Virus record (IMG/VR): IMGVR_UViG_3300034102_002456
Coordinates: 1 to 41,050 of that record
Strand: one strand, 5' to 3'
Length of the DNA: 41,050 nt
Source: a virus
Made by a program: the position numbers and the translations under genes. The notes beneath the pieces are model-generated. The model made no database searches. It was given only the letters and a program-made list of their open reading frames with translations, and was not told where the DNA came from. Positions 1 to 41,050 of the stretch are shown here, in pieces. Positions within the stretch are counted from its first letter, which is position 1, and each line of letters opens with the position of its first letter.

Positions 1-441
1 CAACTGCAGAGAGTCAGCGAACACTGGACGACGACCATACTTGAGGTCGACCGTCACGAGTACGTCTTCGCCAACAGCCTGGCAGTCAGTAGTCCCACCG
101 AACATCCGGTCAGGGATCTGCGGGTGGGTCATCCGTTGTTCCGAACGGATCCGGTCATGAGGAATGCCGAGTTCATCACAGACACCTTTGACGGTATCGA
201 TGAAGAGTTCGACGCCCTCGATCATCTCGACCGTAACCGGGAAGTCAGGATTGAAATCCGTCGACCCGATCAGGTTCCGAGGGTTCTCACCGAAGGCCAT
301 GCAGAACTCCAGCACTGCGTGACACGTTGTGCCTTCGATTGCCGCAGGGCCTGCCTGGTCCTGCACGGGAGGGCCATACAAACTGCCCACGCAATTGGAA
401 GTGCGAGGCAGGCTGGAAGGTCCGATGACACTGTGACTCAT
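1..441 (-). CDS. DUF2800 nuclease-like protein, C-terminus cut by window edge
   Basis: This open frame runs off the left edge, so only the first 147 codons are visible. The ATG overlaps the upstream stop as TAATG. The protein starts with SHSVIGPSSLPR and has EGTTCHAVLEF at about 36-46, GGTTD at 115-119 and VDLKYG at 131-136. This arrangement is typical of DUF2800, a phage family related to RecB/Cas4-type PD-(D/E)XK nucleases, in which D119 and the D132-x-K134 pair would be active-site residues. Such proteins are usually linked to phage replication or recombination. It follows the Pro/Gln-rich gene driven by the promoter at 1088-1116, so a new DNA-metabolism transcription unit seems to begin here. 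The family call is good; the exact reaction is inference. Confidence 0.75.
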   Translation of the reverse strand, partial: MSHSVIGPSSLPRTSNCVGSLYGPPVQDQAGPAAIEGTTCHAVLEFCMAFGENPRNLIGSTDFNPDFPVTVEMIEGVELFIDTVKGVCDELGIPHDRIRSEQRMTHPQIPDRMFGGTTDCQAVGEDVLVTVDLKYGRRPVFADSLQL

Positions 442-1058
442 TAGACGCTCCCTGTCTTCTGCAGGATAGCACCGTAAAGAGCCGCCGCGTTCGACTGGTT
501 CAACTCGGCCATGCCACGCAGGCCCGCCGACTGAAGACAGACGTTGAGGGTGTCGTTGCCGCCACGGCTTGGGTCATTGTACAACCGGATTGCTGCCTGA
601 CGAGCCGCTGCGAGATCGGCCTGCGGTTGCAGGTTCATCCCCACTGGTCCGGTCGTAGCAACCGGTGACACATTGACTGGAGTGTTCGACAACATCGGTA
701 CTGCCGGTGCCGACTGCGGAGCAGAGATCTGCTGAGGCTGACCGGTCATGACATCAATCGCAGCGTTCTGCTGTGTTGGATGTCCTCGGTCAGGCAGAAA
801 CACTCGTGAGTTCCCCTGGATCACTGGTTGCTTGGTGACAACCGGTTCCACGTACGCAACGACAGGCTGAGCCGCCTGTGGTTGTGGGGATACCGGCTGC
901 TGTTCGACCTGAGAAACCACGTACACTGGTTGGTTCACAGTCATGGTCGATGTGGCAACTGCCTGCATCGGTAGATCCAACGCCCGTTGGATCTCTTGCC
1001 GCATGTCCAGCGGCAAGTCTTTGAGCCTGTCCAGCCCAATGGACAAAGTGAATTGCAT
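441..1058 (-). CDS. Pro/Gln-rich protein of unknown function
   Basis: A 205-residue protein whose ATG follows a strong AAGGAGG-type ribosome binding site. Residues 1-35 look ordered and helical (FTLSIGLDRLKDLP), about 40-150 is a Pro/Gln/Val-rich linker, and about 150-205 looks ordered again (RLYNDPSRGGNDTLNVC and a final helix). I do not recognise the family. It is the first gene after the best promoter in the window and is coupled by TAATG to the DUF2800 gene, so a role in DNA replication or recombination is more likely than a structural one. That is inference from position only. Confidence 0.7.
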   Translation of the reverse strand: MQFTLSIGLDRLKDLPLDMRQEIQRALDLPMQAVATSTMTVNQPVYVVSQVEQQPVSPQPQAAQPVVAYVEPVVTKQPVIQGNSRVFLPDRGHPTQQNAAIDVMTGQPQQISAPQSAPAVPMLSNTPVNVSPVATTGPVGMNLQPQADLAAARQAAIRLYNDPSRGGNDTLNVCLQSAGLRGMAELNQSNAAALYGAILQKTGSV

Positions 1059-1087
1059 AAGCCCTCCTCCTTAAAAGAGACTCACGC

Positions 1088-1116
1088 AGTTTAGAGATGT
1101 CCATCCGGGCTGTCAA
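1088..1116 (-). promoter_or_regulatory. Strong sigma70-like promoter
   Basis: On the minus strand a perfect TTGACA (1116-1111) is followed by a 17-base spacer and TAAACT (1093-1088, four of six bases matching TATAAT). An A/T-rich stretch lies just upstream (about 1125-1140), which could act as an UP element. Transcription would start near 1081 and give a short leader containing the AAGGAGG site of the gene at 441-1058. It marks the end of the tail-fibre unit and the start of a new one. Confidence 0.65.
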
Positions 1117-1134
1117 CAGATTCTGCAAAATTTG

Positions 1135-1875
1135 TCAAATTAATGCCTGCCACGTAACTGTCTGAGTGCCCAGTGCTTTCTGGGCACCAGTCCACTTCAG
1201 GAGAACTTGGACAGTGGCGACCCCGACAGTCGCCCGTCGAGACTCGCTCGATGGGATCTGGATCTTGAGGTAGTTCTCTGGCGATGCCGTGACGTATTCA
1301 ACGGTACAGACAACTCTACCAATCGTACCGTTCTGAGTGATGGTACACTCCGGGGCAAAGTCGAGATCGGTGAAGTCGTGGTCGCCTACCGCAGTGATGG
1401 GGTCGTCGTTCGAGTCTCGGATGAACACATGGATGGCGGCGTTACAGTCGTCGGTGTAACTGTCCCCGATGTTGAGTGTGGTTGGAAAGTTCACGATCGC
1501 TCCCGGAGTAAATTGGATACCGGCCAAGGCCGAGCTAATGTAGTTGTTGATGAGGCTGATGATGGTGTCTTGGTTGGCCGCGGTAGCATCGCCCGCCACC
1601 CCACTCGACACAACGTAGGTGCCTGTTGCCAACAGCAACACGACCTGCTGAGTAGGCTCGCTGATGGTGATGCCGTTGAACTTTATGACTACACGGTACG
1701 TGGCGGCAGGCACATCCAAAGTCGTGCCGGTATACCTGCCTCGCAGCGTCCCATTCTCGGTGATGCTGGAGAGTGTAGCTACGAGAGTAGTGCCCGAATA
1801 GAGGAAGGCAGTGACCGTGCCACTGCCCACCTCTGCAATGGAAATCGTCTCAAACTGAATCGTCTGCAGACCCAT
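1135..1875 (-). CDS. Putative virion or adhesin-like beta-rich protein
   Basis: A 246-residue protein downstream of the tail fibre. It is rich in Thr, Val, Ile and Gly, with a pattern expected of beta-sandwich domains (TVTAFLYSGTTLVATLSSI near the N-terminus, TYRVVIKFNGITI in the middle). No signal peptide or membrane segment is visible. Its start overlaps the end of the 68-residue gene upstream, implying translational coupling. Position after the fibre and composition suggest a fibre-associated or host-contact protein, but I do not recognise a family. Confidence 0.7.
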   Translation of the reverse strand: MGLQTIQFETISIAEVGSGTVTAFLYSGTTLVATLSSITENGTLRGRYTGTTLDVPAATYRVVIKFNGITISEPTQQVVLLLATGTYVVSSGVAGDATAANQDTIISLINNYISSALAGIQFTPGAIVNFPTTLNIGDSYTDDCNAAIHVFIRDSNDDPITAVGDHDFTDLDFAPECTITQNGTIGRVVCTVEYVTASPENYLKIQIPSSESRRATVGVATVQVLLKWTGAQKALGTQTVTWQALI

Positions 1876-2056
1876 GTTTTTCTACCTCGGGAATCTCGGG
1901 CGGCTTGTCGTTGATCTGGTTCAGCTTACCGATTAGGGTCAACGCTGTGGTTTGGATGCGGGCGGACTCCTGCAAAGGTTTGTCCTGGGACATGATCTTT
2001 GCTCCAAGTTCGCACAACGTGCTGATGTCTTTTAGCTCGGCAGGTGTGAGGGCCAC
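1850..2056 (-). CDS. Small conserved-looking protein after the tail fibre
   Basis: A 68-residue protein starting with GTG, preceded by an AGGAG site eight bases upstream. It is mostly helical in appearance (LTPAELKDISTLCELGAKI) with a charged C-terminus. No family was recognised. It lies between the fibre gene and the beta-rich gene, overlaps the latter by 26 bases, and a run of nine C (minus strand) lies just upstream of its ribosome binding site. Confidence 0.6.
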   Translation of the reverse strand: MALTPAELKDISTLCELGAKIMSQDKPLQESARIQTTALTLIGKLNQINDKPPEIPEVEKHGSADDSV

Positions 2057-2068
2057 TTCAATCTCCTA

Positions 2069-2080
2069 CTGGGGGGGGGT
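2069..2080. repeat. Nine-base G/C homopolymer between two genes
   Basis: A run of nine G on the plus strand (nine C on the minus strand) sits directly after the TAA stop of the tail-fibre gene and before the AGGAG site of the next gene. Slippage here would not change either reading frame but would alter leader length. It could also be a sequencing or assembly weak point. Confidence 0.7.
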
Positions 2081-2081
2081 G

Positions 2082-4682
2082 TTATGCATTGACACTTTTG
2101 ATAACCACGAACCGTAACACTATCGCCTCTGATAGCGTACCTGCTGTGAAACCTTCAAGGTAGACGTTGATCGTTGCCGACCCTGCTGCCGGGGTTGCCG
2201 TACAGAAATAATATCCTACTGTACCACCCGACTCATGCTGTACCAGTACAAAGTCGGTCGCCGCGATCGCACTGTTCGTCAAGGTGAACGAGACTTTGGT
2301 GTTGTACGTCATCGCCGCGGCGTTCATTGTAATCGTGCCGGTGGTCTTATTCAACGTGACCCCGGTTGATTTCGATGTGGCTTGGGTGACTGTCCCGCCC
2401 GCTCCTGTTGCATACCCGACCCCACCTGAGGCAGAGGTAGACAAGATCGAGCTTGACCCTGTAACTGCGTCCGAGAAAGTGAACGCAGCCCCTGCACCGA
2501 CCGCGTCGAACGTGACCGCACCCGTTGAGCCTACCGTGGCTGAGAGGTAGTTCGAAGCGTCATACGCAAGCCGTAACTGCTCTGTAGTGTGGATGACGTG
2601 GAGTCGGGCCGATGGTTCCGCTGCGAACACTCCGATACCGAAGTTGCCTGCCGCTCCGACCCATGTCCGCATGACTTCAGTCAAAGAGCCGACCGGGGTG
2701 GTGTAGAAGTTGAAGTAGCCACCGCATCCAGTCGTCGTGATGTTCTGGCCAGCGTTAAAACTGATGTAAGAAGTGTACCCAGCGAAGGCCAGAGCATCGT
2801 TCATGCCCTGTGCCCCGATGATCCCGAGTTGAATGCCGGACGTTGCCTGTGCTGGGGCACCTTGCGTACCCTGGGCTCGCCGTACACGAAGTTGTGCCGG
2901 GGCTCCGTAGTTCGTAGTAAAGTTCCCTCCAGCTTCGACAAGCATCCCGCCCTGAAGCGTTGGTGCGTTCAGGCGAACAAGTCCGCCAGTGCCGGTGCTA
3001 GTGGCCCCACCCAACGTGTTGACCATGTCACCAACGGTCGCATCATCAAGCACGGTACGAGCGGCTGCAGTGAGGGAGTAGGCTGCTGCTACTGTACTGC
3101 TGGTGTAGTATATACTCTCATTCGCAGCCATCGACGGGATGTTCTGAATGGCGACCAAGGAGTTCCCCAACGAACTGTTGCCCGCCATGGTGATGCGACC
3201 CTTAGCATCTACCACTATGTTCGCCATCGAGTATACGCCAGCAGTCACGCCCGAGTTTGCCAATGTTGTTGCATTACCAACAGAGGTCACATCGCCGGTC
3301 AGGTTCGCATTGGTCGTCACCGTACCTGCCGTCAAGCCCGACGCGGTGCCGGTAAGGTTAGTCGCAACCCCACTTGCTGGCGTGCCAAGGGCACCACCGT
3401 TTAGCACGGGCGATCCTGCTGACCCTATCGCTGTTACGAGAGCAGCACCAACCCCTGTGCCCAAGCCAGTCACAGACCCGATAGCGGGTGTGATCGTGGT
3501 TGCACTGGCTGCTGTCACCAGCCCTTTGGCGTTCACCGTGAAAGCAACCGATTGTGTTGCCGACCCGAACGAGCCGACGTTCGAGTTAACTGTCGCCAGC
3601 GTCAGGGCGGTTGCACCCGTTGCATCTCCAGTATGTGTGGCGTTAGTCACCAGTCCAGAGTACAGGGTGTTAACCGCATTGTCCCCGGTGTTGGTCCCGC
3701 TGACAGTCGCTGTCGCAGATGCAGTGAGTGTCGCACCGTTGGCGATCGTGAGCGTAGCCGACGTGGCTGGTGCCGTGATGGCAACTTTGTTTACGCTGGT
3801 GGCAGTGGCCACACCCAACACAGGAGTGACCAACGTCGGGGTGTTGGCAAACACGAGGGAGCCACTGCCCGTCTCATCGCTGATCACCCCTGCCAACTGC
3901 AACGATGTTGTGGCGGCGAACTGTGACAGGTTGCCTGATGTCAGCCCGAGCCCGGTCGTTGGGTATCCTGTGCAGTTGGTGAGAGTGCCTGAAGCAGGCG
4001 TGCCGAGGGCTCCACCGTTAACGACGGGAGCACCTGCTGACCCTACCGCTGTTACGAGGGCAGCACCTACCCCGGTTCCAAGTCCAGTCACCGATCCGAT
4101 AGCGGGAGTGATCGTCGTGGCACTGGCTGCGGTAACCAAACCTTTGGCGTTGACGGTAACGGCTGCTGACTGGGTTGCTGACCCGAAGGAACCGACGTTG
4201 GAGTTGACTGTCGCCAAGGTCAACGCGGTTGCACCCGTGGCATCGCCAGTGTGGGTAGCATTGGTGACAATACCGGCGTACAAAGTGTTGACCGCGTTGT
4301 CGCCAGAGTTTGTCCCGCTGGTGTTACCGATCACAGTCTGCTGTGCATCGGTCAGGTACCGACGGTTTGCTGAGTCAGCGATGTCCGCAGTTGTAGCATC
4401 CGCCCCTACAGTCACCAGACCTTTGGAGTCGTAGGTGATCTTGGTCTTAGTCGCACCAACGATAGCGGTGTTGGCTGTGACCTTCGCATCAAGGGCTGTC
4501 TGCTGAGCGGTGCTGACTGGCTTGGCGGCATCGCTGGTGTTGTCTACGTTGTCAAGGCCAACGTCCGCCTTCACCAAAGACAGCAGTGCCTTCTGTGCGG
4601 AGGCATTTGCCGCAAGCAGCATCGCCTTGCCTGCTGCGGTTGCGTCGAGAATCAGACCTACAACCGTTGCTGCAATAGCCAC
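2082..4682 (-). CDS. Tail-fibre protein with long internal duplication
   Basis: An 866-residue protein of Ala/Thr/Gly/Ser-rich, low-charge composition typical of phage tail fibres. The N-terminal part contains VGLDNVDNTSDAAKPVSTA (about 41-59), a motif widespread in fibre proteins. Two near-identical blocks of about 111 residues (122-232 and 328-438) follow, each with NAKGLVTAASATTITPAIG. The C-terminal third is more varied (ARLHVIHTTEQLRLAYDASN near 700) and probably holds the tip and host-contact domain. The start is GTG after a GGGGAG ribosome binding site. Role: probable receptor binding or an extended fibre. No chaperone domain or peptidase motif was seen at the C-terminus. Confidence 0.85.
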   Translation of the reverse strand: MAIAATVVGLILDATAAGKAMLLAANASAQKALLSLVKADVGLDNVDNTSDAAKPVSTAQQTALDAKVTANTAIVGATKTKITYDSKGLVTVGADATTADIADSANRRYLTDAQQTVIGNTSGTNSGDNAVNTLYAGIVTNATHTGDATGATALTLATVNSNVGSFGSATQSAAVTVNAKGLVTAASATTITPAIGSVTGLGTGVGAALVTAVGSAGAPVVNGGALGTPASGTLTNCTGYPTTGLGLTSGNLSQFAATTSLQLAGVISDETGSGSLVFANTPTLVTPVLGVATATSVNKVAITAPATSATLTIANGATLTASATATVSGTNTGDNAVNTLYSGLVTNATHTGDATGATALTLATVNSNVGSFGSATQSVAFTVNAKGLVTAASATTITPAIGSVTGLGTGVGAALVTAIGSAGSPVLNGGALGTPASGVATNLTGTASGLTAGTVTTNANLTGDVTSVGNATTLANSGVTAGVYSMANIVVDAKGRITMAGNSSLGNSLVAIQNIPSMAANESIYYTSSTVAAAYSLTAAARTVLDDATVGDMVNTLGGATSTGTGGLVRLNAPTLQGGMLVEAGGNFTTNYGAPAQLRVRRAQGTQGAPAQATSGIQLGIIGAQGMNDALAFAGYTSYISFNAGQNITTTGCGGYFNFYTTPVGSLTEVMRTWVGAAGNFGIGVFAAEPSARLHVIHTTEQLRLAYDASNYLSATVGSTGAVTFDAVGAGAAFTFSDAVTGSSSILSTSASGGVGYATGAGGTVTQATSKSTGVTLNKTTGTITMNAAAMTYNTKVSFTLTNSAIAATDFVLVQHESGGTVGYYFCTATPAAGSATINVYLEGFTAGTLSEAIVLRFVVIKSVNA
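3369..3701 (-). repeat. Tail-fibre repeat, second copy
   Basis: Encodes residues 328-438 of the fibre. It matches the block at 3987-4319 almost residue for residue; the visible differences are S/T, A/S, I/L, A/V, V/F, V/I, A/S and V/L exchanges. The offset is 618 bases. The DNA copies differ at many third codon positions, so this is an older or diversified duplication rather than a fresh one. Confidence 0.85.
3987..4319 (-). repeat. Tail-fibre repeat, first copy
   Basis: Encodes residues 122-232 of the fibre, the partner of the block at 3369-3701. Both begin with SGTN(S/T)GDNAVNTLY and end with NGGALGTPASG. Recombination between the copies would delete or add about 206 residues in frame, changing fibre length. 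Confidence 0.85.
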
Positions 4683-4715
4683 ACGACGTTCTCCCCTGCC
4701 CCTACGACAGGGGCG

Positions 4716-5018
4716 TTAGTGACTCGCTACTTTCTTGCTACCCCACATCTCCCGCAAGTACTCGAATGTTTGCATCCGTTCCTCACGGTGGTACTCATCG
4801 AGTCGTTCAATGAGTTCACGGTTGGCGGCACCTTCTCTCTCATACCCCTGCTGGATCTGAGTGAGATGGATTGGCACGAGTTTGATGCACACGTACGCCC
4901 CACCGAAGATGATGGTAAGCAACAGTGCGTTGTTGAAGGTCTGTGCCGAGACGTACTTGACCATCATTTCAATTACACGGCCCCACCAAGGACCTCTATC
5001 AATATCGTTGTCCGGCAC
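4716..5018 (-). CDS. Small membrane protein with coiled coil, holin or anchor candidate
   Basis: A 100-residue protein starting with GTG behind a GGGGGAG ribosome binding site. One hydrophobic segment (about 30-47, NALLLTIIFGGAYVCIKLV) is followed by a charged, heptad-like helix rich in Glu, Arg and Gln (about 55-90). One membrane helix plus a coiled coil is seen in some holins, spanins and phage membrane anchors. It lies between the fibre and the peptidase/lipoprotein block, which would suit a lysis or host-envelope role, but this cannot be decided by eye. Confidence 0.6.
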   Translation of the reverse strand: MPDNDIDRGPWWGRVIEMMVKYVSAQTFNNALLLTIIFGGAYVCIKLVPIHLTQIQQGYEREGAANRELIERLDEYHREERMQTFEYLREMWGSKKVASH

Positions 5019-5038
5019 GATGTGTCTCCCCCAAAGAG

Positions 5039-5066
5039 GTAGCCTGGCCTGAGCAGGCCAGGCTAC
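5039..5066 (-). terminator. Strong 12-bp hairpin after the gene at 5076-5543
   Basis: GTAGCCTGGCCT pairs perfectly with its complement around a four-base loop, ten bases after the stop of the upstream gene. There is no U-run after it on the minus strand, so it may attenuate, stabilise the 3' end or need a factor rather than act as a full intrinsic terminator. Confidence 0.5.
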
Positions 5067-5075
5067 GCATGTCTA

Positions 5076-5543
5076 TCAGAGTGCGTCAGGAATAACGGCT
5101 GTCTGCACTGCACCAAGATTGGTGTACCCCGTCATGATCCAAGTATTGGTTGCAACGTACTCCAACCAATAGGTGTTGTTCGCAGTGAGGACCGCTTCGT
5201 TGGTCGCACCGATAACGACATTGTTGAGGGTGTGGGCTGCAACGGCAGAGATTAACTCACACGCGGTTGATCCCACCTTGATGGTCAGCCTCTTGCCGAC
5301 AGAGGCAGCAGGTAAGCTGATCTGCTTGTTGGCACTATCACTAGTGACACTGACAAAGTTGGCAGTGGCAGGAATGAGCCCGGTCGTGCCGCCACCGGTC
5401 GTAGCCGTGACTGACACAGCAGTCGGGTCACTGTAGGTGTAAAGTTCTGCTAGGTCAGCGGCGACCTTTGAGAAGAACGACCTGATCTTTGCGTTAGTGC
5501 CGAACATTTGTCCGCTGGCAGGTGCGGTTGCGGTCTGTGTCAT
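5076..5543 (-). CDS. Putative small virion protein, beta-rich
   Basis: A 155-residue protein. I chose the ATG at 5543 (MTQTATAPASG) rather than the longer frame because GGAG lies six bases before it. After a short helical part (FFSKVAADLAELYTY, about 24-38) the rest is Thr/Ala/Val-rich and beta-like (VSVTATTGGGTTGLIPATAN), similar in flavour to fibre-tip or decoration proteins. It sits between membrane-protein genes and the fibre. No family was recognised. Confidence 0.6.
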   Translation of the reverse strand: MTQTATAPASGQMFGTNAKIRSFFSKVAADLAELYTYSDPTAVSVTATTGGGTTGLIPATANFVSVTSDSANKQISLPAASVGKRLTIKVGSTACELISAVAAHTLNNVVIGATNEAVLTANNTYWLEYVATNTWIMTGYTNLGAVQTAVIPDAL

Positions 5544-5600
5544 GGATAGCTCCAAAGCTAAAACCAAAAGGCATGATGCTATCCGTCTGGGGGATTCAAC

Positions 5601-5900
5601 TCACGAAGTGTATCTTTTCCAAAGGAAAGACACAACTCTTGTTACCAGGAATCTTATTGCTGCCCACATCAGGTATGAACTGATTGGCCCGAGACCTGCT
5701 GTCCACTTCTCTTTAACAGCTTTTATGGCCTGTTTCTGGGTTTTGCAACCCGGCATTGTTTCGTGGAAGTATTGGTAGGTCTTATCGACTTTGGCCCGCA
5801 TCCCACGGGATTTGCCGTCAGAACCACACAGTGCTGGTTCACAGCCCATCTCTCGGTACAGGTCCTGAATCAACACCTGCTCCTCAAATGCCGCCGTCAT
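5601..5900 (-). CDS. Small protein with C-terminal hydrophobic helix
   Basis: A 99-residue protein whose ATG lies inside the end of the lipoprotein gene (17-base overlap). The first 70 residues are charged and contain three Cys (GCEPALCG and PGC), and about 71-93 form a hydrophobic, Trp/Phe-rich segment (ISSYLMWAAIRFLV) ending in a basic WKRYTS tail. It could be tail-anchored in the membrane or a holin-like protein. It is co-transcribed with the thioredoxin-like lipoprotein and the cysteine peptidase. Confidence 0.55.
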   Translation of the reverse strand: MTAAFEEQVLIQDLYREMGCEPALCGSDGKSRGMRAKVDKTYQYFHETMPGCKTQKQAIKAVKEKWTAGLGPISSYLMWAAIRFLVTRVVSFLWKRYTS

Positions 5901-6411
5901 TGAGTAACCTGTCTTTCAGTTGTTGGAGGACTCTGGGACCGTATCCAATGTTCATCTTGGTCCGGGGATCCCTGAAATACTTCCACTGGCCTTCTTCCTG
6001 CCACCTGATCACCGGATACCCCTGATCCCAAGCCGGGTCATTTACGAACTTCACCTCGAAGTCATCGAACAGTCCCGCCTTGATGTCCTTCTCCAAGGCT
6101 ATGCAGGGCGAGCAGAACTTGATGGTGCTGACGTACAAGATAGGTTTGGAAAACGCTGGTGGGGCCTGGGGCTCAGCCTTCGACGGAGAGGAGGGCGGCT
6201 CCGGAGGCAACAGGTCCCCACCAGCGGGTATCGCCTCGACAGCGGCCTTCACCGCATCGAGTTTAATGTTCAACTTCCCGAACTCATCGAGCAGGACGGT
6301 CGTCTGCGTGACGTTGTCAGTCTGCACTCGGGCCAGGATCTCAGTGACCCGGTTGTCTGGTACGGGCTGAGAGCATCCGAGCAGTACACAAAGCAAAAGT
6401 AAGTATCGCAT
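5884..6411 (-). CDS. Thioredoxin-like lipoprotein
   Basis: A 175-residue protein with a lipoprotein signal peptide: a hydrophobic start followed by LLGC, so C13 would be lipidated after cleavage. Residues 20-62 look like a coiled-coil stalk and 63-88 a Pro-rich linker. From about 90 comes a thioredoxin-like domain with ILYVSTIKFCSPC (CxxC at C100 and C103) and a later YPVIRW stretch, which supplies the cis-Pro position expected of the fold. It would work outside the cytoplasm as a thiol-disulfide exchange protein. It lies directly after the papain-like peptidase gene and close to small exported proteins. A redox lipoprotein in a phage lysis/envelope block is uncommon. The substrate is unknown. 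Confidence 0.7.
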   Translation of the reverse strand: MRYLLLLCVLLGCSQPVPDNRVTEILARVQTDNVTQTTVLLDEFGKLNIKLDAVKAAVEAIPAGGDLLPPEPPSSPSKAEPQAPPAFSKPILYVSTIKFCSPCIALEKDIKAGLFDDFEVKFVNDPAWDQGYPVIRWQEEGQWKYFRDPRTKMNIGYGPRVLQQLKDRLLNDGGI

Positions 6412-6414
6412 ACC

Positions 6415-7263
6415 TCACCCCACATTGAAAGGCAGGTATCCCCCGCCGGAAACTGTTCGATCGTAGTAGCGTTCAACCGGTTTGTCCGGCATGACCAAGT
6501 ACGCCTTGAATGGGTTGAAACCCCGCTCAAGGTACTCTTCATAATTCTTCCGAGGCATCAGCCGGAAACTGTTGCCATGGCTGTTCCACACGACCAAGTA
6601 CCACTGCCCGTCGATGAAGAGGGCAGTGATGATACACAAGGCATGGCCTTCGCCACCCCAAGCATTCTTTGACCACACGAAGTACTTACCCATCTGGGTA
6701 AACTTCGGTGCCCAGAAGATGCCGATGTGCAGTCTACCACCTGCTGCCAACGATGGGAGCAGATTGTCCCACTCAGGTGGAGGCCCCTGCTGGGCGATGT
6801 ATGATGGTCTGAGAGCGGCACCCTTGGCCCGCTCGATGAATCGTTTCGTGTTCGCTTCGTAGGAGTCGTAGGGCCAGTCCTGCTCTGTCGGCAAGCCCGG
6901 ATCAATGTTGTGCTTCTTGATACCGGCAGTGAGGAGGATAACTCCCGACTGGATCGAGGCTCCGGAGTTGGCCCCGACCTGACCCCTGTCGATCATCTCT
7001 GACCCGTTGTAGGCATAGATGTCCGACATCTGCGTGATGCTGCCGGTCAGGTAGAACTGCCCTGCTTCGTCACTATTGGCGGTCGTCTGCCCTTCGCAGT
7101 CATTCATCCTCTGCCGTTGATCCCGCATTGCTGCGATGAGCTTCGGGCCGTACGCCTTCAGCCGGTCCTCCCAACCTTTAACATCAGCAGAACACACGAC
7201 CTGTGCGGACGTGTGTGACTCGAGGAAGTCAAGCTGTTCTTTGGTTGGGAGTAACAGAGTCAT
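6415..7263 (-). CDS. Papain-like cysteine peptidase (C1 family fold)
   Basis: A 282-residue protein. The ATG at 7263 overlaps the upstream stop as ATGA, so I prefer it to the longer frame. Three motifs fit a papain-type triad in order: NDCEGQTTAN (C56), EGHALCII (H207) and VVWNSHGNSF (N227, matching the usual NSWG). No signal peptide is visible in the chosen form. Possible jobs are cleaving a virion or host-surface protein, or serving as a lysis or entry enzyme. Its neighbours are a signal-peptide protein, a membrane protein and a thioredoxin-like lipoprotein, which favours an envelope-related task. It could also be an inactive homologue used for binding. Confidence 0.7.
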   Translation of the reverse strand: MTLLLPTKEQLDFLESHTSAQVVCSADVKGWEDRLKAYGPKLIAAMRDQRQRMNDCEGQTTANSDEAGQFYLTGSITQMSDIYAYNGSEMIDRGQVGANSGASIQSGVILLTAGIKKHNIDPGLPTEQDWPYDSYEANTKRFIERAKGAALRPSYIAQQGPPPEWDNLLPSLAAGGRLHIGIFWAPKFTQMGKYFVWSKNAWGGEGHALCIITALFIDGQWYLVVWNSHGNSFRLMPRKNYEEYLERGFNPFKAYLVMPDKPVERYYDRTVSGGGYLPFNVG

Positions 7264-7613
7264 CGGTTGTACTGCTCGATAAAGGCTGCGTGTTTTTCTG
7301 CTGTCCAATTCGGTCCACCAAAGGCTTCAGCTTCCTGCTTCAGCAAAGGCTGGATCGACTCGTTCATTGCTTCTTTGTTGACTTGACCGAACCAAGTTGC
7401 ATACTCGGCCTCTGAGTTGAACTCGCCTGCCCGGAGTTTCTCAACGCCCTTTGCATTGAGTTCAAGCCAGAGGTGTTTGTAGTCATCCAATGCAGCCCCC
7501 GCGAGGACTGCAGGTTTAACGATGTCAGGGTTGACCGGGGTTGGCTGACTCGGAGTGACTCCGAGCAGCAAACCCCCAATGATCATCAGCATGGCTGGGA
7601 GGTACGTCTTCAT
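7260..7613 (-). CDS. Small exported protein with signal peptide
   Basis: A 117-residue protein beginning MKTYLPAMLMIIGGLLLG, a clear hydrophobic signal or anchor, followed by a Pro-rich stretch (TPSQPTPVNP) and then a soluble helical part with many Trp, Glu and Ala residues (EYATWFGQVNKEA). No Cys lies at the expected lipobox position, so secretion or an N-terminal anchor is likelier than lipidation. It overlaps both neighbours by four bases. The function is unknown; it sits beside the peptidase and could be its partner. Confidence 0.6.
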   Translation of the reverse strand: MKTYLPAMLMIIGGLLLGVTPSQPTPVNPDIVKPAVLAGAALDDYKHLWLELNAKGVEKLRAGEFNSEAEYATWFGQVNKEAMNESIQPLLKQEAEAFGGPNWTAEKHAAFIEQYNR

Positions 7614-7900
7614 GCCGGACCTCCCCCAAGTCTATCTCGCTCCGACCGGACTACTGCAATCTTCGACAGTCCTTGTGTCGCGTACACCCACCACTCCTTC
7701 TCAGTAGCCTTGGGTGCTTCGAACTGGATCATCTTCAGATAGTCGGCAGTGCCTGTTGGAGCAGACTCATCGGTGCCAAGTATTCGGGGGATGTCGGACA
7801 CAGAGGGGCTGTCGCCTATCTTAATTCGGCCCACTACGTACCGAGAGATAGCCCACAGAGCCCCTGCCCCGATCAACCCGTATGCGATGTACTGTTGCAC
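7610..7900 (-). CDS. Small membrane protein
   Basis: A 96-residue protein with a probable N-terminal membrane helix (about 5-24, IAYGLIGAGALWAISRYVVG) followed by a basic residue and a soluble tail of about 70 residues with EKEWWVYATQGLSK near the end. It overlaps the signal-peptide gene by four bases. Size and topology would allow a holin-like or spanin-like role, but no family was recognised. Confidence 0.6.
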   Translation of the reverse strand: MQQYIAYGLIGAGALWAISRYVVGRIKIGDSPSVSDIPRILGTDESAPTGTADYLKMIQFEAPKATEKEWWVYATQGLSKIAVVRSERDRLGGGPA

Positions 7901-7901
7901 G

Positions 7902-8240
7902 TCACACCCCCGGTGCTTTCATGCCTACAAGAGCGTACTCCAGAATCGCCTTGACGACAAAGCGGATCAGTTTCTCTTCGATGAACTCCGGTGTGCCCGG
8001 CAGATCAAGAACCTTGTTGATCTCGTCAACAATGATGTCCTCATGCTTGGCAACTTCGTCACGGGTCAAGCCGTCTGCGGCTGAGTCCATGAACCCAAGC
8101 ACCCAGTATGGCACCTTCTGCGACACTCGTTCCACGAGCCAGTACAGGGCCGCACCCTCTTTGGCTTCGTTCACGAATGGGATGTCAAGCTGATCGTTCA
8201 GCTTCTTGACCAGATCGTTCACTACGATTGATGTCAACAT
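7902..8240 (-). CDS. Small helical protein of unknown function
   Basis: A 112-residue protein with a GGAGGTGG ribosome binding site before the ATG. Composition is acidic and helical (EVAKHEDIIVDEINKVLDL), with aliphatic stretches at 27-50 and 88-105 that are not long enough to be sure of membrane insertion. It is the first gene after the giant virion protein and leads the run of small membrane and exported genes. No family was recognised. Confidence 0.6.
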   Translation of the reverse strand: MLTSIVVNDLVKKLNDQLDIPFVNEAKEGAALYWLVERVSQKVPYWVLGFMDSAADGLTRDEVAKHEDIIVDEINKVLDLPGTPEFIEEKLIRFVVKAILEYALVGMKAPGV

Positions 8241-8282
8241 AGTACCACCTCCAACAAATAAATTCTTGAACCTGAGAATACC

Positions 8283-11200
8283 TTATCTTCTACGTTGCAA
8301 CATGTCAACTAGAGGGTTCGACGATTGCGGGGCTTGTCCCTTTTCCTCCTTTTCCGCCTTCTTCCGGGCAGCATCCTCTTTCTTCTGGGCCTTGAGTACC
8401 GCCCCGTACTTCTCGAGCAGAGCCGCAGTCTTCAGGTCCCCGCGGGCGACGAGTTCTTCCTGAAGTTCCTTGGTGCCAGGCACCATCGTGAGAGGCCGAG
8501 CCCCTGCTGCGATCTGTAAAGCATTGATCCGATCTCGAATGTCTCGAGTGACCTGCTCCTGCGATACCGTTTCGATGCGGGCTCCACTCAACAGACGGAT
8601 TACTTTCGTAGCCGCCGTAGTCCGGGTGTCCGTAGCGATCTTGCCGGTGCTCAATAGTCGAGCGATAGGAGAGGCGGCTGCGATAGACTCCAACATCGGG
8701 CCACCGACAGGGGTGGCCCTGCCAGATGGGCTGAGTTCCTGCAGCCCGAGGTTCGTTGCAAGTCGACCGAGGGTTGGGTCAAGGTCATCCAATCGTCGGC
8801 CACCCATCGGGCCTTGGCTGAACAGACTGGTATTCGTAGAGGCCTCTACAACCCACTTCGCTGCCGGGCTGGAAGAACTGACCACTGATTGTAATAGACC
8901 TCGCCAGTCACGCTGTAATGCGTTGCCAGCATACTTCACCGCATCTTCGTGCATCAGCCCGAGAGAGGTGAGGTATTGGATGTTGCCTTCCTGGTCTTCG
9001 CCCAATCGGATGGCAGAGGTATCCTGCAGGTTGAACGGGACGTACCCTTGGTCATCCCCTTGACTTAAGCGGGTTGCTCGGACAGTCATGCCGAGGTTGC
9101 CGCCAGGGTTGACCATCAGTTCCTTGAGGAAGCGAGGGATCGACTGACGCATGAAGGAGTAGAACGGGAACAGTGGCTTGAGGTACTGGTGCTCGAACCG
9201 GGTGAAGTTCTTCGGAGACGCATTCATCAGTGCGTAGTCCGCCATCTCGAAAGTCTTAGTCAAGTCCTTCGTCTTCTCGAGATGGTCAAGGATGAACATC
9301 ATGCGGACGCTACTATCGATGCGGGACCTAAACCCGTTCATCATGTCGACACCAGCATTACTTGTCGACCGTTGGACAGACCGACCTGCGGCATCCTTGG
9401 TCCACGCCCCAGCCACGTTTAGAGGGTTCAACGCAGATTGTGAGTTGAAAGGATTAAGCGGCTTGTTCTTTATGTCTGCTGCAGTCTGACCGAACGATGC
9501 CTTGAGATGTCGGCCCAACGTCGATAAGGGGTTACTACCCTGTTCTGCAAGCTTCTCCGGGGTTCCGGTCTGCAGCATCGCCTCAGTGTCGGCAAGGCCC
9601 ATGCGTGCGTCGTCAGCCGACAGCACGTTCGGGTTGGTAGACCCGTGTCGGTAGTGAGCGTTGTACAAGTTCGAGAACACTCGAGCCCGGTTGGCCGATG
9701 TGTTCGGCTGTCCGAGTTGTGCCAAGTAGTCGTCAATCTGCTTATACCCGGCACCGGGATCTATCTGGTGACCAAGGGCGAAGTCCATTGCCTTCTTGCC
9801 ATGCTTCCAGATAGCAGCAACAGGGTTCATGTCACCTATCGCCCACGCATTCACCAACGACGAGAACCCGTCCCTTACTGCTGTGGCAGGTGCTGTCAAC
9901 ATACCCATCTTCCACCAGACACCAAGGGTTGCAGTCTTCTTCAACACCTCGCTCAACTCAGGAAGGTCGGCAGCAGTACCAATCTCGTTCAAGGTACGCA
10001 TCTGCGTCCAAGTATCCGCTGGGGCTTTCAGTGTCAGGATCTCTTCGATCTGCTTTGCGGCTGCAGCCTTGAATCCCTTTTTGGTAGGGTCCAGTGCTGG
10101 GAATCCGGGCACACCTTCAGACACCCACTTCTGCCGGAGTCGTTCAAGGAATATCCCAGGCTCGACCCGTCCTGCGAAGATGCCAGACGTACCCGCCATC
10201 GCGTCCTTCAGAGTGACACCCTCGAGCCTGGTCGAATCGAACGTGACCTTTGGGTCCGTGGTGATCTTGCCGGTGCCGTACTGCGATGGGAGCTTGTCCT
10301 GGACTTTACGAATAGCAGTGATGGCGTCGGCCATTCCAGACACGACGGTCACAGACCCCTTCATCTTGTTGAGGTACTCGTTGGCGACCAACGGAGAACT
10401 CTCGCTGTAGACTTTCTTATACCTCTTCTCGACTTTGTCCACAGCCTCGAGAGCCAACGCCCGGTGCCGGTCCACTCGCTGGACAGACATGTCCTGCACG
10501 ATGGCTGTGACCGGAGTGCCCTTGACCGCAGCGATGTTTCTCGCTGCCTTGTCTCGGATGTCTCTCATCATCTCGATTTGCTTAGGCTTCAACATAAGTG
10601 CCTGAAGGGACTCATCGTCGAGCCGGAGGAATTCCATGTTCCCCGGTTCGAGGGGGGCCGCACTGTCGACCAAGGCCTTGGTGTCTACGAACCGGTCCCT
10701 CCACCCTTTGAGAGTGTCTGAAGCAGTAACGCCCGTGGCTGATGAGGTTGCAACAGCCTTGCCTTCTGCATCCAACGATGGCATCCACTTATCAACACGG
10801 TCGGCGTAGTTCCGCCCGATCACTTGAGCGACCTCATCGTGTGCGGCTTCGAGTAGGTTAAGAGGGTCGTTGGCTAATGCGTTGTCCAATCCCTTGAGCA
10901 GCCTGTTCATCTCCACCAGCACCTTCGCCTTGTTCATCGGAGCGATGAGTAAGTCAACAGGGGCCTGCCCTTTCTTGAGAGGTCGTCTACCCCAGAACAC
11001 AGCGATGCCCTGATCGACCTGTGCCTTGGCGGCAAGGAAGTCTGTAGGGGACATGGCTCCTGCCAGCGAGGCCAGATTAGTGCTGTCGATACGAAGCATC
11101 GGTGCAGCGGCCATGTTGAAGTTGTACGTCTTCGTGGGGTCACGCAGGTCTGTCCATGATTTCCACCAACCTCGGCCAGGCTGAACCCCTTGAGCCGTAC

Positions 11201-12806
11201 CCGCAGCGATCTGTGCCTGTAGAGCATTCGCCATGTCTGTGACCTTGGTCACGAACTCGGCCTTGGTGACCTTCAGGGGAGCCTCGGCCAAGTCCCCGAA
11301 CATCTGCTCCCAAGCCTCTTCGCCCTCCATGCCCATGGCCTGTGCGAACCCTTCGGTGTGGCGTATACCCACCATGTCCGGGAACACTTTGTTTACAAGC
11401 TGAGAGTTGTTGTGGCTCAAAGGCATTGCTTGCCCATCCGCATCGAGCCTCTCAATCACGTCCTGGATCATCTTATCTTTGAACAGATTGTCGATTCCGA
11501 CAGTGCCGTCTGCAAAGGCCTTGTACTTCATCTCACGACCGCCCTCGGTCTTGAGGGTGTTCATCAAGTTCCGCTGGCTTGGTCGCATCCATGACGATTC
11601 AGTCATGCCGGTCTGAGCCTCGGCTTGACTCAACTCTGCAGACTTCTGGCGAGGGTTGTACCGGTCCATGTAGGGATCATAGGTATCCCCGGACTTTACT
11701 CCCCAGTCCTGTGCCTGAACGTGGACCCTATCGACTTCGGTAAGGTACGTATCAATCGCCTTCTTGACCCCGTCAGGGAGCACGACATTCTCATTCATGA
11801 ATGCAGGCTTTGCCCCAGACAGCGGCAAGGTTGTACCATCGACAAGGGTGACAATGTCCCCCGCTTGACGGTAGTCTACGAACTTGACCTCCTTCAACTC
11901 CCCGTTCACATCGAGGATGTCTCCTGAGTTCAGCCGAGCCGCGTTGGGGTCGTAGACACCTTCCGCATACCGAGTCATTGCGTTACGGTACGCCTTGACT
12001 TTCAGTGGGGATCCTTCTGCGAACAAGTTGGCTGGGTCGTTCAGATCAAGGTTGGGGTCCTCCTTCAGCTTGATCCCCAAACTGTCCGAAGTCATCGCCA
12101 CTTCGTTCGTGATAGCGGCGTGAAACTCTTCAGAGGCCTCCATCTGCTTACGGATGCTGACGGCCATAGGTTGCACAACTTCGTCAGTAACACCTTGGGC
12201 GTACTTGTCGAAGATTGCTTTGAACCCACTCGTTGCTTCAGATGCCTTTCGAGCGAGGTAACCCGGCACTGCACCAGGTATTGTGTCGAAGGTTTTGACA
12301 GCCCCTCGACCCAACATCTTCAGCAGAGGGTGAGCACGGTCGGCTGCGGCTATCCCTGCAGTGGCGAGCTTGGTTCCATCAAGTGCAGCCCCGATGAGTT
12401 TAGTGCCGGGACCAAACGGGTCGAGTACAACTTCGGCACCGAAGCCGAGCAAGTCCCTCACACCTTCGCCGGGGTCACTGAGCCAACCGCTCATGCCGGT
12501 CTCTCGGTTCTTCCTCATGCCGTACCGCTCAAGCAGGTCACGCCCCGACACTCGGTTGTCCGACGATAGTGGGGTTAGCCACTGGTCAAACGATCCTGCG
12601 AGACCTTCTCCCGCCAAGAGGTCACGTACGGAACTGCCGGGCAGGTCGAGGAAGTTACCAACAGACGCGACAGCACCCAGGCCAATACCGCTCAGTGAAC
12701 TCAGAGCGTCGGAGGAACTCTGATCTTCAGTTGGCGGATTGGCAAAAGTCTGGGCAGCATTGCTCGTAACCCGAGATGCTTTGAGCAGGTCAGTAAGCGT
12801 TGCCAT
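8283..12806 (-). CDS. Giant virion protein (tape-measure or internal/ejected protein)
   Basis: A 1507-residue protein with a strong GAGGTGGAG site before its ATG. Residues 50-139 form a module shared with the gene at 32148-33278 (LDLPGSS, DQW-TP, NR--GRD, ETGMSGW, GFGAE). The middle is helical with no long membrane segment. Further on come WWKMGMLTAPATAVRDGFSS and, about 250 residues later, LKPLFPFYSFMRQSIPRFL; this pair resembles conserved stretches of very large phage internal or 'polyvalent' proteins. The C-terminus is a Lys/Glu-rich coil ending SSNPLVDMLQRRR. Size and position would suit a tape measure, but the motifs fit an ejected inner protein equally well. I saw no lytic transglycosylase or peptidase motif. 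Confidence 0.75.
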   Translation of the reverse strand: MATLTDLLKASRVTSNAAQTFANPPTEDQSSSDALSSLSGIGLGAVASVGNFLDLPGSSVRDLLAGEGLAGSFDQWLTPLSSDNRVSGRDLLERYGMRKNRETGMSGWLSDPGEGVRDLLGFGAEVVLDPFGPGTKLIGAALDGTKLATAGIAAADRAHPLLKMLGRGAVKTFDTIPGAVPGYLARKASEATSGFKAIFDKYAQGVTDEVVQPMAVSIRKQMEASEEFHAAITNEVAMTSDSLGIKLKEDPNLDLNDPANLFAEGSPLKVKAYRNAMTRYAEGVYDPNAARLNSGDILDVNGELKEVKFVDYRQAGDIVTLVDGTTLPLSGAKPAFMNENVVLPDGVKKAIDTYLTEVDRVHVQAQDWGVKSGDTYDPYMDRYNPRQKSAELSQAEAQTGMTESSWMRPSQRNLMNTLKTEGGREMKYKAFADGTVGIDNLFKDKMIQDVIERLDADGQAMPLSHNNSQLVNKVFPDMVGIRHTEGFAQAMGMEGEEAWEQMFGDLAEAPLKVTKAEFVTKVTDMANALQAQIAAGTAQGVQPGRGWWKSWTDLRDPTKTYNFNMAAAPMLRIDSTNLASLAGAMSPTDFLAAKAQVDQGIAVFWGRRPLKKGQAPVDLLIAPMNKAKVLVEMNRLLKGLDNALANDPLNLLEAAHDEVAQVIGRNYADRVDKWMPSLDAEGKAVATSSATGVTASDTLKGWRDRFVDTKALVDSAAPLEPGNMEFLRLDDESLQALMLKPKQIEMMRDIRDKAARNIAAVKGTPVTAIVQDMSVQRVDRHRALALEAVDKVEKRYKKVYSESSPLVANEYLNKMKGSVTVVSGMADAITAIRKVQDKLPSQYGTGKITTDPKVTFDSTRLEGVTLKDAMAGTSGIFAGRVEPGIFLERLRQKWVSEGVPGFPALDPTKKGFKAAAAKQIEEILTLKAPADTWTQMRTLNEIGTAADLPELSEVLKKTATLGVWWKMGMLTAPATAVRDGFSSLVNAWAIGDMNPVAAIWKHGKKAMDFALGHQIDPGAGYKQIDDYLAQLGQPNTSANRARVFSNLYNAHYRHGSTNPNVLSADDARMGLADTEAMLQTGTPEKLAEQGSNPLSTLGRHLKASFGQTAADIKNKPLNPFNSQSALNPLNVAGAWTKDAAGRSVQRSTSNAGVDMMNGFRSRIDSSVRMMFILDHLEKTKDLTKTFEMADYALMNASPKNFTRFEHQYLKPLFPFYSFMRQSIPRFLKELMVNPGGNLGMTVRATRLSQGDDQGYVPFNLQDTSAIRLGEDQEGNIQYLTSLGLMHEDAVKYAGNALQRDWRGLLQSVVSSSSPAAKWVVEASTNTSLFSQGPMGGRRLDDLDPTLGRLATNLGLQELSPSGRATPVGGPMLESIAAASPIARLLSTGKIATDTRTTAATKVIRLLSGARIETVSQEQVTRDIRDRINALQIAAGARPLTMVPGTKELQEELVARGDLKTAALLEKYGAVLKAQKKEDAARKKAEKEEKGQAPQSSNPLVDMLQRRR
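12390..12659 (-). repeat. LDLPGSS module, copy in the giant virion protein
   Basis: Encodes residues 50-139. It aligns by eye with residues 12-96 of the protein at 32148-33278, sharing LDLPGSS, RD(L/I)L, FDQW-TP, NR--GRD(L/V)LE, ETGMSGW and GFGAE--LDP. The match is at protein level; the DNA has diverged. Confidence 0.8.
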
Positions 12807-12822
12807 TCACTCCACCTCATTA

Positions 12823-15447
12823 CTAGTACTGCTCTGGAAAGGCCCTGGTAACACCTGGTGGGATACCAGGAGGAGCTACTGGGTCCTCAGTCCCCCACTC
12901 AGTATCATTCGCGATTTTACTCTTGAACTTCGCCCACCACGCTTGAAGGTCAGATGGCTTAGGGTTCTTTAACTTCAAGAGGTCTTTGTACATCGGACCA
13001 AAGACCTCAGTGTGCTTTTTATCGGTGCCTGTAAACTCTACCCCATACGTCATGTCAAATGGGTCGTAGGTAGGCGTGCCGTACGCGCTGTCCATGGCTA
13101 CTACCGCAGCATACACTGCCTGCAAGTCGTCGTCCGAAGGGGATACATCCTCCTGCACCAACTTCTGTATACCGAAGTGCATGGTCTCGATGTTGTCTTC
13201 TTCACCGGTGGCTCCTGTGTCCTTCAGGAATGCATTAGGAGGTACAGTGGTCCCGTACTCATCCGCACCCCCCGCGAATGCTGTCTTCAAGTAAGACTTA
13301 GCAGCCGCCTTTCCTTCAGCGGTACGGTTGCCACCTGGTCTCATGGCTTCAGCAGCCTGCGCCATCGGGTTCTGATCCGCTCTCGCACCCCGCTGTCGTC
13401 CCATCAGGTCCGGGTATAGTATCCCGGCTTGAGACGTACCCGGAGCTACCGGGTTACCGGATCGGCGTAGTGCCTTCTCCGCCCGCAGTTGCATACGGTA
13501 CTCAGCCTCTGCCGGACTCAGCCGTCCTTCTCGCACAGCCTTCATTGTCAGAGAGTTATTGCCGTTGCTGCTGCCAGTCATTCGGTCGTACTGGCGGTAG
13601 TTCATTCCACCGTTGGCATCTTTGAAGGCTTGGTGTTTAGCGGCCCGTGCTGCGGCTTGAGCATTAGCAGCAATACGCCGCTTGGCTTCTTCTTCAGTAG
13701 CCGCGGGGTTGTCCCGGTTACGTAGTGACTCCCTAGCGGTCTTCTGCTTGGCGTACTCAGCCGCCCGAGCCTGGTACTCAGGGGTAGCCTTGAGAGCCTC
13801 GATCCGTTTCAACTCCCGAGTTTTGGGACCATCGTATCCCGGACCAGGCTCTTGCCGGAACCGATCCCCAAACGCATCGTTGCCGGGTCTAACTCGGTTG
13901 CCCGACTGAAACTCCGCACTCTGCTGGGCTGACTGGAAGTTATCTTCCGGGCTCGGACGGTTCGGATCATTCGCGTATCCGATGTTGCCGTTGTACCCGC
14001 TACCTGGTCGCATCGTCATAGGGTTCTGCAGGTCCGGCGGAACACTCTGTGCGTTTCGTCTTGCCTCCCCTGACGAGGTTGCGATAGGGGTGCCTTCCAA
14101 GAACTCATCAACCCTACGACCCTCTCGAATTGCCTCTTTCATCGCGGCTGAGGTTGGGTCGATGGGGGGGAGTTGGCGACCAGACTCGTCAAGCCGCAAC
14201 GGAGAGTTGGGGACCATAGGATTGCGAACGCCATTCTTGGCGTTAATCTCGTCAGCTAACTCTCGAAGACGCTCGTTTTTCATACGGGTGTATGCCCCCC
14301 GCTCGTAGTCCCCCATCAATTGACTCCCAGACTCCCCGAATTTTTGGAGGGGGCCTTGGCCCTGCGGGAACTCCGGATTCTCAGCAAGGGCAGAGGCGGG
14401 TCGCGGCTCTTCATACGTCATTGGCGAGGGGGACCGCCGCTGTTGGGCCGGAGGCATGAAGTTTACCAAAGGACGAGCAGGGTCCCTCTTCTCGAACGGG
14501 ACCAAAGGTTGGGCCAGTGTCGGAGAAGGAGACCTCCAAGGTTGGGCGGGAGGTATGAGGCTGGCAATAGGGTTTTCAGACGCCCTCTGTTCGATTGGGA
14601 CGTAAGGCTGAGCCTGTGCCTGTAGTCCCCCGGAGAAGACGTTCAAGGGTCTTCGTTGAGACTGGATAAAACTTTGTGCAGCGTCCGCAGGGAACATCGG
14701 GTTCCCCACACGAGCACTCGGCTCAGGCGGAACTTGGAACATCCCTCCCATGTTCTGCACAGGAGACTCCTCCTGCCCGTATTGAAAATTCTCTCGGGGC
14801 AGAGTATCAGGTCGGCGTTGTTGGCGTCGTCGACGGAACCAGTCAAATAGTTCAGCGTCAGTCCCTTCACCCCCGTCGATTAGGTAAGGGCGTTCGAACG
14901 CCTTACGCGGACCGATACCGAAGCCAGGGTCGAAGCCCGGGTCGTACTCATCTTCCTTACGCGGACCGATACCGAAGCCAGGGTCGAAGCCCGGGTCGTA
15001 CTCATCTTCCTTACGCGGACCGATACCGAAGCCAGGGTCGAAGCCAGGGTCGTACTCATCTTCAAACGAGGGCATCTGGACGGGAGGGACGTACCCGTTA
15101 CGGGGCATTCGGGACCGCAATCTCGCCCGAAACGCCTCCTCCGAGGGGTGATGTCTTGTGTCGGTTATCCACTCCTGCGAAGGGTCCCGTCGTGGAGGCT
15201 GAGCCCCGAACATCTGGCCAATCCCTTGAACCGTCTGATCCAGGCGGTTGCCAAGACCGCCAAAGAATCCCGTGGATGCGGGGGACTGCTGCATCGGATT
15301 TCCACCACGGACACTTGGTTCAGGAGGGAGTTGGAACATCCCTGAGGGTGTGGGAGGACTCGTCTGCAACCTCCGAGCGTCAATAGCCATCGGATTCCGG
15401 CTGTAGTTCATCGGCTGTACGAGCTTGTTTCCACGGGCCTTGGCCAT
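12823..15447 (-). CDS. Pro/Arg-rich repetitive virion-associated protein
   Basis: An 874-residue, largely disordered-looking protein with ATG after a CGGAG site. It carries three exact 18-residue repeats (129-182, DEYDPGFDPGFGIGPRK), two copies of GMFQ(L/V)PPEPS (36-45 and 235-244), repeated PPAQ--RSPSP stretches, and many NPM or NP(I/L/V) tetrads spread over the chain. Only the last 150 residues look well folded (DDLQAVYAAVVAMDSAYG). It lies directly before the giant virion protein and behind its own candidate promoter, so it is probably a virion or assembly factor. Scattered short motifs in a disordered chain suggest multivalent binding to a partner, which is inference. Confidence 0.7.
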   Translation of the reverse strand: MAKARGNKLVQPMNYSRNPMAIDARRLQTSPPTPSGMFQLPPEPSVRGGNPMQQSPASTGFFGGLGNRLDQTVQGIGQMFGAQPPRRDPSQEWITDTRHHPSEEAFRARLRSRMPRNGYVPPVQMPSFEDEYDPGFDPGFGIGPRKEDEYDPGFDPGFGIGPRKEDEYDPGFDPGFGIGPRKAFERPYLIDGGEGTDAELFDWFRRRRQQRRPDTLPRENFQYGQEESPVQNMGGMFQVPPEPSARVGNPMFPADAAQSFIQSQRRPLNVFSGGLQAQAQPYVPIEQRASENPIASLIPPAQPWRSPSPTLAQPLVPFEKRDPARPLVNFMPPAQQRRSPSPMTYEEPRPASALAENPEFPQGQGPLQKFGESGSQLMGDYERGAYTRMKNERLRELADEINAKNGVRNPMVPNSPLRLDESGRQLPPIDPTSAAMKEAIREGRRVDEFLEGTPIATSSGEARRNAQSVPPDLQNPMTMRPGSGYNGNIGYANDPNRPSPEDNFQSAQQSAEFQSGNRVRPGNDAFGDRFRQEPGPGYDGPKTRELKRIEALKATPEYQARAAEYAKQKTARESLRNRDNPAATEEEAKRRIAANAQAAARAAKHQAFKDANGGMNYRQYDRMTGSSNGNNSLTMKAVREGRLSPAEAEYRMQLRAEKALRRSGNPVAPGTSQAGILYPDLMGRQRGARADQNPMAQAAEAMRPGGNRTAEGKAAAKSYLKTAFAGGADEYGTTVPPNAFLKDTGATGEEDNIETMHFGIQKLVQEDVSPSDDDLQAVYAAVVAMDSAYGTPTYDPFDMTYGVEFTGTDKKHTEVFGPMYKDLLKLKNPKPSDLQAWWAKFKSKIANDTEWGTEDPVAPPGIPPGVTRAFPEQY
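14902..15063 (-). repeat. Three tandem 54-bp repeats inside a gene
   Basis: Three in-frame copies of a 54-base unit, each encoding 18 residues with DEYDPGFDPGFGIGPRK. The DNA copies differ by a single visible base in the third plus-strand copy, so the expansion is recent or kept uniform by recombination. Confidence 0.95.
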
Positions 15448-15480
15448 GCGATTCTCCGATTCAGGAAATAGTGAGACTGC

Positions 15481-15509
15481 AGCATATCAGGCTTGACAAG
15501 GTCTGTCTA
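15481..15509 (-). promoter_or_regulatory. Candidate sigma70 promoter for the 12823-15447 gene
   Basis: On the minus strand TAGACA (15509-15504, five of six) is followed by a 17-base spacer and TATGCT (15486-15481, four of six). It sits 35-60 bases before the ATG at 15447 and just after the palindrome at 15525-15546, in one of the few real intergenic gaps of the late region. Confidence 0.45.
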
Positions 15510-15524
15510 GCAGAAACATGGCGA

Positions 15525-15546
15525 CCCTGCCCCGATCGGGGCAGGG
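15525..15546 (-). terminator. 22-bp perfect palindrome, likely hairpin terminator or operator
   Basis: CCCTGCCCC and its reverse complement flank a central GATC, giving a perfect 22-base palindrome in the 156-base gap between the methyltransferase and the next gene. As RNA it forms a nine-pair GC-rich stem with a four-base loop. No clean U-run follows, so it may instead be a protein-binding site beside the candidate promoter. Confidence 0.55.
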
Positions 15547-15603
15547 CCTTCCCAGGCCACGTTGTGGGGTCCAGCTATTTATCCACCGGACACCCGACCG
15601 TAA

Positions 15604-16206
15604 CTATGCTTTCAGTGTTTCTGCAGAACAAACCAAGGCCAAGCGGTTGTTCGCCACGTCAAAAGAGTGGGATTCGATTCTCCATCCGGCAGACCTCACC
15701 CATTGTTCCAAAACGAATTGGGTGGGGATCAACGAGACATCGACACAGCGATCCGGGGTCGGGTACACTTCGCCCACCCAGCTTTCCACGTTCCGGGATA
15801 GCCCAGGTAGAATGTGTCCCTCAATGACTGCCTTGTCCGCGAACTTTCGCAGTCGCACCATCGCTCCAATCGGATCTGGCAAGTGGTAGTAGACACCGCA
15901 GAACCAAGCTAGATCGAATTTACCTTCGATGGGGTATTCTTCAAATCGGCTCGTGACGTACCTGGCCTTGGAGCCCAACTCTCTGTGGGCTGCAAGGTAT
16001 GTCGGCAGGGAGACGACATCGACTGAGGTAACCTGAGCCCCACGGGCCTCCATCTCGAACGACCACCGACCGTCCAAACAGCCGATGTCGATTACGGACT
16101 TGCCTCTCAGGTCTCCGAGGTTTGTCATTACTGCCTCCAAGTGAGGCTGGTCCCAATCCCCGTTTGTCAATCCGGTGGGTAACTTTATCTTGTGTCTGTA
16201 CTTCAT
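15604..16206 (-). CDS. SAM-dependent methyltransferase
   Basis: A 200-residue class I methyltransferase: VIDIGCLDGRW (38-48) is the glycine-rich SAM loop, D63 in TSVDV matches the acidic residue that binds the ribose, and FDLAWFCGVYYHLPDP follows as the post-strand-4 motif. The family includes small-molecule, sugar and protein methylases, so the acceptor cannot be told from sequence. The ATG overlaps the stop of the glycosyltransferase-FkbM gene (ATGA), so the two are translated together and probably act in one pathway modifying a sugar. Confidence 0.8.
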   Translation of the reverse strand: MKYRHKIKLPTGLTNGDWDQPHLEAVMTNLGDLRGKSVIDIGCLDGRWSFEMEARGAQVTSVDVVSLPTYLAAHRELGSKARYVTSRFEEYPIEGKFDLAWFCGVYYHLPDPIGAMVRLRKFADKAVIEGHILPGLSRNVESWVGEVYPTPDRCVDVSLIPTQFVLEQWVRSAGWRIESHSFDVANNRLALVCSAETLKA

Positions 16207-18302
16207 GTCGTCCTCTTTGCCCAGAAGTTGCCGTGAGTGCGTTCGTGTTCAATGACTCGGTACACCTCAAATCCTCGGGTCTGAAGAAATATCTTCAGGG
16301 CCTGTAGAGACCACACGTCATCGACGTGGTGGTACTCCCCAAGGATGTGCTCCACCCGATGGAGTTCGGTGCAGGTCATCAGGATCGGGTATTCAGCCCC
16401 TTCACAGTCCAGCTTGAGGATGTGGACCTTCTCGAACTGTTGAAGAATTGAATCGAGGCTGGTCGTCTCCACCGTGATACGGGGACCTCGCTGAGGTAAC
16501 ACTGCCGACATGGACCCAGAGTGCAGGTCCCTGTGGGAAGGAGCGAGTTCCAACTTCATCCCTTCCTGATCGGACCGCCACACTGCCTTCCTCACTAGGC
16601 TGAACCGACTCCCAAAATCGGAGCAGTTCTTCTCAGCTAAGTCTGCAACCGGCCCTGGCTCATATGCTACGACGGTTCCCGCACCTCGGCGGAGGCAGGC
16701 GTATGAGAACGCTCCGGAGTTCGCCCCAATATCTATCACGACCTCGTCTGCGGGGACTGTCGGGGCTAAAAGGTATTCGTTCCTGCCGAGAACATCGAGC
16801 CAGGTTTCCCGGCTAATCCGATCGTTCTCGATATGGAAGCATCTCTCTGGGGCGATACATCGCATGGCATCCTCGATGGACCCGTCGAGAAACGCAAGAG
16901 GCGACTTGAATGCTGCCGCCTCAGCAATCAAAGTATTGCCCACCAAGTTTTGGATCGCATGCCCATTGTTCAGGTGTCCCTTGCGGTGGCATGCGTGCTG
17001 GAATATCAGTTGGCCGGAAGGGTCTTGGTGCTCGTAGAACCCGCCGGGATTCCACCGATTCCATGGTTGGATGTAGTGTGGGGTATTGGTCAACTTGAAC
17101 CCCATGTGGAAACTCGTTTTGTCTCCGTACCAAACTCCCCGTTCGCCCCCGTTAAATCCCTCCCAGTAGTCAGCACGGTCTGCAAAGTGCTTCACGATCT
17201 TGAGGGCCTTGGCTCCTCTCCGTTTGTCGATCAACATCTGACCAGTTTCAATATCGTTGATCCTGTCCTTGCGGTTTGACCCGACACGGATCCACTGGTC
17301 TTCGATTATGCGACCGTGGTAGTCATTGACATGTGGGTTGTCCATCCAAAACAGGGCTGCGTGTTGTTTGAAAGTCTCACTGTCGAACAGATACGTTGGG
17401 TCTTTGGCAACGATGTTGTCGGCATCGAGGTGGAGGATCTGCTGATACTCGCTTTGGAGGATCGCGTTGATCTTGATCTGCCATCCGTGGACGCATCGCA
17501 TGCCTGTGGTATCAACGACGTGGCAGGTTGCCGCGACCCGCCGAGCATGGAGTTCACAGAACTCGATTTCTTCCATCTCACCTGGTAAGAACCAGAACTG
17601 AATGGGTAGGGTGCATCCATACGATCGGAGAACCCAAGCTGCCGCGTAGGCTCCCCAGAAATAGTATTGGGGAGCGTTCCTGTCGTAGATCGTGCAACGC
17701 CCACCTGCAGGGATGAGGATAGCTCGGGAGGTTGGGTCCAACTTTGGCTCCACGACCGGCTCACCCAAGACACCTCGGAGCATCTCTCGATGGTACTCGA
17801 CCACGTTAGGCCAGTCCCTCCACCCGTTCGGCCAACCATGTGCCGGGGAGTGTAGGCGGACGGATAGCTCAGCCTGGCTTAGATGCTTATGTGGGGCGGA
17901 CTCGGCCATGTTGATCGCTTCTAAGACAAGGTTTCTGAGTTGTCGTTTCCCCTCGAGTTTCCCGATGAAGGGAATCCGGAGTGCCATCCGAACTACAGTG
18001 GACACGGATGGGTTTGTCGAGGCCTCTTCAAGCAGGTGGTCAACGATCTCTTCTATATGCTCACGACAACCGTCGACACCCCAGACGTTCATCCGATCGA
18101 TCCACTCCTGACATTTGCACGACGCCATCTTGGCCCCGTGTCTCTCCTTGAGGAGGTCATGCAGAGTGTTCCCTGGAAACCGTTGGGGCCCCAGTCGTAT
18201 CGACTCTCCTCGGGACTTCGCAGCGTCAATGACCTTCTGGGCTCGACGACCGAAGGGGGTGTCGTTGTCTATCTCAATCTGCCACTGTTCTGGGATTCTC
18301 AT
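16203..18302 (-). CDS. Fused glycosyltransferase and FkbM-type methyltransferase
   Basis: A 699-residue two-enzyme protein. Residues 1-185 form an unassigned N-terminal domain with several Cys (SCKCQEWIDRMNVWGVDGC). About 205-450 resembles putative mannosyltransferases of the MNN1/Mannosyl_trans3 type: YYFWGAYAAAWVLRSYGC, then LDADN (292-296) as the metal- and nucleotide-sugar-binding DxD. About 515-690 is an FkbM-family methyltransferase with VVIDIGANSG (521-530), E548 and LKLDCEGAE (629-637). Together they would add a hexose and O-methylate a sugar. It lies among tail genes, directly after Ser-rich and Cys-rich virion proteins, so a virion protein is a plausible acceptor; a host surface glycan is the alternative. 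Confidence 0.8.
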   Translation of the reverse strand: MRIPEQWQIEIDNDTPFGRRAQKVIDAAKSRGESIRLGPQRFPGNTLHDLLKERHGAKMASCKCQEWIDRMNVWGVDGCREHIEEIVDHLLEEASTNPSVSTVVRMALRIPFIGKLEGKRQLRNLVLEAINMAESAPHKHLSQAELSVRLHSPAHGWPNGWRDWPNVVEYHREMLRGVLGEPVVEPKLDPTSRAILIPAGGRCTIYDRNAPQYYFWGAYAAAWVLRSYGCTLPIQFWFLPGEMEEIEFCELHARRVAATCHVVDTTGMRCVHGWQIKINAILQSEYQQILHLDADNIVAKDPTYLFDSETFKQHAALFWMDNPHVNDYHGRIIEDQWIRVGSNRKDRINDIETGQMLIDKRRGAKALKIVKHFADRADYWEGFNGGERGVWYGDKTSFHMGFKLTNTPHYIQPWNRWNPGGFYEHQDPSGQLIFQHACHRKGHLNNGHAIQNLVGNTLIAEAAAFKSPLAFLDGSIEDAMRCIAPERCFHIENDRISRETWLDVLGRNEYLLAPTVPADEVVIDIGANSGAFSYACLRRGAGTVVAYEPGPVADLAEKNCSDFGSRFSLVRKAVWRSDQEGMKLELAPSHRDLHSGSMSAVLPQRGPRITVETTSLDSILQQFEKVHILKLDCEGAEYPILMTCTELHRVEHILGEYHHVDDVWSLQALKIFLQTRGFEVYRVIEHERTHGNFWAKRTT

Positions 18303-18438
18303 CTGGGCTGTTCAATCCTATCTCTGAGAGGTATTCAACCTCACGGGCCTTGATGTCGGTAATGTCTGAGTGAATGACTACGTGTAGGCAGCAGGAAACA
18401 AGGATCGAAGCGAGCGTCGTACAAATGACTTCTGTCAT
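18274..18438 (-). CDS. Hidden 54-residue single-pass membrane protein
   Basis: A short frame starts at an ATG that overlaps the upstream stop (TGATG) and ends with TGA 29 bases inside the next gene. The protein begins MTEVICTTLASILVSCCLHV, a probable membrane helix of about 20 residues with three Cys, followed by a charged tail (DITDIKAREVEYLSEIGLNS). Tight coupling at both ends supports it as a gene. It occupies a gap of about 135 bases that would otherwise be unexplained. The function is unknown. Confidence 0.55.
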   Translation of the reverse strand: MTEVICTTLASILVSCCLHVVIHSDITDIKAREVEYLSEIGLNSPDENPRTVAD

Positions 18439-18968
18439 CACGGTGTCTCATAAACTAGGATGGAAAAACATAGTGTGGGGTGAAGGACTGGCGGCAGCGG
18501 CGGCATGATCGATGCGATACAAGCCATCGCTGGATTCCAGCAGATCGTGCCTGTCAGCATAATGGGATCACAACTGACCCGAGTCAAGACTACGTTTGCG
18601 GGTGGAAGGACACTCAGCGGCCCTCCTGACCCTGCCCAATTCCACTCCAACAGCCAGCCCGCTCCGGCAGAACATTGGATGATGACGTGACTGTCGAATG
18701 TCCAAGTGCAACTTAACCCAGAGTCGTAGTAGCAGCAAAACGTACAGGTTCCTGTCACTCGACCGAGTCCCCACCGACCGTACTCAATCAAGGTCACAGT
18801 CGTGGACATTGTCCAACAACCGTATGGAGAGTCTGTCGTGATCTCCACGGTCAGGGAGGACGGCATCGGGTTTTCACCGGGAGCACCTGTGCAAGTCCCC
18901 GGCTGCAACGCACTGATGTATGGATTACATCTCTCAGTGCAGCATGTAGTTCCACAACAGCATGACAT
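18438..18968 (-). CDS. Cysteine-rich probable virion surface protein
   Basis: A 176-residue protein with 17 Cys, starting MSCCCGTTCCTERC. The ATG overlaps the upstream stop as TAATG, which is why I reject the longer frame that starts inside the previous gene. Cys occur along the whole chain, including CTFCC and single residues in beta-like stretches, suggesting several disulfides or metal sites in an extracellular domain. It also contains a lone NPM. It pairs with the (Gly-Ser)-tract protein and precedes the glycosyltransferase, so it is a good candidate for a decorated tail-tip protein. No family was recognised. Confidence 0.65.
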   Translation of the reverse strand: MSCCCGTTCCTERCNPYISALQPGTCTGAPGENPMPSSLTVEITTDSPYGCWTMSTTVTLIEYGRWGLGRVTGTCTFCCYYDSGLSCTWTFDSHVIIQCSAGAGWLLEWNWAGSGGPLSVLPPANVVLTRVSCDPIMLTGTICWNPAMACIASIMPPLPPVLHPTLCFSILVYETP

Positions 18969-19948
18969 TACGATCCGCTCCCTGATCCGCTCCCGGAGGT
19001 TGGACAAGGATCCAAACAATCGGTCAATGCCCCTCCAAAGAACCAGATGCGGTTGTATCTTGTAAACTGAATGACGTTAGTGACTGGGCAGCACTCCACC
19101 TCCGCTGGGATCTCGGCAACGCATCGAGACCGTTTGCCAAACAGCACGACCCATCCCGTCCAGTCAGAACTTCCTGATCCACTGCCCGAACCTGATCCAC
19201 TGCCTGACCCGGAACTGCAGACTGACCATTTCGCGAGGCCGACCTTCCCCGCTTTATACCCGGCAGGGACCAAGGCATTCACACTCCCTATCTCCGTACA
19301 CAGGTCAAACTCCATGTCGATGAATGTCGTATCTCCTGACCCACTGCCCGAACCAGACCCTAACCAGGACCCTTCTGGTTCTGGTTCTGCTCCGGACCCT
19401 GACCCGGATCCAGACCCTGAGCAGTTTGATGTGCCGCACATGACCGCCGTGAAAGTTGCAAGGTCTGCAGTGCTGTAGAGCGAGATGGGAAGGATGCAGT
19501 CATCTTGGCCTGAGTCCTGCCCAAGTACGCCAAACGCGAACTCAGCAGATCCTCCTGCCCCTCCCCCGACCTGAACGACTGAGGCTACCCCGTCGACAGG
19601 CTGGTGCATCACGTAAAACCCGGTGCCCGCTGTTGACATGGCCCAAGAGCCAGACACAGGTCCGACCTGTGTACCGACTGCAGGAGACCCGTCCACCTTA
19701 GCGAGTTGGGGACGGCTCCACAGAAGGCTCTCACCCTTCTTGGTGCTGACTACCGCTGCCGCTCCATTCGCGAAGAACAATCCTGCAGTGTCATTGGGTT
19801 TTGAGGCTTGACTGTACCCCGTCGCATAGTTGGTACGCAGTTGCACGACACCGTACGCAGGGATCGTTTCGCCTGAGACGTTGACCCACCGCAGTGTGTC
19901 TTCCATCGCCGCGGTAGTTCGGTGAGGGCCTGAAGTACGGTCAGTCAT
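18968..19948 (-). CDS. Tail protein with four (Gly-Ser)n tracts
   Basis: A 326-residue protein. Residues 1-170 form an apparently folded N-terminal domain (TLRWVNVSGETIPAYGVVQL, typical of phage tail accessory domains). It continues with four (Ser-Gly) tracts at about 177-186, 197-205, 245-261 and 318-326 that separate small Cys-containing modules (CTEIGSVNALVPAG; RCVAEIPAEVECC). The tracts would be flexible linkers or O-glycosylation sites. The gene overlaps its neighbour by eight bases and is TAATG-coupled to the Cys-rich gene. A glycosyltransferase lies two genes downstream. Confidence 0.7.
   Translation of the reverse strand: MTDRTSGPHRTTAAMEDTLRWVNVSGETIPAYGVVQLRTNYATGYSQASKPNDTAGLFFANGAAAVVSTKKGESLLWSRPQLAKVDGSPAVGTQVGPVSGSWAMSTAGTGFYVMHQPVDGVASVVQVGGGAGGSAEFAFGVLGQDSGQDDCILPISLYSTADLATFTAVMCGTSNCSGSGSGSGSGAEPEPEGSWLGSGSGSGSGDTTFIDMEFDLCTEIGSVNALVPAGYKAGKVGLAKWSVCSSGSGSGSGSGSGSGSSDWTGWVVLFGKRSRCVAEIPAEVECCPVTNVIQFTRYNRIWFFGGALTDCLDPCPTSGSGSGSGS
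19166..19420 (-). repeat. Low-complexity Gly-Ser coding tracts
   Basis: Three internal tracts of alternating Ser and Gly codons fall here (19166-19216, 19334-19360 and 19391-19420), and a fourth ends the gene at 18971-18997. Codons within the tracts vary (TCA, AGT, TCT, TCC with GGA, GGC, GGG, GGT), so the peptide repeat is kept while the DNA is not a pure microsatellite. This suggests selection on the peptide. Confidence 0.85.
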
Positions 19949-21593
19949 CTGCGTACTCCTTCTTCGCTAGTTTCTTGGCCTGCCTCAAGATACTCACCTT
20001 CGATGATGTAGCCCTAAGATGTGCGACCCTCTGTGCCCTTGAGGGAACGCCCTTGTCGAACTCAAAATGCCGAGCGGCCTCTGTGCGGTTAACCGCAGCC
20101 CCAAGATTCCCGGCGGTGAGAGTGTGCTTGACTTGCAGTATTGCACCGTCGCACCTGAGTGTCAACACCGGCTCGTGATAAACCTTGAACTGGCTGGCTG
20201 TCGTTGCATAAGATGCCGCAACTGCGGTAGCCCACGCATCTCCCAGAGCGATGAGAGCCGCCTGGTTTGTGGTCGTCGACGTAACAACGTGGCTGCTGTT
20301 GTACCCGAAGATAGACTCCGCTGCCTGCTCATGCTTGATCGTGTGATACCCTGTGCCGGTAGGAACAACCTCCACGTCATACTCGTAGTGGTTCCATGCA
20401 AAGTTGGTCTGGTTGCGAGCCCCGATTGTACACTCCAACCAAAGGTCTGCGGCTTTGTACTCGGAGGAGACCATCCGCCAGATAGGCTTGCTGAAGATTA
20501 TGATGCCGTTCTCACCGTCGAAGTGCATGGCCCGGCCCGTGACCCGGTCTCCTATTGCGGTGTCTGCTCCGCCAGGGATCGGTGGCTGACCGGTCTCATC
20601 CTCCAACCGATGGTACTGGCCGTATACTTTAAAGGGAGTGCGTGACTCGTCCGCCCGGATGGCTTCGGTCTCAAGCAGCCGATTCTGCAGGGGCAGGATG
20701 TCTGTCAAACCGCTTAGGGCTCCAGACCCGTCTGGTGGATTCCAAGTCTCGTCTGCGAAACCCATGACCCGGTACGCTCGTCGGACATAGCCAACCGCTT
20801 CGATCTTTTGCTCTTCTGTGAGTCCATCAACAGCGTCGGGCAAAGAGTATGGAGGAATAGCTTCCCACCCCGCGGCGGGCTTGTACGACAGGCTGTCGAT
20901 CGCTTTCCAAGTCCCGTCTGTATCGAGCCCTATCGCCTCCAACTTCAGTCGCACTTGAGCGACTGAGTTAGCGAAGCAGTTGCGTACGTACCGAGGCACG
21001 GTCTTAGCATCGATTGTGTCTGAGGAGATGAACTGCCCCGTCGAAGACAGGGCTGCTCCTGTGCCAAGCTTAACGACAGTGACTGCGTCTGAGCCGAACC
21101 CCAACGCCACAGAGTATCCATGCTCCTCGAAGAGAGTCTGTGCCGCCTCAATGACTGACTCGCACTCCCAGGATACTGGTGGGTAAATTGTCGTGGGCAA
21201 GGCCGATACGTCCGCACCGCCCTCTCCCAAGGCTGTCATGAGCAGAGCCCCGAGTTGTCTCAAGGTCCTCTGCTTGCCCATCACAAACTGGCCTGCTCGG
21301 ATCAGGTTGTACTCTCCGCTGATGGGGGCTGCTAGCCTCCAATACTCTCGCCGGTCGAGCACTTTGAGTTGAACAAACTTACCGTCCGGTGTGACTTTGA
21401 GCGAGCCCAAGTCCACGACGCAGTTGGGCAACGTAATCGTGGTCGCCTCCCACGTCATTGTGATCGTACCTACAGCAGGCAGGTCAGGAACCTGTGGGTT
21501 GCACCGTAGCATTGCCACGTCAGGCTGGAACCCCAGCGTTTGGCTGTAGATAAGCTCAACCGGGTATGAGATGTTGGGCATTGACCATGTCAT
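19941..21593 (-). CDS. Tail tip or baseplate-hub-like protein
   Basis: A 550-residue protein coupled by ATGA to the preceding gene. The N-terminal half has features seen in distal-tail and hub proteins (PVELIYSQTLGFQPDVAMLR; LKVLDRREYWRLAAPISGEY at about 75-95). The C-terminal third is beta-rich, ending in a basic helical tail (SILRQAKKLAKKEYADD). No lysozyme or peptidase motif was seen. Its place between tail proteins and the Gly-Ser protein supports a tail-tip role. The exact family is not certain. Confidence 0.6.
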   Translation of the reverse strand: MTWSMPNISYPVELIYSQTLGFQPDVAMLRCNPQVPDLPAVGTITMTWEATTITLPNCVVDLGSLKVTPDGKFVQLKVLDRREYWRLAAPISGEYNLIRAGQFVMGKQRTLRQLGALLMTALGEGGADVSALPTTIYPPVSWECESVIEAAQTLFEEHGYSVALGFGSDAVTVVKLGTGAALSSTGQFISSDTIDAKTVPRYVRNCFANSVAQVRLKLEAIGLDTDGTWKAIDSLSYKPAAGWEAIPPYSLPDAVDGLTEEQKIEAVGYVRRAYRVMGFADETWNPPDGSGALSGLTDILPLQNRLLETEAIRADESRTPFKVYGQYHRLEDETGQPPIPGGADTAIGDRVTGRAMHFDGENGIIIFSKPIWRMVSSEYKAADLWLECTIGARNQTNFAWNHYEYDVEVVPTGTGYHTIKHEQAAESIFGYNSSHVVTSTTTNQAALIALGDAWATAVAASYATTASQFKVYHEPVLTLRCDGAILQVKHTLTAGNLGAAVNRTEAARHFEFDKGVPSRAQRVAHLRATSSKVSILRQAKKLAKKEYADD

Positions 21594-22351
21594 GAGTTCA
21601 CGCTGGGCAGCATAAAGGCATTGAATCCCTGGCTCGTGGTAGCTTCCATGAAGTACTTCCAGGATGTCGCGAACATCTCCGCACCTCCAACGACTATGTC
21701 TTTGGCTGTCTCGAAGGTATATACCCGCATCTCTCCATGTTCAATGGATGGGTACAGTGGGTCCGCGGGTGGTTCAAAGTCCTGCCGCCCCACGTTCTCC
21801 CCTTCCTGCACATACCAGAAGGATGTTGCTGTCTGGAGGATCTGGGCCTGAGGTTCTCCCGTCTGCTGAGGGCTGTACCTCCAGAGGGGGCCTCCTGTGC
21901 CCTTGACCGTGACTCGTTCGTTCCAGGAGTAGAGGCCGCTGCCTACCCGGATCTCCGCCCGCAGGACAAGGAAGTACGTGCGTCGGTTGAGGTACTCAAT
22001 GCGTCCTGTCCAAGGGCCGTTCATGAACGAAGGGGGGACTGCGACCTTGGTCCCACCAAAAGTCTCGCTGTTGCTTACAACGTGGCGGGTAGGGGTAGTC
22101 CCGTCGTCATGGTACAACCCAAAATCCATGTAGTCGACATTGTATGCGTCAGTGAGGTCCTGCAGAGCCGAGGTTAGGTTGGCCTTGGTCACCTCTGGAT
22201 TGGGGTCGTCCGCGACCTGCTTCACGCCAATGATCGTATACTCAATCATATCGCCCATGCGACGATTGAACTTATCGAAGATGCCCTGCACGGAAGTGCG
22301 GACCATCACCTCGTCTTGATCATGTGTGTAACTGCCATACTTGAACTTCAT
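21590..22351 (-). CDS. Probable tail structural protein
   Basis: A 253-residue protein, ATGA-coupled at both ends. It begins MKFKYGSYTHDQDEVMVRTS and is rich in aromatic residues and beta-type stretches (GRIEYLNRRTYFLVLRAEIR), with a Trp-containing middle (LWRYSPQQTGEPQ). No signal peptide or enzyme motif is visible. Its location between the tail-assembly pair and the tail-tip-like gene suggests a minor tail component. The family was not recognised. Confidence 0.6.
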   Translation of the reverse strand: MKFKYGSYTHDQDEVMVRTSVQGIFDKFNRRMGDMIEYTIIGVKQVADDPNPEVTKANLTSALQDLTDAYNVDYMDFGLYHDDGTTPTRHVVSNSETFGGTKVAVPPSFMNGPWTGRIEYLNRRTYFLVLRAEIRVGSGLYSWNERVTVKGTGGPLWRYSPQQTGEPQAQILQTATSFWYVQEGENVGRQDFEPPADPLYPSIEHGEMRVYTFETAKDIVVGGAEMFATSWKYFMEATTSQGFNAFMLPSVNS

Positions 22352-23052
22352 AGGTAGTACCTGTCCAGATCAGAAGAGGCTCCTTCGTTGCCTTGGTATG
22401 ACCGTGCGACAAAGGCTTCAGTTGACTCCAACTTCAGGTCATCCAGGTTCGCCCGGATCTCTCGGACCTTTGCCGGGTCCTGACGTGGGGGTAATTCTAA
22501 CTGTTCGTCGACGGCAGAGAAAGCCTCTTTTGGATCGATTGGGAATGCGGGTGGTACTGAGATCGTGACCTGTGTCTTTGGGGTGGGGCTAGCGGCTCCT
22601 ACGAGCGTCTCTCGCTGCTTCCGTTCGGCAGGCATCCCGGCAATCGCCTCCAGGATCTTCGGCGTTGCTACGCGGCCCATGAACGTCTCAGGCGACATCA
22701 CCTTGACCTTCACGTCCATGTTCGGCATGCCGGTCTTAGGATCCGCTGTCGCCCCCACTGTCTGTTGAGCCTGCTGAGCCTGTGCAGACTGACCCGCTGC
22801 CCGGATCTGCTGAAGGGGATTCGCTGTCGGCCCCACCGCAGGCTGAGGAAACATAAACTTGCTTTGAACGCCAGGTACAGCTTGGGGCGGGCTTGCTTTC
22901 GCATCCGGTACCGCAGGCCCCGGCTGCACAACCCCCTCCTGTGCAACTCTTTCGATCGACACTCGGTCCAGCAGTTCCTTGGGCCTTGTCATCGGGGCGT
23001 CTTCGGCGGGGGCCTCGGCCAATAAACGGATCAAACCTTCGATCTCGATCAT
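22348..23052 (-). CDS. Tail-assembly partner reading frame, possibly reached by frameshift
   Basis: A 234-residue frame overlapping the previous gene by 317 bases in the +1 frame. It has its own ATG (MIEIEGLIRLLAEAPAEDAP) but only a weak AGAG site, and an in-frame TAG lies six bases upstream of the ATG. The protein is helical and Gln/Ala/Pro-rich (QSAQAQQAQQTVG), with an acidic, conserved-looking end. Its place just after the tail tube gene is where lambda-like phages keep the G/GT pair of tail chaperones made by frameshifting. It could be made alone, as a fusion, or both. Confidence 0.6.
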   Translation of the reverse strand: MIEIEGLIRLLAEAPAEDAPMTRPKELLDRVSIERVAQEGVVQPGPAVPDAKASPPQAVPGVQSKFMFPQPAVGPTANPLQQIRAAGQSAQAQQAQQTVGATADPKTGMPNMDVKVKVMSPETFMGRVATPKILEAIAGMPAERKQRETLVGAASPTPKTQVTISVPPAFPIDPKEAFSAVDEQLELPPRQDPAKVREIRANLDDLKLESTEAFVARSYQGNEGASSDLDRYYL

Positions 23053-23599
23053 ACTCTACTATCCAATCAAGCAGGAGTTTATTCCGCTGGAAGATCAGGT
23101 CGTCTTTCAACGCATGGTCTTGTACGTTCCTGTATGTCCAGTAATGGTTCCAAGTCTTAGCCCATCTCGGGTTAGACAGACCTAGCGGATCATTGTGGTG
23201 TCGCTTCAAACAACCTTGTGTTGTCTCACAAGGGACACTGATCCCGCCGGGAATCCTCTTCGGCTTTTCGTCCGGCCCGTACTGTACTTCACCAGTCAGA
23301 TGGTCAACTGCGAACTGTTGGCAGTCACGGCAGTCGAGCATGCTCAGACCAGGGTTGTACAAGACATGCAACTGAACACTGTCGTTGAGGTCTTGAAAGT
23401 CCTGCTTCTCTTTGGCAACATCATACTCCGCGATGCACTGAAGCATCTCTGGGGTGGCTTGCTGCCGAAAGAAGCATTTGTCGAACAACAACATCCTGAG
23501 ATGTTTGTGGTCCCTGATAGGGTCATCATGTAGAAGTGGACGGCAAGGTTTGCCGTCCACATCAAAGGTGAATCCATCATCGAGTTCTGGGTCGATCAT
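22736..23599 (-). CDS. Cys-containing tail-assembly-chaperone candidate
   Basis: A 287-residue frame directly after the tail tube gene, overlapping it by four bases. Residues 1-195 look like a real protein, with a possible zinc site from C90, C93, C124 and C130 (DCRDCQ; PCETTQGC) and an aromatic stretch (WAKTWNHYWTYRN). After about residue 197 the chain becomes an odd Cys/Gly/Ser/Arg-rich string (SCTGGGCAAGACGTGC) that reads like the wrong frame. This is just where the overlapping frame at 22348-23052 looks protein-like, so ribosomes may switch frames near 23008-23012. The stop at 22736 is used if they do not. Confidence 0.6.
   Translation of the reverse strand: MIDPELDDGFTFDVDGKPCRPLLHDDPIRDHKHLRMLLFDKCFFRQQATPEMLQCIAEYDVAKEKQDFQDLNDSVQLHVLYNPGLSMLDCRDCQQFAVDHLTGEVQYGPDEKPKRIPGGISVPCETTQGCLKRHHNDPLGLSNPRWAKTWNHYWTYRNVQDHALKDDLIFQRNKLLLDWIVEYDRDRRFDPFIGRGPRRRRPDDKAQGTAGPSVDRKSCTGGGCAAGACGTGCESKPAPSCTWRSKQVYVSSACGGADSESPSADPGSGSVCTGSAGSTDSGGDSGS
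23006..23014 (-). other. Candidate +1 frameshift site
   Basis: In the zero frame the minus strand reads GGC CCC CGC at codons 196-198. A tRNA-Pro on CCC could slip one base forward on the run of five C, so the next codon becomes GCC in the frame of the 22348-23052 gene. This gives a fusion of about 197 residues of the first protein plus the rest of the second. The zero-frame sequence turns unlike a protein just after this point. No stimulatory structure was identified. Confidence 0.35.
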
Positions 23600-24459
23600 G
23601 CGTTAGTCAATACAATGTTAAAGGCTTCGGTAGCGGACTGACGGTGAGCCTCCCAAGTCATAGGCAACCGGATCTCTTCCAGTGCCCCTTCGATTGAGGG
23701 AGACTCGGGGTTGAGGATTGCTTTCGGAATGTTGATCGTCATTGTGTCGGTGCCATTCGTGAGCACCAACTCCTGCTGGACCCCGGCGGCACTGTCTCGG
23801 GCATCCCAGTACACCGCGTGGTTCGCGGTTGTGTACGGAATGGAAGTAGCGAGCAACGTCTGCCGGGGGCCTGCCCCAACGTCGGTGACAGTGTAGCTGG
23901 AGTTCCATGACTGGACCAACTTGTTGTCGATGACAAAGGCGAACCTGTCGATGCCGTAAGCGACAGTGGCGATCTCGTATGTGGTGCCTGGGAACCCGAA
24001 GAGGTTGTCTACGGTGCCGTCCACCCAAGAAGTTGCAGCGTCTTCGAGTTCGTCCTCCGCGATCCAGGTACACTCGGCGGAGACCGGCATCGTGCCCACC
24101 TGACCTCGAATGATCATGCGGGTCATGCGGCAGTTCGTGTACTCATGAACGGCACCGACCTTATCGATGATGATTGGGATGGTGCTGACTGTTTGGTTTG
24201 CAGTATACGTCCCTGCACTATTGGTCATACCCGCCAGTGGCAGCAGTTCAACCAGGATGGGGTATGTGATGTCGTGGAAGGTAGTGAACTGAATCTTCCT
24301 CCGACCTACTGCAGTCCGCTGAAGTAGAGGGTCCCTGTTACCGCAGATAGCATCTGGGTTCTGGATACGCTCGAATGAACTCTGGTCAAGGAATTTCGCA
24401 AAGCAAAACTTCTTGCTGTTGATCATCATCCGGGCATTGATTGGTACACTGATTGCCAT
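23596..24459 (-). CDS. Tail tube (major tail) protein candidate
   Basis: A 287-residue protein resembling phage tail tube proteins: an N-terminal arm (AISVPINARMMINSKKFCFA), then beta-rich parts such as YPILVELLPLAGMTNSAGTY and MIIRGQVGTMPVSAECTW, and a C-terminal IRLPMTWEAHRQSATEAF. No enzyme motif is present. Gene order (portal, connectors, tail completion, this gene, overlapping chaperone pair) is that of siphovirus tail modules. The presence of a tube argues against a short-tailed phage. Confidence 0.65.
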   Translation of the reverse strand: MAISVPINARMMINSKKFCFAKFLDQSSFERIQNPDAICGNRDPLLQRTAVGRRKIQFTTFHDITYPILVELLPLAGMTNSAGTYTANQTVSTIPIIIDKVGAVHEYTNCRMTRMIIRGQVGTMPVSAECTWIAEDELEDAATSWVDGTVDNLFGFPGTTYEIATVAYGIDRFAFVIDNKLVQSWNSSYTVTDVGAGPRQTLLATSIPYTTANHAVYWDARDSAAGVQQELVLTNGTDTMTINIPKAILNPESPSIEGALEEIRLPMTWEAHRQSATEAFNIVLTNA

Positions 24460-24467
24460 GACTAAAC

Positions 24468-24998
24468 CTATCTGTGGTGACGGACCATTACCTGGAATGT
24501 GAACATTGCGACTTGCTGTTCATGCCGAACCAGACTCTGGGCATCTGCGGGCAATCTCTTTAACGGATGTACTACGAAGGGATCATACTCTTCTGGATCA
24601 GCATCCTGCAAGAAGGGGTTTGGTACGGTGGTGAACTTCAGCCGAATGATATTCATCCAGTTGGCGTAAGTCCTTGCCGGACCTTCATGTTGGTGAGGAG
24701 TGGAATCAATTATCTGTATGGCTACTTTGTGGACCTCATCGTCCGCACAGTTGAGCCCGGCACCAAGGGTTGATTCGACTGGAAGGGGAGTGATAAGAAT
24801 ACCCGGCATGATCAGGTTCTGGAGACCTTCTGTCGTGTTATTCCTCTCACTCCCCTCCAGCACTTTCCAGATACGAACTGCCTGAGGTATGACGGATCGT
24901 ACCCGTTCACCTTGTGCCGCCACGAATTCACCGTTGGCGGCTGCGGTTTGGATGATGCGGTACGTGCGGTCAAGTATTGCCCAGTCAGGGTTCGCCAT
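24468..24998 (-). CDS. Tail-completion or tail-terminator candidate
   Basis: A 176-residue protein just before the tail tube gene. It has mixed alpha/beta character (MPGILITPLPVESTLGAG; VHKVAIQIIDST) and ends with VAMFTFQVMVRHHR, a beta strand common at the end of tail-terminator and minor tail proteins that interact with the tube. It overlaps the preceding gene by 14 bases. Assignment rests on position and general pattern. Confidence 0.5.
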   Translation of the reverse strand: MANPDWAILDRTYRIIQTAAANGEFVAAQGERVRSVIPQAVRIWKVLEGSERNNTTEGLQNLIMPGILITPLPVESTLGAGLNCADDEVHKVAIQIIDSTPHQHEGPARTYANWMNIIRLKFTTVPNPFLQDADPEEYDPFVVHPLKRLPADAQSLVRHEQQVAMFTFQVMVRHHR

Positions 24999-25218
24999 CT
25001 GAATCGTCTTCTATGAGTTGGTATTCCTGAAACATGACCTGCTTCGCAAAGTCGGCCAGACCGAGGCGGGGTAAAAAGTCTCCCCTCCAAAACACCTCGC
25101 TAGATCCTTGTTTCTCGGACATCAGCTTTGTGCCGGTAAACACTGCGGCATCGAACCTGCAGAGCAGTTCTTTGATCAGGTCGTCTGTTGACGCTAGCTC
25201 AAGATCCTGTCCCGACAT
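24985..25218 (-). CDS. Small phage protein between connector and tail genes
   Basis: I take the ATG at 25218 (MSGQDLELASTDDLIKELL), giving 77 residues. A longer frame reaching 25386 would overlap the connector gene by about 190 bases and adds a sequence that does not look like protein. A second ATG nine bases upstream (25227) is also possible. The start overlaps the end of the connector gene. The protein is acidic and helical with FDAAVFTGTKL in the middle. It is probably a small head-tail or regulatory protein; no family was recognised. Confidence 0.5.
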   Translation of the reverse strand: MSGQDLELASTDDLIKELLCRFDAAVFTGTKLMSEKQGSSEVFWRGDFLPRLGLADFAKQVMFQEYQLIEDDSDGEP

Positions 25219-26356
25219 AGCCGACATCCCGCAAACGCAGCCCATACCATTGGGCTGCAAGGCCTTTGTTTCGAACGTACCTGCCATCCGCCGCTTTGGC
25301 GTCGTTGAAGGCTTGAGCCAACCGGCTCTGACTAACCATTCTTTCAGAATGATTCCCCACCATCTTCGAGCCATACTCATCCTCACACAGTCGTTGAAGT
25401 AAGACGGTCATCGCCCCATCACACACATCGATCTGGCTCGAGGCACAGTAGGCTACTGCGGTCTCTGCGATCGAGGTATCACTGATCTGGCATGTCGTTG
25501 AGGTCAGGCGTTTGACCACCCTCACCTCATGGCAATCGCGGTTATACAGCAGATCGTTAGCAGGAATATCACCAAACTCTCCAGTGGGGTGGGAGGTATC
25601 CGATTTACCGATTCGCAGCACGGCACCCTCCCACAGCGGGCTGACAACCGCATCGGTGAACGTGGCGACTCCGCTCGCCACAGTGACAGTACCACGTTGT
25701 TCACGAACGAGAGCATTGGGTGACTTCCTGGCAACATACAAGTACTGCAAGACCGTATCTTCTACCTGCTCAGTTGGTAGCCAAAGGCTCCATCGATTCG
25801 GGTTGGCACTGTCTGCCACAAGTGCGTAGCACGTCGGCAGTGCCGGGCTCCACACCATGCCTTCCTGAACCTGATGGGCCTCCAGCAAACTGAGACGCAT
25901 CATCTGCATATTCTGAGTACCCTCCAACAACTGCACGACATCGCTAACGTCATACGGCAGTGGGTAGGTCATCTGTTGAACCAGATACGCCTGGTCGTCG
26001 AGATCAGCCTCAGGGTGCTTCCCTTCGAACAACTCGATGACTGTCGAACTGGTGCGTTTATAGATCGGATACCAATTGAAGTCCAGCCGGACCTGCATGT
26101 TCGTTACATCGGTTGGCCAAGTAGCCCCCGTGAGCGTGACAAGACGGGTTGATGTGCTGAAGTCAACTGTGCCGGTCGACTGACCTGCGTACGTGATCAA
26201 CGTGCCGACACGATGGAAGTACGCCCACTCATGCATGCTGAGTAGACGAGCCCATGCGGACAATACTGCCGTGCGGACCTTGCCCTCCAGGTATCCACCC
26301 AGAGAGGCGTTGATCTGCACAGCGATGTGACTCATCATGTCGGCAACTGTGATCAT
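25199..26356 (-). CDS. Head-tail connector or tail-adaptor-like protein
   Basis: A 385-residue protein starting MITVADMMSHIAVQINASLG. An N-terminal helical part (AVLSAWARLLSMHEWAYFHR) is followed by long beta-rich stretches with Trp, Tyr and Thr. Repeated aromatic segments (LDFNWYPIYKRTSSTVIELF; FTDAVVSPLWEGAVLRIG) suggest an oligomeric virion part. Placed after the portal and two small proteins, it is a candidate head-tail connector or gatekeeper. It overlaps the neighbouring gene by four bases. Assignment is by position. Confidence 0.55.
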   Translation of the reverse strand: MITVADMMSHIAVQINASLGGYLEGKVRTAVLSAWARLLSMHEWAYFHRVGTLITYAGQSTGTVDFSTSTRLVTLTGATWPTDVTNMQVRLDFNWYPIYKRTSSTVIELFEGKHPEADLDDQAYLVQQMTYPLPYDVSDVVQLLEGTQNMQMMRLSLLEAHQVQEGMVWSPALPTCYALVADSANPNRWSLWLPTEQVEDTVLQYLYVARKSPNALVREQRGTVTVASGVATFTDAVVSPLWEGAVLRIGKSDTSHPTGEFGDIPANDLLYNRDCHEVRVVKRLTSTTCQISDTSIAETAVAYCASSQIDVCDGAMTVLLQRLCEDEYGSKMVGNHSERMVSQSRLAQAFNDAKAADGRYVRNKGLAAQWYGLRLRDVGYVGTGS

Positions 26357-26568
26357 GGTGAACTTTCGATTACCTGGACTTCGGGGGCGACTTCGGGGGT
26401 GACTTCGTCGAGGTCTGCGATGGGCACCACTTCGGTGTAGGGGGCCAAGGACTCATTCACCGCATCAAGTAGTTTCAGCAGTGCCGTTGTGGCGGCACCA
26501 CCACCTAAGACCGTGCGGAGTTTTTCTTCAAGGACTGCCCGTTCTGCAGGAGCGATTACCGTATGCAC
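26353..26568 (-). CDS. Small acidic protein
   Basis: A 71-residue protein (MHTVIAPAERAVLEEKLRTV) with a helical first half containing a Gly/Ala loop (LGGGAATTALLKLLDAVNES) and an acidic Val/Glu/Pro tail (VTPEVAPEVQVIESSP). It overlaps both neighbours, indicating coupled translation within the head-tail operon. The function is unknown. Confidence 0.55.
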   Translation of the reverse strand: MHTVIAPAERAVLEEKLRTVLGGGAATTALLKLLDAVNESLAPYTEVVPIADLDEVTPEVAPEVQVIESSP

Positions 26569-27263
26569 TGTTCACCTCCAAAGACTTCCTGGTTGACTTG
26601 CTCAATACTCGTCGGGGCGTTCATCGCATCGTCGGCTGTCACGACCTTGGTGTGATTGTCGATGATGAGTTCTCGCAGTTCCCGTTCGTCAAGGTTTGCA
26701 AACTCTTCCTCTGCCCGGTACTCGGACAGGTATCGTGCCATGACCATCTCATTCATGCGGACCACCTGCGGCTGTGGTGCTTCCGACACTGGATGGTTCT
26801 CCCAGTCACCCTCAATCTGTTCGTTCCGCTCCTTCATGATTTTCTTCACGTCGGAGAGGCTCTGCTTGTGGGTGACAATACAACCGGGGTCCCCTGGGAA
26901 TTTCGCCAGGCCCCGGTACACAACCGCGTCCTCAGGGAGGTTCTCGCCGGTGTGTGCTCGGTAGTTCTTTCGGTACAGGGCGAGCATTGCTGGGCATCCT
27001 TTGAACTGCTCAGTAACACTCGGGTGATTGCTCTGGATGACTCGGTCGTTCATGCCGCCGCTGGGCGGTCGACGGGTGGCGAACTGAGCCGCCATGGACA
27101 CGGACTCACCTTTGGCGATCATCTTATCAAAGGCTGCGATAGCCGCAGGGCCTGCCTGTACGACCGCGTCGTACTCAAGGTTCTCACGCATGGTTTTGAA
27201 TCGGTTAGTCAGGCCCAACTCCCCCTCAACTTTTTCAATCAAGTCCAAACTCGGATTAGCCAT
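26556..27263 (-). CDS. Protein of unknown function after the portal
   Basis: A 235-residue protein; the start overlaps the portal stop (TGATG). It is charged and mainly helical (LIEKVEGELGLTNRFKTM; ELRELIIDNHTKVVTADDAM), with no membrane segment or enzyme motif. Genes in this place often encode head-maturation or minor head proteins, but I find no protease serine box or scaffold pattern. Left as unknown. Confidence 0.6.
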   Translation of the reverse strand: MANPSLDLIEKVEGELGLTNRFKTMRENLEYDAVVQAGPAAIAAFDKMIAKGESVSMAAQFATRRPPSGGMNDRVIQSNHPSVTEQFKGCPAMLALYRKNYRAHTGENLPEDAVVYRGLAKFPGDPGCIVTHKQSLSDVKKIMKERNEQIEGDWENHPVSEAPQPQVVRMNEMVMARYLSEYRAEEEFANLDERELRELIIDNHTKVVTADDAMNAPTSIEQVNQEVFGGEQCIR

Positions 27264-29431
27264 CACTTGCTCCCCTTCTTGGCGTTAGCCGCCTGAATGT
27301 CCTGCTGCTCCTGCAGGTGAATCATCTGTTGCAGGTGAGACTCCTCCTGCATACGAACCTTCTGCTGGTTGAACATCTCCGCCCACTTCATCTTCTGCTG
27401 GGCCGGAGCGTTCGCTCCCTGCTGCTTGTACTGTGCATCAACCAATCGGGCGACAGTCTTCGCCTTGATCTCTTCAGTTGTCGCCGCAGTCTTGGCCATC
27501 TCAGCCTGCTGTGCTTCGGCTTGCAACTGCTGCATCTGTGGATCTGGTGCCTGCTGCCAAGGACCGAAGAACAAGTCCTCTGGGTTCTTCATCTGCATCG
27601 CTGTCCCGAACCGCTGCAAGAACGCATTGAACGGCTTCTCATCGCCAGTTAACTGAGCGTATGTCTGTACTGCCGGGATGTAGAACGGAGCGATACGTTC
27701 AAGGTCGGCCATGTCCTTGTCGCGATTAGGTCGACGCAGGTCGGTGGCCTCGATCCAAACCTCCATCTCGTGGAACAAGGTGTCGATGTCCATGGACCCC
27801 AGCAGGTTATCCCACGCCATCGCACCCCAATCACCAATCAGGCTGCGAAGTTGTTGCCCTTCGATGTACTGTGCCGCCAGCCACAACTCTTTGGTCGAGG
27901 TGTTGACGACAAACTGATGAACGTCGGTGGCCATCTTCTCAGGCCGCACGTTAGCCGCAGATTGCTTGGCGTTCACATCCGCACTGACTCGGGCTTGCTT
28001 CTGACTGACTCCGTAATGGATGTCGTCCAGTCCGGTCGCCATCTGGAACTGATTGTCCAAATACTGGATCCACTCAAGTAGATTACCTTGGACCTCGGGA
28101 CGTTGTACAAACGCCACGATGTCGGAGATGCTCATTTGAGAGGCGGCATTGATCTTGATGACTGCGGGGTTATTCTCTCCCTTGATCGCAGCCTCGACCT
28201 CTTCCGCGTACGCACCGTTGACCGCAATGATGTCCCTCCGTCTGTCCCAACTCATCGTGAGGTGAGACACAAGGAGAATGTTCATCGCGAGCAGGGAGCC
28301 GATGCCTGGGCCCAGCACTGCCATCGGCCAACACGATCCGACCACTGGGTAGAAGTCGAGTAGTTGGACTGGCCACTTTCGGTCACGCCATAGTTCAAAG
28401 ACAGACCCGAACCGACTCGTTCGCCACTTCAAGGCTTCACGGATCTGCTCAGGGCCTCCTTGTGATACAAGGGCAGGCGGCAGATTGAGGGGATGCATGA
28501 GGTTGCGAGTAACACACAGGTAGCAGTAGTCGCCCGTCAACTGGTCAAGGGCCTGCCCCATTGTGGCGTTGGCCCCGGTCACCCGAGCACCGATGCCCCC
28601 ACAACTCCAAACCTCGTACCACTCGATCTGGTCTTGGTACATAGTGTTCCCCTTGTTCACCTCAACTTCCATGCGTGAGGCGTACTCAGAGGAGATATGT
28701 GTGCCGCGGCCTTGCAGATACCCCGGCGGGTATCCAAAGCGTCGTTCGACAACCCAGACAGGTTCGACGTGTTTGCGTGCCATCCACTTCACGTCACGCA
28801 GTGCAGGGTCTTTTGCGTCCGGGTCGATCAGTAGATTGTCGACTGGATCGTAGAAGGTGCCGACCATCGGTTGACCCGTCGATCGGTTAGTGTACGTTTC
28901 GGTCCAGCCGCACCCTCTGCCAGTGACAAGAGCGTCCTGAATGATGAGTTCATTGTCGATCTTGGTGCCGCCGGGATGCTCTCTTCCGATGTACTCGAGC
29001 ACCAAAGAAGCCAATGAATTGCGAATTTCCCGCTCGGTAGTTTTTTGCCCCTGTACCTGCTGAATCTGCTCCAACATGTCCCGCTCGGTAATACCGAGTA
29101 ATTGAGCGATTTGGGTCTGGTCAGGAACGTCCGTGCTCTTGACTTCCCTTGTGGGGGACTGCCAGTAGAGGGATGGACCGATGATGGCTACAAGCTCAAA
29201 GGCCTTGTTGAGGGACACCATGAACTGTGGCTGTGCAACTGCTGGGTAAAACTCTTTTCTAAACCCGTCCTCCCACATGGCCTTCGCAGAAGACCCGAGG
29301 AATTGACGGCAGAGTTTTGCCATGACAGAGAACCGCTCCTTCTCCTTCTGTGCAGAAGTGAAGCGGGCGTACCATTGACTGACAATGGGTCCGAGCAGGT
29401 ATTGCTGGATGTTCTCTGCCGTTGGCTGCAT
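27263..29431 (-). CDS. Portal protein
   Basis: A 722-residue protein two genes after the terminase large subunit, with the size and helix-rich composition of a large portal. Recognisable parts are an N-terminal helical region (WYARFTSAQKEKERFSVMAK), a central part with LDNQFQMATGLDDIHYGVSQ (the 'ATG-' stretch common in portals), and a Gln/Ala-rich C-terminal coiled coil (QMQQLQAEAQQAEMAKTAAT) as in the crown or barrel of P22-like portals. It forms the dodecameric DNA gate at the capsid vertex. I use the ATG at 29431 rather than the GTG one codon earlier. Confidence 0.75.
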   Translation of the reverse strand: MQPTAENIQQYLLGPIVSQWYARFTSAQKEKERFSVMAKLCRQFLGSSAKAMWEDGFRKEFYPAVAQPQFMVSLNKAFELVAIIGPSLYWQSPTREVKSTDVPDQTQIAQLLGITERDMLEQIQQVQGQKTTEREIRNSLASLVLEYIGREHPGGTKIDNELIIQDALVTGRGCGWTETYTNRSTGQPMVGTFYDPVDNLLIDPDAKDPALRDVKWMARKHVEPVWVVERRFGYPPGYLQGRGTHISSEYASRMEVEVNKGNTMYQDQIEWYEVWSCGGIGARVTGANATMGQALDQLTGDYCYLCVTRNLMHPLNLPPALVSQGGPEQIREALKWRTSRFGSVFELWRDRKWPVQLLDFYPVVGSCWPMAVLGPGIGSLLAMNILLVSHLTMSWDRRRDIIAVNGAYAEEVEAAIKGENNPAVIKINAASQMSISDIVAFVQRPEVQGNLLEWIQYLDNQFQMATGLDDIHYGVSQKQARVSADVNAKQSAANVRPEKMATDVHQFVVNTSTKELWLAAQYIEGQQLRSLIGDWGAMAWDNLLGSMDIDTLFHEMEVWIEATDLRRPNRDKDMADLERIAPFYIPAVQTYAQLTGDEKPFNAFLQRFGTAMQMKNPEDLFFGPWQQAPDPQMQQLQAEAQQAEMAKTAATTEEIKAKTVARLVDAQYKQQGANAPAQQKMKWAEMFNQQKVRMQEESHLQQMIHLQEQQDIQAANAKKGSK

Positions 29432-29438
29432 CACGGAC

Positions 29439-29741
29439 CTACTTCAGGTTAAGGACTGAGAACGCACCTCGTGGGATCCACGAGCCGCGTTTGCGGTAGT
29501 TGGCGTTCTTCAACCGTTCATCCCCGACAAGGCACACGCCCTGCACCGGGACAAGCCGACTTCCGACAACAGCGTTGTACGTGAGATCGACCATGTTATC
29601 TTCGCCAAACGCAGTGACTGTCGCTACGTGAGGCAGGGTGTCAAGCTGGTTCTCGTTGAACAACCACACCACATCACCAAGAGCGATGACGATGGGCTGA
29701 TCTTCGATGATGAATTGTCTGATAAGGTCTGACTGCTTCAC
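29439..29741 (-). CDS. Small protein between terminase and portal
   Basis: A 100-residue protein (MKQSDLIRQFIIEDQPIVIA) with a compact beta-rich pattern (VVWLFNENQLDTLPHVATVT; SRLVPVQGVCLVGDERL) and a basic C-terminus (NYRKRGSWIPRG). No family was recognised. It is co-oriented with terminase and portal with short gaps. Confidence 0.6.
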   Translation of the reverse strand: MKQSDLIRQFIIEDQPIVIALGDVVWLFNENQLDTLPHVATVTAFGEDNMVDLTYNAVVGSRLVPVQGVCLVGDERLKNANYRKRGSWIPRGAFSVLNLK

Positions 29742-29762
29742 TGGGGGAACTCCGGCCTGGGG

Positions 29763-31532
29763 TTAGGGAACGCCTAAGACTATCGGTCCGTTGGCGTCTT
29801 GTTTCTTGTTCAGCTTGAATATGCCGTTCAAGAACTTCTGGTCTTCGTCAAACATGCTTTGGCCAGGGTCGATTATCGCTGGTCCCCGAGGAGGTGCAAG
29901 GAATTTCGGTTCGAACCCGGCGTAGTATTCTGCCGTGTCAAGAACGTCATGGACCTGCCCTGGTGCCAACTTATCGAGTACTGCCTCCTTCGCAACCTGT
30001 TTGACGACTGTCTCAAGTTGTTTAACCAACGTCGGACACATGTGGGGTACGACCCTGAGCCGGGGCCTACCGCAGTTTCTGGACCGCATGAGTGCCCGCA
30101 GTTTCATGGAACGTGTTACCCATACTGTCTCGCCTCTGAGAAACATATCACCTGTTAATTGACATTTCAACCCCGCCTTGCGGAACTCCCGAGAGTATTG
30201 CTCAAACACGTCCCAAGAAAACCCCATCGGCGTCTGATCCCCAGCTTTTCTGTCACCAATGAACCGGGAATACCGTCTGCCGGGATCCGCAGCCTTGGCT
30301 CGTTTACCCATCGCCGCGGCGTCGATATTGGGGACTGCCATCTCCCTGAAGATGATGTGGTAGGGCTCCCCTTCATCCCAATACTCTTCTGTCGGGATCG
30401 CTACCCAGAGCAGAGCCGGACGGGTTGTACCGGGGTCAAGGATCAGGTCGACGCACCAGTCGTGCGGCACGTTCCAGTTCAGCTTACGCATCGCCTCTGT
30501 GACTTTGTCGTTCAGAGGATTGTTCGGCCCGTAGTCAACACAGTGGTACTTCACGTTGAACTCGGGGTACGCCTGGATCGTGTCCATGACGAAGTCCCCG
30601 TGATCGCGGGCACGGAGTTGCTCCTCCGTCCAACCTTCAGCACGCTTCCTCTTTTCTTCATCATCGACGAAGGGTGAGTCGGATCCGCGGAACTTGAAGT
30701 TGACCACGTCGGCCTTGGTCCTGACCCCACGTTCGACCTCGTCACGTTGAGCAACACAGCGTCGATACAGTGCGATCAACGCGGGGGTCTTCATGTTCGG
30801 CCAAGAGGTCCAGTAGATTCTCCCCTTGCGGTCAGACAGACGGCTCTGCCATTCAGGGTAGTGCTCGGAGTTCTCGATCTCTTCGTCGATCCATATGCGG
30901 TTGACGGGGTCGCCGCGTTTCACTGCACCGCTCGATGCGTAGGCATACACCCACGAGCCGTCCCTCATTGTGAGACTTGCGAACTCGTGCTTGGCCTTGT
31001 TGTCCCAAGACTCGGTAGCAATCTCTGAAGGAGGGATCAGCGGTGGTGCAGGCTTACGTTCATCAACAGGTATGTCTTCGTCGCCAGGGATGCGACCCGG
31101 TTGCCAAGCTCGCCACAGTCCGGTCTTCTTATCCCGTACCATGTCGAACGCACCGGGGCGGCACAACAGTCGGTAGATCGTCTGGCCGATGTGGTTAAGT
31201 TGAAGACCGATGAGCCACACCGTAACAGGTCTGCCCTGCCATCCTTGCTCGCGGACGTAGTGCTTCGTTCCATCTGCGAACGTGATCGGCTTGTTGAGGA
31301 GGTAGGCTGCGATCATCACGGCAACGATGGTGGACTTGCCGGAGCGAGTACCCCCTTGGACGAGGATCTCGGATGCGTCACACTTGACAACCGCTTCCTG
31401 GTACTCGGTCGGACGGAACATGTCTAGTGCGTTGAGCTTCTGCTTGGCAACCTTGGCTGCTGCAGCAAGGCCCTGTTGGAGTTCACGCCGGTGCGTCAGT
31501 GATGCTCGGATACGGTCGGCTATATCAGACAT
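29763..31532 (-). CDS. Terminase large subunit (DNA-packaging ATPase-nuclease)
   Basis: A 589-residue protein with the features of a terminase large subunit: Walker A GGTRSGKST (60-68), Walker B IWIDEE (213-218), a coupling-type YWTSWPN after it, and an RNase H-like nuclease half beginning LILDPGTTRPALLWV (D366), with a late acidic VHDVLDTAEYY near the end. It cuts phage DNA and drives it into the capsid. I use the ATG at 31532 rather than a TTG one codon upstream. Its start overlaps the zinc-finger gene that may encode the small subunit. Confidence 0.9.
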   Translation of the reverse strand: MSDIADRIRASLTHRRELQQGLAAAAKVAKQKLNALDMFRPTEYQEAVVKCDASEILVQGGTRSGKSTIVAVMIAAYLLNKPITFADGTKHYVREQGWQGRPVTVWLIGLQLNHIGQTIYRLLCRPGAFDMVRDKKTGLWRAWQPGRIPGDEDIPVDERKPAPPLIPPSEIATESWDNKAKHEFASLTMRDGSWVYAYASSGAVKRGDPVNRIWIDEEIENSEHYPEWQSRLSDRKGRIYWTSWPNMKTPALIALYRRCVAQRDEVERGVRTKADVVNFKFRGSDSPFVDDEEKRKRAEGWTEEQLRARDHGDFVMDTIQAYPEFNVKYHCVDYGPNNPLNDKVTEAMRKLNWNVPHDWCVDLILDPGTTRPALLWVAIPTEEYWDEGEPYHIIFREMAVPNIDAAAMGKRAKAADPGRRYSRFIGDRKAGDQTPMGFSWDVFEQYSREFRKAGLKCQLTGDMFLRGETVWVTRSMKLRALMRSRNCGRPRLRVVPHMCPTLVKQLETVVKQVAKEAVLDKLAPGQVHDVLDTAEYYAGFEPKFLAPPRGPAIIDPGQSMFDEDQKFLNGIFKLNKKQDANGPIVLGVP

Positions 31533-32151
31533 CAATCACCTCGACTCTCGGTCCCGCTTCGATAATGTTGAGGGCTTCTCCTGCAGCCTCTACGACAGCG
31601 TTGGGATCGAACTTGGTGATCTCAGCAAGCAACTGCTTGCGGAACTCCGCATCGCCTTCTATACGCAGCATGGCGGCTTGGCTGGCAATCGCCATCAGGT
31701 CAACCTCAGAGATGCCGTCAAGCGGATCTCCGACTTCTCCTACCAGTTTGTCTCGTTCAGAGGTTAGCCGGATGATCGCTTCGTATAAGCCTTTGACGGT
31801 CTTGAAGTCGGTGTCATGAAACTCCTTCAACTCGGGCGGCAGGTGATCCCCCCGGAGTTTCTTGAGGTCCTGTGCCATCATCTTGCCAAGCTCAACGGCC
31901 CCACCTAACTCATCCATCGCCGCTTCGGCAATGTCAAGCGTGAGTGGCCGACCAGCCTTCTTGACTTCGGCCAGTGCCTCTTTGAATCCTCGCTGCGGGA
32001 CTTTGCTGGCCATAACAGCCATCGTCCCCGCTACCTTTGCATCATCGTCGCATGACATACACAGACCTCTGGGTAGTATGTGTTCTGGGAGAACCGGCAG
32101 GTTACATGCTGGGCACACAACCTTGCCGGGGAAGTTGACTAGACCTGTCAC
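31525..32151 (-). CDS. Zinc-finger protein, terminase small-subunit candidate
   Basis: A 208-residue protein with an N-terminal C-x2-C-x14-C-x2-C pattern (C13, C16, C31, C34, in CPAC and CMSC), followed by helical domains and a Lys/Glu-rich middle (EALAEVKKAGRPLTLDIAEA). It starts with GTG overlapping the upstream stop (GTGA) and overlaps the terminase large-subunit gene by eight bases. DNA-binding small subunits usually sit in this place, so it is a reasonable candidate, but a zinc ribbon is not typical of the family. Confidence in the gene is high; in the role, moderate. Confidence 0.6.
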   Translation of the reverse strand: MTGLVNFPGKVVCPACNLPVLPEHILPRGLCMSCDDDAKVAGTMAVMASKVPQRGFKEALAEVKKAGRPLTLDIAEAAMDELGGAVELGKMMAQDLKKLRGDHLPPELKEFHDTDFKTVKGLYEAIIRLTSERDKLVGEVGDPLDGISEVDLMAIASQAAMLRIEGDAEFRKQLLAEITKFDPNAVVEAAGEALNIIEAGPRVEVIDV

Positions 32152-33278
32152 TGGATGCCGCCGTGCCGGTTGAAGGTTTGCAAGGCGTTGTAGACTGCCC
32201 CTGAGGCTGCGGCGGGGAACATGCTCGGCTCCGACTGGAGTCGCATTGGGTTGTTGGGAATGAGGTTATCTGGTCGTACGAAAGGCCCTGCGTATCCCGC
32301 CTCTCTGGTTGGCGGACCGCCTTGGTCCATGTTACTCCACACGTCTGCAGGAGCCACTTGTTGTCTGTGAGGCACAGAGTACATGTCCGAAGCTTCGTTC
32401 CACATGTTGTTCATCCTCCGGGCGGGCAAATACCGGTTGTACCCCCTTTCATTAGTCCTGGTTATCATCTCAAAACCTTCAGCGGTGCTTGGCTCCATCT
32501 GCCGAAGAACCTCAACCCGTCCGAGAGTTTCATCCATGTTGTTTGCGGCTGCTCGGTACGCGGCGTGCCCTGGATTTAGTCCAGAGTACGCCCCGAACAT
32601 GGGCATGGTCACATTGTCCCCGATAAAGGATTCGGGGTTCATCGACCGGTACGTGTTGCTTGCCGAAGGGTAGTGGGTGGACTTTACCAAGTATGTGTTC
32701 GGATAAGGAACATCATCTGGTGAGGCCAAGCCACTGTCCAAGGATCCAGAAGCGTTCTTATCCACCCAAGTGTTTGTTTGGTAACTCGGGTCATACTTCG
32801 CAAGGTCATCGTACTCCAATGTTTTCAAAGACGGACCTGAGTACCCCAGCAGTCCCTGCGGTCTTGCCGCCTCTGGGATCTCTTCTGCCAGCATCCTCGG
32901 GTTCACCATGGAATACTTGCCGCCCCGCTCCGCAATCATCGCTGCGTTGGCCTGTCGTGCCGCCTTCCGGCCTTTCAAAGCTTTGCCCACTGCCCCCAGC
33001 GGTACGAGGTTCAACGGGTCAAGCAGCATCTCTGCCCCGAACCCGGCGATGTCTTTGAACCCTTCCATCGGGTTGTCCCCCCAACCCGACATGCCGGTCT
33101 CTTCGTTGACCCCGAGGAACGGCTCCAACACATCTCGACCTGTTGCTCTGTTGCCATCCGAGAATGGGGTCGCCCATTGGTCGAACGGGTCACGCCCCGA
33201 TAGTATATCCCTCAAAGAACTTCCGGGAAGATCCAGTAGGTTGCCCGCACCCGCCAGTATGTCCATGAGAGACGCCAT
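32148..33278 (-). CDS. Protein sharing the LDLPGSS module with the giant virion protein
   Basis: A 376-residue protein. The ATG at 33278 follows GGAG, so I reject the TTG four codons upstream. Residues 12-96 repeat the N-terminal module of the giant protein at 8283-12806. The rest is Asn/Pro/Tyr-rich and poorly ordered (NTYRSMNPESFIGDNVTMPM), with NNPMRLQSEPSMFPAAASGA near the end. It leads the terminase operon directly after an intrinsic terminator. It may bind the same virion partner as the giant protein, for example a portal or inner-core component. The function is unknown. Confidence 0.65.
   Translation of the reverse strand: MASLMDILAGAGNLLDLPGSSLRDILSGRDPFDQWATPFSDGNRATGRDVLEPFLGVNEETGMSGWGDNPMEGFKDIAGFGAEMLLDPLNLVPLGAVGKALKGRKAARQANAAMIAERGGKYSMVNPRMLAEEIPEAARPQGLLGYSGPSLKTLEYDDLAKYDPSYQTNTWVDKNASGSLDSGLASPDDVPYPNTYLVKSTHYPSASNTYRSMNPESFIGDNVTMPMFGAYSGLNPGHAAYRAAANNMDETLGRVEVLRQMEPSTAEGFEMITRTNERGYNRYLPARRMNNMWNEASDMYSVPHRQQVAPADVWSNMDQGGPPTREAGYAGPFVRPDNLIPNNPMRLQSEPSMFPAAASGAVYNALQTFNRHGGIQ
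32991..33245 (-). repeat. LDLPGSS module, copy ahead of the terminase genes
   Basis: Encodes residues 12-96 of the protein at 32148-33278, paralogous to 12390-12659. Shared features include LDLPGSS, FDQW-TP, ETGMSGW and GFGAE. Confidence 0.8.
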
Positions 33279-33290
33279 GTTGTGCTCCAA

Positions 33291-33323
33291 AGAAAAAGGG
33301 CAGGCAGTTTAACCTGCCTGCCC
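33291..33323 (-). terminator. Intrinsic terminator before the terminase operon
   Basis: A ten-pair perfect stem (GGGCAGGCAG with its complement, 33298-33307 and 33314-33323) with a six-base loop is followed on the minus strand by TTTTTCTTT. This is a textbook rho-independent terminator and separates capsid genes from the terminase block, though the next ATG is only 13 bases further on. Confidence 0.8.
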
Positions 33324-33345
33324 TGAGTTGGTCATGATTGCCAAA

Positions 33346-33462
33346 TCATCGCTGAGTGTTTGGCACTGCTACGACTTGGATGGGGTTGCCTGCGTGGACA
33401 ACCTGTGCTGTGGACTGAGAATGAATACCAGCAGGAGGCTGGCAAGGAAGTTGATCGGCCAT
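33346..33462 (-). CDS. Possible 38-residue gene
   Basis: In the 220-base gap after the decoration-like gene, one frame gives MADQLPCQPPAGIHSQSTAQ followed by VVHAGNPIQVVAVPNTQR and a TGA 22 bases before the terminator stem. An AAGGTGG stretch lies 11 bases upstream. Composition is Gln/Pro/Val-rich like other phage linkers, and it contains a GNPI tetrad like those in the virion proteins. A competing 52-codon frame reads less like protein. Real status is uncertain. Confidence 0.35.
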   Translation of the reverse strand: MADQLPCQPPAGIHSQSTAQVVHAGNPIQVVAVPNTQR

Positions 33463-33498
33463 AGATGGGATCACCACCTTTCTTACCCATTACTGGGA

Positions 33499-34023
33499 TC
33501 AGGGTTTGACGGCTGAGAACGGATTCGTGAAGTAACATCGGGCGAAGTTGCCAGAGGTTGCGGCTTCGTTGGCCTTACCACAGTGTCCGATCGGGTTCGT
33601 TCCGGCAGTGCCTGTTCCGAAGAGACCGTTTGCCAGAGTCTGAACCACTGCGTTTGCAGTGATGTCGCCAGCACCGATCTTCAATTCGCAAGGGCCTTGA
33701 ATGATCAGCCAGAAGTAAGCCCCATCTGGAATCGTACCGGACACCCATGGGTCCGCGATACCGTCACAGATAGCGTTTGCACCGGAGAGTGCTCCGACCC
33801 GCTTGCCGAGGTAGCCGGACTTGTAAGTGTAACCCAGGCTCGGAGTCACAACTCCACCAACGTCTGCCTTCACCATGATGGCGTAGACAGGGGTGCCGGA
33901 GTTGATGACCGGAGCGTTTGGATCAACCATGTCCTGATCTTGGAACATCGCGATCTGGCCAAGCATGCTGTCGTCAGAGACGACGTTGTATGACCCGAGG
34001 CGGGCCTGGTTCGTGATCGTCAT
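33499..34023 (-). CDS. Capsid decoration-like protein
   Basis: A 174-residue protein starting MTITNQARLGSYNVVSDDSM, with GAGGTAAT as ribosome binding site. It is beta-rich, low in charge and contains PVINSGTPVYAIMVKADVGG and a long Gly/Ala-rich second half ending in CYFTNPFSAVKP. It follows the major capsid gene, the usual place for decoration or head-stabilising proteins. The assignment is by position and composition. Confidence 0.6.
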   Translation of the reverse strand: MTITNQARLGSYNVVSDDSMLGQIAMFQDQDMVDPNAPVINSGTPVYAIMVKADVGGVVTPSLGYTYKSGYLGKRVGALSGANAICDGIADPWVSGTIPDGAYFWLIIQGPCELKIGAGDITANAVVQTLANGLFGTGTAGTNPIGHCGKANEAATSGNFARCYFTNPFSAVKP

Positions 34024-34060
34024 AAGTATTACCTCATTGGAGAAAAAGATTCAGGAGAGG

Positions 34061-34084
34061 AGCCCGGCACCGAAGTGCCGGGCT
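34061..34084 (-). terminator. C(UUCG)G hairpin after the major capsid gene
   Basis: AGCCCGGCAC and its complement form a ten-pair stem; on the transcribed minus strand the loop is TTCG closed by a C-G pair, the extra-stable tetraloop. It starts about 18 bases after the capsid stop. A TTTTT run exists only some 14 bases further on, so it may be a partial terminator or a 3'-end stabiliser that keeps capsid mRNA high. Confidence 0.6.
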
Positions 34085-34102
34085 AGAGCGGCCTCGGGTT
34101 TA

Positions 34103-35248
34103 TCACGCAGTCTCTGACACGAAGCGACACAGGTACTTCGGCAGGAACTTGAAGTTGCCGTAGGTGCTGATGTAGTACAGGTATCCGACGTGCGGGATGC
34201 TGTACTCAGGACCCATGACACCGTAGATGTCATTGTGCAGGAAGAAGGCCTCTGTGTACTGTGGCAAGTACATGTAGGCTTCACCGGCGGGGATTGCATA
34301 GTCCATTGAGTAGACCATGCCGTCGACCATCAGAGTCTCGCCTGGGTAACCCAGGTCACCGTCCTTGAACGGCATGATCTGACGGTTGTTTTCACGGAAC
34401 GAGTTCTTGAACTCGGTGAACATTTCGGAGGCCATTACGACCTGGCATGGAGCCCCAACCATTGACTGCCCGCCACGATGTAGCATGGCTGTCTGAGCGT
34501 AGCTCGTAGCCTCAATCGCGTTGGTTGCCCAGTCAGTTGCACCAGTGCCCCACGCTGTTGAGGCGTAGTTGACAACCAGCGGAGTCGTGCCGTCGTACTC
34601 GCTTGAGCCCTGACCGAACGGCCAGTCCTTGGCGAGTGATGCGTTTGGCTTGGTCGCCATGTTGGATGACCAGGTTCCGCCAAGGTTACCCAGCACGCAG
34701 GACTGACCCGCGTATGACCCGTCAGGCAGACCCACTCGATCAGCAGCACCACAAGTACCAGCAGCATAGCTCAGCGGGGTTTTAATCCCAGTGAAGTCAT
34801 ATGCGTTGGCGGCGACGTTGCCGTCTTTCCAGAACGAATGACACAAGCGTTCCTGAGTCGCCTGAGCGATCTCTTTAGACTTGCGTTCGTAGCGATTGGT
34901 GATCTGCTCCGGGGCACCTTGTGCCTGCAGGTACTCCTGCTCTGGCAGGAAGTCAGACCCACGGTATCCCTTGATACCGATGTAGTACTGAATATCGGTG
35001 TCCCAGTTCACGAACTCAATCGGCTGGTTGTCGACAGCAGGTAGGATCGTTGGCTGCTTGACGCGGGCGTTCCACACCTGGCTGTGAGACCGGGCATTGA
35101 ACGTCAACGAACCCCACTTGCGGAGGTTGTAGAAGGTCAGGAAGTTTCGAACGGTGAGGTCCGAGATTCCCTTCCAATAGCGTGGGGCGAGGTCACGTAC
35201 GCTGTTGATGTGACCCGATACCGTGGACGGCACAAGACTGTGAGCCAT
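34103..35248 (-). CDS. Major capsid protein candidate
   Basis: A 381-residue protein of the size of a major capsid protein, between a scaffold-like gene and a decoration-like gene. The N-terminus (HINSVRDLAPRYWKGISDLT) and the central ITNRYERKSKEIAQATQERL helix fit HK97-type capsid proteins, and the C-terminal half is aromatic and beta-rich (MYLPQYTEAFFLHNDIYGVM). Its strong hairpin terminator is consistent with high expression. No sequence family is certain by eye; mass spectrometry of virions would settle it. Confidence 0.7.
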   Translation of the reverse strand: MAHSLVPSTVSGHINSVRDLAPRYWKGISDLTVRNFLTFYNLRKWGSLTFNARSHSQVWNARVKQPTILPAVDNQPIEFVNWDTDIQYYIGIKGYRGSDFLPEQEYLQAQGAPEQITNRYERKSKEIAQATQERLCHSFWKDGNVAANAYDFTGIKTPLSYAAGTCGAADRVGLPDGSYAGQSCVLGNLGGTWSSNMATKPNASLAKDWPFGQGSSEYDGTTPLVVNYASTAWGTGATDWATNAIEATSYAQTAMLHRGGQSMVGAPCQVVMASEMFTEFKNSFRENNRQIMPFKDGDLGYPGETLMVDGMVYSMDYAIPAGEAYMYLPQYTEAFFLHNDIYGVMGPEYSIPHVGYLYYISTYGNFKFLPKYLCRFVSETA

Positions 35249-35262
35249 GTTCTACTCCGGTG

Positions 35263-36318
35263 TTAGCGGCTCTGGATTCCCAAAGCCTGAAGTGACCCGA
35301 AGGTCGGAAACCCATCATTACCGACAGGGATGCCGATACCACTGGGCGGGACTGAGTTGGTAAACACTGTGCCCGGTGCCGTAAAGCTAGGGTCAGTGAC
35401 AGGACTTTGCTGAACCTGCTGCACCCAAGACTGTTGAGGCTGCGGAGCAGGAGGGGCTTGAGTTGTCTGAAGGTAAGGCTGAACTACTGACAGAGCGTAC
35501 TCGTGAATCTTGTTGTAATCGTACCCTGCCCTGTCCGCCATATCCCAGGCTTGGGAGTAAAGCTTTCCGACAGGGGTATGCATCTGCTTGCCTGCAGCAT
35601 CGACGGTAAACAGCTTGTCCTTGTTGGCATCGACGAACTGTTTATCCGGTCGCGGTAGGGTCTCAGCAACTTGGTTCCGGAGAGCCTGTGTCTCCTGTCG
35701 CAACTGCTGAAGTTCCTGCTGAAGCGGAGTCAGTCGGCTATCAATCGCCTGTTGGCCGTACTTCGAAATGAATGCTGTTGGGTCTGCCAGTTCAGCCTGA
35801 CGGGCCTGTGCTTCAAGCATGGCTGTGTTAAGCTGTTGTGCTGCTGCTTGGGCAATCGGGTTTGATGCAACCCACTGCCCGTTGTTCATCGCCAACCACC
35901 CTTGCTGCTGAAACATCGTCGCAGCTTTGGATAGGTCAGCCTGGTTGACTGCTGGTGCCTGAGGAGCCGGAGGTTCGACCGCAGGTCTGGCCACTGGCTC
36001 AGGGTTAACTCGGTTCGCCAAGTCCTCGGCAGTTGAGTACAGAGCGTCAATCAACTCTCGCTCGGTTCTGAACTGTCCCGCAGGAACTTTGCCCGCCCGT
36101 TCAAGCTGAGTCAGATACGACTCTTGTGGCTGGACCGGAGGGGCTGGTTGTGCCTGAGGAGTAAAACCTTGCCCGCTCGGTGTTGCCACCGGAGCGGGAA
36201 GGCTGTTGGCTCCCCCAGACGGAGCGTTCGGTGTAAGGTTAGGTTGCTGACCCGTCTGGGCTTGAAGGTCAGCGAACGACGGCATTGCCGGGGTGACCGG
36301 CGAAAACGGTGTACTCAT
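35263..36318 (-). CDS. Scaffold-like head assembly protein
   Basis: A 351-residue Gln/Pro/Ala-rich protein directly before the capsid gene. I use the ATG at 36318 (MSTPFSPVTPAMPSFADLQA) behind AAGGA, not the longer frame. The chain has a disordered N-terminus, a helical middle with coiled-coil character (LTPLQQELQQLRQETQALRN) and a Pro/Gln-rich C-terminal part. This matches internal scaffolding proteins, which are highly helical and placed just before the capsid gene. No protease motif was found. Confidence 0.6.
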   Translation of the reverse strand: MSTPFSPVTPAMPSFADLQAQTGQQPNLTPNAPSGGANSLPAPVATPSGQGFTPQAQPAPPVQPQESYLTQLERAGKVPAGQFRTERELIDALYSTAEDLANRVNPEPVARPAVEPPAPQAPAVNQADLSKAATMFQQQGWLAMNNGQWVASNPIAQAAAQQLNTAMLEAQARQAELADPTAFISKYGQQAIDSRLTPLQQELQQLRQETQALRNQVAETLPRPDKQFVDANKDKLFTVDAAGKQMHTPVGKLYSQAWDMADRAGYDYNKIHEYALSVVQPYLQTTQAPPAPQPQQSWVQQVQQSPVTDPSFTAPGTVFTNSVPPSGIGIPVGNDGFPTFGSLQALGIQSR

Positions 36319-36345
36319 GTAGGTTCCTTTTGTCTGGGGTGAGCA

Positions 36346-36363
36346 ATTCTCCCTTATGAGAAT
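36346..36363. promoter_or_regulatory. Inverted repeat, operator candidate 1
   Basis: ATTCTC and its exact complement GAGAAT are separated by six bases, in the 125-base divergent region between the scaffold-like gene and the plus-strand helix-turn-helix gene. The half-site resembles that of the second repeat at 36384-36399 (ATACTC). Confidence 0.45.
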
Positions 36364-36373
36364 CGAAGTGGAG

Positions 36374-36402
36374 TGGACTTGCAATACTCTGTTGAGTATA
36401 AA
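36374..36402 (+). promoter_or_regulatory. Candidate promoter for the plus-strand HTH gene
   Basis: TGGACT (36374-36379, four of six to TTGACA) and TATAAA (36397-36402, five of six to TATAAT) are separated by exactly 17 bases, about 40 bases before the ATG at 36444. The second inverted repeat overlaps the spacer and the start of the -10 box, so a protein binding there would block the promoter. Confidence 0.5.
36384..36399. promoter_or_regulatory. Inverted repeat, operator candidate 2
   Basis: ATACTC and its exact complement GAGTAT are separated by four bases and overlap the -10 box of the plus-strand promoter. The half-site differs from the one at 36346-36363 by a single base, which suggests binding sites of one protein, most simply the adjacent helix-turn-helix protein (autoregulation). 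Confidence 0.45.
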
Positions 36403-36443
36403 ACTCTCACTTTAGGTTTCTTCGTTTCTTTCGGATTTCCCTG

Positions 36444-36683
36444 ATGAGTCTCAACCCAGACGAGATGAACCAGTACTTGTCGGCCAAAGAGGTCGTCGCC
36501 CTCCTGTCCGGCATAGGCATTGAAGTAACCGATGATACAGTCCGGTTGTGGATTACCCGCGGCCTGAAAAACAGAAACGCCCCGGCAAGCCATCACTGGC
36601 TCCGGGGCGTTCGCATTGGGGGTAGATTGTACGTCGTACGGGAAGAACTGATTAAGTGGATCCCTCTGATACAACAGGGCTAA
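36444..36683 (+). CDS. Small MerR/excisionase-type helix-turn-helix protein
   Basis: The only clear plus-strand gene. Its 79 residues contain YLSAKEVVALLSGIGIEVT, then DDTVRLWITRGLKN and VRIGGRLYVVREELIKWI, the winged-helix pattern of the HTH_17/excisionase group (tyrosine-poor helix, recognition helix near 'TVRLWI', wing 'VRIGGR'). It is convergent with the double serine recombinase, overlapping its stop by four bases, and preceded by a candidate promoter with overlapping inverted repeats. It could be a recombination directionality factor or a repressor of lysogeny-linked genes. The ribosome binding site is weak. Confidence 0.7.
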   Translation: MSLNPDEMNQYLSAKEVVALLSGIGIEVTDDTVRLWITRGLKNRNAPASHHWLRGVRIGGRLYVVREELIKWIPLIQQG

Positions 36684-38233
36684 CGTAGTACCTCCATCAA
36701 TCTAACCGCTTCTTCCGGATTGCGGCACGTTGCCGCCATCGCTGTCAAACCTTTCTTGTCGTGCAGTCGTCCCCGGATTGGTTTGGCAACCCGGATCCAC
36801 TCCTCCATTCGGGGGAAGACGTGTGCAATCGTATCGACGTTCAACGGGTACATCACCAACGTGCCCTTACCGTACTTCTTCAGCACGTCGAGCAGTCGGT
36901 CGCGTTTCTCGCTGAACTCCACTGCCTGCATCTTCTTCACCTTGGCTTGGTACATCGCCAGAGTGTCGCCCGTCTCGCCGGTCAAGCTTGGGAACCCTTT
37001 ACGCTTCAGCCACTGGTTAGAGATGACACGACATGCGGTACGTCGATCTCGATACTGCTTGGCTGTGAGTACCAGGTGAATGTGCATTGAGAATCGTTCA
37101 GCCTTGGAGAAGAACTGGTTGAAGCAGAAGTGCTTCTGCCCCGCTCGGTCTTTGCACTCTCCCAACATCTTTGGTGCTCTCGCAGCCTGTGCCGCAGGGT
37201 TGACTCCCAACGCAACCATCAGCCCCTGCTTGGTCGATCGGCTGATCTCCTGAGACTCTACTTCAGCCAGCAGACTCAACAGACTTACCACGGTCTTACC
37301 AAACGGGGTGTCGGTCTTGATGCCTCCTTCGACTGTCATGAGGTATGACCCTTTGGCGTGGATCGCCTCGGTCATGCGTGCCATGTCGAGCATCGATCTG
37401 AAGATGCGGTCGGGCCTCCACGCTACAACGATGTCGCCTGCCTTGAGGTCGTCCAACATCTTTGCCCCGGCCTTACGCTTTGACAGGCTGGTCTTGAACG
37501 CACTGGCACCCTCATCCTCGTACCAGACGATCTCGGATTCCTTCATGTCTTGCGGGAGTTGCTTGAGGATACACAGACGTTGCTGCTCGACCGTCTGATC
37601 CTTGGTCGAACATCGGATGTAGGCTCTCACCTTACCAGTGAATCTGAACTTGCTTCTCTCGCGGTCAGCCGCGATAGCTTGCATCACTGAGCCGATGTCT
37701 TTACTCGTCGGGTTCTCGATAGGTGCATGAACTACTGGTGCAGCCTTTGGCTCTTTCGGCTTATCCTTGCTGAGCATCCGTGCCTCACGCACACGGGCGG
37801 AAGTGAGGTCTGACTTCAGTTCCGCCACCACTGCGAAGATGCGAAGCATGGCCCTACCGTTAGCTGTGTTGGTCGACAGCATCGGATAGTCTGTGAAGAC
37901 AACAGAGATTCCGTTGTCGACCCAGTACTCCATGGTCGTAACCATGTCTGACATCTTGCGGAACAGGCGATGGGTTGCTGTCGCGATGACAGTATCGCCA
38001 GGCTTCAGTACAGCCATCAAGGCCTGCCCGCCGGGGCGTTGTGACAACTTCTTCGTGTAGGCAGACTTGCCCCCGTCAATGAACACCCCGGTCAGCCCAC
38101 AGTTGGTCGCCAAGCCGGGGAGCAATAAGTTGTTCTTGGCGTACGTCAGACCTGACGTGCATTGGTTGTCGATGGAGAACCCGGAGTGGAACTGCTCGAA
38201 GGTTGAAACTCGGGCGTAGATGTATGCTGACAC
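36680..38233 (-). CDS. Serine recombinase with two catalytic domains in tandem
   Basis: A 517-residue protein starting with GTG behind AGGAG (38233). Domain 1 (about 2-150) has YARVSTFEQ with R8 and S10, exactly the gamma-delta resolvase numbering, and HRLFR (R89, R92). Domain 2 (about 202-340) has YIRCSTKDQ with R207 and S209, and PDRIFR (R276, R279), then the long 'LLAEVESQEISRSTKQGL' helix. Both keep the catalytic Ser and the Arg cluster. The remaining 170 residues are a basic C-terminal part without a clear zinc ribbon (QYRDRRTACRVISNQWLKRK) that may bind DNA. Ordinary serine recombinases have one catalytic domain and act as tetramers. A two-headed chain could act as a covalent dimer. The N-terminal 88 bases overlap the methyltransferase gene. 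Confidence 0.8.
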   Translation of the reverse strand: MSAYIYARVSTFEQFHSGFSIDNQCTSGLTYAKNNLLLPGLATNCGLTGVFIDGGKSAYTKKLSQRPGGQALMAVLKPGDTVIATATHRLFRKMSDMVTTMEYWVDNGISVVFTDYPMLSTNTANGRAMLRIFAVVAELKSDLTSARVREARMLSKDKPKEPKAAPVVHAPIENPTSKDIGSVMQAIAADRERSKFRFTGKVRAYIRCSTKDQTVEQQRLCILKQLPQDMKESEIVWYEDEGASAFKTSLSKRKAGAKMLDDLKAGDIVVAWRPDRIFRSMLDMARMTEAIHAKGSYLMTVEGGIKTDTPFGKTVVSLLSLLAEVESQEISRSTKQGLMVALGVNPAAQAARAPKMLGECKDRAGQKHFCFNQFFSKAERFSMHIHLVLTAKQYRDRRTACRVISNQWLKRKGFPSLTGETGDTLAMYQAKVKKMQAVEFSEKRDRLLDVLKKYGKGTLVMYPLNVDTIAHVFPRMEEWIRVAKPIRGRLHDKKGLTAMAATCRNPEEAVRLMEVLR

Positions 38234-39078
38234 TTGTGCTTCTCCTGAATGCGTTTGCAGATCCAACGTATGACTGGTACAGCCATACTGTTTCCTATCG
38301 CCTTGTATCTTGGCCCATCTTTGGCAGGTTTGCTACGGTGGTTTACCAAAGTCCAGTTATCGGGAAAACCTTGGAGCCGTTCACACTCGATGGGTGTAAG
38401 CCATCGAGGTGAGCCGTCGTACACTACTGCGTGGCCTTCTTCTGCACTGTAGTTGTCGCGAGCGTTTCCAGTACGAGTCGTAACTGTTCCGACAATTTCC
38501 CCGCTCTCGATCTGTTTTTTCTCTCCCTTCGTAGTATCCCCTCGCAGGCAGTTGGGCTCAAAAAGAACTTCTGCGGCACTGGCCCAGTCTCCAAGACATC
38601 CAACAATGAAGACTCTACGGCGTCGTTGGGGTACTCCAAAGTACTGAGCGTCAAGAACTCGGTAAGCGACCCCATACCCGAGTTCGACCATCGCCCCGAG
38701 GATGGAACCAAAGTCCCGTCCTCCTGCCGATGACAAGACACCTGGGACGTTTTCCCACATGAACCACTTGGGTCTAAACTTTTGCAGAATTCGGCAGTAG
38801 ACAAGGGCGAGGTTGCCTCGTTCGTCTTGCAGTCCTCCACGCAAACCCGCGATTGAAAAAGACTGGCAAGGTGTACCTCCAGCCAGGATGTCAAATTCAG
38901 GCACGTTCCACTCATCGAAGTTTTCCATGTTTCCAAAGTTAGGAACGTGTGAGAACCGTTCAGCCAGTACTGAGCAAGGTAGTGGCTCAATCTCGCTGAA
39001 CCCTACTGCCTCCCAACCAAGGTTGGCTGTAGCGACAGAGACTGCCTCTATGCCTGAGCATACGCTGAGGAACTTCAT
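38146..39078 (-). CDS. Cytosine-C5 DNA methyltransferase
   Basis: A 310-residue Dcm-type enzyme with the ordered motifs: I FLSVCSGIEA, IV GGTPCQSFS with catalytic C71, VI ENV (109-111), VIII QRRRR (about 151-155), IX RLQGFPDNW and X GNSMAVPV. A target-recognition segment lies at about 165-230. It methylates a specific DNA site, most likely protecting phage DNA from host restriction. No partner restriction enzyme is seen. The final tail (STPEFQPSSSSTPGSPSTTN) is low in complexity because it is encoded where the recombinase gene begins in another frame. Start ATG at 39078. Confidence 0.9.
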   Translation of the reverse strand: MKFLSVCSGIEAVSVATANLGWEAVGFSEIEPLPCSVLAERFSHVPNFGNMENFDEWNVPEFDILAGGTPCQSFSIAGLRGGLQDERGNLALVYCRILQKFRPKWFMWENVPGVLSSAGGRDFGSILGAMVELGYGVAYRVLDAQYFGVPQRRRRVFIVGCLGDWASAAEVLFEPNCLRGDTTKGEKKQIESGEIVGTVTTRTGNARDNYSAEEGHAVVYDGSPRWLTPIECERLQGFPDNWTLVNHRSKPAKDGPRYKAIGNSMAVPVIRWICKRIQEKHKCQHTSTPEFQPSSSSTPGSPSTTNARQV

Positions 39079-39080
39079 CG

Positions 39081-39296
39081 TCAATACCCTCGTATGATCT
39101 TTATCAGTTCGTCTCTGGTGAGCAGGTTCTTGTCGGCCAAAGCATCAACCAGCCTCGCAAGTAAGAGACGGGTGAGCTTGACTTCCTCGGATACTCTCTC
39201 AAGTTCTCCTTCGATCAATCCCCACTGATCGCCGGTGTACCTTTCAACGAGATCGGTTACTTCCTCCCGGTCGTCATCAATCCGTAAATCAGCCAT
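39081..39296 (-). CDS. Small acidic helical protein
   Basis: A 71-residue protein; the ATG at 39296 follows GGAGG, so I prefer it to a GTG 12 bases upstream. It is strongly charged and helical (DDDREEVTDLVERYTGDQWG; LTRLLLARLVDALADKNLLT). It ends just before the methyltransferase start, so the two are likely coupled. The family was not recognised. Confidence 0.55.
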   Translation of the reverse strand: MADLRIDDDREEVTDLVERYTGDQWGLIEGELERVSEEVKLTRLLLARLVDALADKNLLTRDELIKIIRGY

Positions 39297-39297
39297 G

Positions 39298-39495
39298 TCA
39301 ACCTCCACTCAACAACTCAGTTAAACTTTTGAACATCCCCGGCACCTTCAGCCCGGCATCACTCCGTACGACTTGACCAACGAGGTCTGCCTGCTCACAC
39401 CAGACGATCTGTAAGCCGGGGCCAATGTCGTCCCAGATGAACTGCACGTTGGCTGGCTTGTTGTTGACGAAGCAGAAGGTCACGCTAGTAGTCAC
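39298..39495 (-). CDS. Small protein of unknown function
   Basis: A 65-residue frame from GTG at 39495, overlapping the zinc-finger gene by 11 bases. Sequence: MTTSVTFCFVNNKPANVQFI then a Trp-containing beta stretch and MFKSLTELLSGG. It is compact and could be a small phage regulator or host-interaction protein. No family was recognised. Confidence 0.5.
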   Translation of the reverse strand: MTTSVTFCFVNNKPANVQFIWDDIGPGLQIVWCEQADLVGQVVRSDAGLKVPGMFKSLTELLSGG

Positions 39496-39703
39496 GAGCG
39501 TTGATCCTCAAATGCTTCATCATCTGGTCGCCCCACACACGTCTCTGGTGAGGCAGGTTGTGGAACTCAATCGTGTGGCGGCGTTTCCGATCCAACTCAC
39601 GACGGCACTCCCCACAAATGTTTGACAGCCCGTCGCTGCTCCGCCTGAGGAGGCCGAACTCCTTCAACTCTTTCTCTTCCAGGCATTTCTTGCACGTCTT
39701 CAC
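39485..39703 (-). CDS. Small zinc-finger protein
   Basis: A 72-residue protein starting GTG at 39703, preceded by GGAGGA and overlapping the upstream stop as GTGA. The start MKTCKKCLEEKELKEFGLLR has C4 and C7, with C30 and C33 in ICGEC, giving C-x2-C-x22-C-x2-C. This is the zinc-knuckle seen in small phage HNH- or endonuclease VII-like proteins; the clustered basic residues after it (RRELDRKRRH) would suit nucleic-acid binding. No clear HNH catalytic triad was identified. Confidence 0.6.
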   Translation of the reverse strand: MKTCKKCLEEKELKEFGLLRRSSDGLSNICGECRRELDRKRRHTIEFHNLPHQRRVWGDQMMKHLRINARDY

Positions 39704-39888
39704 GACAACTCCTCCGGCCAACCCATGCATCGAAGACGGTAGGCCACCGACATTCGGTGATAGCCATACGGGTCGGGATCCTTCCTCAGGTCAAGGGTGA
39801 TAGTCCCTTGGACAACACTCTCCTCTTTCGAAGGGGGGAGAGGCGTCTGCCTTTCGAGGTTTTGAATACACCGTAAGATGTTTGTCAC
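39700..39888 (-). CDS. Small protein of unknown function
   Basis: A 62-residue frame from GTG at 39888, one base after the TAA stop of the DUF3987 gene and overlapping the zinc-finger gene by four bases (GTGA). Its sequence, MTNILRCIQNLERQTPLPPS and then an acidic middle with GTITLDLRKDPDPYGYHRMS, ends in RLRCMGWPEELS. The family was not recognised. Confidence 0.5.
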   Translation of the reverse strand: MTNILRCIQNLERQTPLPPSKEESVVQGTITLDLRKDPDPYGYHRMSVAYRLRCMGWPEELS

Positions 39889-39889
39889 A

Positions 39890-41050
39890 TTACTCTCCTA
39901 TCAATTCCAGAAACTTAAACCGTTCGGCGTTCTTGCCTTCAGGTACTCCGACAGATGCTACATGTCCTTCCCGGGTAAACAAGTCAACTTCCATTTGCCC
40001 ATCGTTTTTCCTGATACCGAGAGTGTTGTAATAATCGCGGAGTGTCCAGGTCTCCCCAGCCGATCGCTCGACTCTGCGTTTCCGTTCTGCCACGAACTTG
40101 ACAAGCTTCTTCGGAACACTCTCCGACTTGTCAAGCATATGTCCTCCCGAGATCGCTGCGAAGGCTGCTTCGACCAGAGGCTCGAGGTACTTTTGCTTGT
40201 GAGCCCAGAGGTACTCCTGCAAGTCAATAGCTCGTTGCATAACCCCCTTCGGAATGAAGCCATGGTCTTGTTGAGCAATGTTCCAGTGATACCAGAACTC
40301 TCTGTCGATCGCGCAGTCAAGCATCCACAGCACGTTGGCGAACCTCAGTGCCTGCTCAGCATGCCGCACAATGTCTGACCGAAACGGATGCTCGTCGTCT
40401 GGCCACTGAGCCTCCACCTGATCCGACCGCTTGAGAGCAGCATACTCTTCCCACAGGACCCTTGCCTCTTCATCGAGGGTGTTGATGAGTGGCTTCGTAA
40501 CGACGTTTCGGCCTGCCAACATGTCCTCCATTGGCACCATGCCGAGATTGGCCTTGACCTCCTGCAAACGACCAAGCACTTCGTACCACAGTTCCATGAA
40601 TGCGGCATGCTCGGCCAATGCCTCGGGCCTGGACTTCTTTGGTATTTTGCCTACAGGGTACACGATGATGCGTTGGCCGAGACCGTCGACAAGGTCGTTC
40701 TGAGGCAGCAGGTTCAGGTTGTTTCTCTGGATCGCTGCCGACACGACAAGGTGTGGTCTCTCGATCCAGCATGCCCCCTTCTGCCGTTGCACCCTCGTCC
40801 TGTCTCCCGACCAGGCTCGATGGTACAAGCTGTTGTCCGACTGTCCAGGCTGAGAGTTGTACCGGCCAAGCATCTTGGAGAAGTCTCTTCCCTCACTGAA
40901 CTCCAACATGACTCCTCGAGGGATCCGGGCGAGGCTCGATGTGAGGGCCTCTGGAGTCGCGTCTGTCATCACATAGTCTGAGGATGCGAAGGGGGCGTTG
41001 ACCGCCATGAGGGTCCTACTCTTACCTGACCCTGACCCACCAACTCCAAA
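39890..41050 (-). CDS. DUF3987 helicase/primase-like ATPase, N-terminus cut by window edge
   Basis: The frame is open to the right edge, giving 386 visible residues. The first visible codons read FGVGGSGSGKSRTL, a Walker A (P-loop), so the ATP site is complete even though the start is missing. About 40 residues on comes RGVMLEFSEGRDFSKMLG, resembling the Walker B and sensor region of DUF3987 proteins, then SLYHRAWSGDRTRVQRQKG. DUF3987 proteins are phage replicative helicase or primase-helicase relatives. This is the first of the visible early genes. The ATG at 41008 is an internal Met and not the true start. Confidence 0.75.
   Translation of the reverse strand, partial: FGVGGSGSGKSRTLMAVNAPFASSDYVMTDATPEALTSSLARIPRGVMLEFSEGRDFSKMLGRYNSQPGQSDNSLYHRAWSGDRTRVQRQKGACWIERPHLVVSAAIQRNNLNLLPQNDLVDGLGQRIIVYPVGKIPKKSRPEALAEHAAFMELWYEVLGRLQEVKANLGMVPMEDMLAGRNVVTKPLINTLDEEARVLWEEYAALKRSDQVEAQWPDDEHPFRSDIVRHAEQALRFANVLWMLDCAIDREFWYHWNIAQQDHGFIPKGVMQRAIDLQEYLWAHKQKYLEPLVEAAFAAISGGHMLDKSESVPKKLVKFVAERKRRVERSAGETWTLRDYYNTLGIRKNDGQMEVDLFTREGHVASVGVPEGKNAERFKFLELIGE

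Follow-up and report, generated by a model that had tools for sequence, protein, structure and literature searches.

A probable swappable phage tail-tip cassette carrying enzymes predicted to glycosylate and methylate it

In the viral DNA investigated here (the window, all 41,050 nucleotides of IMG/VR record IMGVR_UViG_3300034102_002456), genes for a Ser-Gly-rich protein, a protein with 17 Cys residues, a fused glycosyltransferase/FkbM methyltransferase and a second methyltransferase lie side by side. A comparison with about 120 viral loci showed the C-terminal part of the Ser-Gly protein, the Cys protein and the enzymes to behave, as judged from sequence relationships, as one exchangeable unit among otherwise unrelated phages. 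We consider it probable (roughly 60%) that this unit is a swappable tail-tip or adhesion cassette, in which the acceptor is inherited together with the enzymes that glycosylate and methylate it. All cassette genes are encoded on the minus strand, and the locus, from the upstream to the downstream flank, is composed as follows (the Ser-Gly protein is also termed anchor, and type A denotes its kind of C-terminal module):

19941..21593, minus strand: upstream flank, virion gene of the backbone encoding 550 aa, conserved at 58-68% in siblings whose cassettes differ
18968-19948, minus strand: anchor (Ser-Gly protein), 326 aa, four Ser-Gly tracts
19568..19948, minus strand: N-terminal part of the anchor, residues 1-127, backbone-specific, presumed virion-docking domain
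19550..19567, minus strand: Gly-rich hinge GGGAGG, module junction, with homology junctions in or beside it
18968..19549, minus strand: C-terminal module of the Ser-Gly protein, type A, with interspersed Cys
19391..19420, minus strand: Ser-Gly tract 1, residues 177-186
19334..19360, minus strand: Ser-Gly tract 2, residues 197-205
19166..19216, minus strand: Ser-Gly tract 3, residues 245-261
18971..18997, minus strand: Ser-Gly tract 4, C-terminal, residues 318-326
18438..18968, minus strand: Cys-rich protein, head-type domain, 176 aa from ATG, 17 Cys
18274..18438, minus strand: micro-ORF of 54 aa with one transmembrane (TM) helix and a charged tail
16203..18302, minus strand: fusion, 699 aa, with N-terminal CxC domain, GT71-like glycosyltransferase and FkbM methyltransferase
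16863..17732, minus strand: GT-A (Mannosyl_trans3/GT71-like) region, PF11051 at residues 214-321, DXD at 293-295
16206..16760, minus strand: FkbM methyltransferase domain, PF05050 at residues 524-679, phrog_8156
15604..16206, minus strand: accessory class I methyltransferase, CmoB/UbiG-like, 200 aa, Methyltransf_23, PDB 4qnu at 3e-8
12823..15447, minus strand: downstream flank, where sibling homology resumes (as it does in 8283-12806)

The original prediction, made from the window alone, had named a protein with four (Ser-Gly)n tracts, a 17-Cys protein and a glycosyltransferase-FkbM fusion. The first is the open reading frame at 18968-19948, in which all four tracts were located. The Cys gene was called at 18438-19019 (minus strand), its true start probably being the ATG at 18968, which overlaps the stop codon of the Ser-Gly gene, and the count of 17 Cys holds in the resulting 176-residue form. 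Both Pfam domains of the fusion exceed their cut-offs: 77.5 bits against Mannosyl_trans3 (PF11051, cut-off 22) and 51.9 against the FkbM family Methyltransf_21 (PF05050, cut-off 22.7). Translational coupling had been proposed as well; it fits the second methyltransferase and the fusion, which share a 4-nt overlap, but not the Cys gene and the fusion, which are separated by 135 nt containing the previously unlisted 54-aa TM ORF, itself overlapping the fusion start by 29 nt.

The DXD (D293-A-D295), the SAM motif I (VVIDIGANSGAF) and the KxDCEG(A/S)E motif of the fusion are intact and invariant among its relatives, so that the loss of motif residues after alignment, named in the original prediction as evidence against it, was not encountered. 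By PF11051 score and DXD motif, the N-terminal enzyme is a predicted GT71-like glycosyltransferase, and by PF05050 score, SAM motif I and KxDxEGxE the C-terminal one is a predicted FkbM methyltransferase. Judging from dN/dS values of 0.04-0.09 between the closer full-length relatives with measurable dS, the fusion is under strong purifying selection. AlphaFold models of the fusion (9 sequences) and the anchor (14 sequences) were poor, with pLDDT of 50.6 and 36.4, respectively. Only the fusion model was taken into a structure search, which returned weak matches to glycogenin, UGGT and GlyE (GT-A; for GlyE, the fold of 5gvv) and to class I methyltransferases among spurious ones. A profile search revealed no relative of the fusion among solved structures, its two matches being set aside as chance level (E 0.089). 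The second methyltransferase scores 40.7 against Methyltransf_23 (cut-off 27); since it is confined to contigs of the same phage and absent from the other lineages, it should be regarded as an accessory and not, as originally suggested, as a part of the module.

Thirteen further viral contigs carry the fusion, amounting to nine distinct lineages with the window included. No match came from any isolated phage (tblastn with the fusion against the 50,697 phage records of INPHARED) or bacterial genome (84,980 species genomes, in which a pattern scan found no fusion and a scan for the portal gave nothing). L011 and L012 have the same backbone as the window. In L003, L004, L006, L007, L008 and L013, only the C-terminal half of the Ser-Gly protein was matched besides the fusion (tblastn, 1e-3), a divergent Cys protein is evident only by alignment, and the order Ser-Gly protein, Cys protein, TM micro-ORF, fusion is kept. 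A search with the Ser-Gly C-terminus alone recovered the fusion-bearing phages and one contig ending at that point, no others, and the fusion is present at every such locus long enough to judge. The neighbourhood search suggested along with the original prediction has found the same gene set in nine lineages including the window, the Ser-Gly C-terminus, Cys protein and fusion standing together on four kinds of virion N-terminus. Irrespective of the N-terminus, type A C-terminal modules are 43-62% identical to that of the window outside Ser and Gly. The micro-ORF accompanies the set in eight of the nine lineages (48-63 aa; L012 is without it), and TM micro-ORFs were further seen in L044, L046, L047 and L049. 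Such an ORF might indicate that the process takes place at a membrane or in the host envelope, which counts against the tail-tip reading.

The exchange itself can be followed in phages related to the window. From the terminase to the 550-aa protein, L031, L033, L034, L035 and L037, obtained by scanning with upstream backbone genes, are mostly 58-93% identical to it, and the first ~117 anchor residues are kept at 50-65%, after which the anchors differ (L031 ends there). Two of these siblings, L033 and L035, match its structural genes at mostly 60-78% identity and switch at anchor residue ~117, and in L033 and L037 homology to the window returns at 12823-15447 or 8283-12806. Siblings keeping the first ~117-127 residues bear other C-termini, other Cys proteins and other enzymes. 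The N-terminal part of the window's anchor recurs at about 42-65% in L011, L012, L031, L033, L035 and L037, all with the same structural backbone, and is absent from other backbones. In an all-against-all comparison of anchors, N-terminus families separate from C-terminus families; L037 and L045, for example, share a C-terminal domain (81%) on different N-termini. The DNA match between L040 and L045 (same backbone) ends at L045:10957, where the match between L037 and L045 (same cassette) starts, and this position lies within the Gly codons of the hinge. Modular phage receptor-binding proteins have a conserved N-terminal anchor and horizontally exchanged C-termini, and the same combination of a kept N-terminal anchor and an exchanged C-terminus is found here; unlike in those proteins, the exchanged unit also brings its own predicted modifying enzymes. 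Where flanks are conserved, homologous recombination carries neighbouring genes along, and the cassette genes might accordingly be mere neighbours in a recombination hot spot without any functional relation. We reject this as the main explanation and consider it very improbable, as the set is retained in backbones without homologous flanks, its gene order is constant and the enzyme is strongly purifying-selected.

Placing the module within a tail operon, as the original prediction did, finds little backing in the window, where a minor-tail protein is matched once and weakly and a tape measure is not recognised. In siphovirus-type relatives the tape measure is followed by one gene and then by anchor, Cys protein and enzymes; this placing of the cassette was seen in the L004, L007 and L008 types. 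L004 and L008 differ in their head modules, one having the major head phrog_371 and the other the portal phrog_12. The slot just after the tape measure and one further gene is the place of tail-tip genes. From this gene position we infer that the anchor and the Cys protein are virion components and that the cassette product sits at the tail tip.

Other cassettes follow the same plan with different parts. Type B C-termini ('IWFTI...RATYMYP'; 68 loci) stand on at least four unrelated N-termini, and are accompanied by a Cys protein, mostly ~400-700 aa long, and by GT2-type or other transferases, methyltransferases and sometimes a 2OG oxygenase; among the 39 type B loci that extend over two or more downstream genes, none contains the GT71-FkbM fusion. 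In 10 of 45 type B loci the Cys protein bears an FGE-sulfatase (C-type lectin fold) insert, and no diversity-generating reverse transcriptase was seen near the FGE-containing Cys proteins in a crude motif scan. Type C (L035) combines a Ser-rich anchor with a rhamnosyltransferase-like enzyme, type D is represented by L046, and the anchors of L118-L122 terminate in a Ser-rich stalk of ~300 residues, the longest among the cassettes. The cassettes with Ser-rich anchors (L035, L118-L122) bring their own glycosyltransferases.

Within the Ser-Gly tracts of the window, Ser codons are a mixture of TCN and AGY, so it is the amino acid sequence that is maintained, not a repeat in the DNA, and an origin by DNA slippage was rejected. 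The terminal tract is present in all type A relatives. The proposal that such tracts are O-glycan carriers gains from the recurrence of Ser-rich tracts in the anchors of type C, type D and long-stalk cassettes, but it does not extend to type B, where most anchors are without Ser-rich tracts and glycosyltransferases are nonetheless encoded in the cassettes. The Ser-Gly tract as sugar acceptor is therefore plausible and no firmer, and the acceptor may differ by type.

The Cys-rich protein has to be considered as the other candidate. Its N-terminal CCCG..CC is conserved, and the body of type A Cys proteins is related to the C-terminal heads of the large type B Cys proteins (43% for L013, 53% for L011, and 31% at E 2e-6 for the window). 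If the head were the enzyme target and the Ser-Gly tracts merely flexible linkers, for which alternating Ser-Gly is a classic sequence, it would be understandable that most type B cassettes consist of large Cys proteins without Ser tracts and still contain glycosyltransferases. We nevertheless consider this unlikely. In the sister phages L118, L119 and L120, which are 94-98% identical in the glycosyltransferase region and 84-88% around the anchor, the head is completely exchanged: no DNA similarity was found across their small Cys genes, and in other phages domains resembling these heads form the C-terminal end of larger Cys proteins. Similarly, in the type A pairs L003/L008 and L004/L007 the heads differ (about 52%), but the glycosyltransferases are 88-93% identical, and Ser-rich stalks of ~300 residues exceed the needs of a linker. 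The replacement in the sisters, together with the resemblance to larger Cys proteins, shows the Cys head to be a second exchangeable unit, as would be expected of a binding domain, and the retention of the glycosyltransferase while the head changes suggests that the enzyme belongs with the anchor. Across the nine type A lineages, glycosyltransferase divergence correlates with that of the anchor C-terminus (Mantel r = 0.87, p = 0.0005), slightly above its correlation with Cys protein divergence (r = 0.80), a difference which by itself is not decisive; because of the latter correlation, the acceptor assignment depends mainly on the sister comparison.

Taken as a swappable tail-tip cassette, the locus would work as follows. 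A backbone-owned N-terminal docking domain would be connected through the Gly-rich hinge with a C-terminal module that can be exchanged and in this case is rich in Ser-Gly. Next would come the Cys-rich head protein, in most cases a small membrane protein as well, and then the enzymes. The anchor C-terminus and the Cys head would form the attachment tip. Inside the cell, during late gene expression, the GT71-like GT-A domain would glycosylate the Ser-rich module (the Cys head being the less likely target), the fused FkbM domain would O-methylate the added sugar, and either the enzyme or the head may be kept at the membrane by the TM protein; the glycan of the modified tip may then serve in attachment, shielding or solubility. 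It could instead be proposed that the glycosyltransferase and methyltransferases alter host surface glycans, thereby blocking superinfection or changing the serotype, with host range and receptor alteration being exchanged together; the small TM protein in front of the enzyme could tether it to the membrane, and selection might favour keeping receptor-binding modules together with enzymes that alter the receptor. This seems rather improbable to us: no gtrABC-type flippase or polytopic glycosyltransferase was seen in the cassette, which has a one-TM micro-ORF only and no such Pfam hit, and the enzymes sit within the structural gene run, follow the C-terminus of a virion protein and, where the putative receptor-binding head has been swapped, are still found with the Ser-rich anchor. 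Between its two options, the original prediction had preferred modification of the phage's own tail tip over that of host glycans, and this preference is the better supported one, because in unrelated phages the enzymes go together with one and the same part of a virion protein, its C-terminal half, which is the presumed acceptor. That virion tip, Cys partner and enzymes move together suggests a phage that covers its own attachment device with sugars, using enzymes which it carries for this purpose. More tentatively, and with somewhat less than even odds, phages might exchange whole glycoprotein adhesins, made of an acceptor stalk with a dedicated glycosyltransferase/methyltransferase pathway (in some types with a hydroxylase and a cytidylyltransferase), plugged into unrelated virions at the hinge and fitted with a separately exchangeable Cys-rich head.

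Gram-positive serine-rich-repeat adhesin loci, for example PsrP with GlyE, also place a Ser-rich surface stalk beside dedicated glycosyltransferases. This arrangement is recognisable in the Ser-Gly tracts of the window and in the stalks of L118-L122 and L035, and these adhesins may be its nearest functional parallel, although they are cellular and have their own accessory secretion (SecA2/SecY2, which one would not expect a phage to encode), whereas the cassette consists of phage virion genes. By analogy, the nearest known architecture to the fusion is that of PBCV-1, whose A064R contains two glycosyltransferases and a methyltransferase O-methylating rhamnose, with A061L as a separate second methyltransferase (PMC9614988). 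In both, a glycosyltransferase is followed by a methyltransferase in one polypeptide and a separate second methyltransferase is present; A064R and A061L build and O-methylate the virus's own glycan, and the window enzymes, likened to them by architecture, are predicted to do likewise. PBCV-1, however, is an algal virus with two glycosyltransferase domains and an N-glycan. Mycobacteriophages (Che8, Corndog, Myrna) are described as glycosylating their own capsid and tail tube proteins with their own glycosyltransferases, and in cluster O a glycosyltransferase gene adjoins an O-methyltransferase (PMC12363180, PMC11600133, citing Freeman et al. 2023). As far as those accounts describe them, these systems are without a glycosyltransferase-methyltransferase fusion, Ser-rich module or Cys head, their acceptors are capsid and tail tube and not a presumed swappable tail-tip module, and the fusion retrieved no homologous glycosyltransferase from the 50,697 phage records by tblastn.

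No description of an enzyme-carrying exchangeable phage tail-tip module was found in searches of open-access literature; modular tail tips and self-glycosylating virions are already known separately. The cassettes are a possible source of acceptor/glycosyltransferase/methyltransferase pairs for glycoprotein engineering, and they offer natural matched pairs (same backbone with another cassette, same cassette with another backbone, same enzymes with another head), which are a ready experiment on the part determining enzyme specificity. If our reading is true, modular tips and virion self-glycosylation would be connected by an exchanged tip that arrives with the enzymes for adding and methylating its sugars, and the reason for virion glycosylation, be it attachment, shielding or stability, would become testable.

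Within the fusion gene (window 16203-18302, minus strand), which joins a CxC domain to a GT71-like glycosyltransferase (GT) and an FkbM methyltransferase, the GT and FkbM parts (16203-17732, from residue ~191 onward) share 80% DNA identity with L040, an L003-type phage carrying a type A cassette on another backbone, whereas the CxC part reaches just 71% over 133 nt. At the sequence level, this step in identity is a sign of recent recombination, with different backbones as partners.

Elsewhere in the window, two pairs of ORFs overlap in different frames:
22348-23052 and 22736-23599, overlap of 317 nt
24985-25386 and 25199-26356, overlap of 188 nt
Both members of each pair have matches in most sibling phages, which share the structural backbone of the window; each pair could represent a frameshift pair or dual coding. 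The 874-aa protein (12823-15447) contains three consecutive copies of EDEYDPGFDPGFGIGPRK, and the 1507-aa (8283-12806) and 380-aa (32148-33290) proteins have related N-terminal segments (about 51% over ~106 aa). Two tandem resolvase catalytic domains in one protein (36680-38266; two Pfam stretches) make an unusual serine recombinase layout, and a C5 cytosine DNA methyltransferase is encoded at 38146-39084.

Among other cassettes, the anchor proteins of L118-L122 (from 5509) carry Ser-rich stalks of ~300 residues, and their downstream genes include a cytidylyltransferase-like one (CTP_transf_like). An FGE-sulfatase/C-type-lectin-fold domain is inserted in the Cys-rich proteins of ten loci, namely L057 (a contig of L037), L061 (equivalent to L045), L109 (equivalent to L049) and seven others; a crude motif scan saw no reverse transcriptase nearby. 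In the L049 cassette, a 2OG-Fe(II) oxygenase (15008-15625) adjoins a GT and a methyltransferase, and hydroxylation followed by glycosylation is conceivable there.
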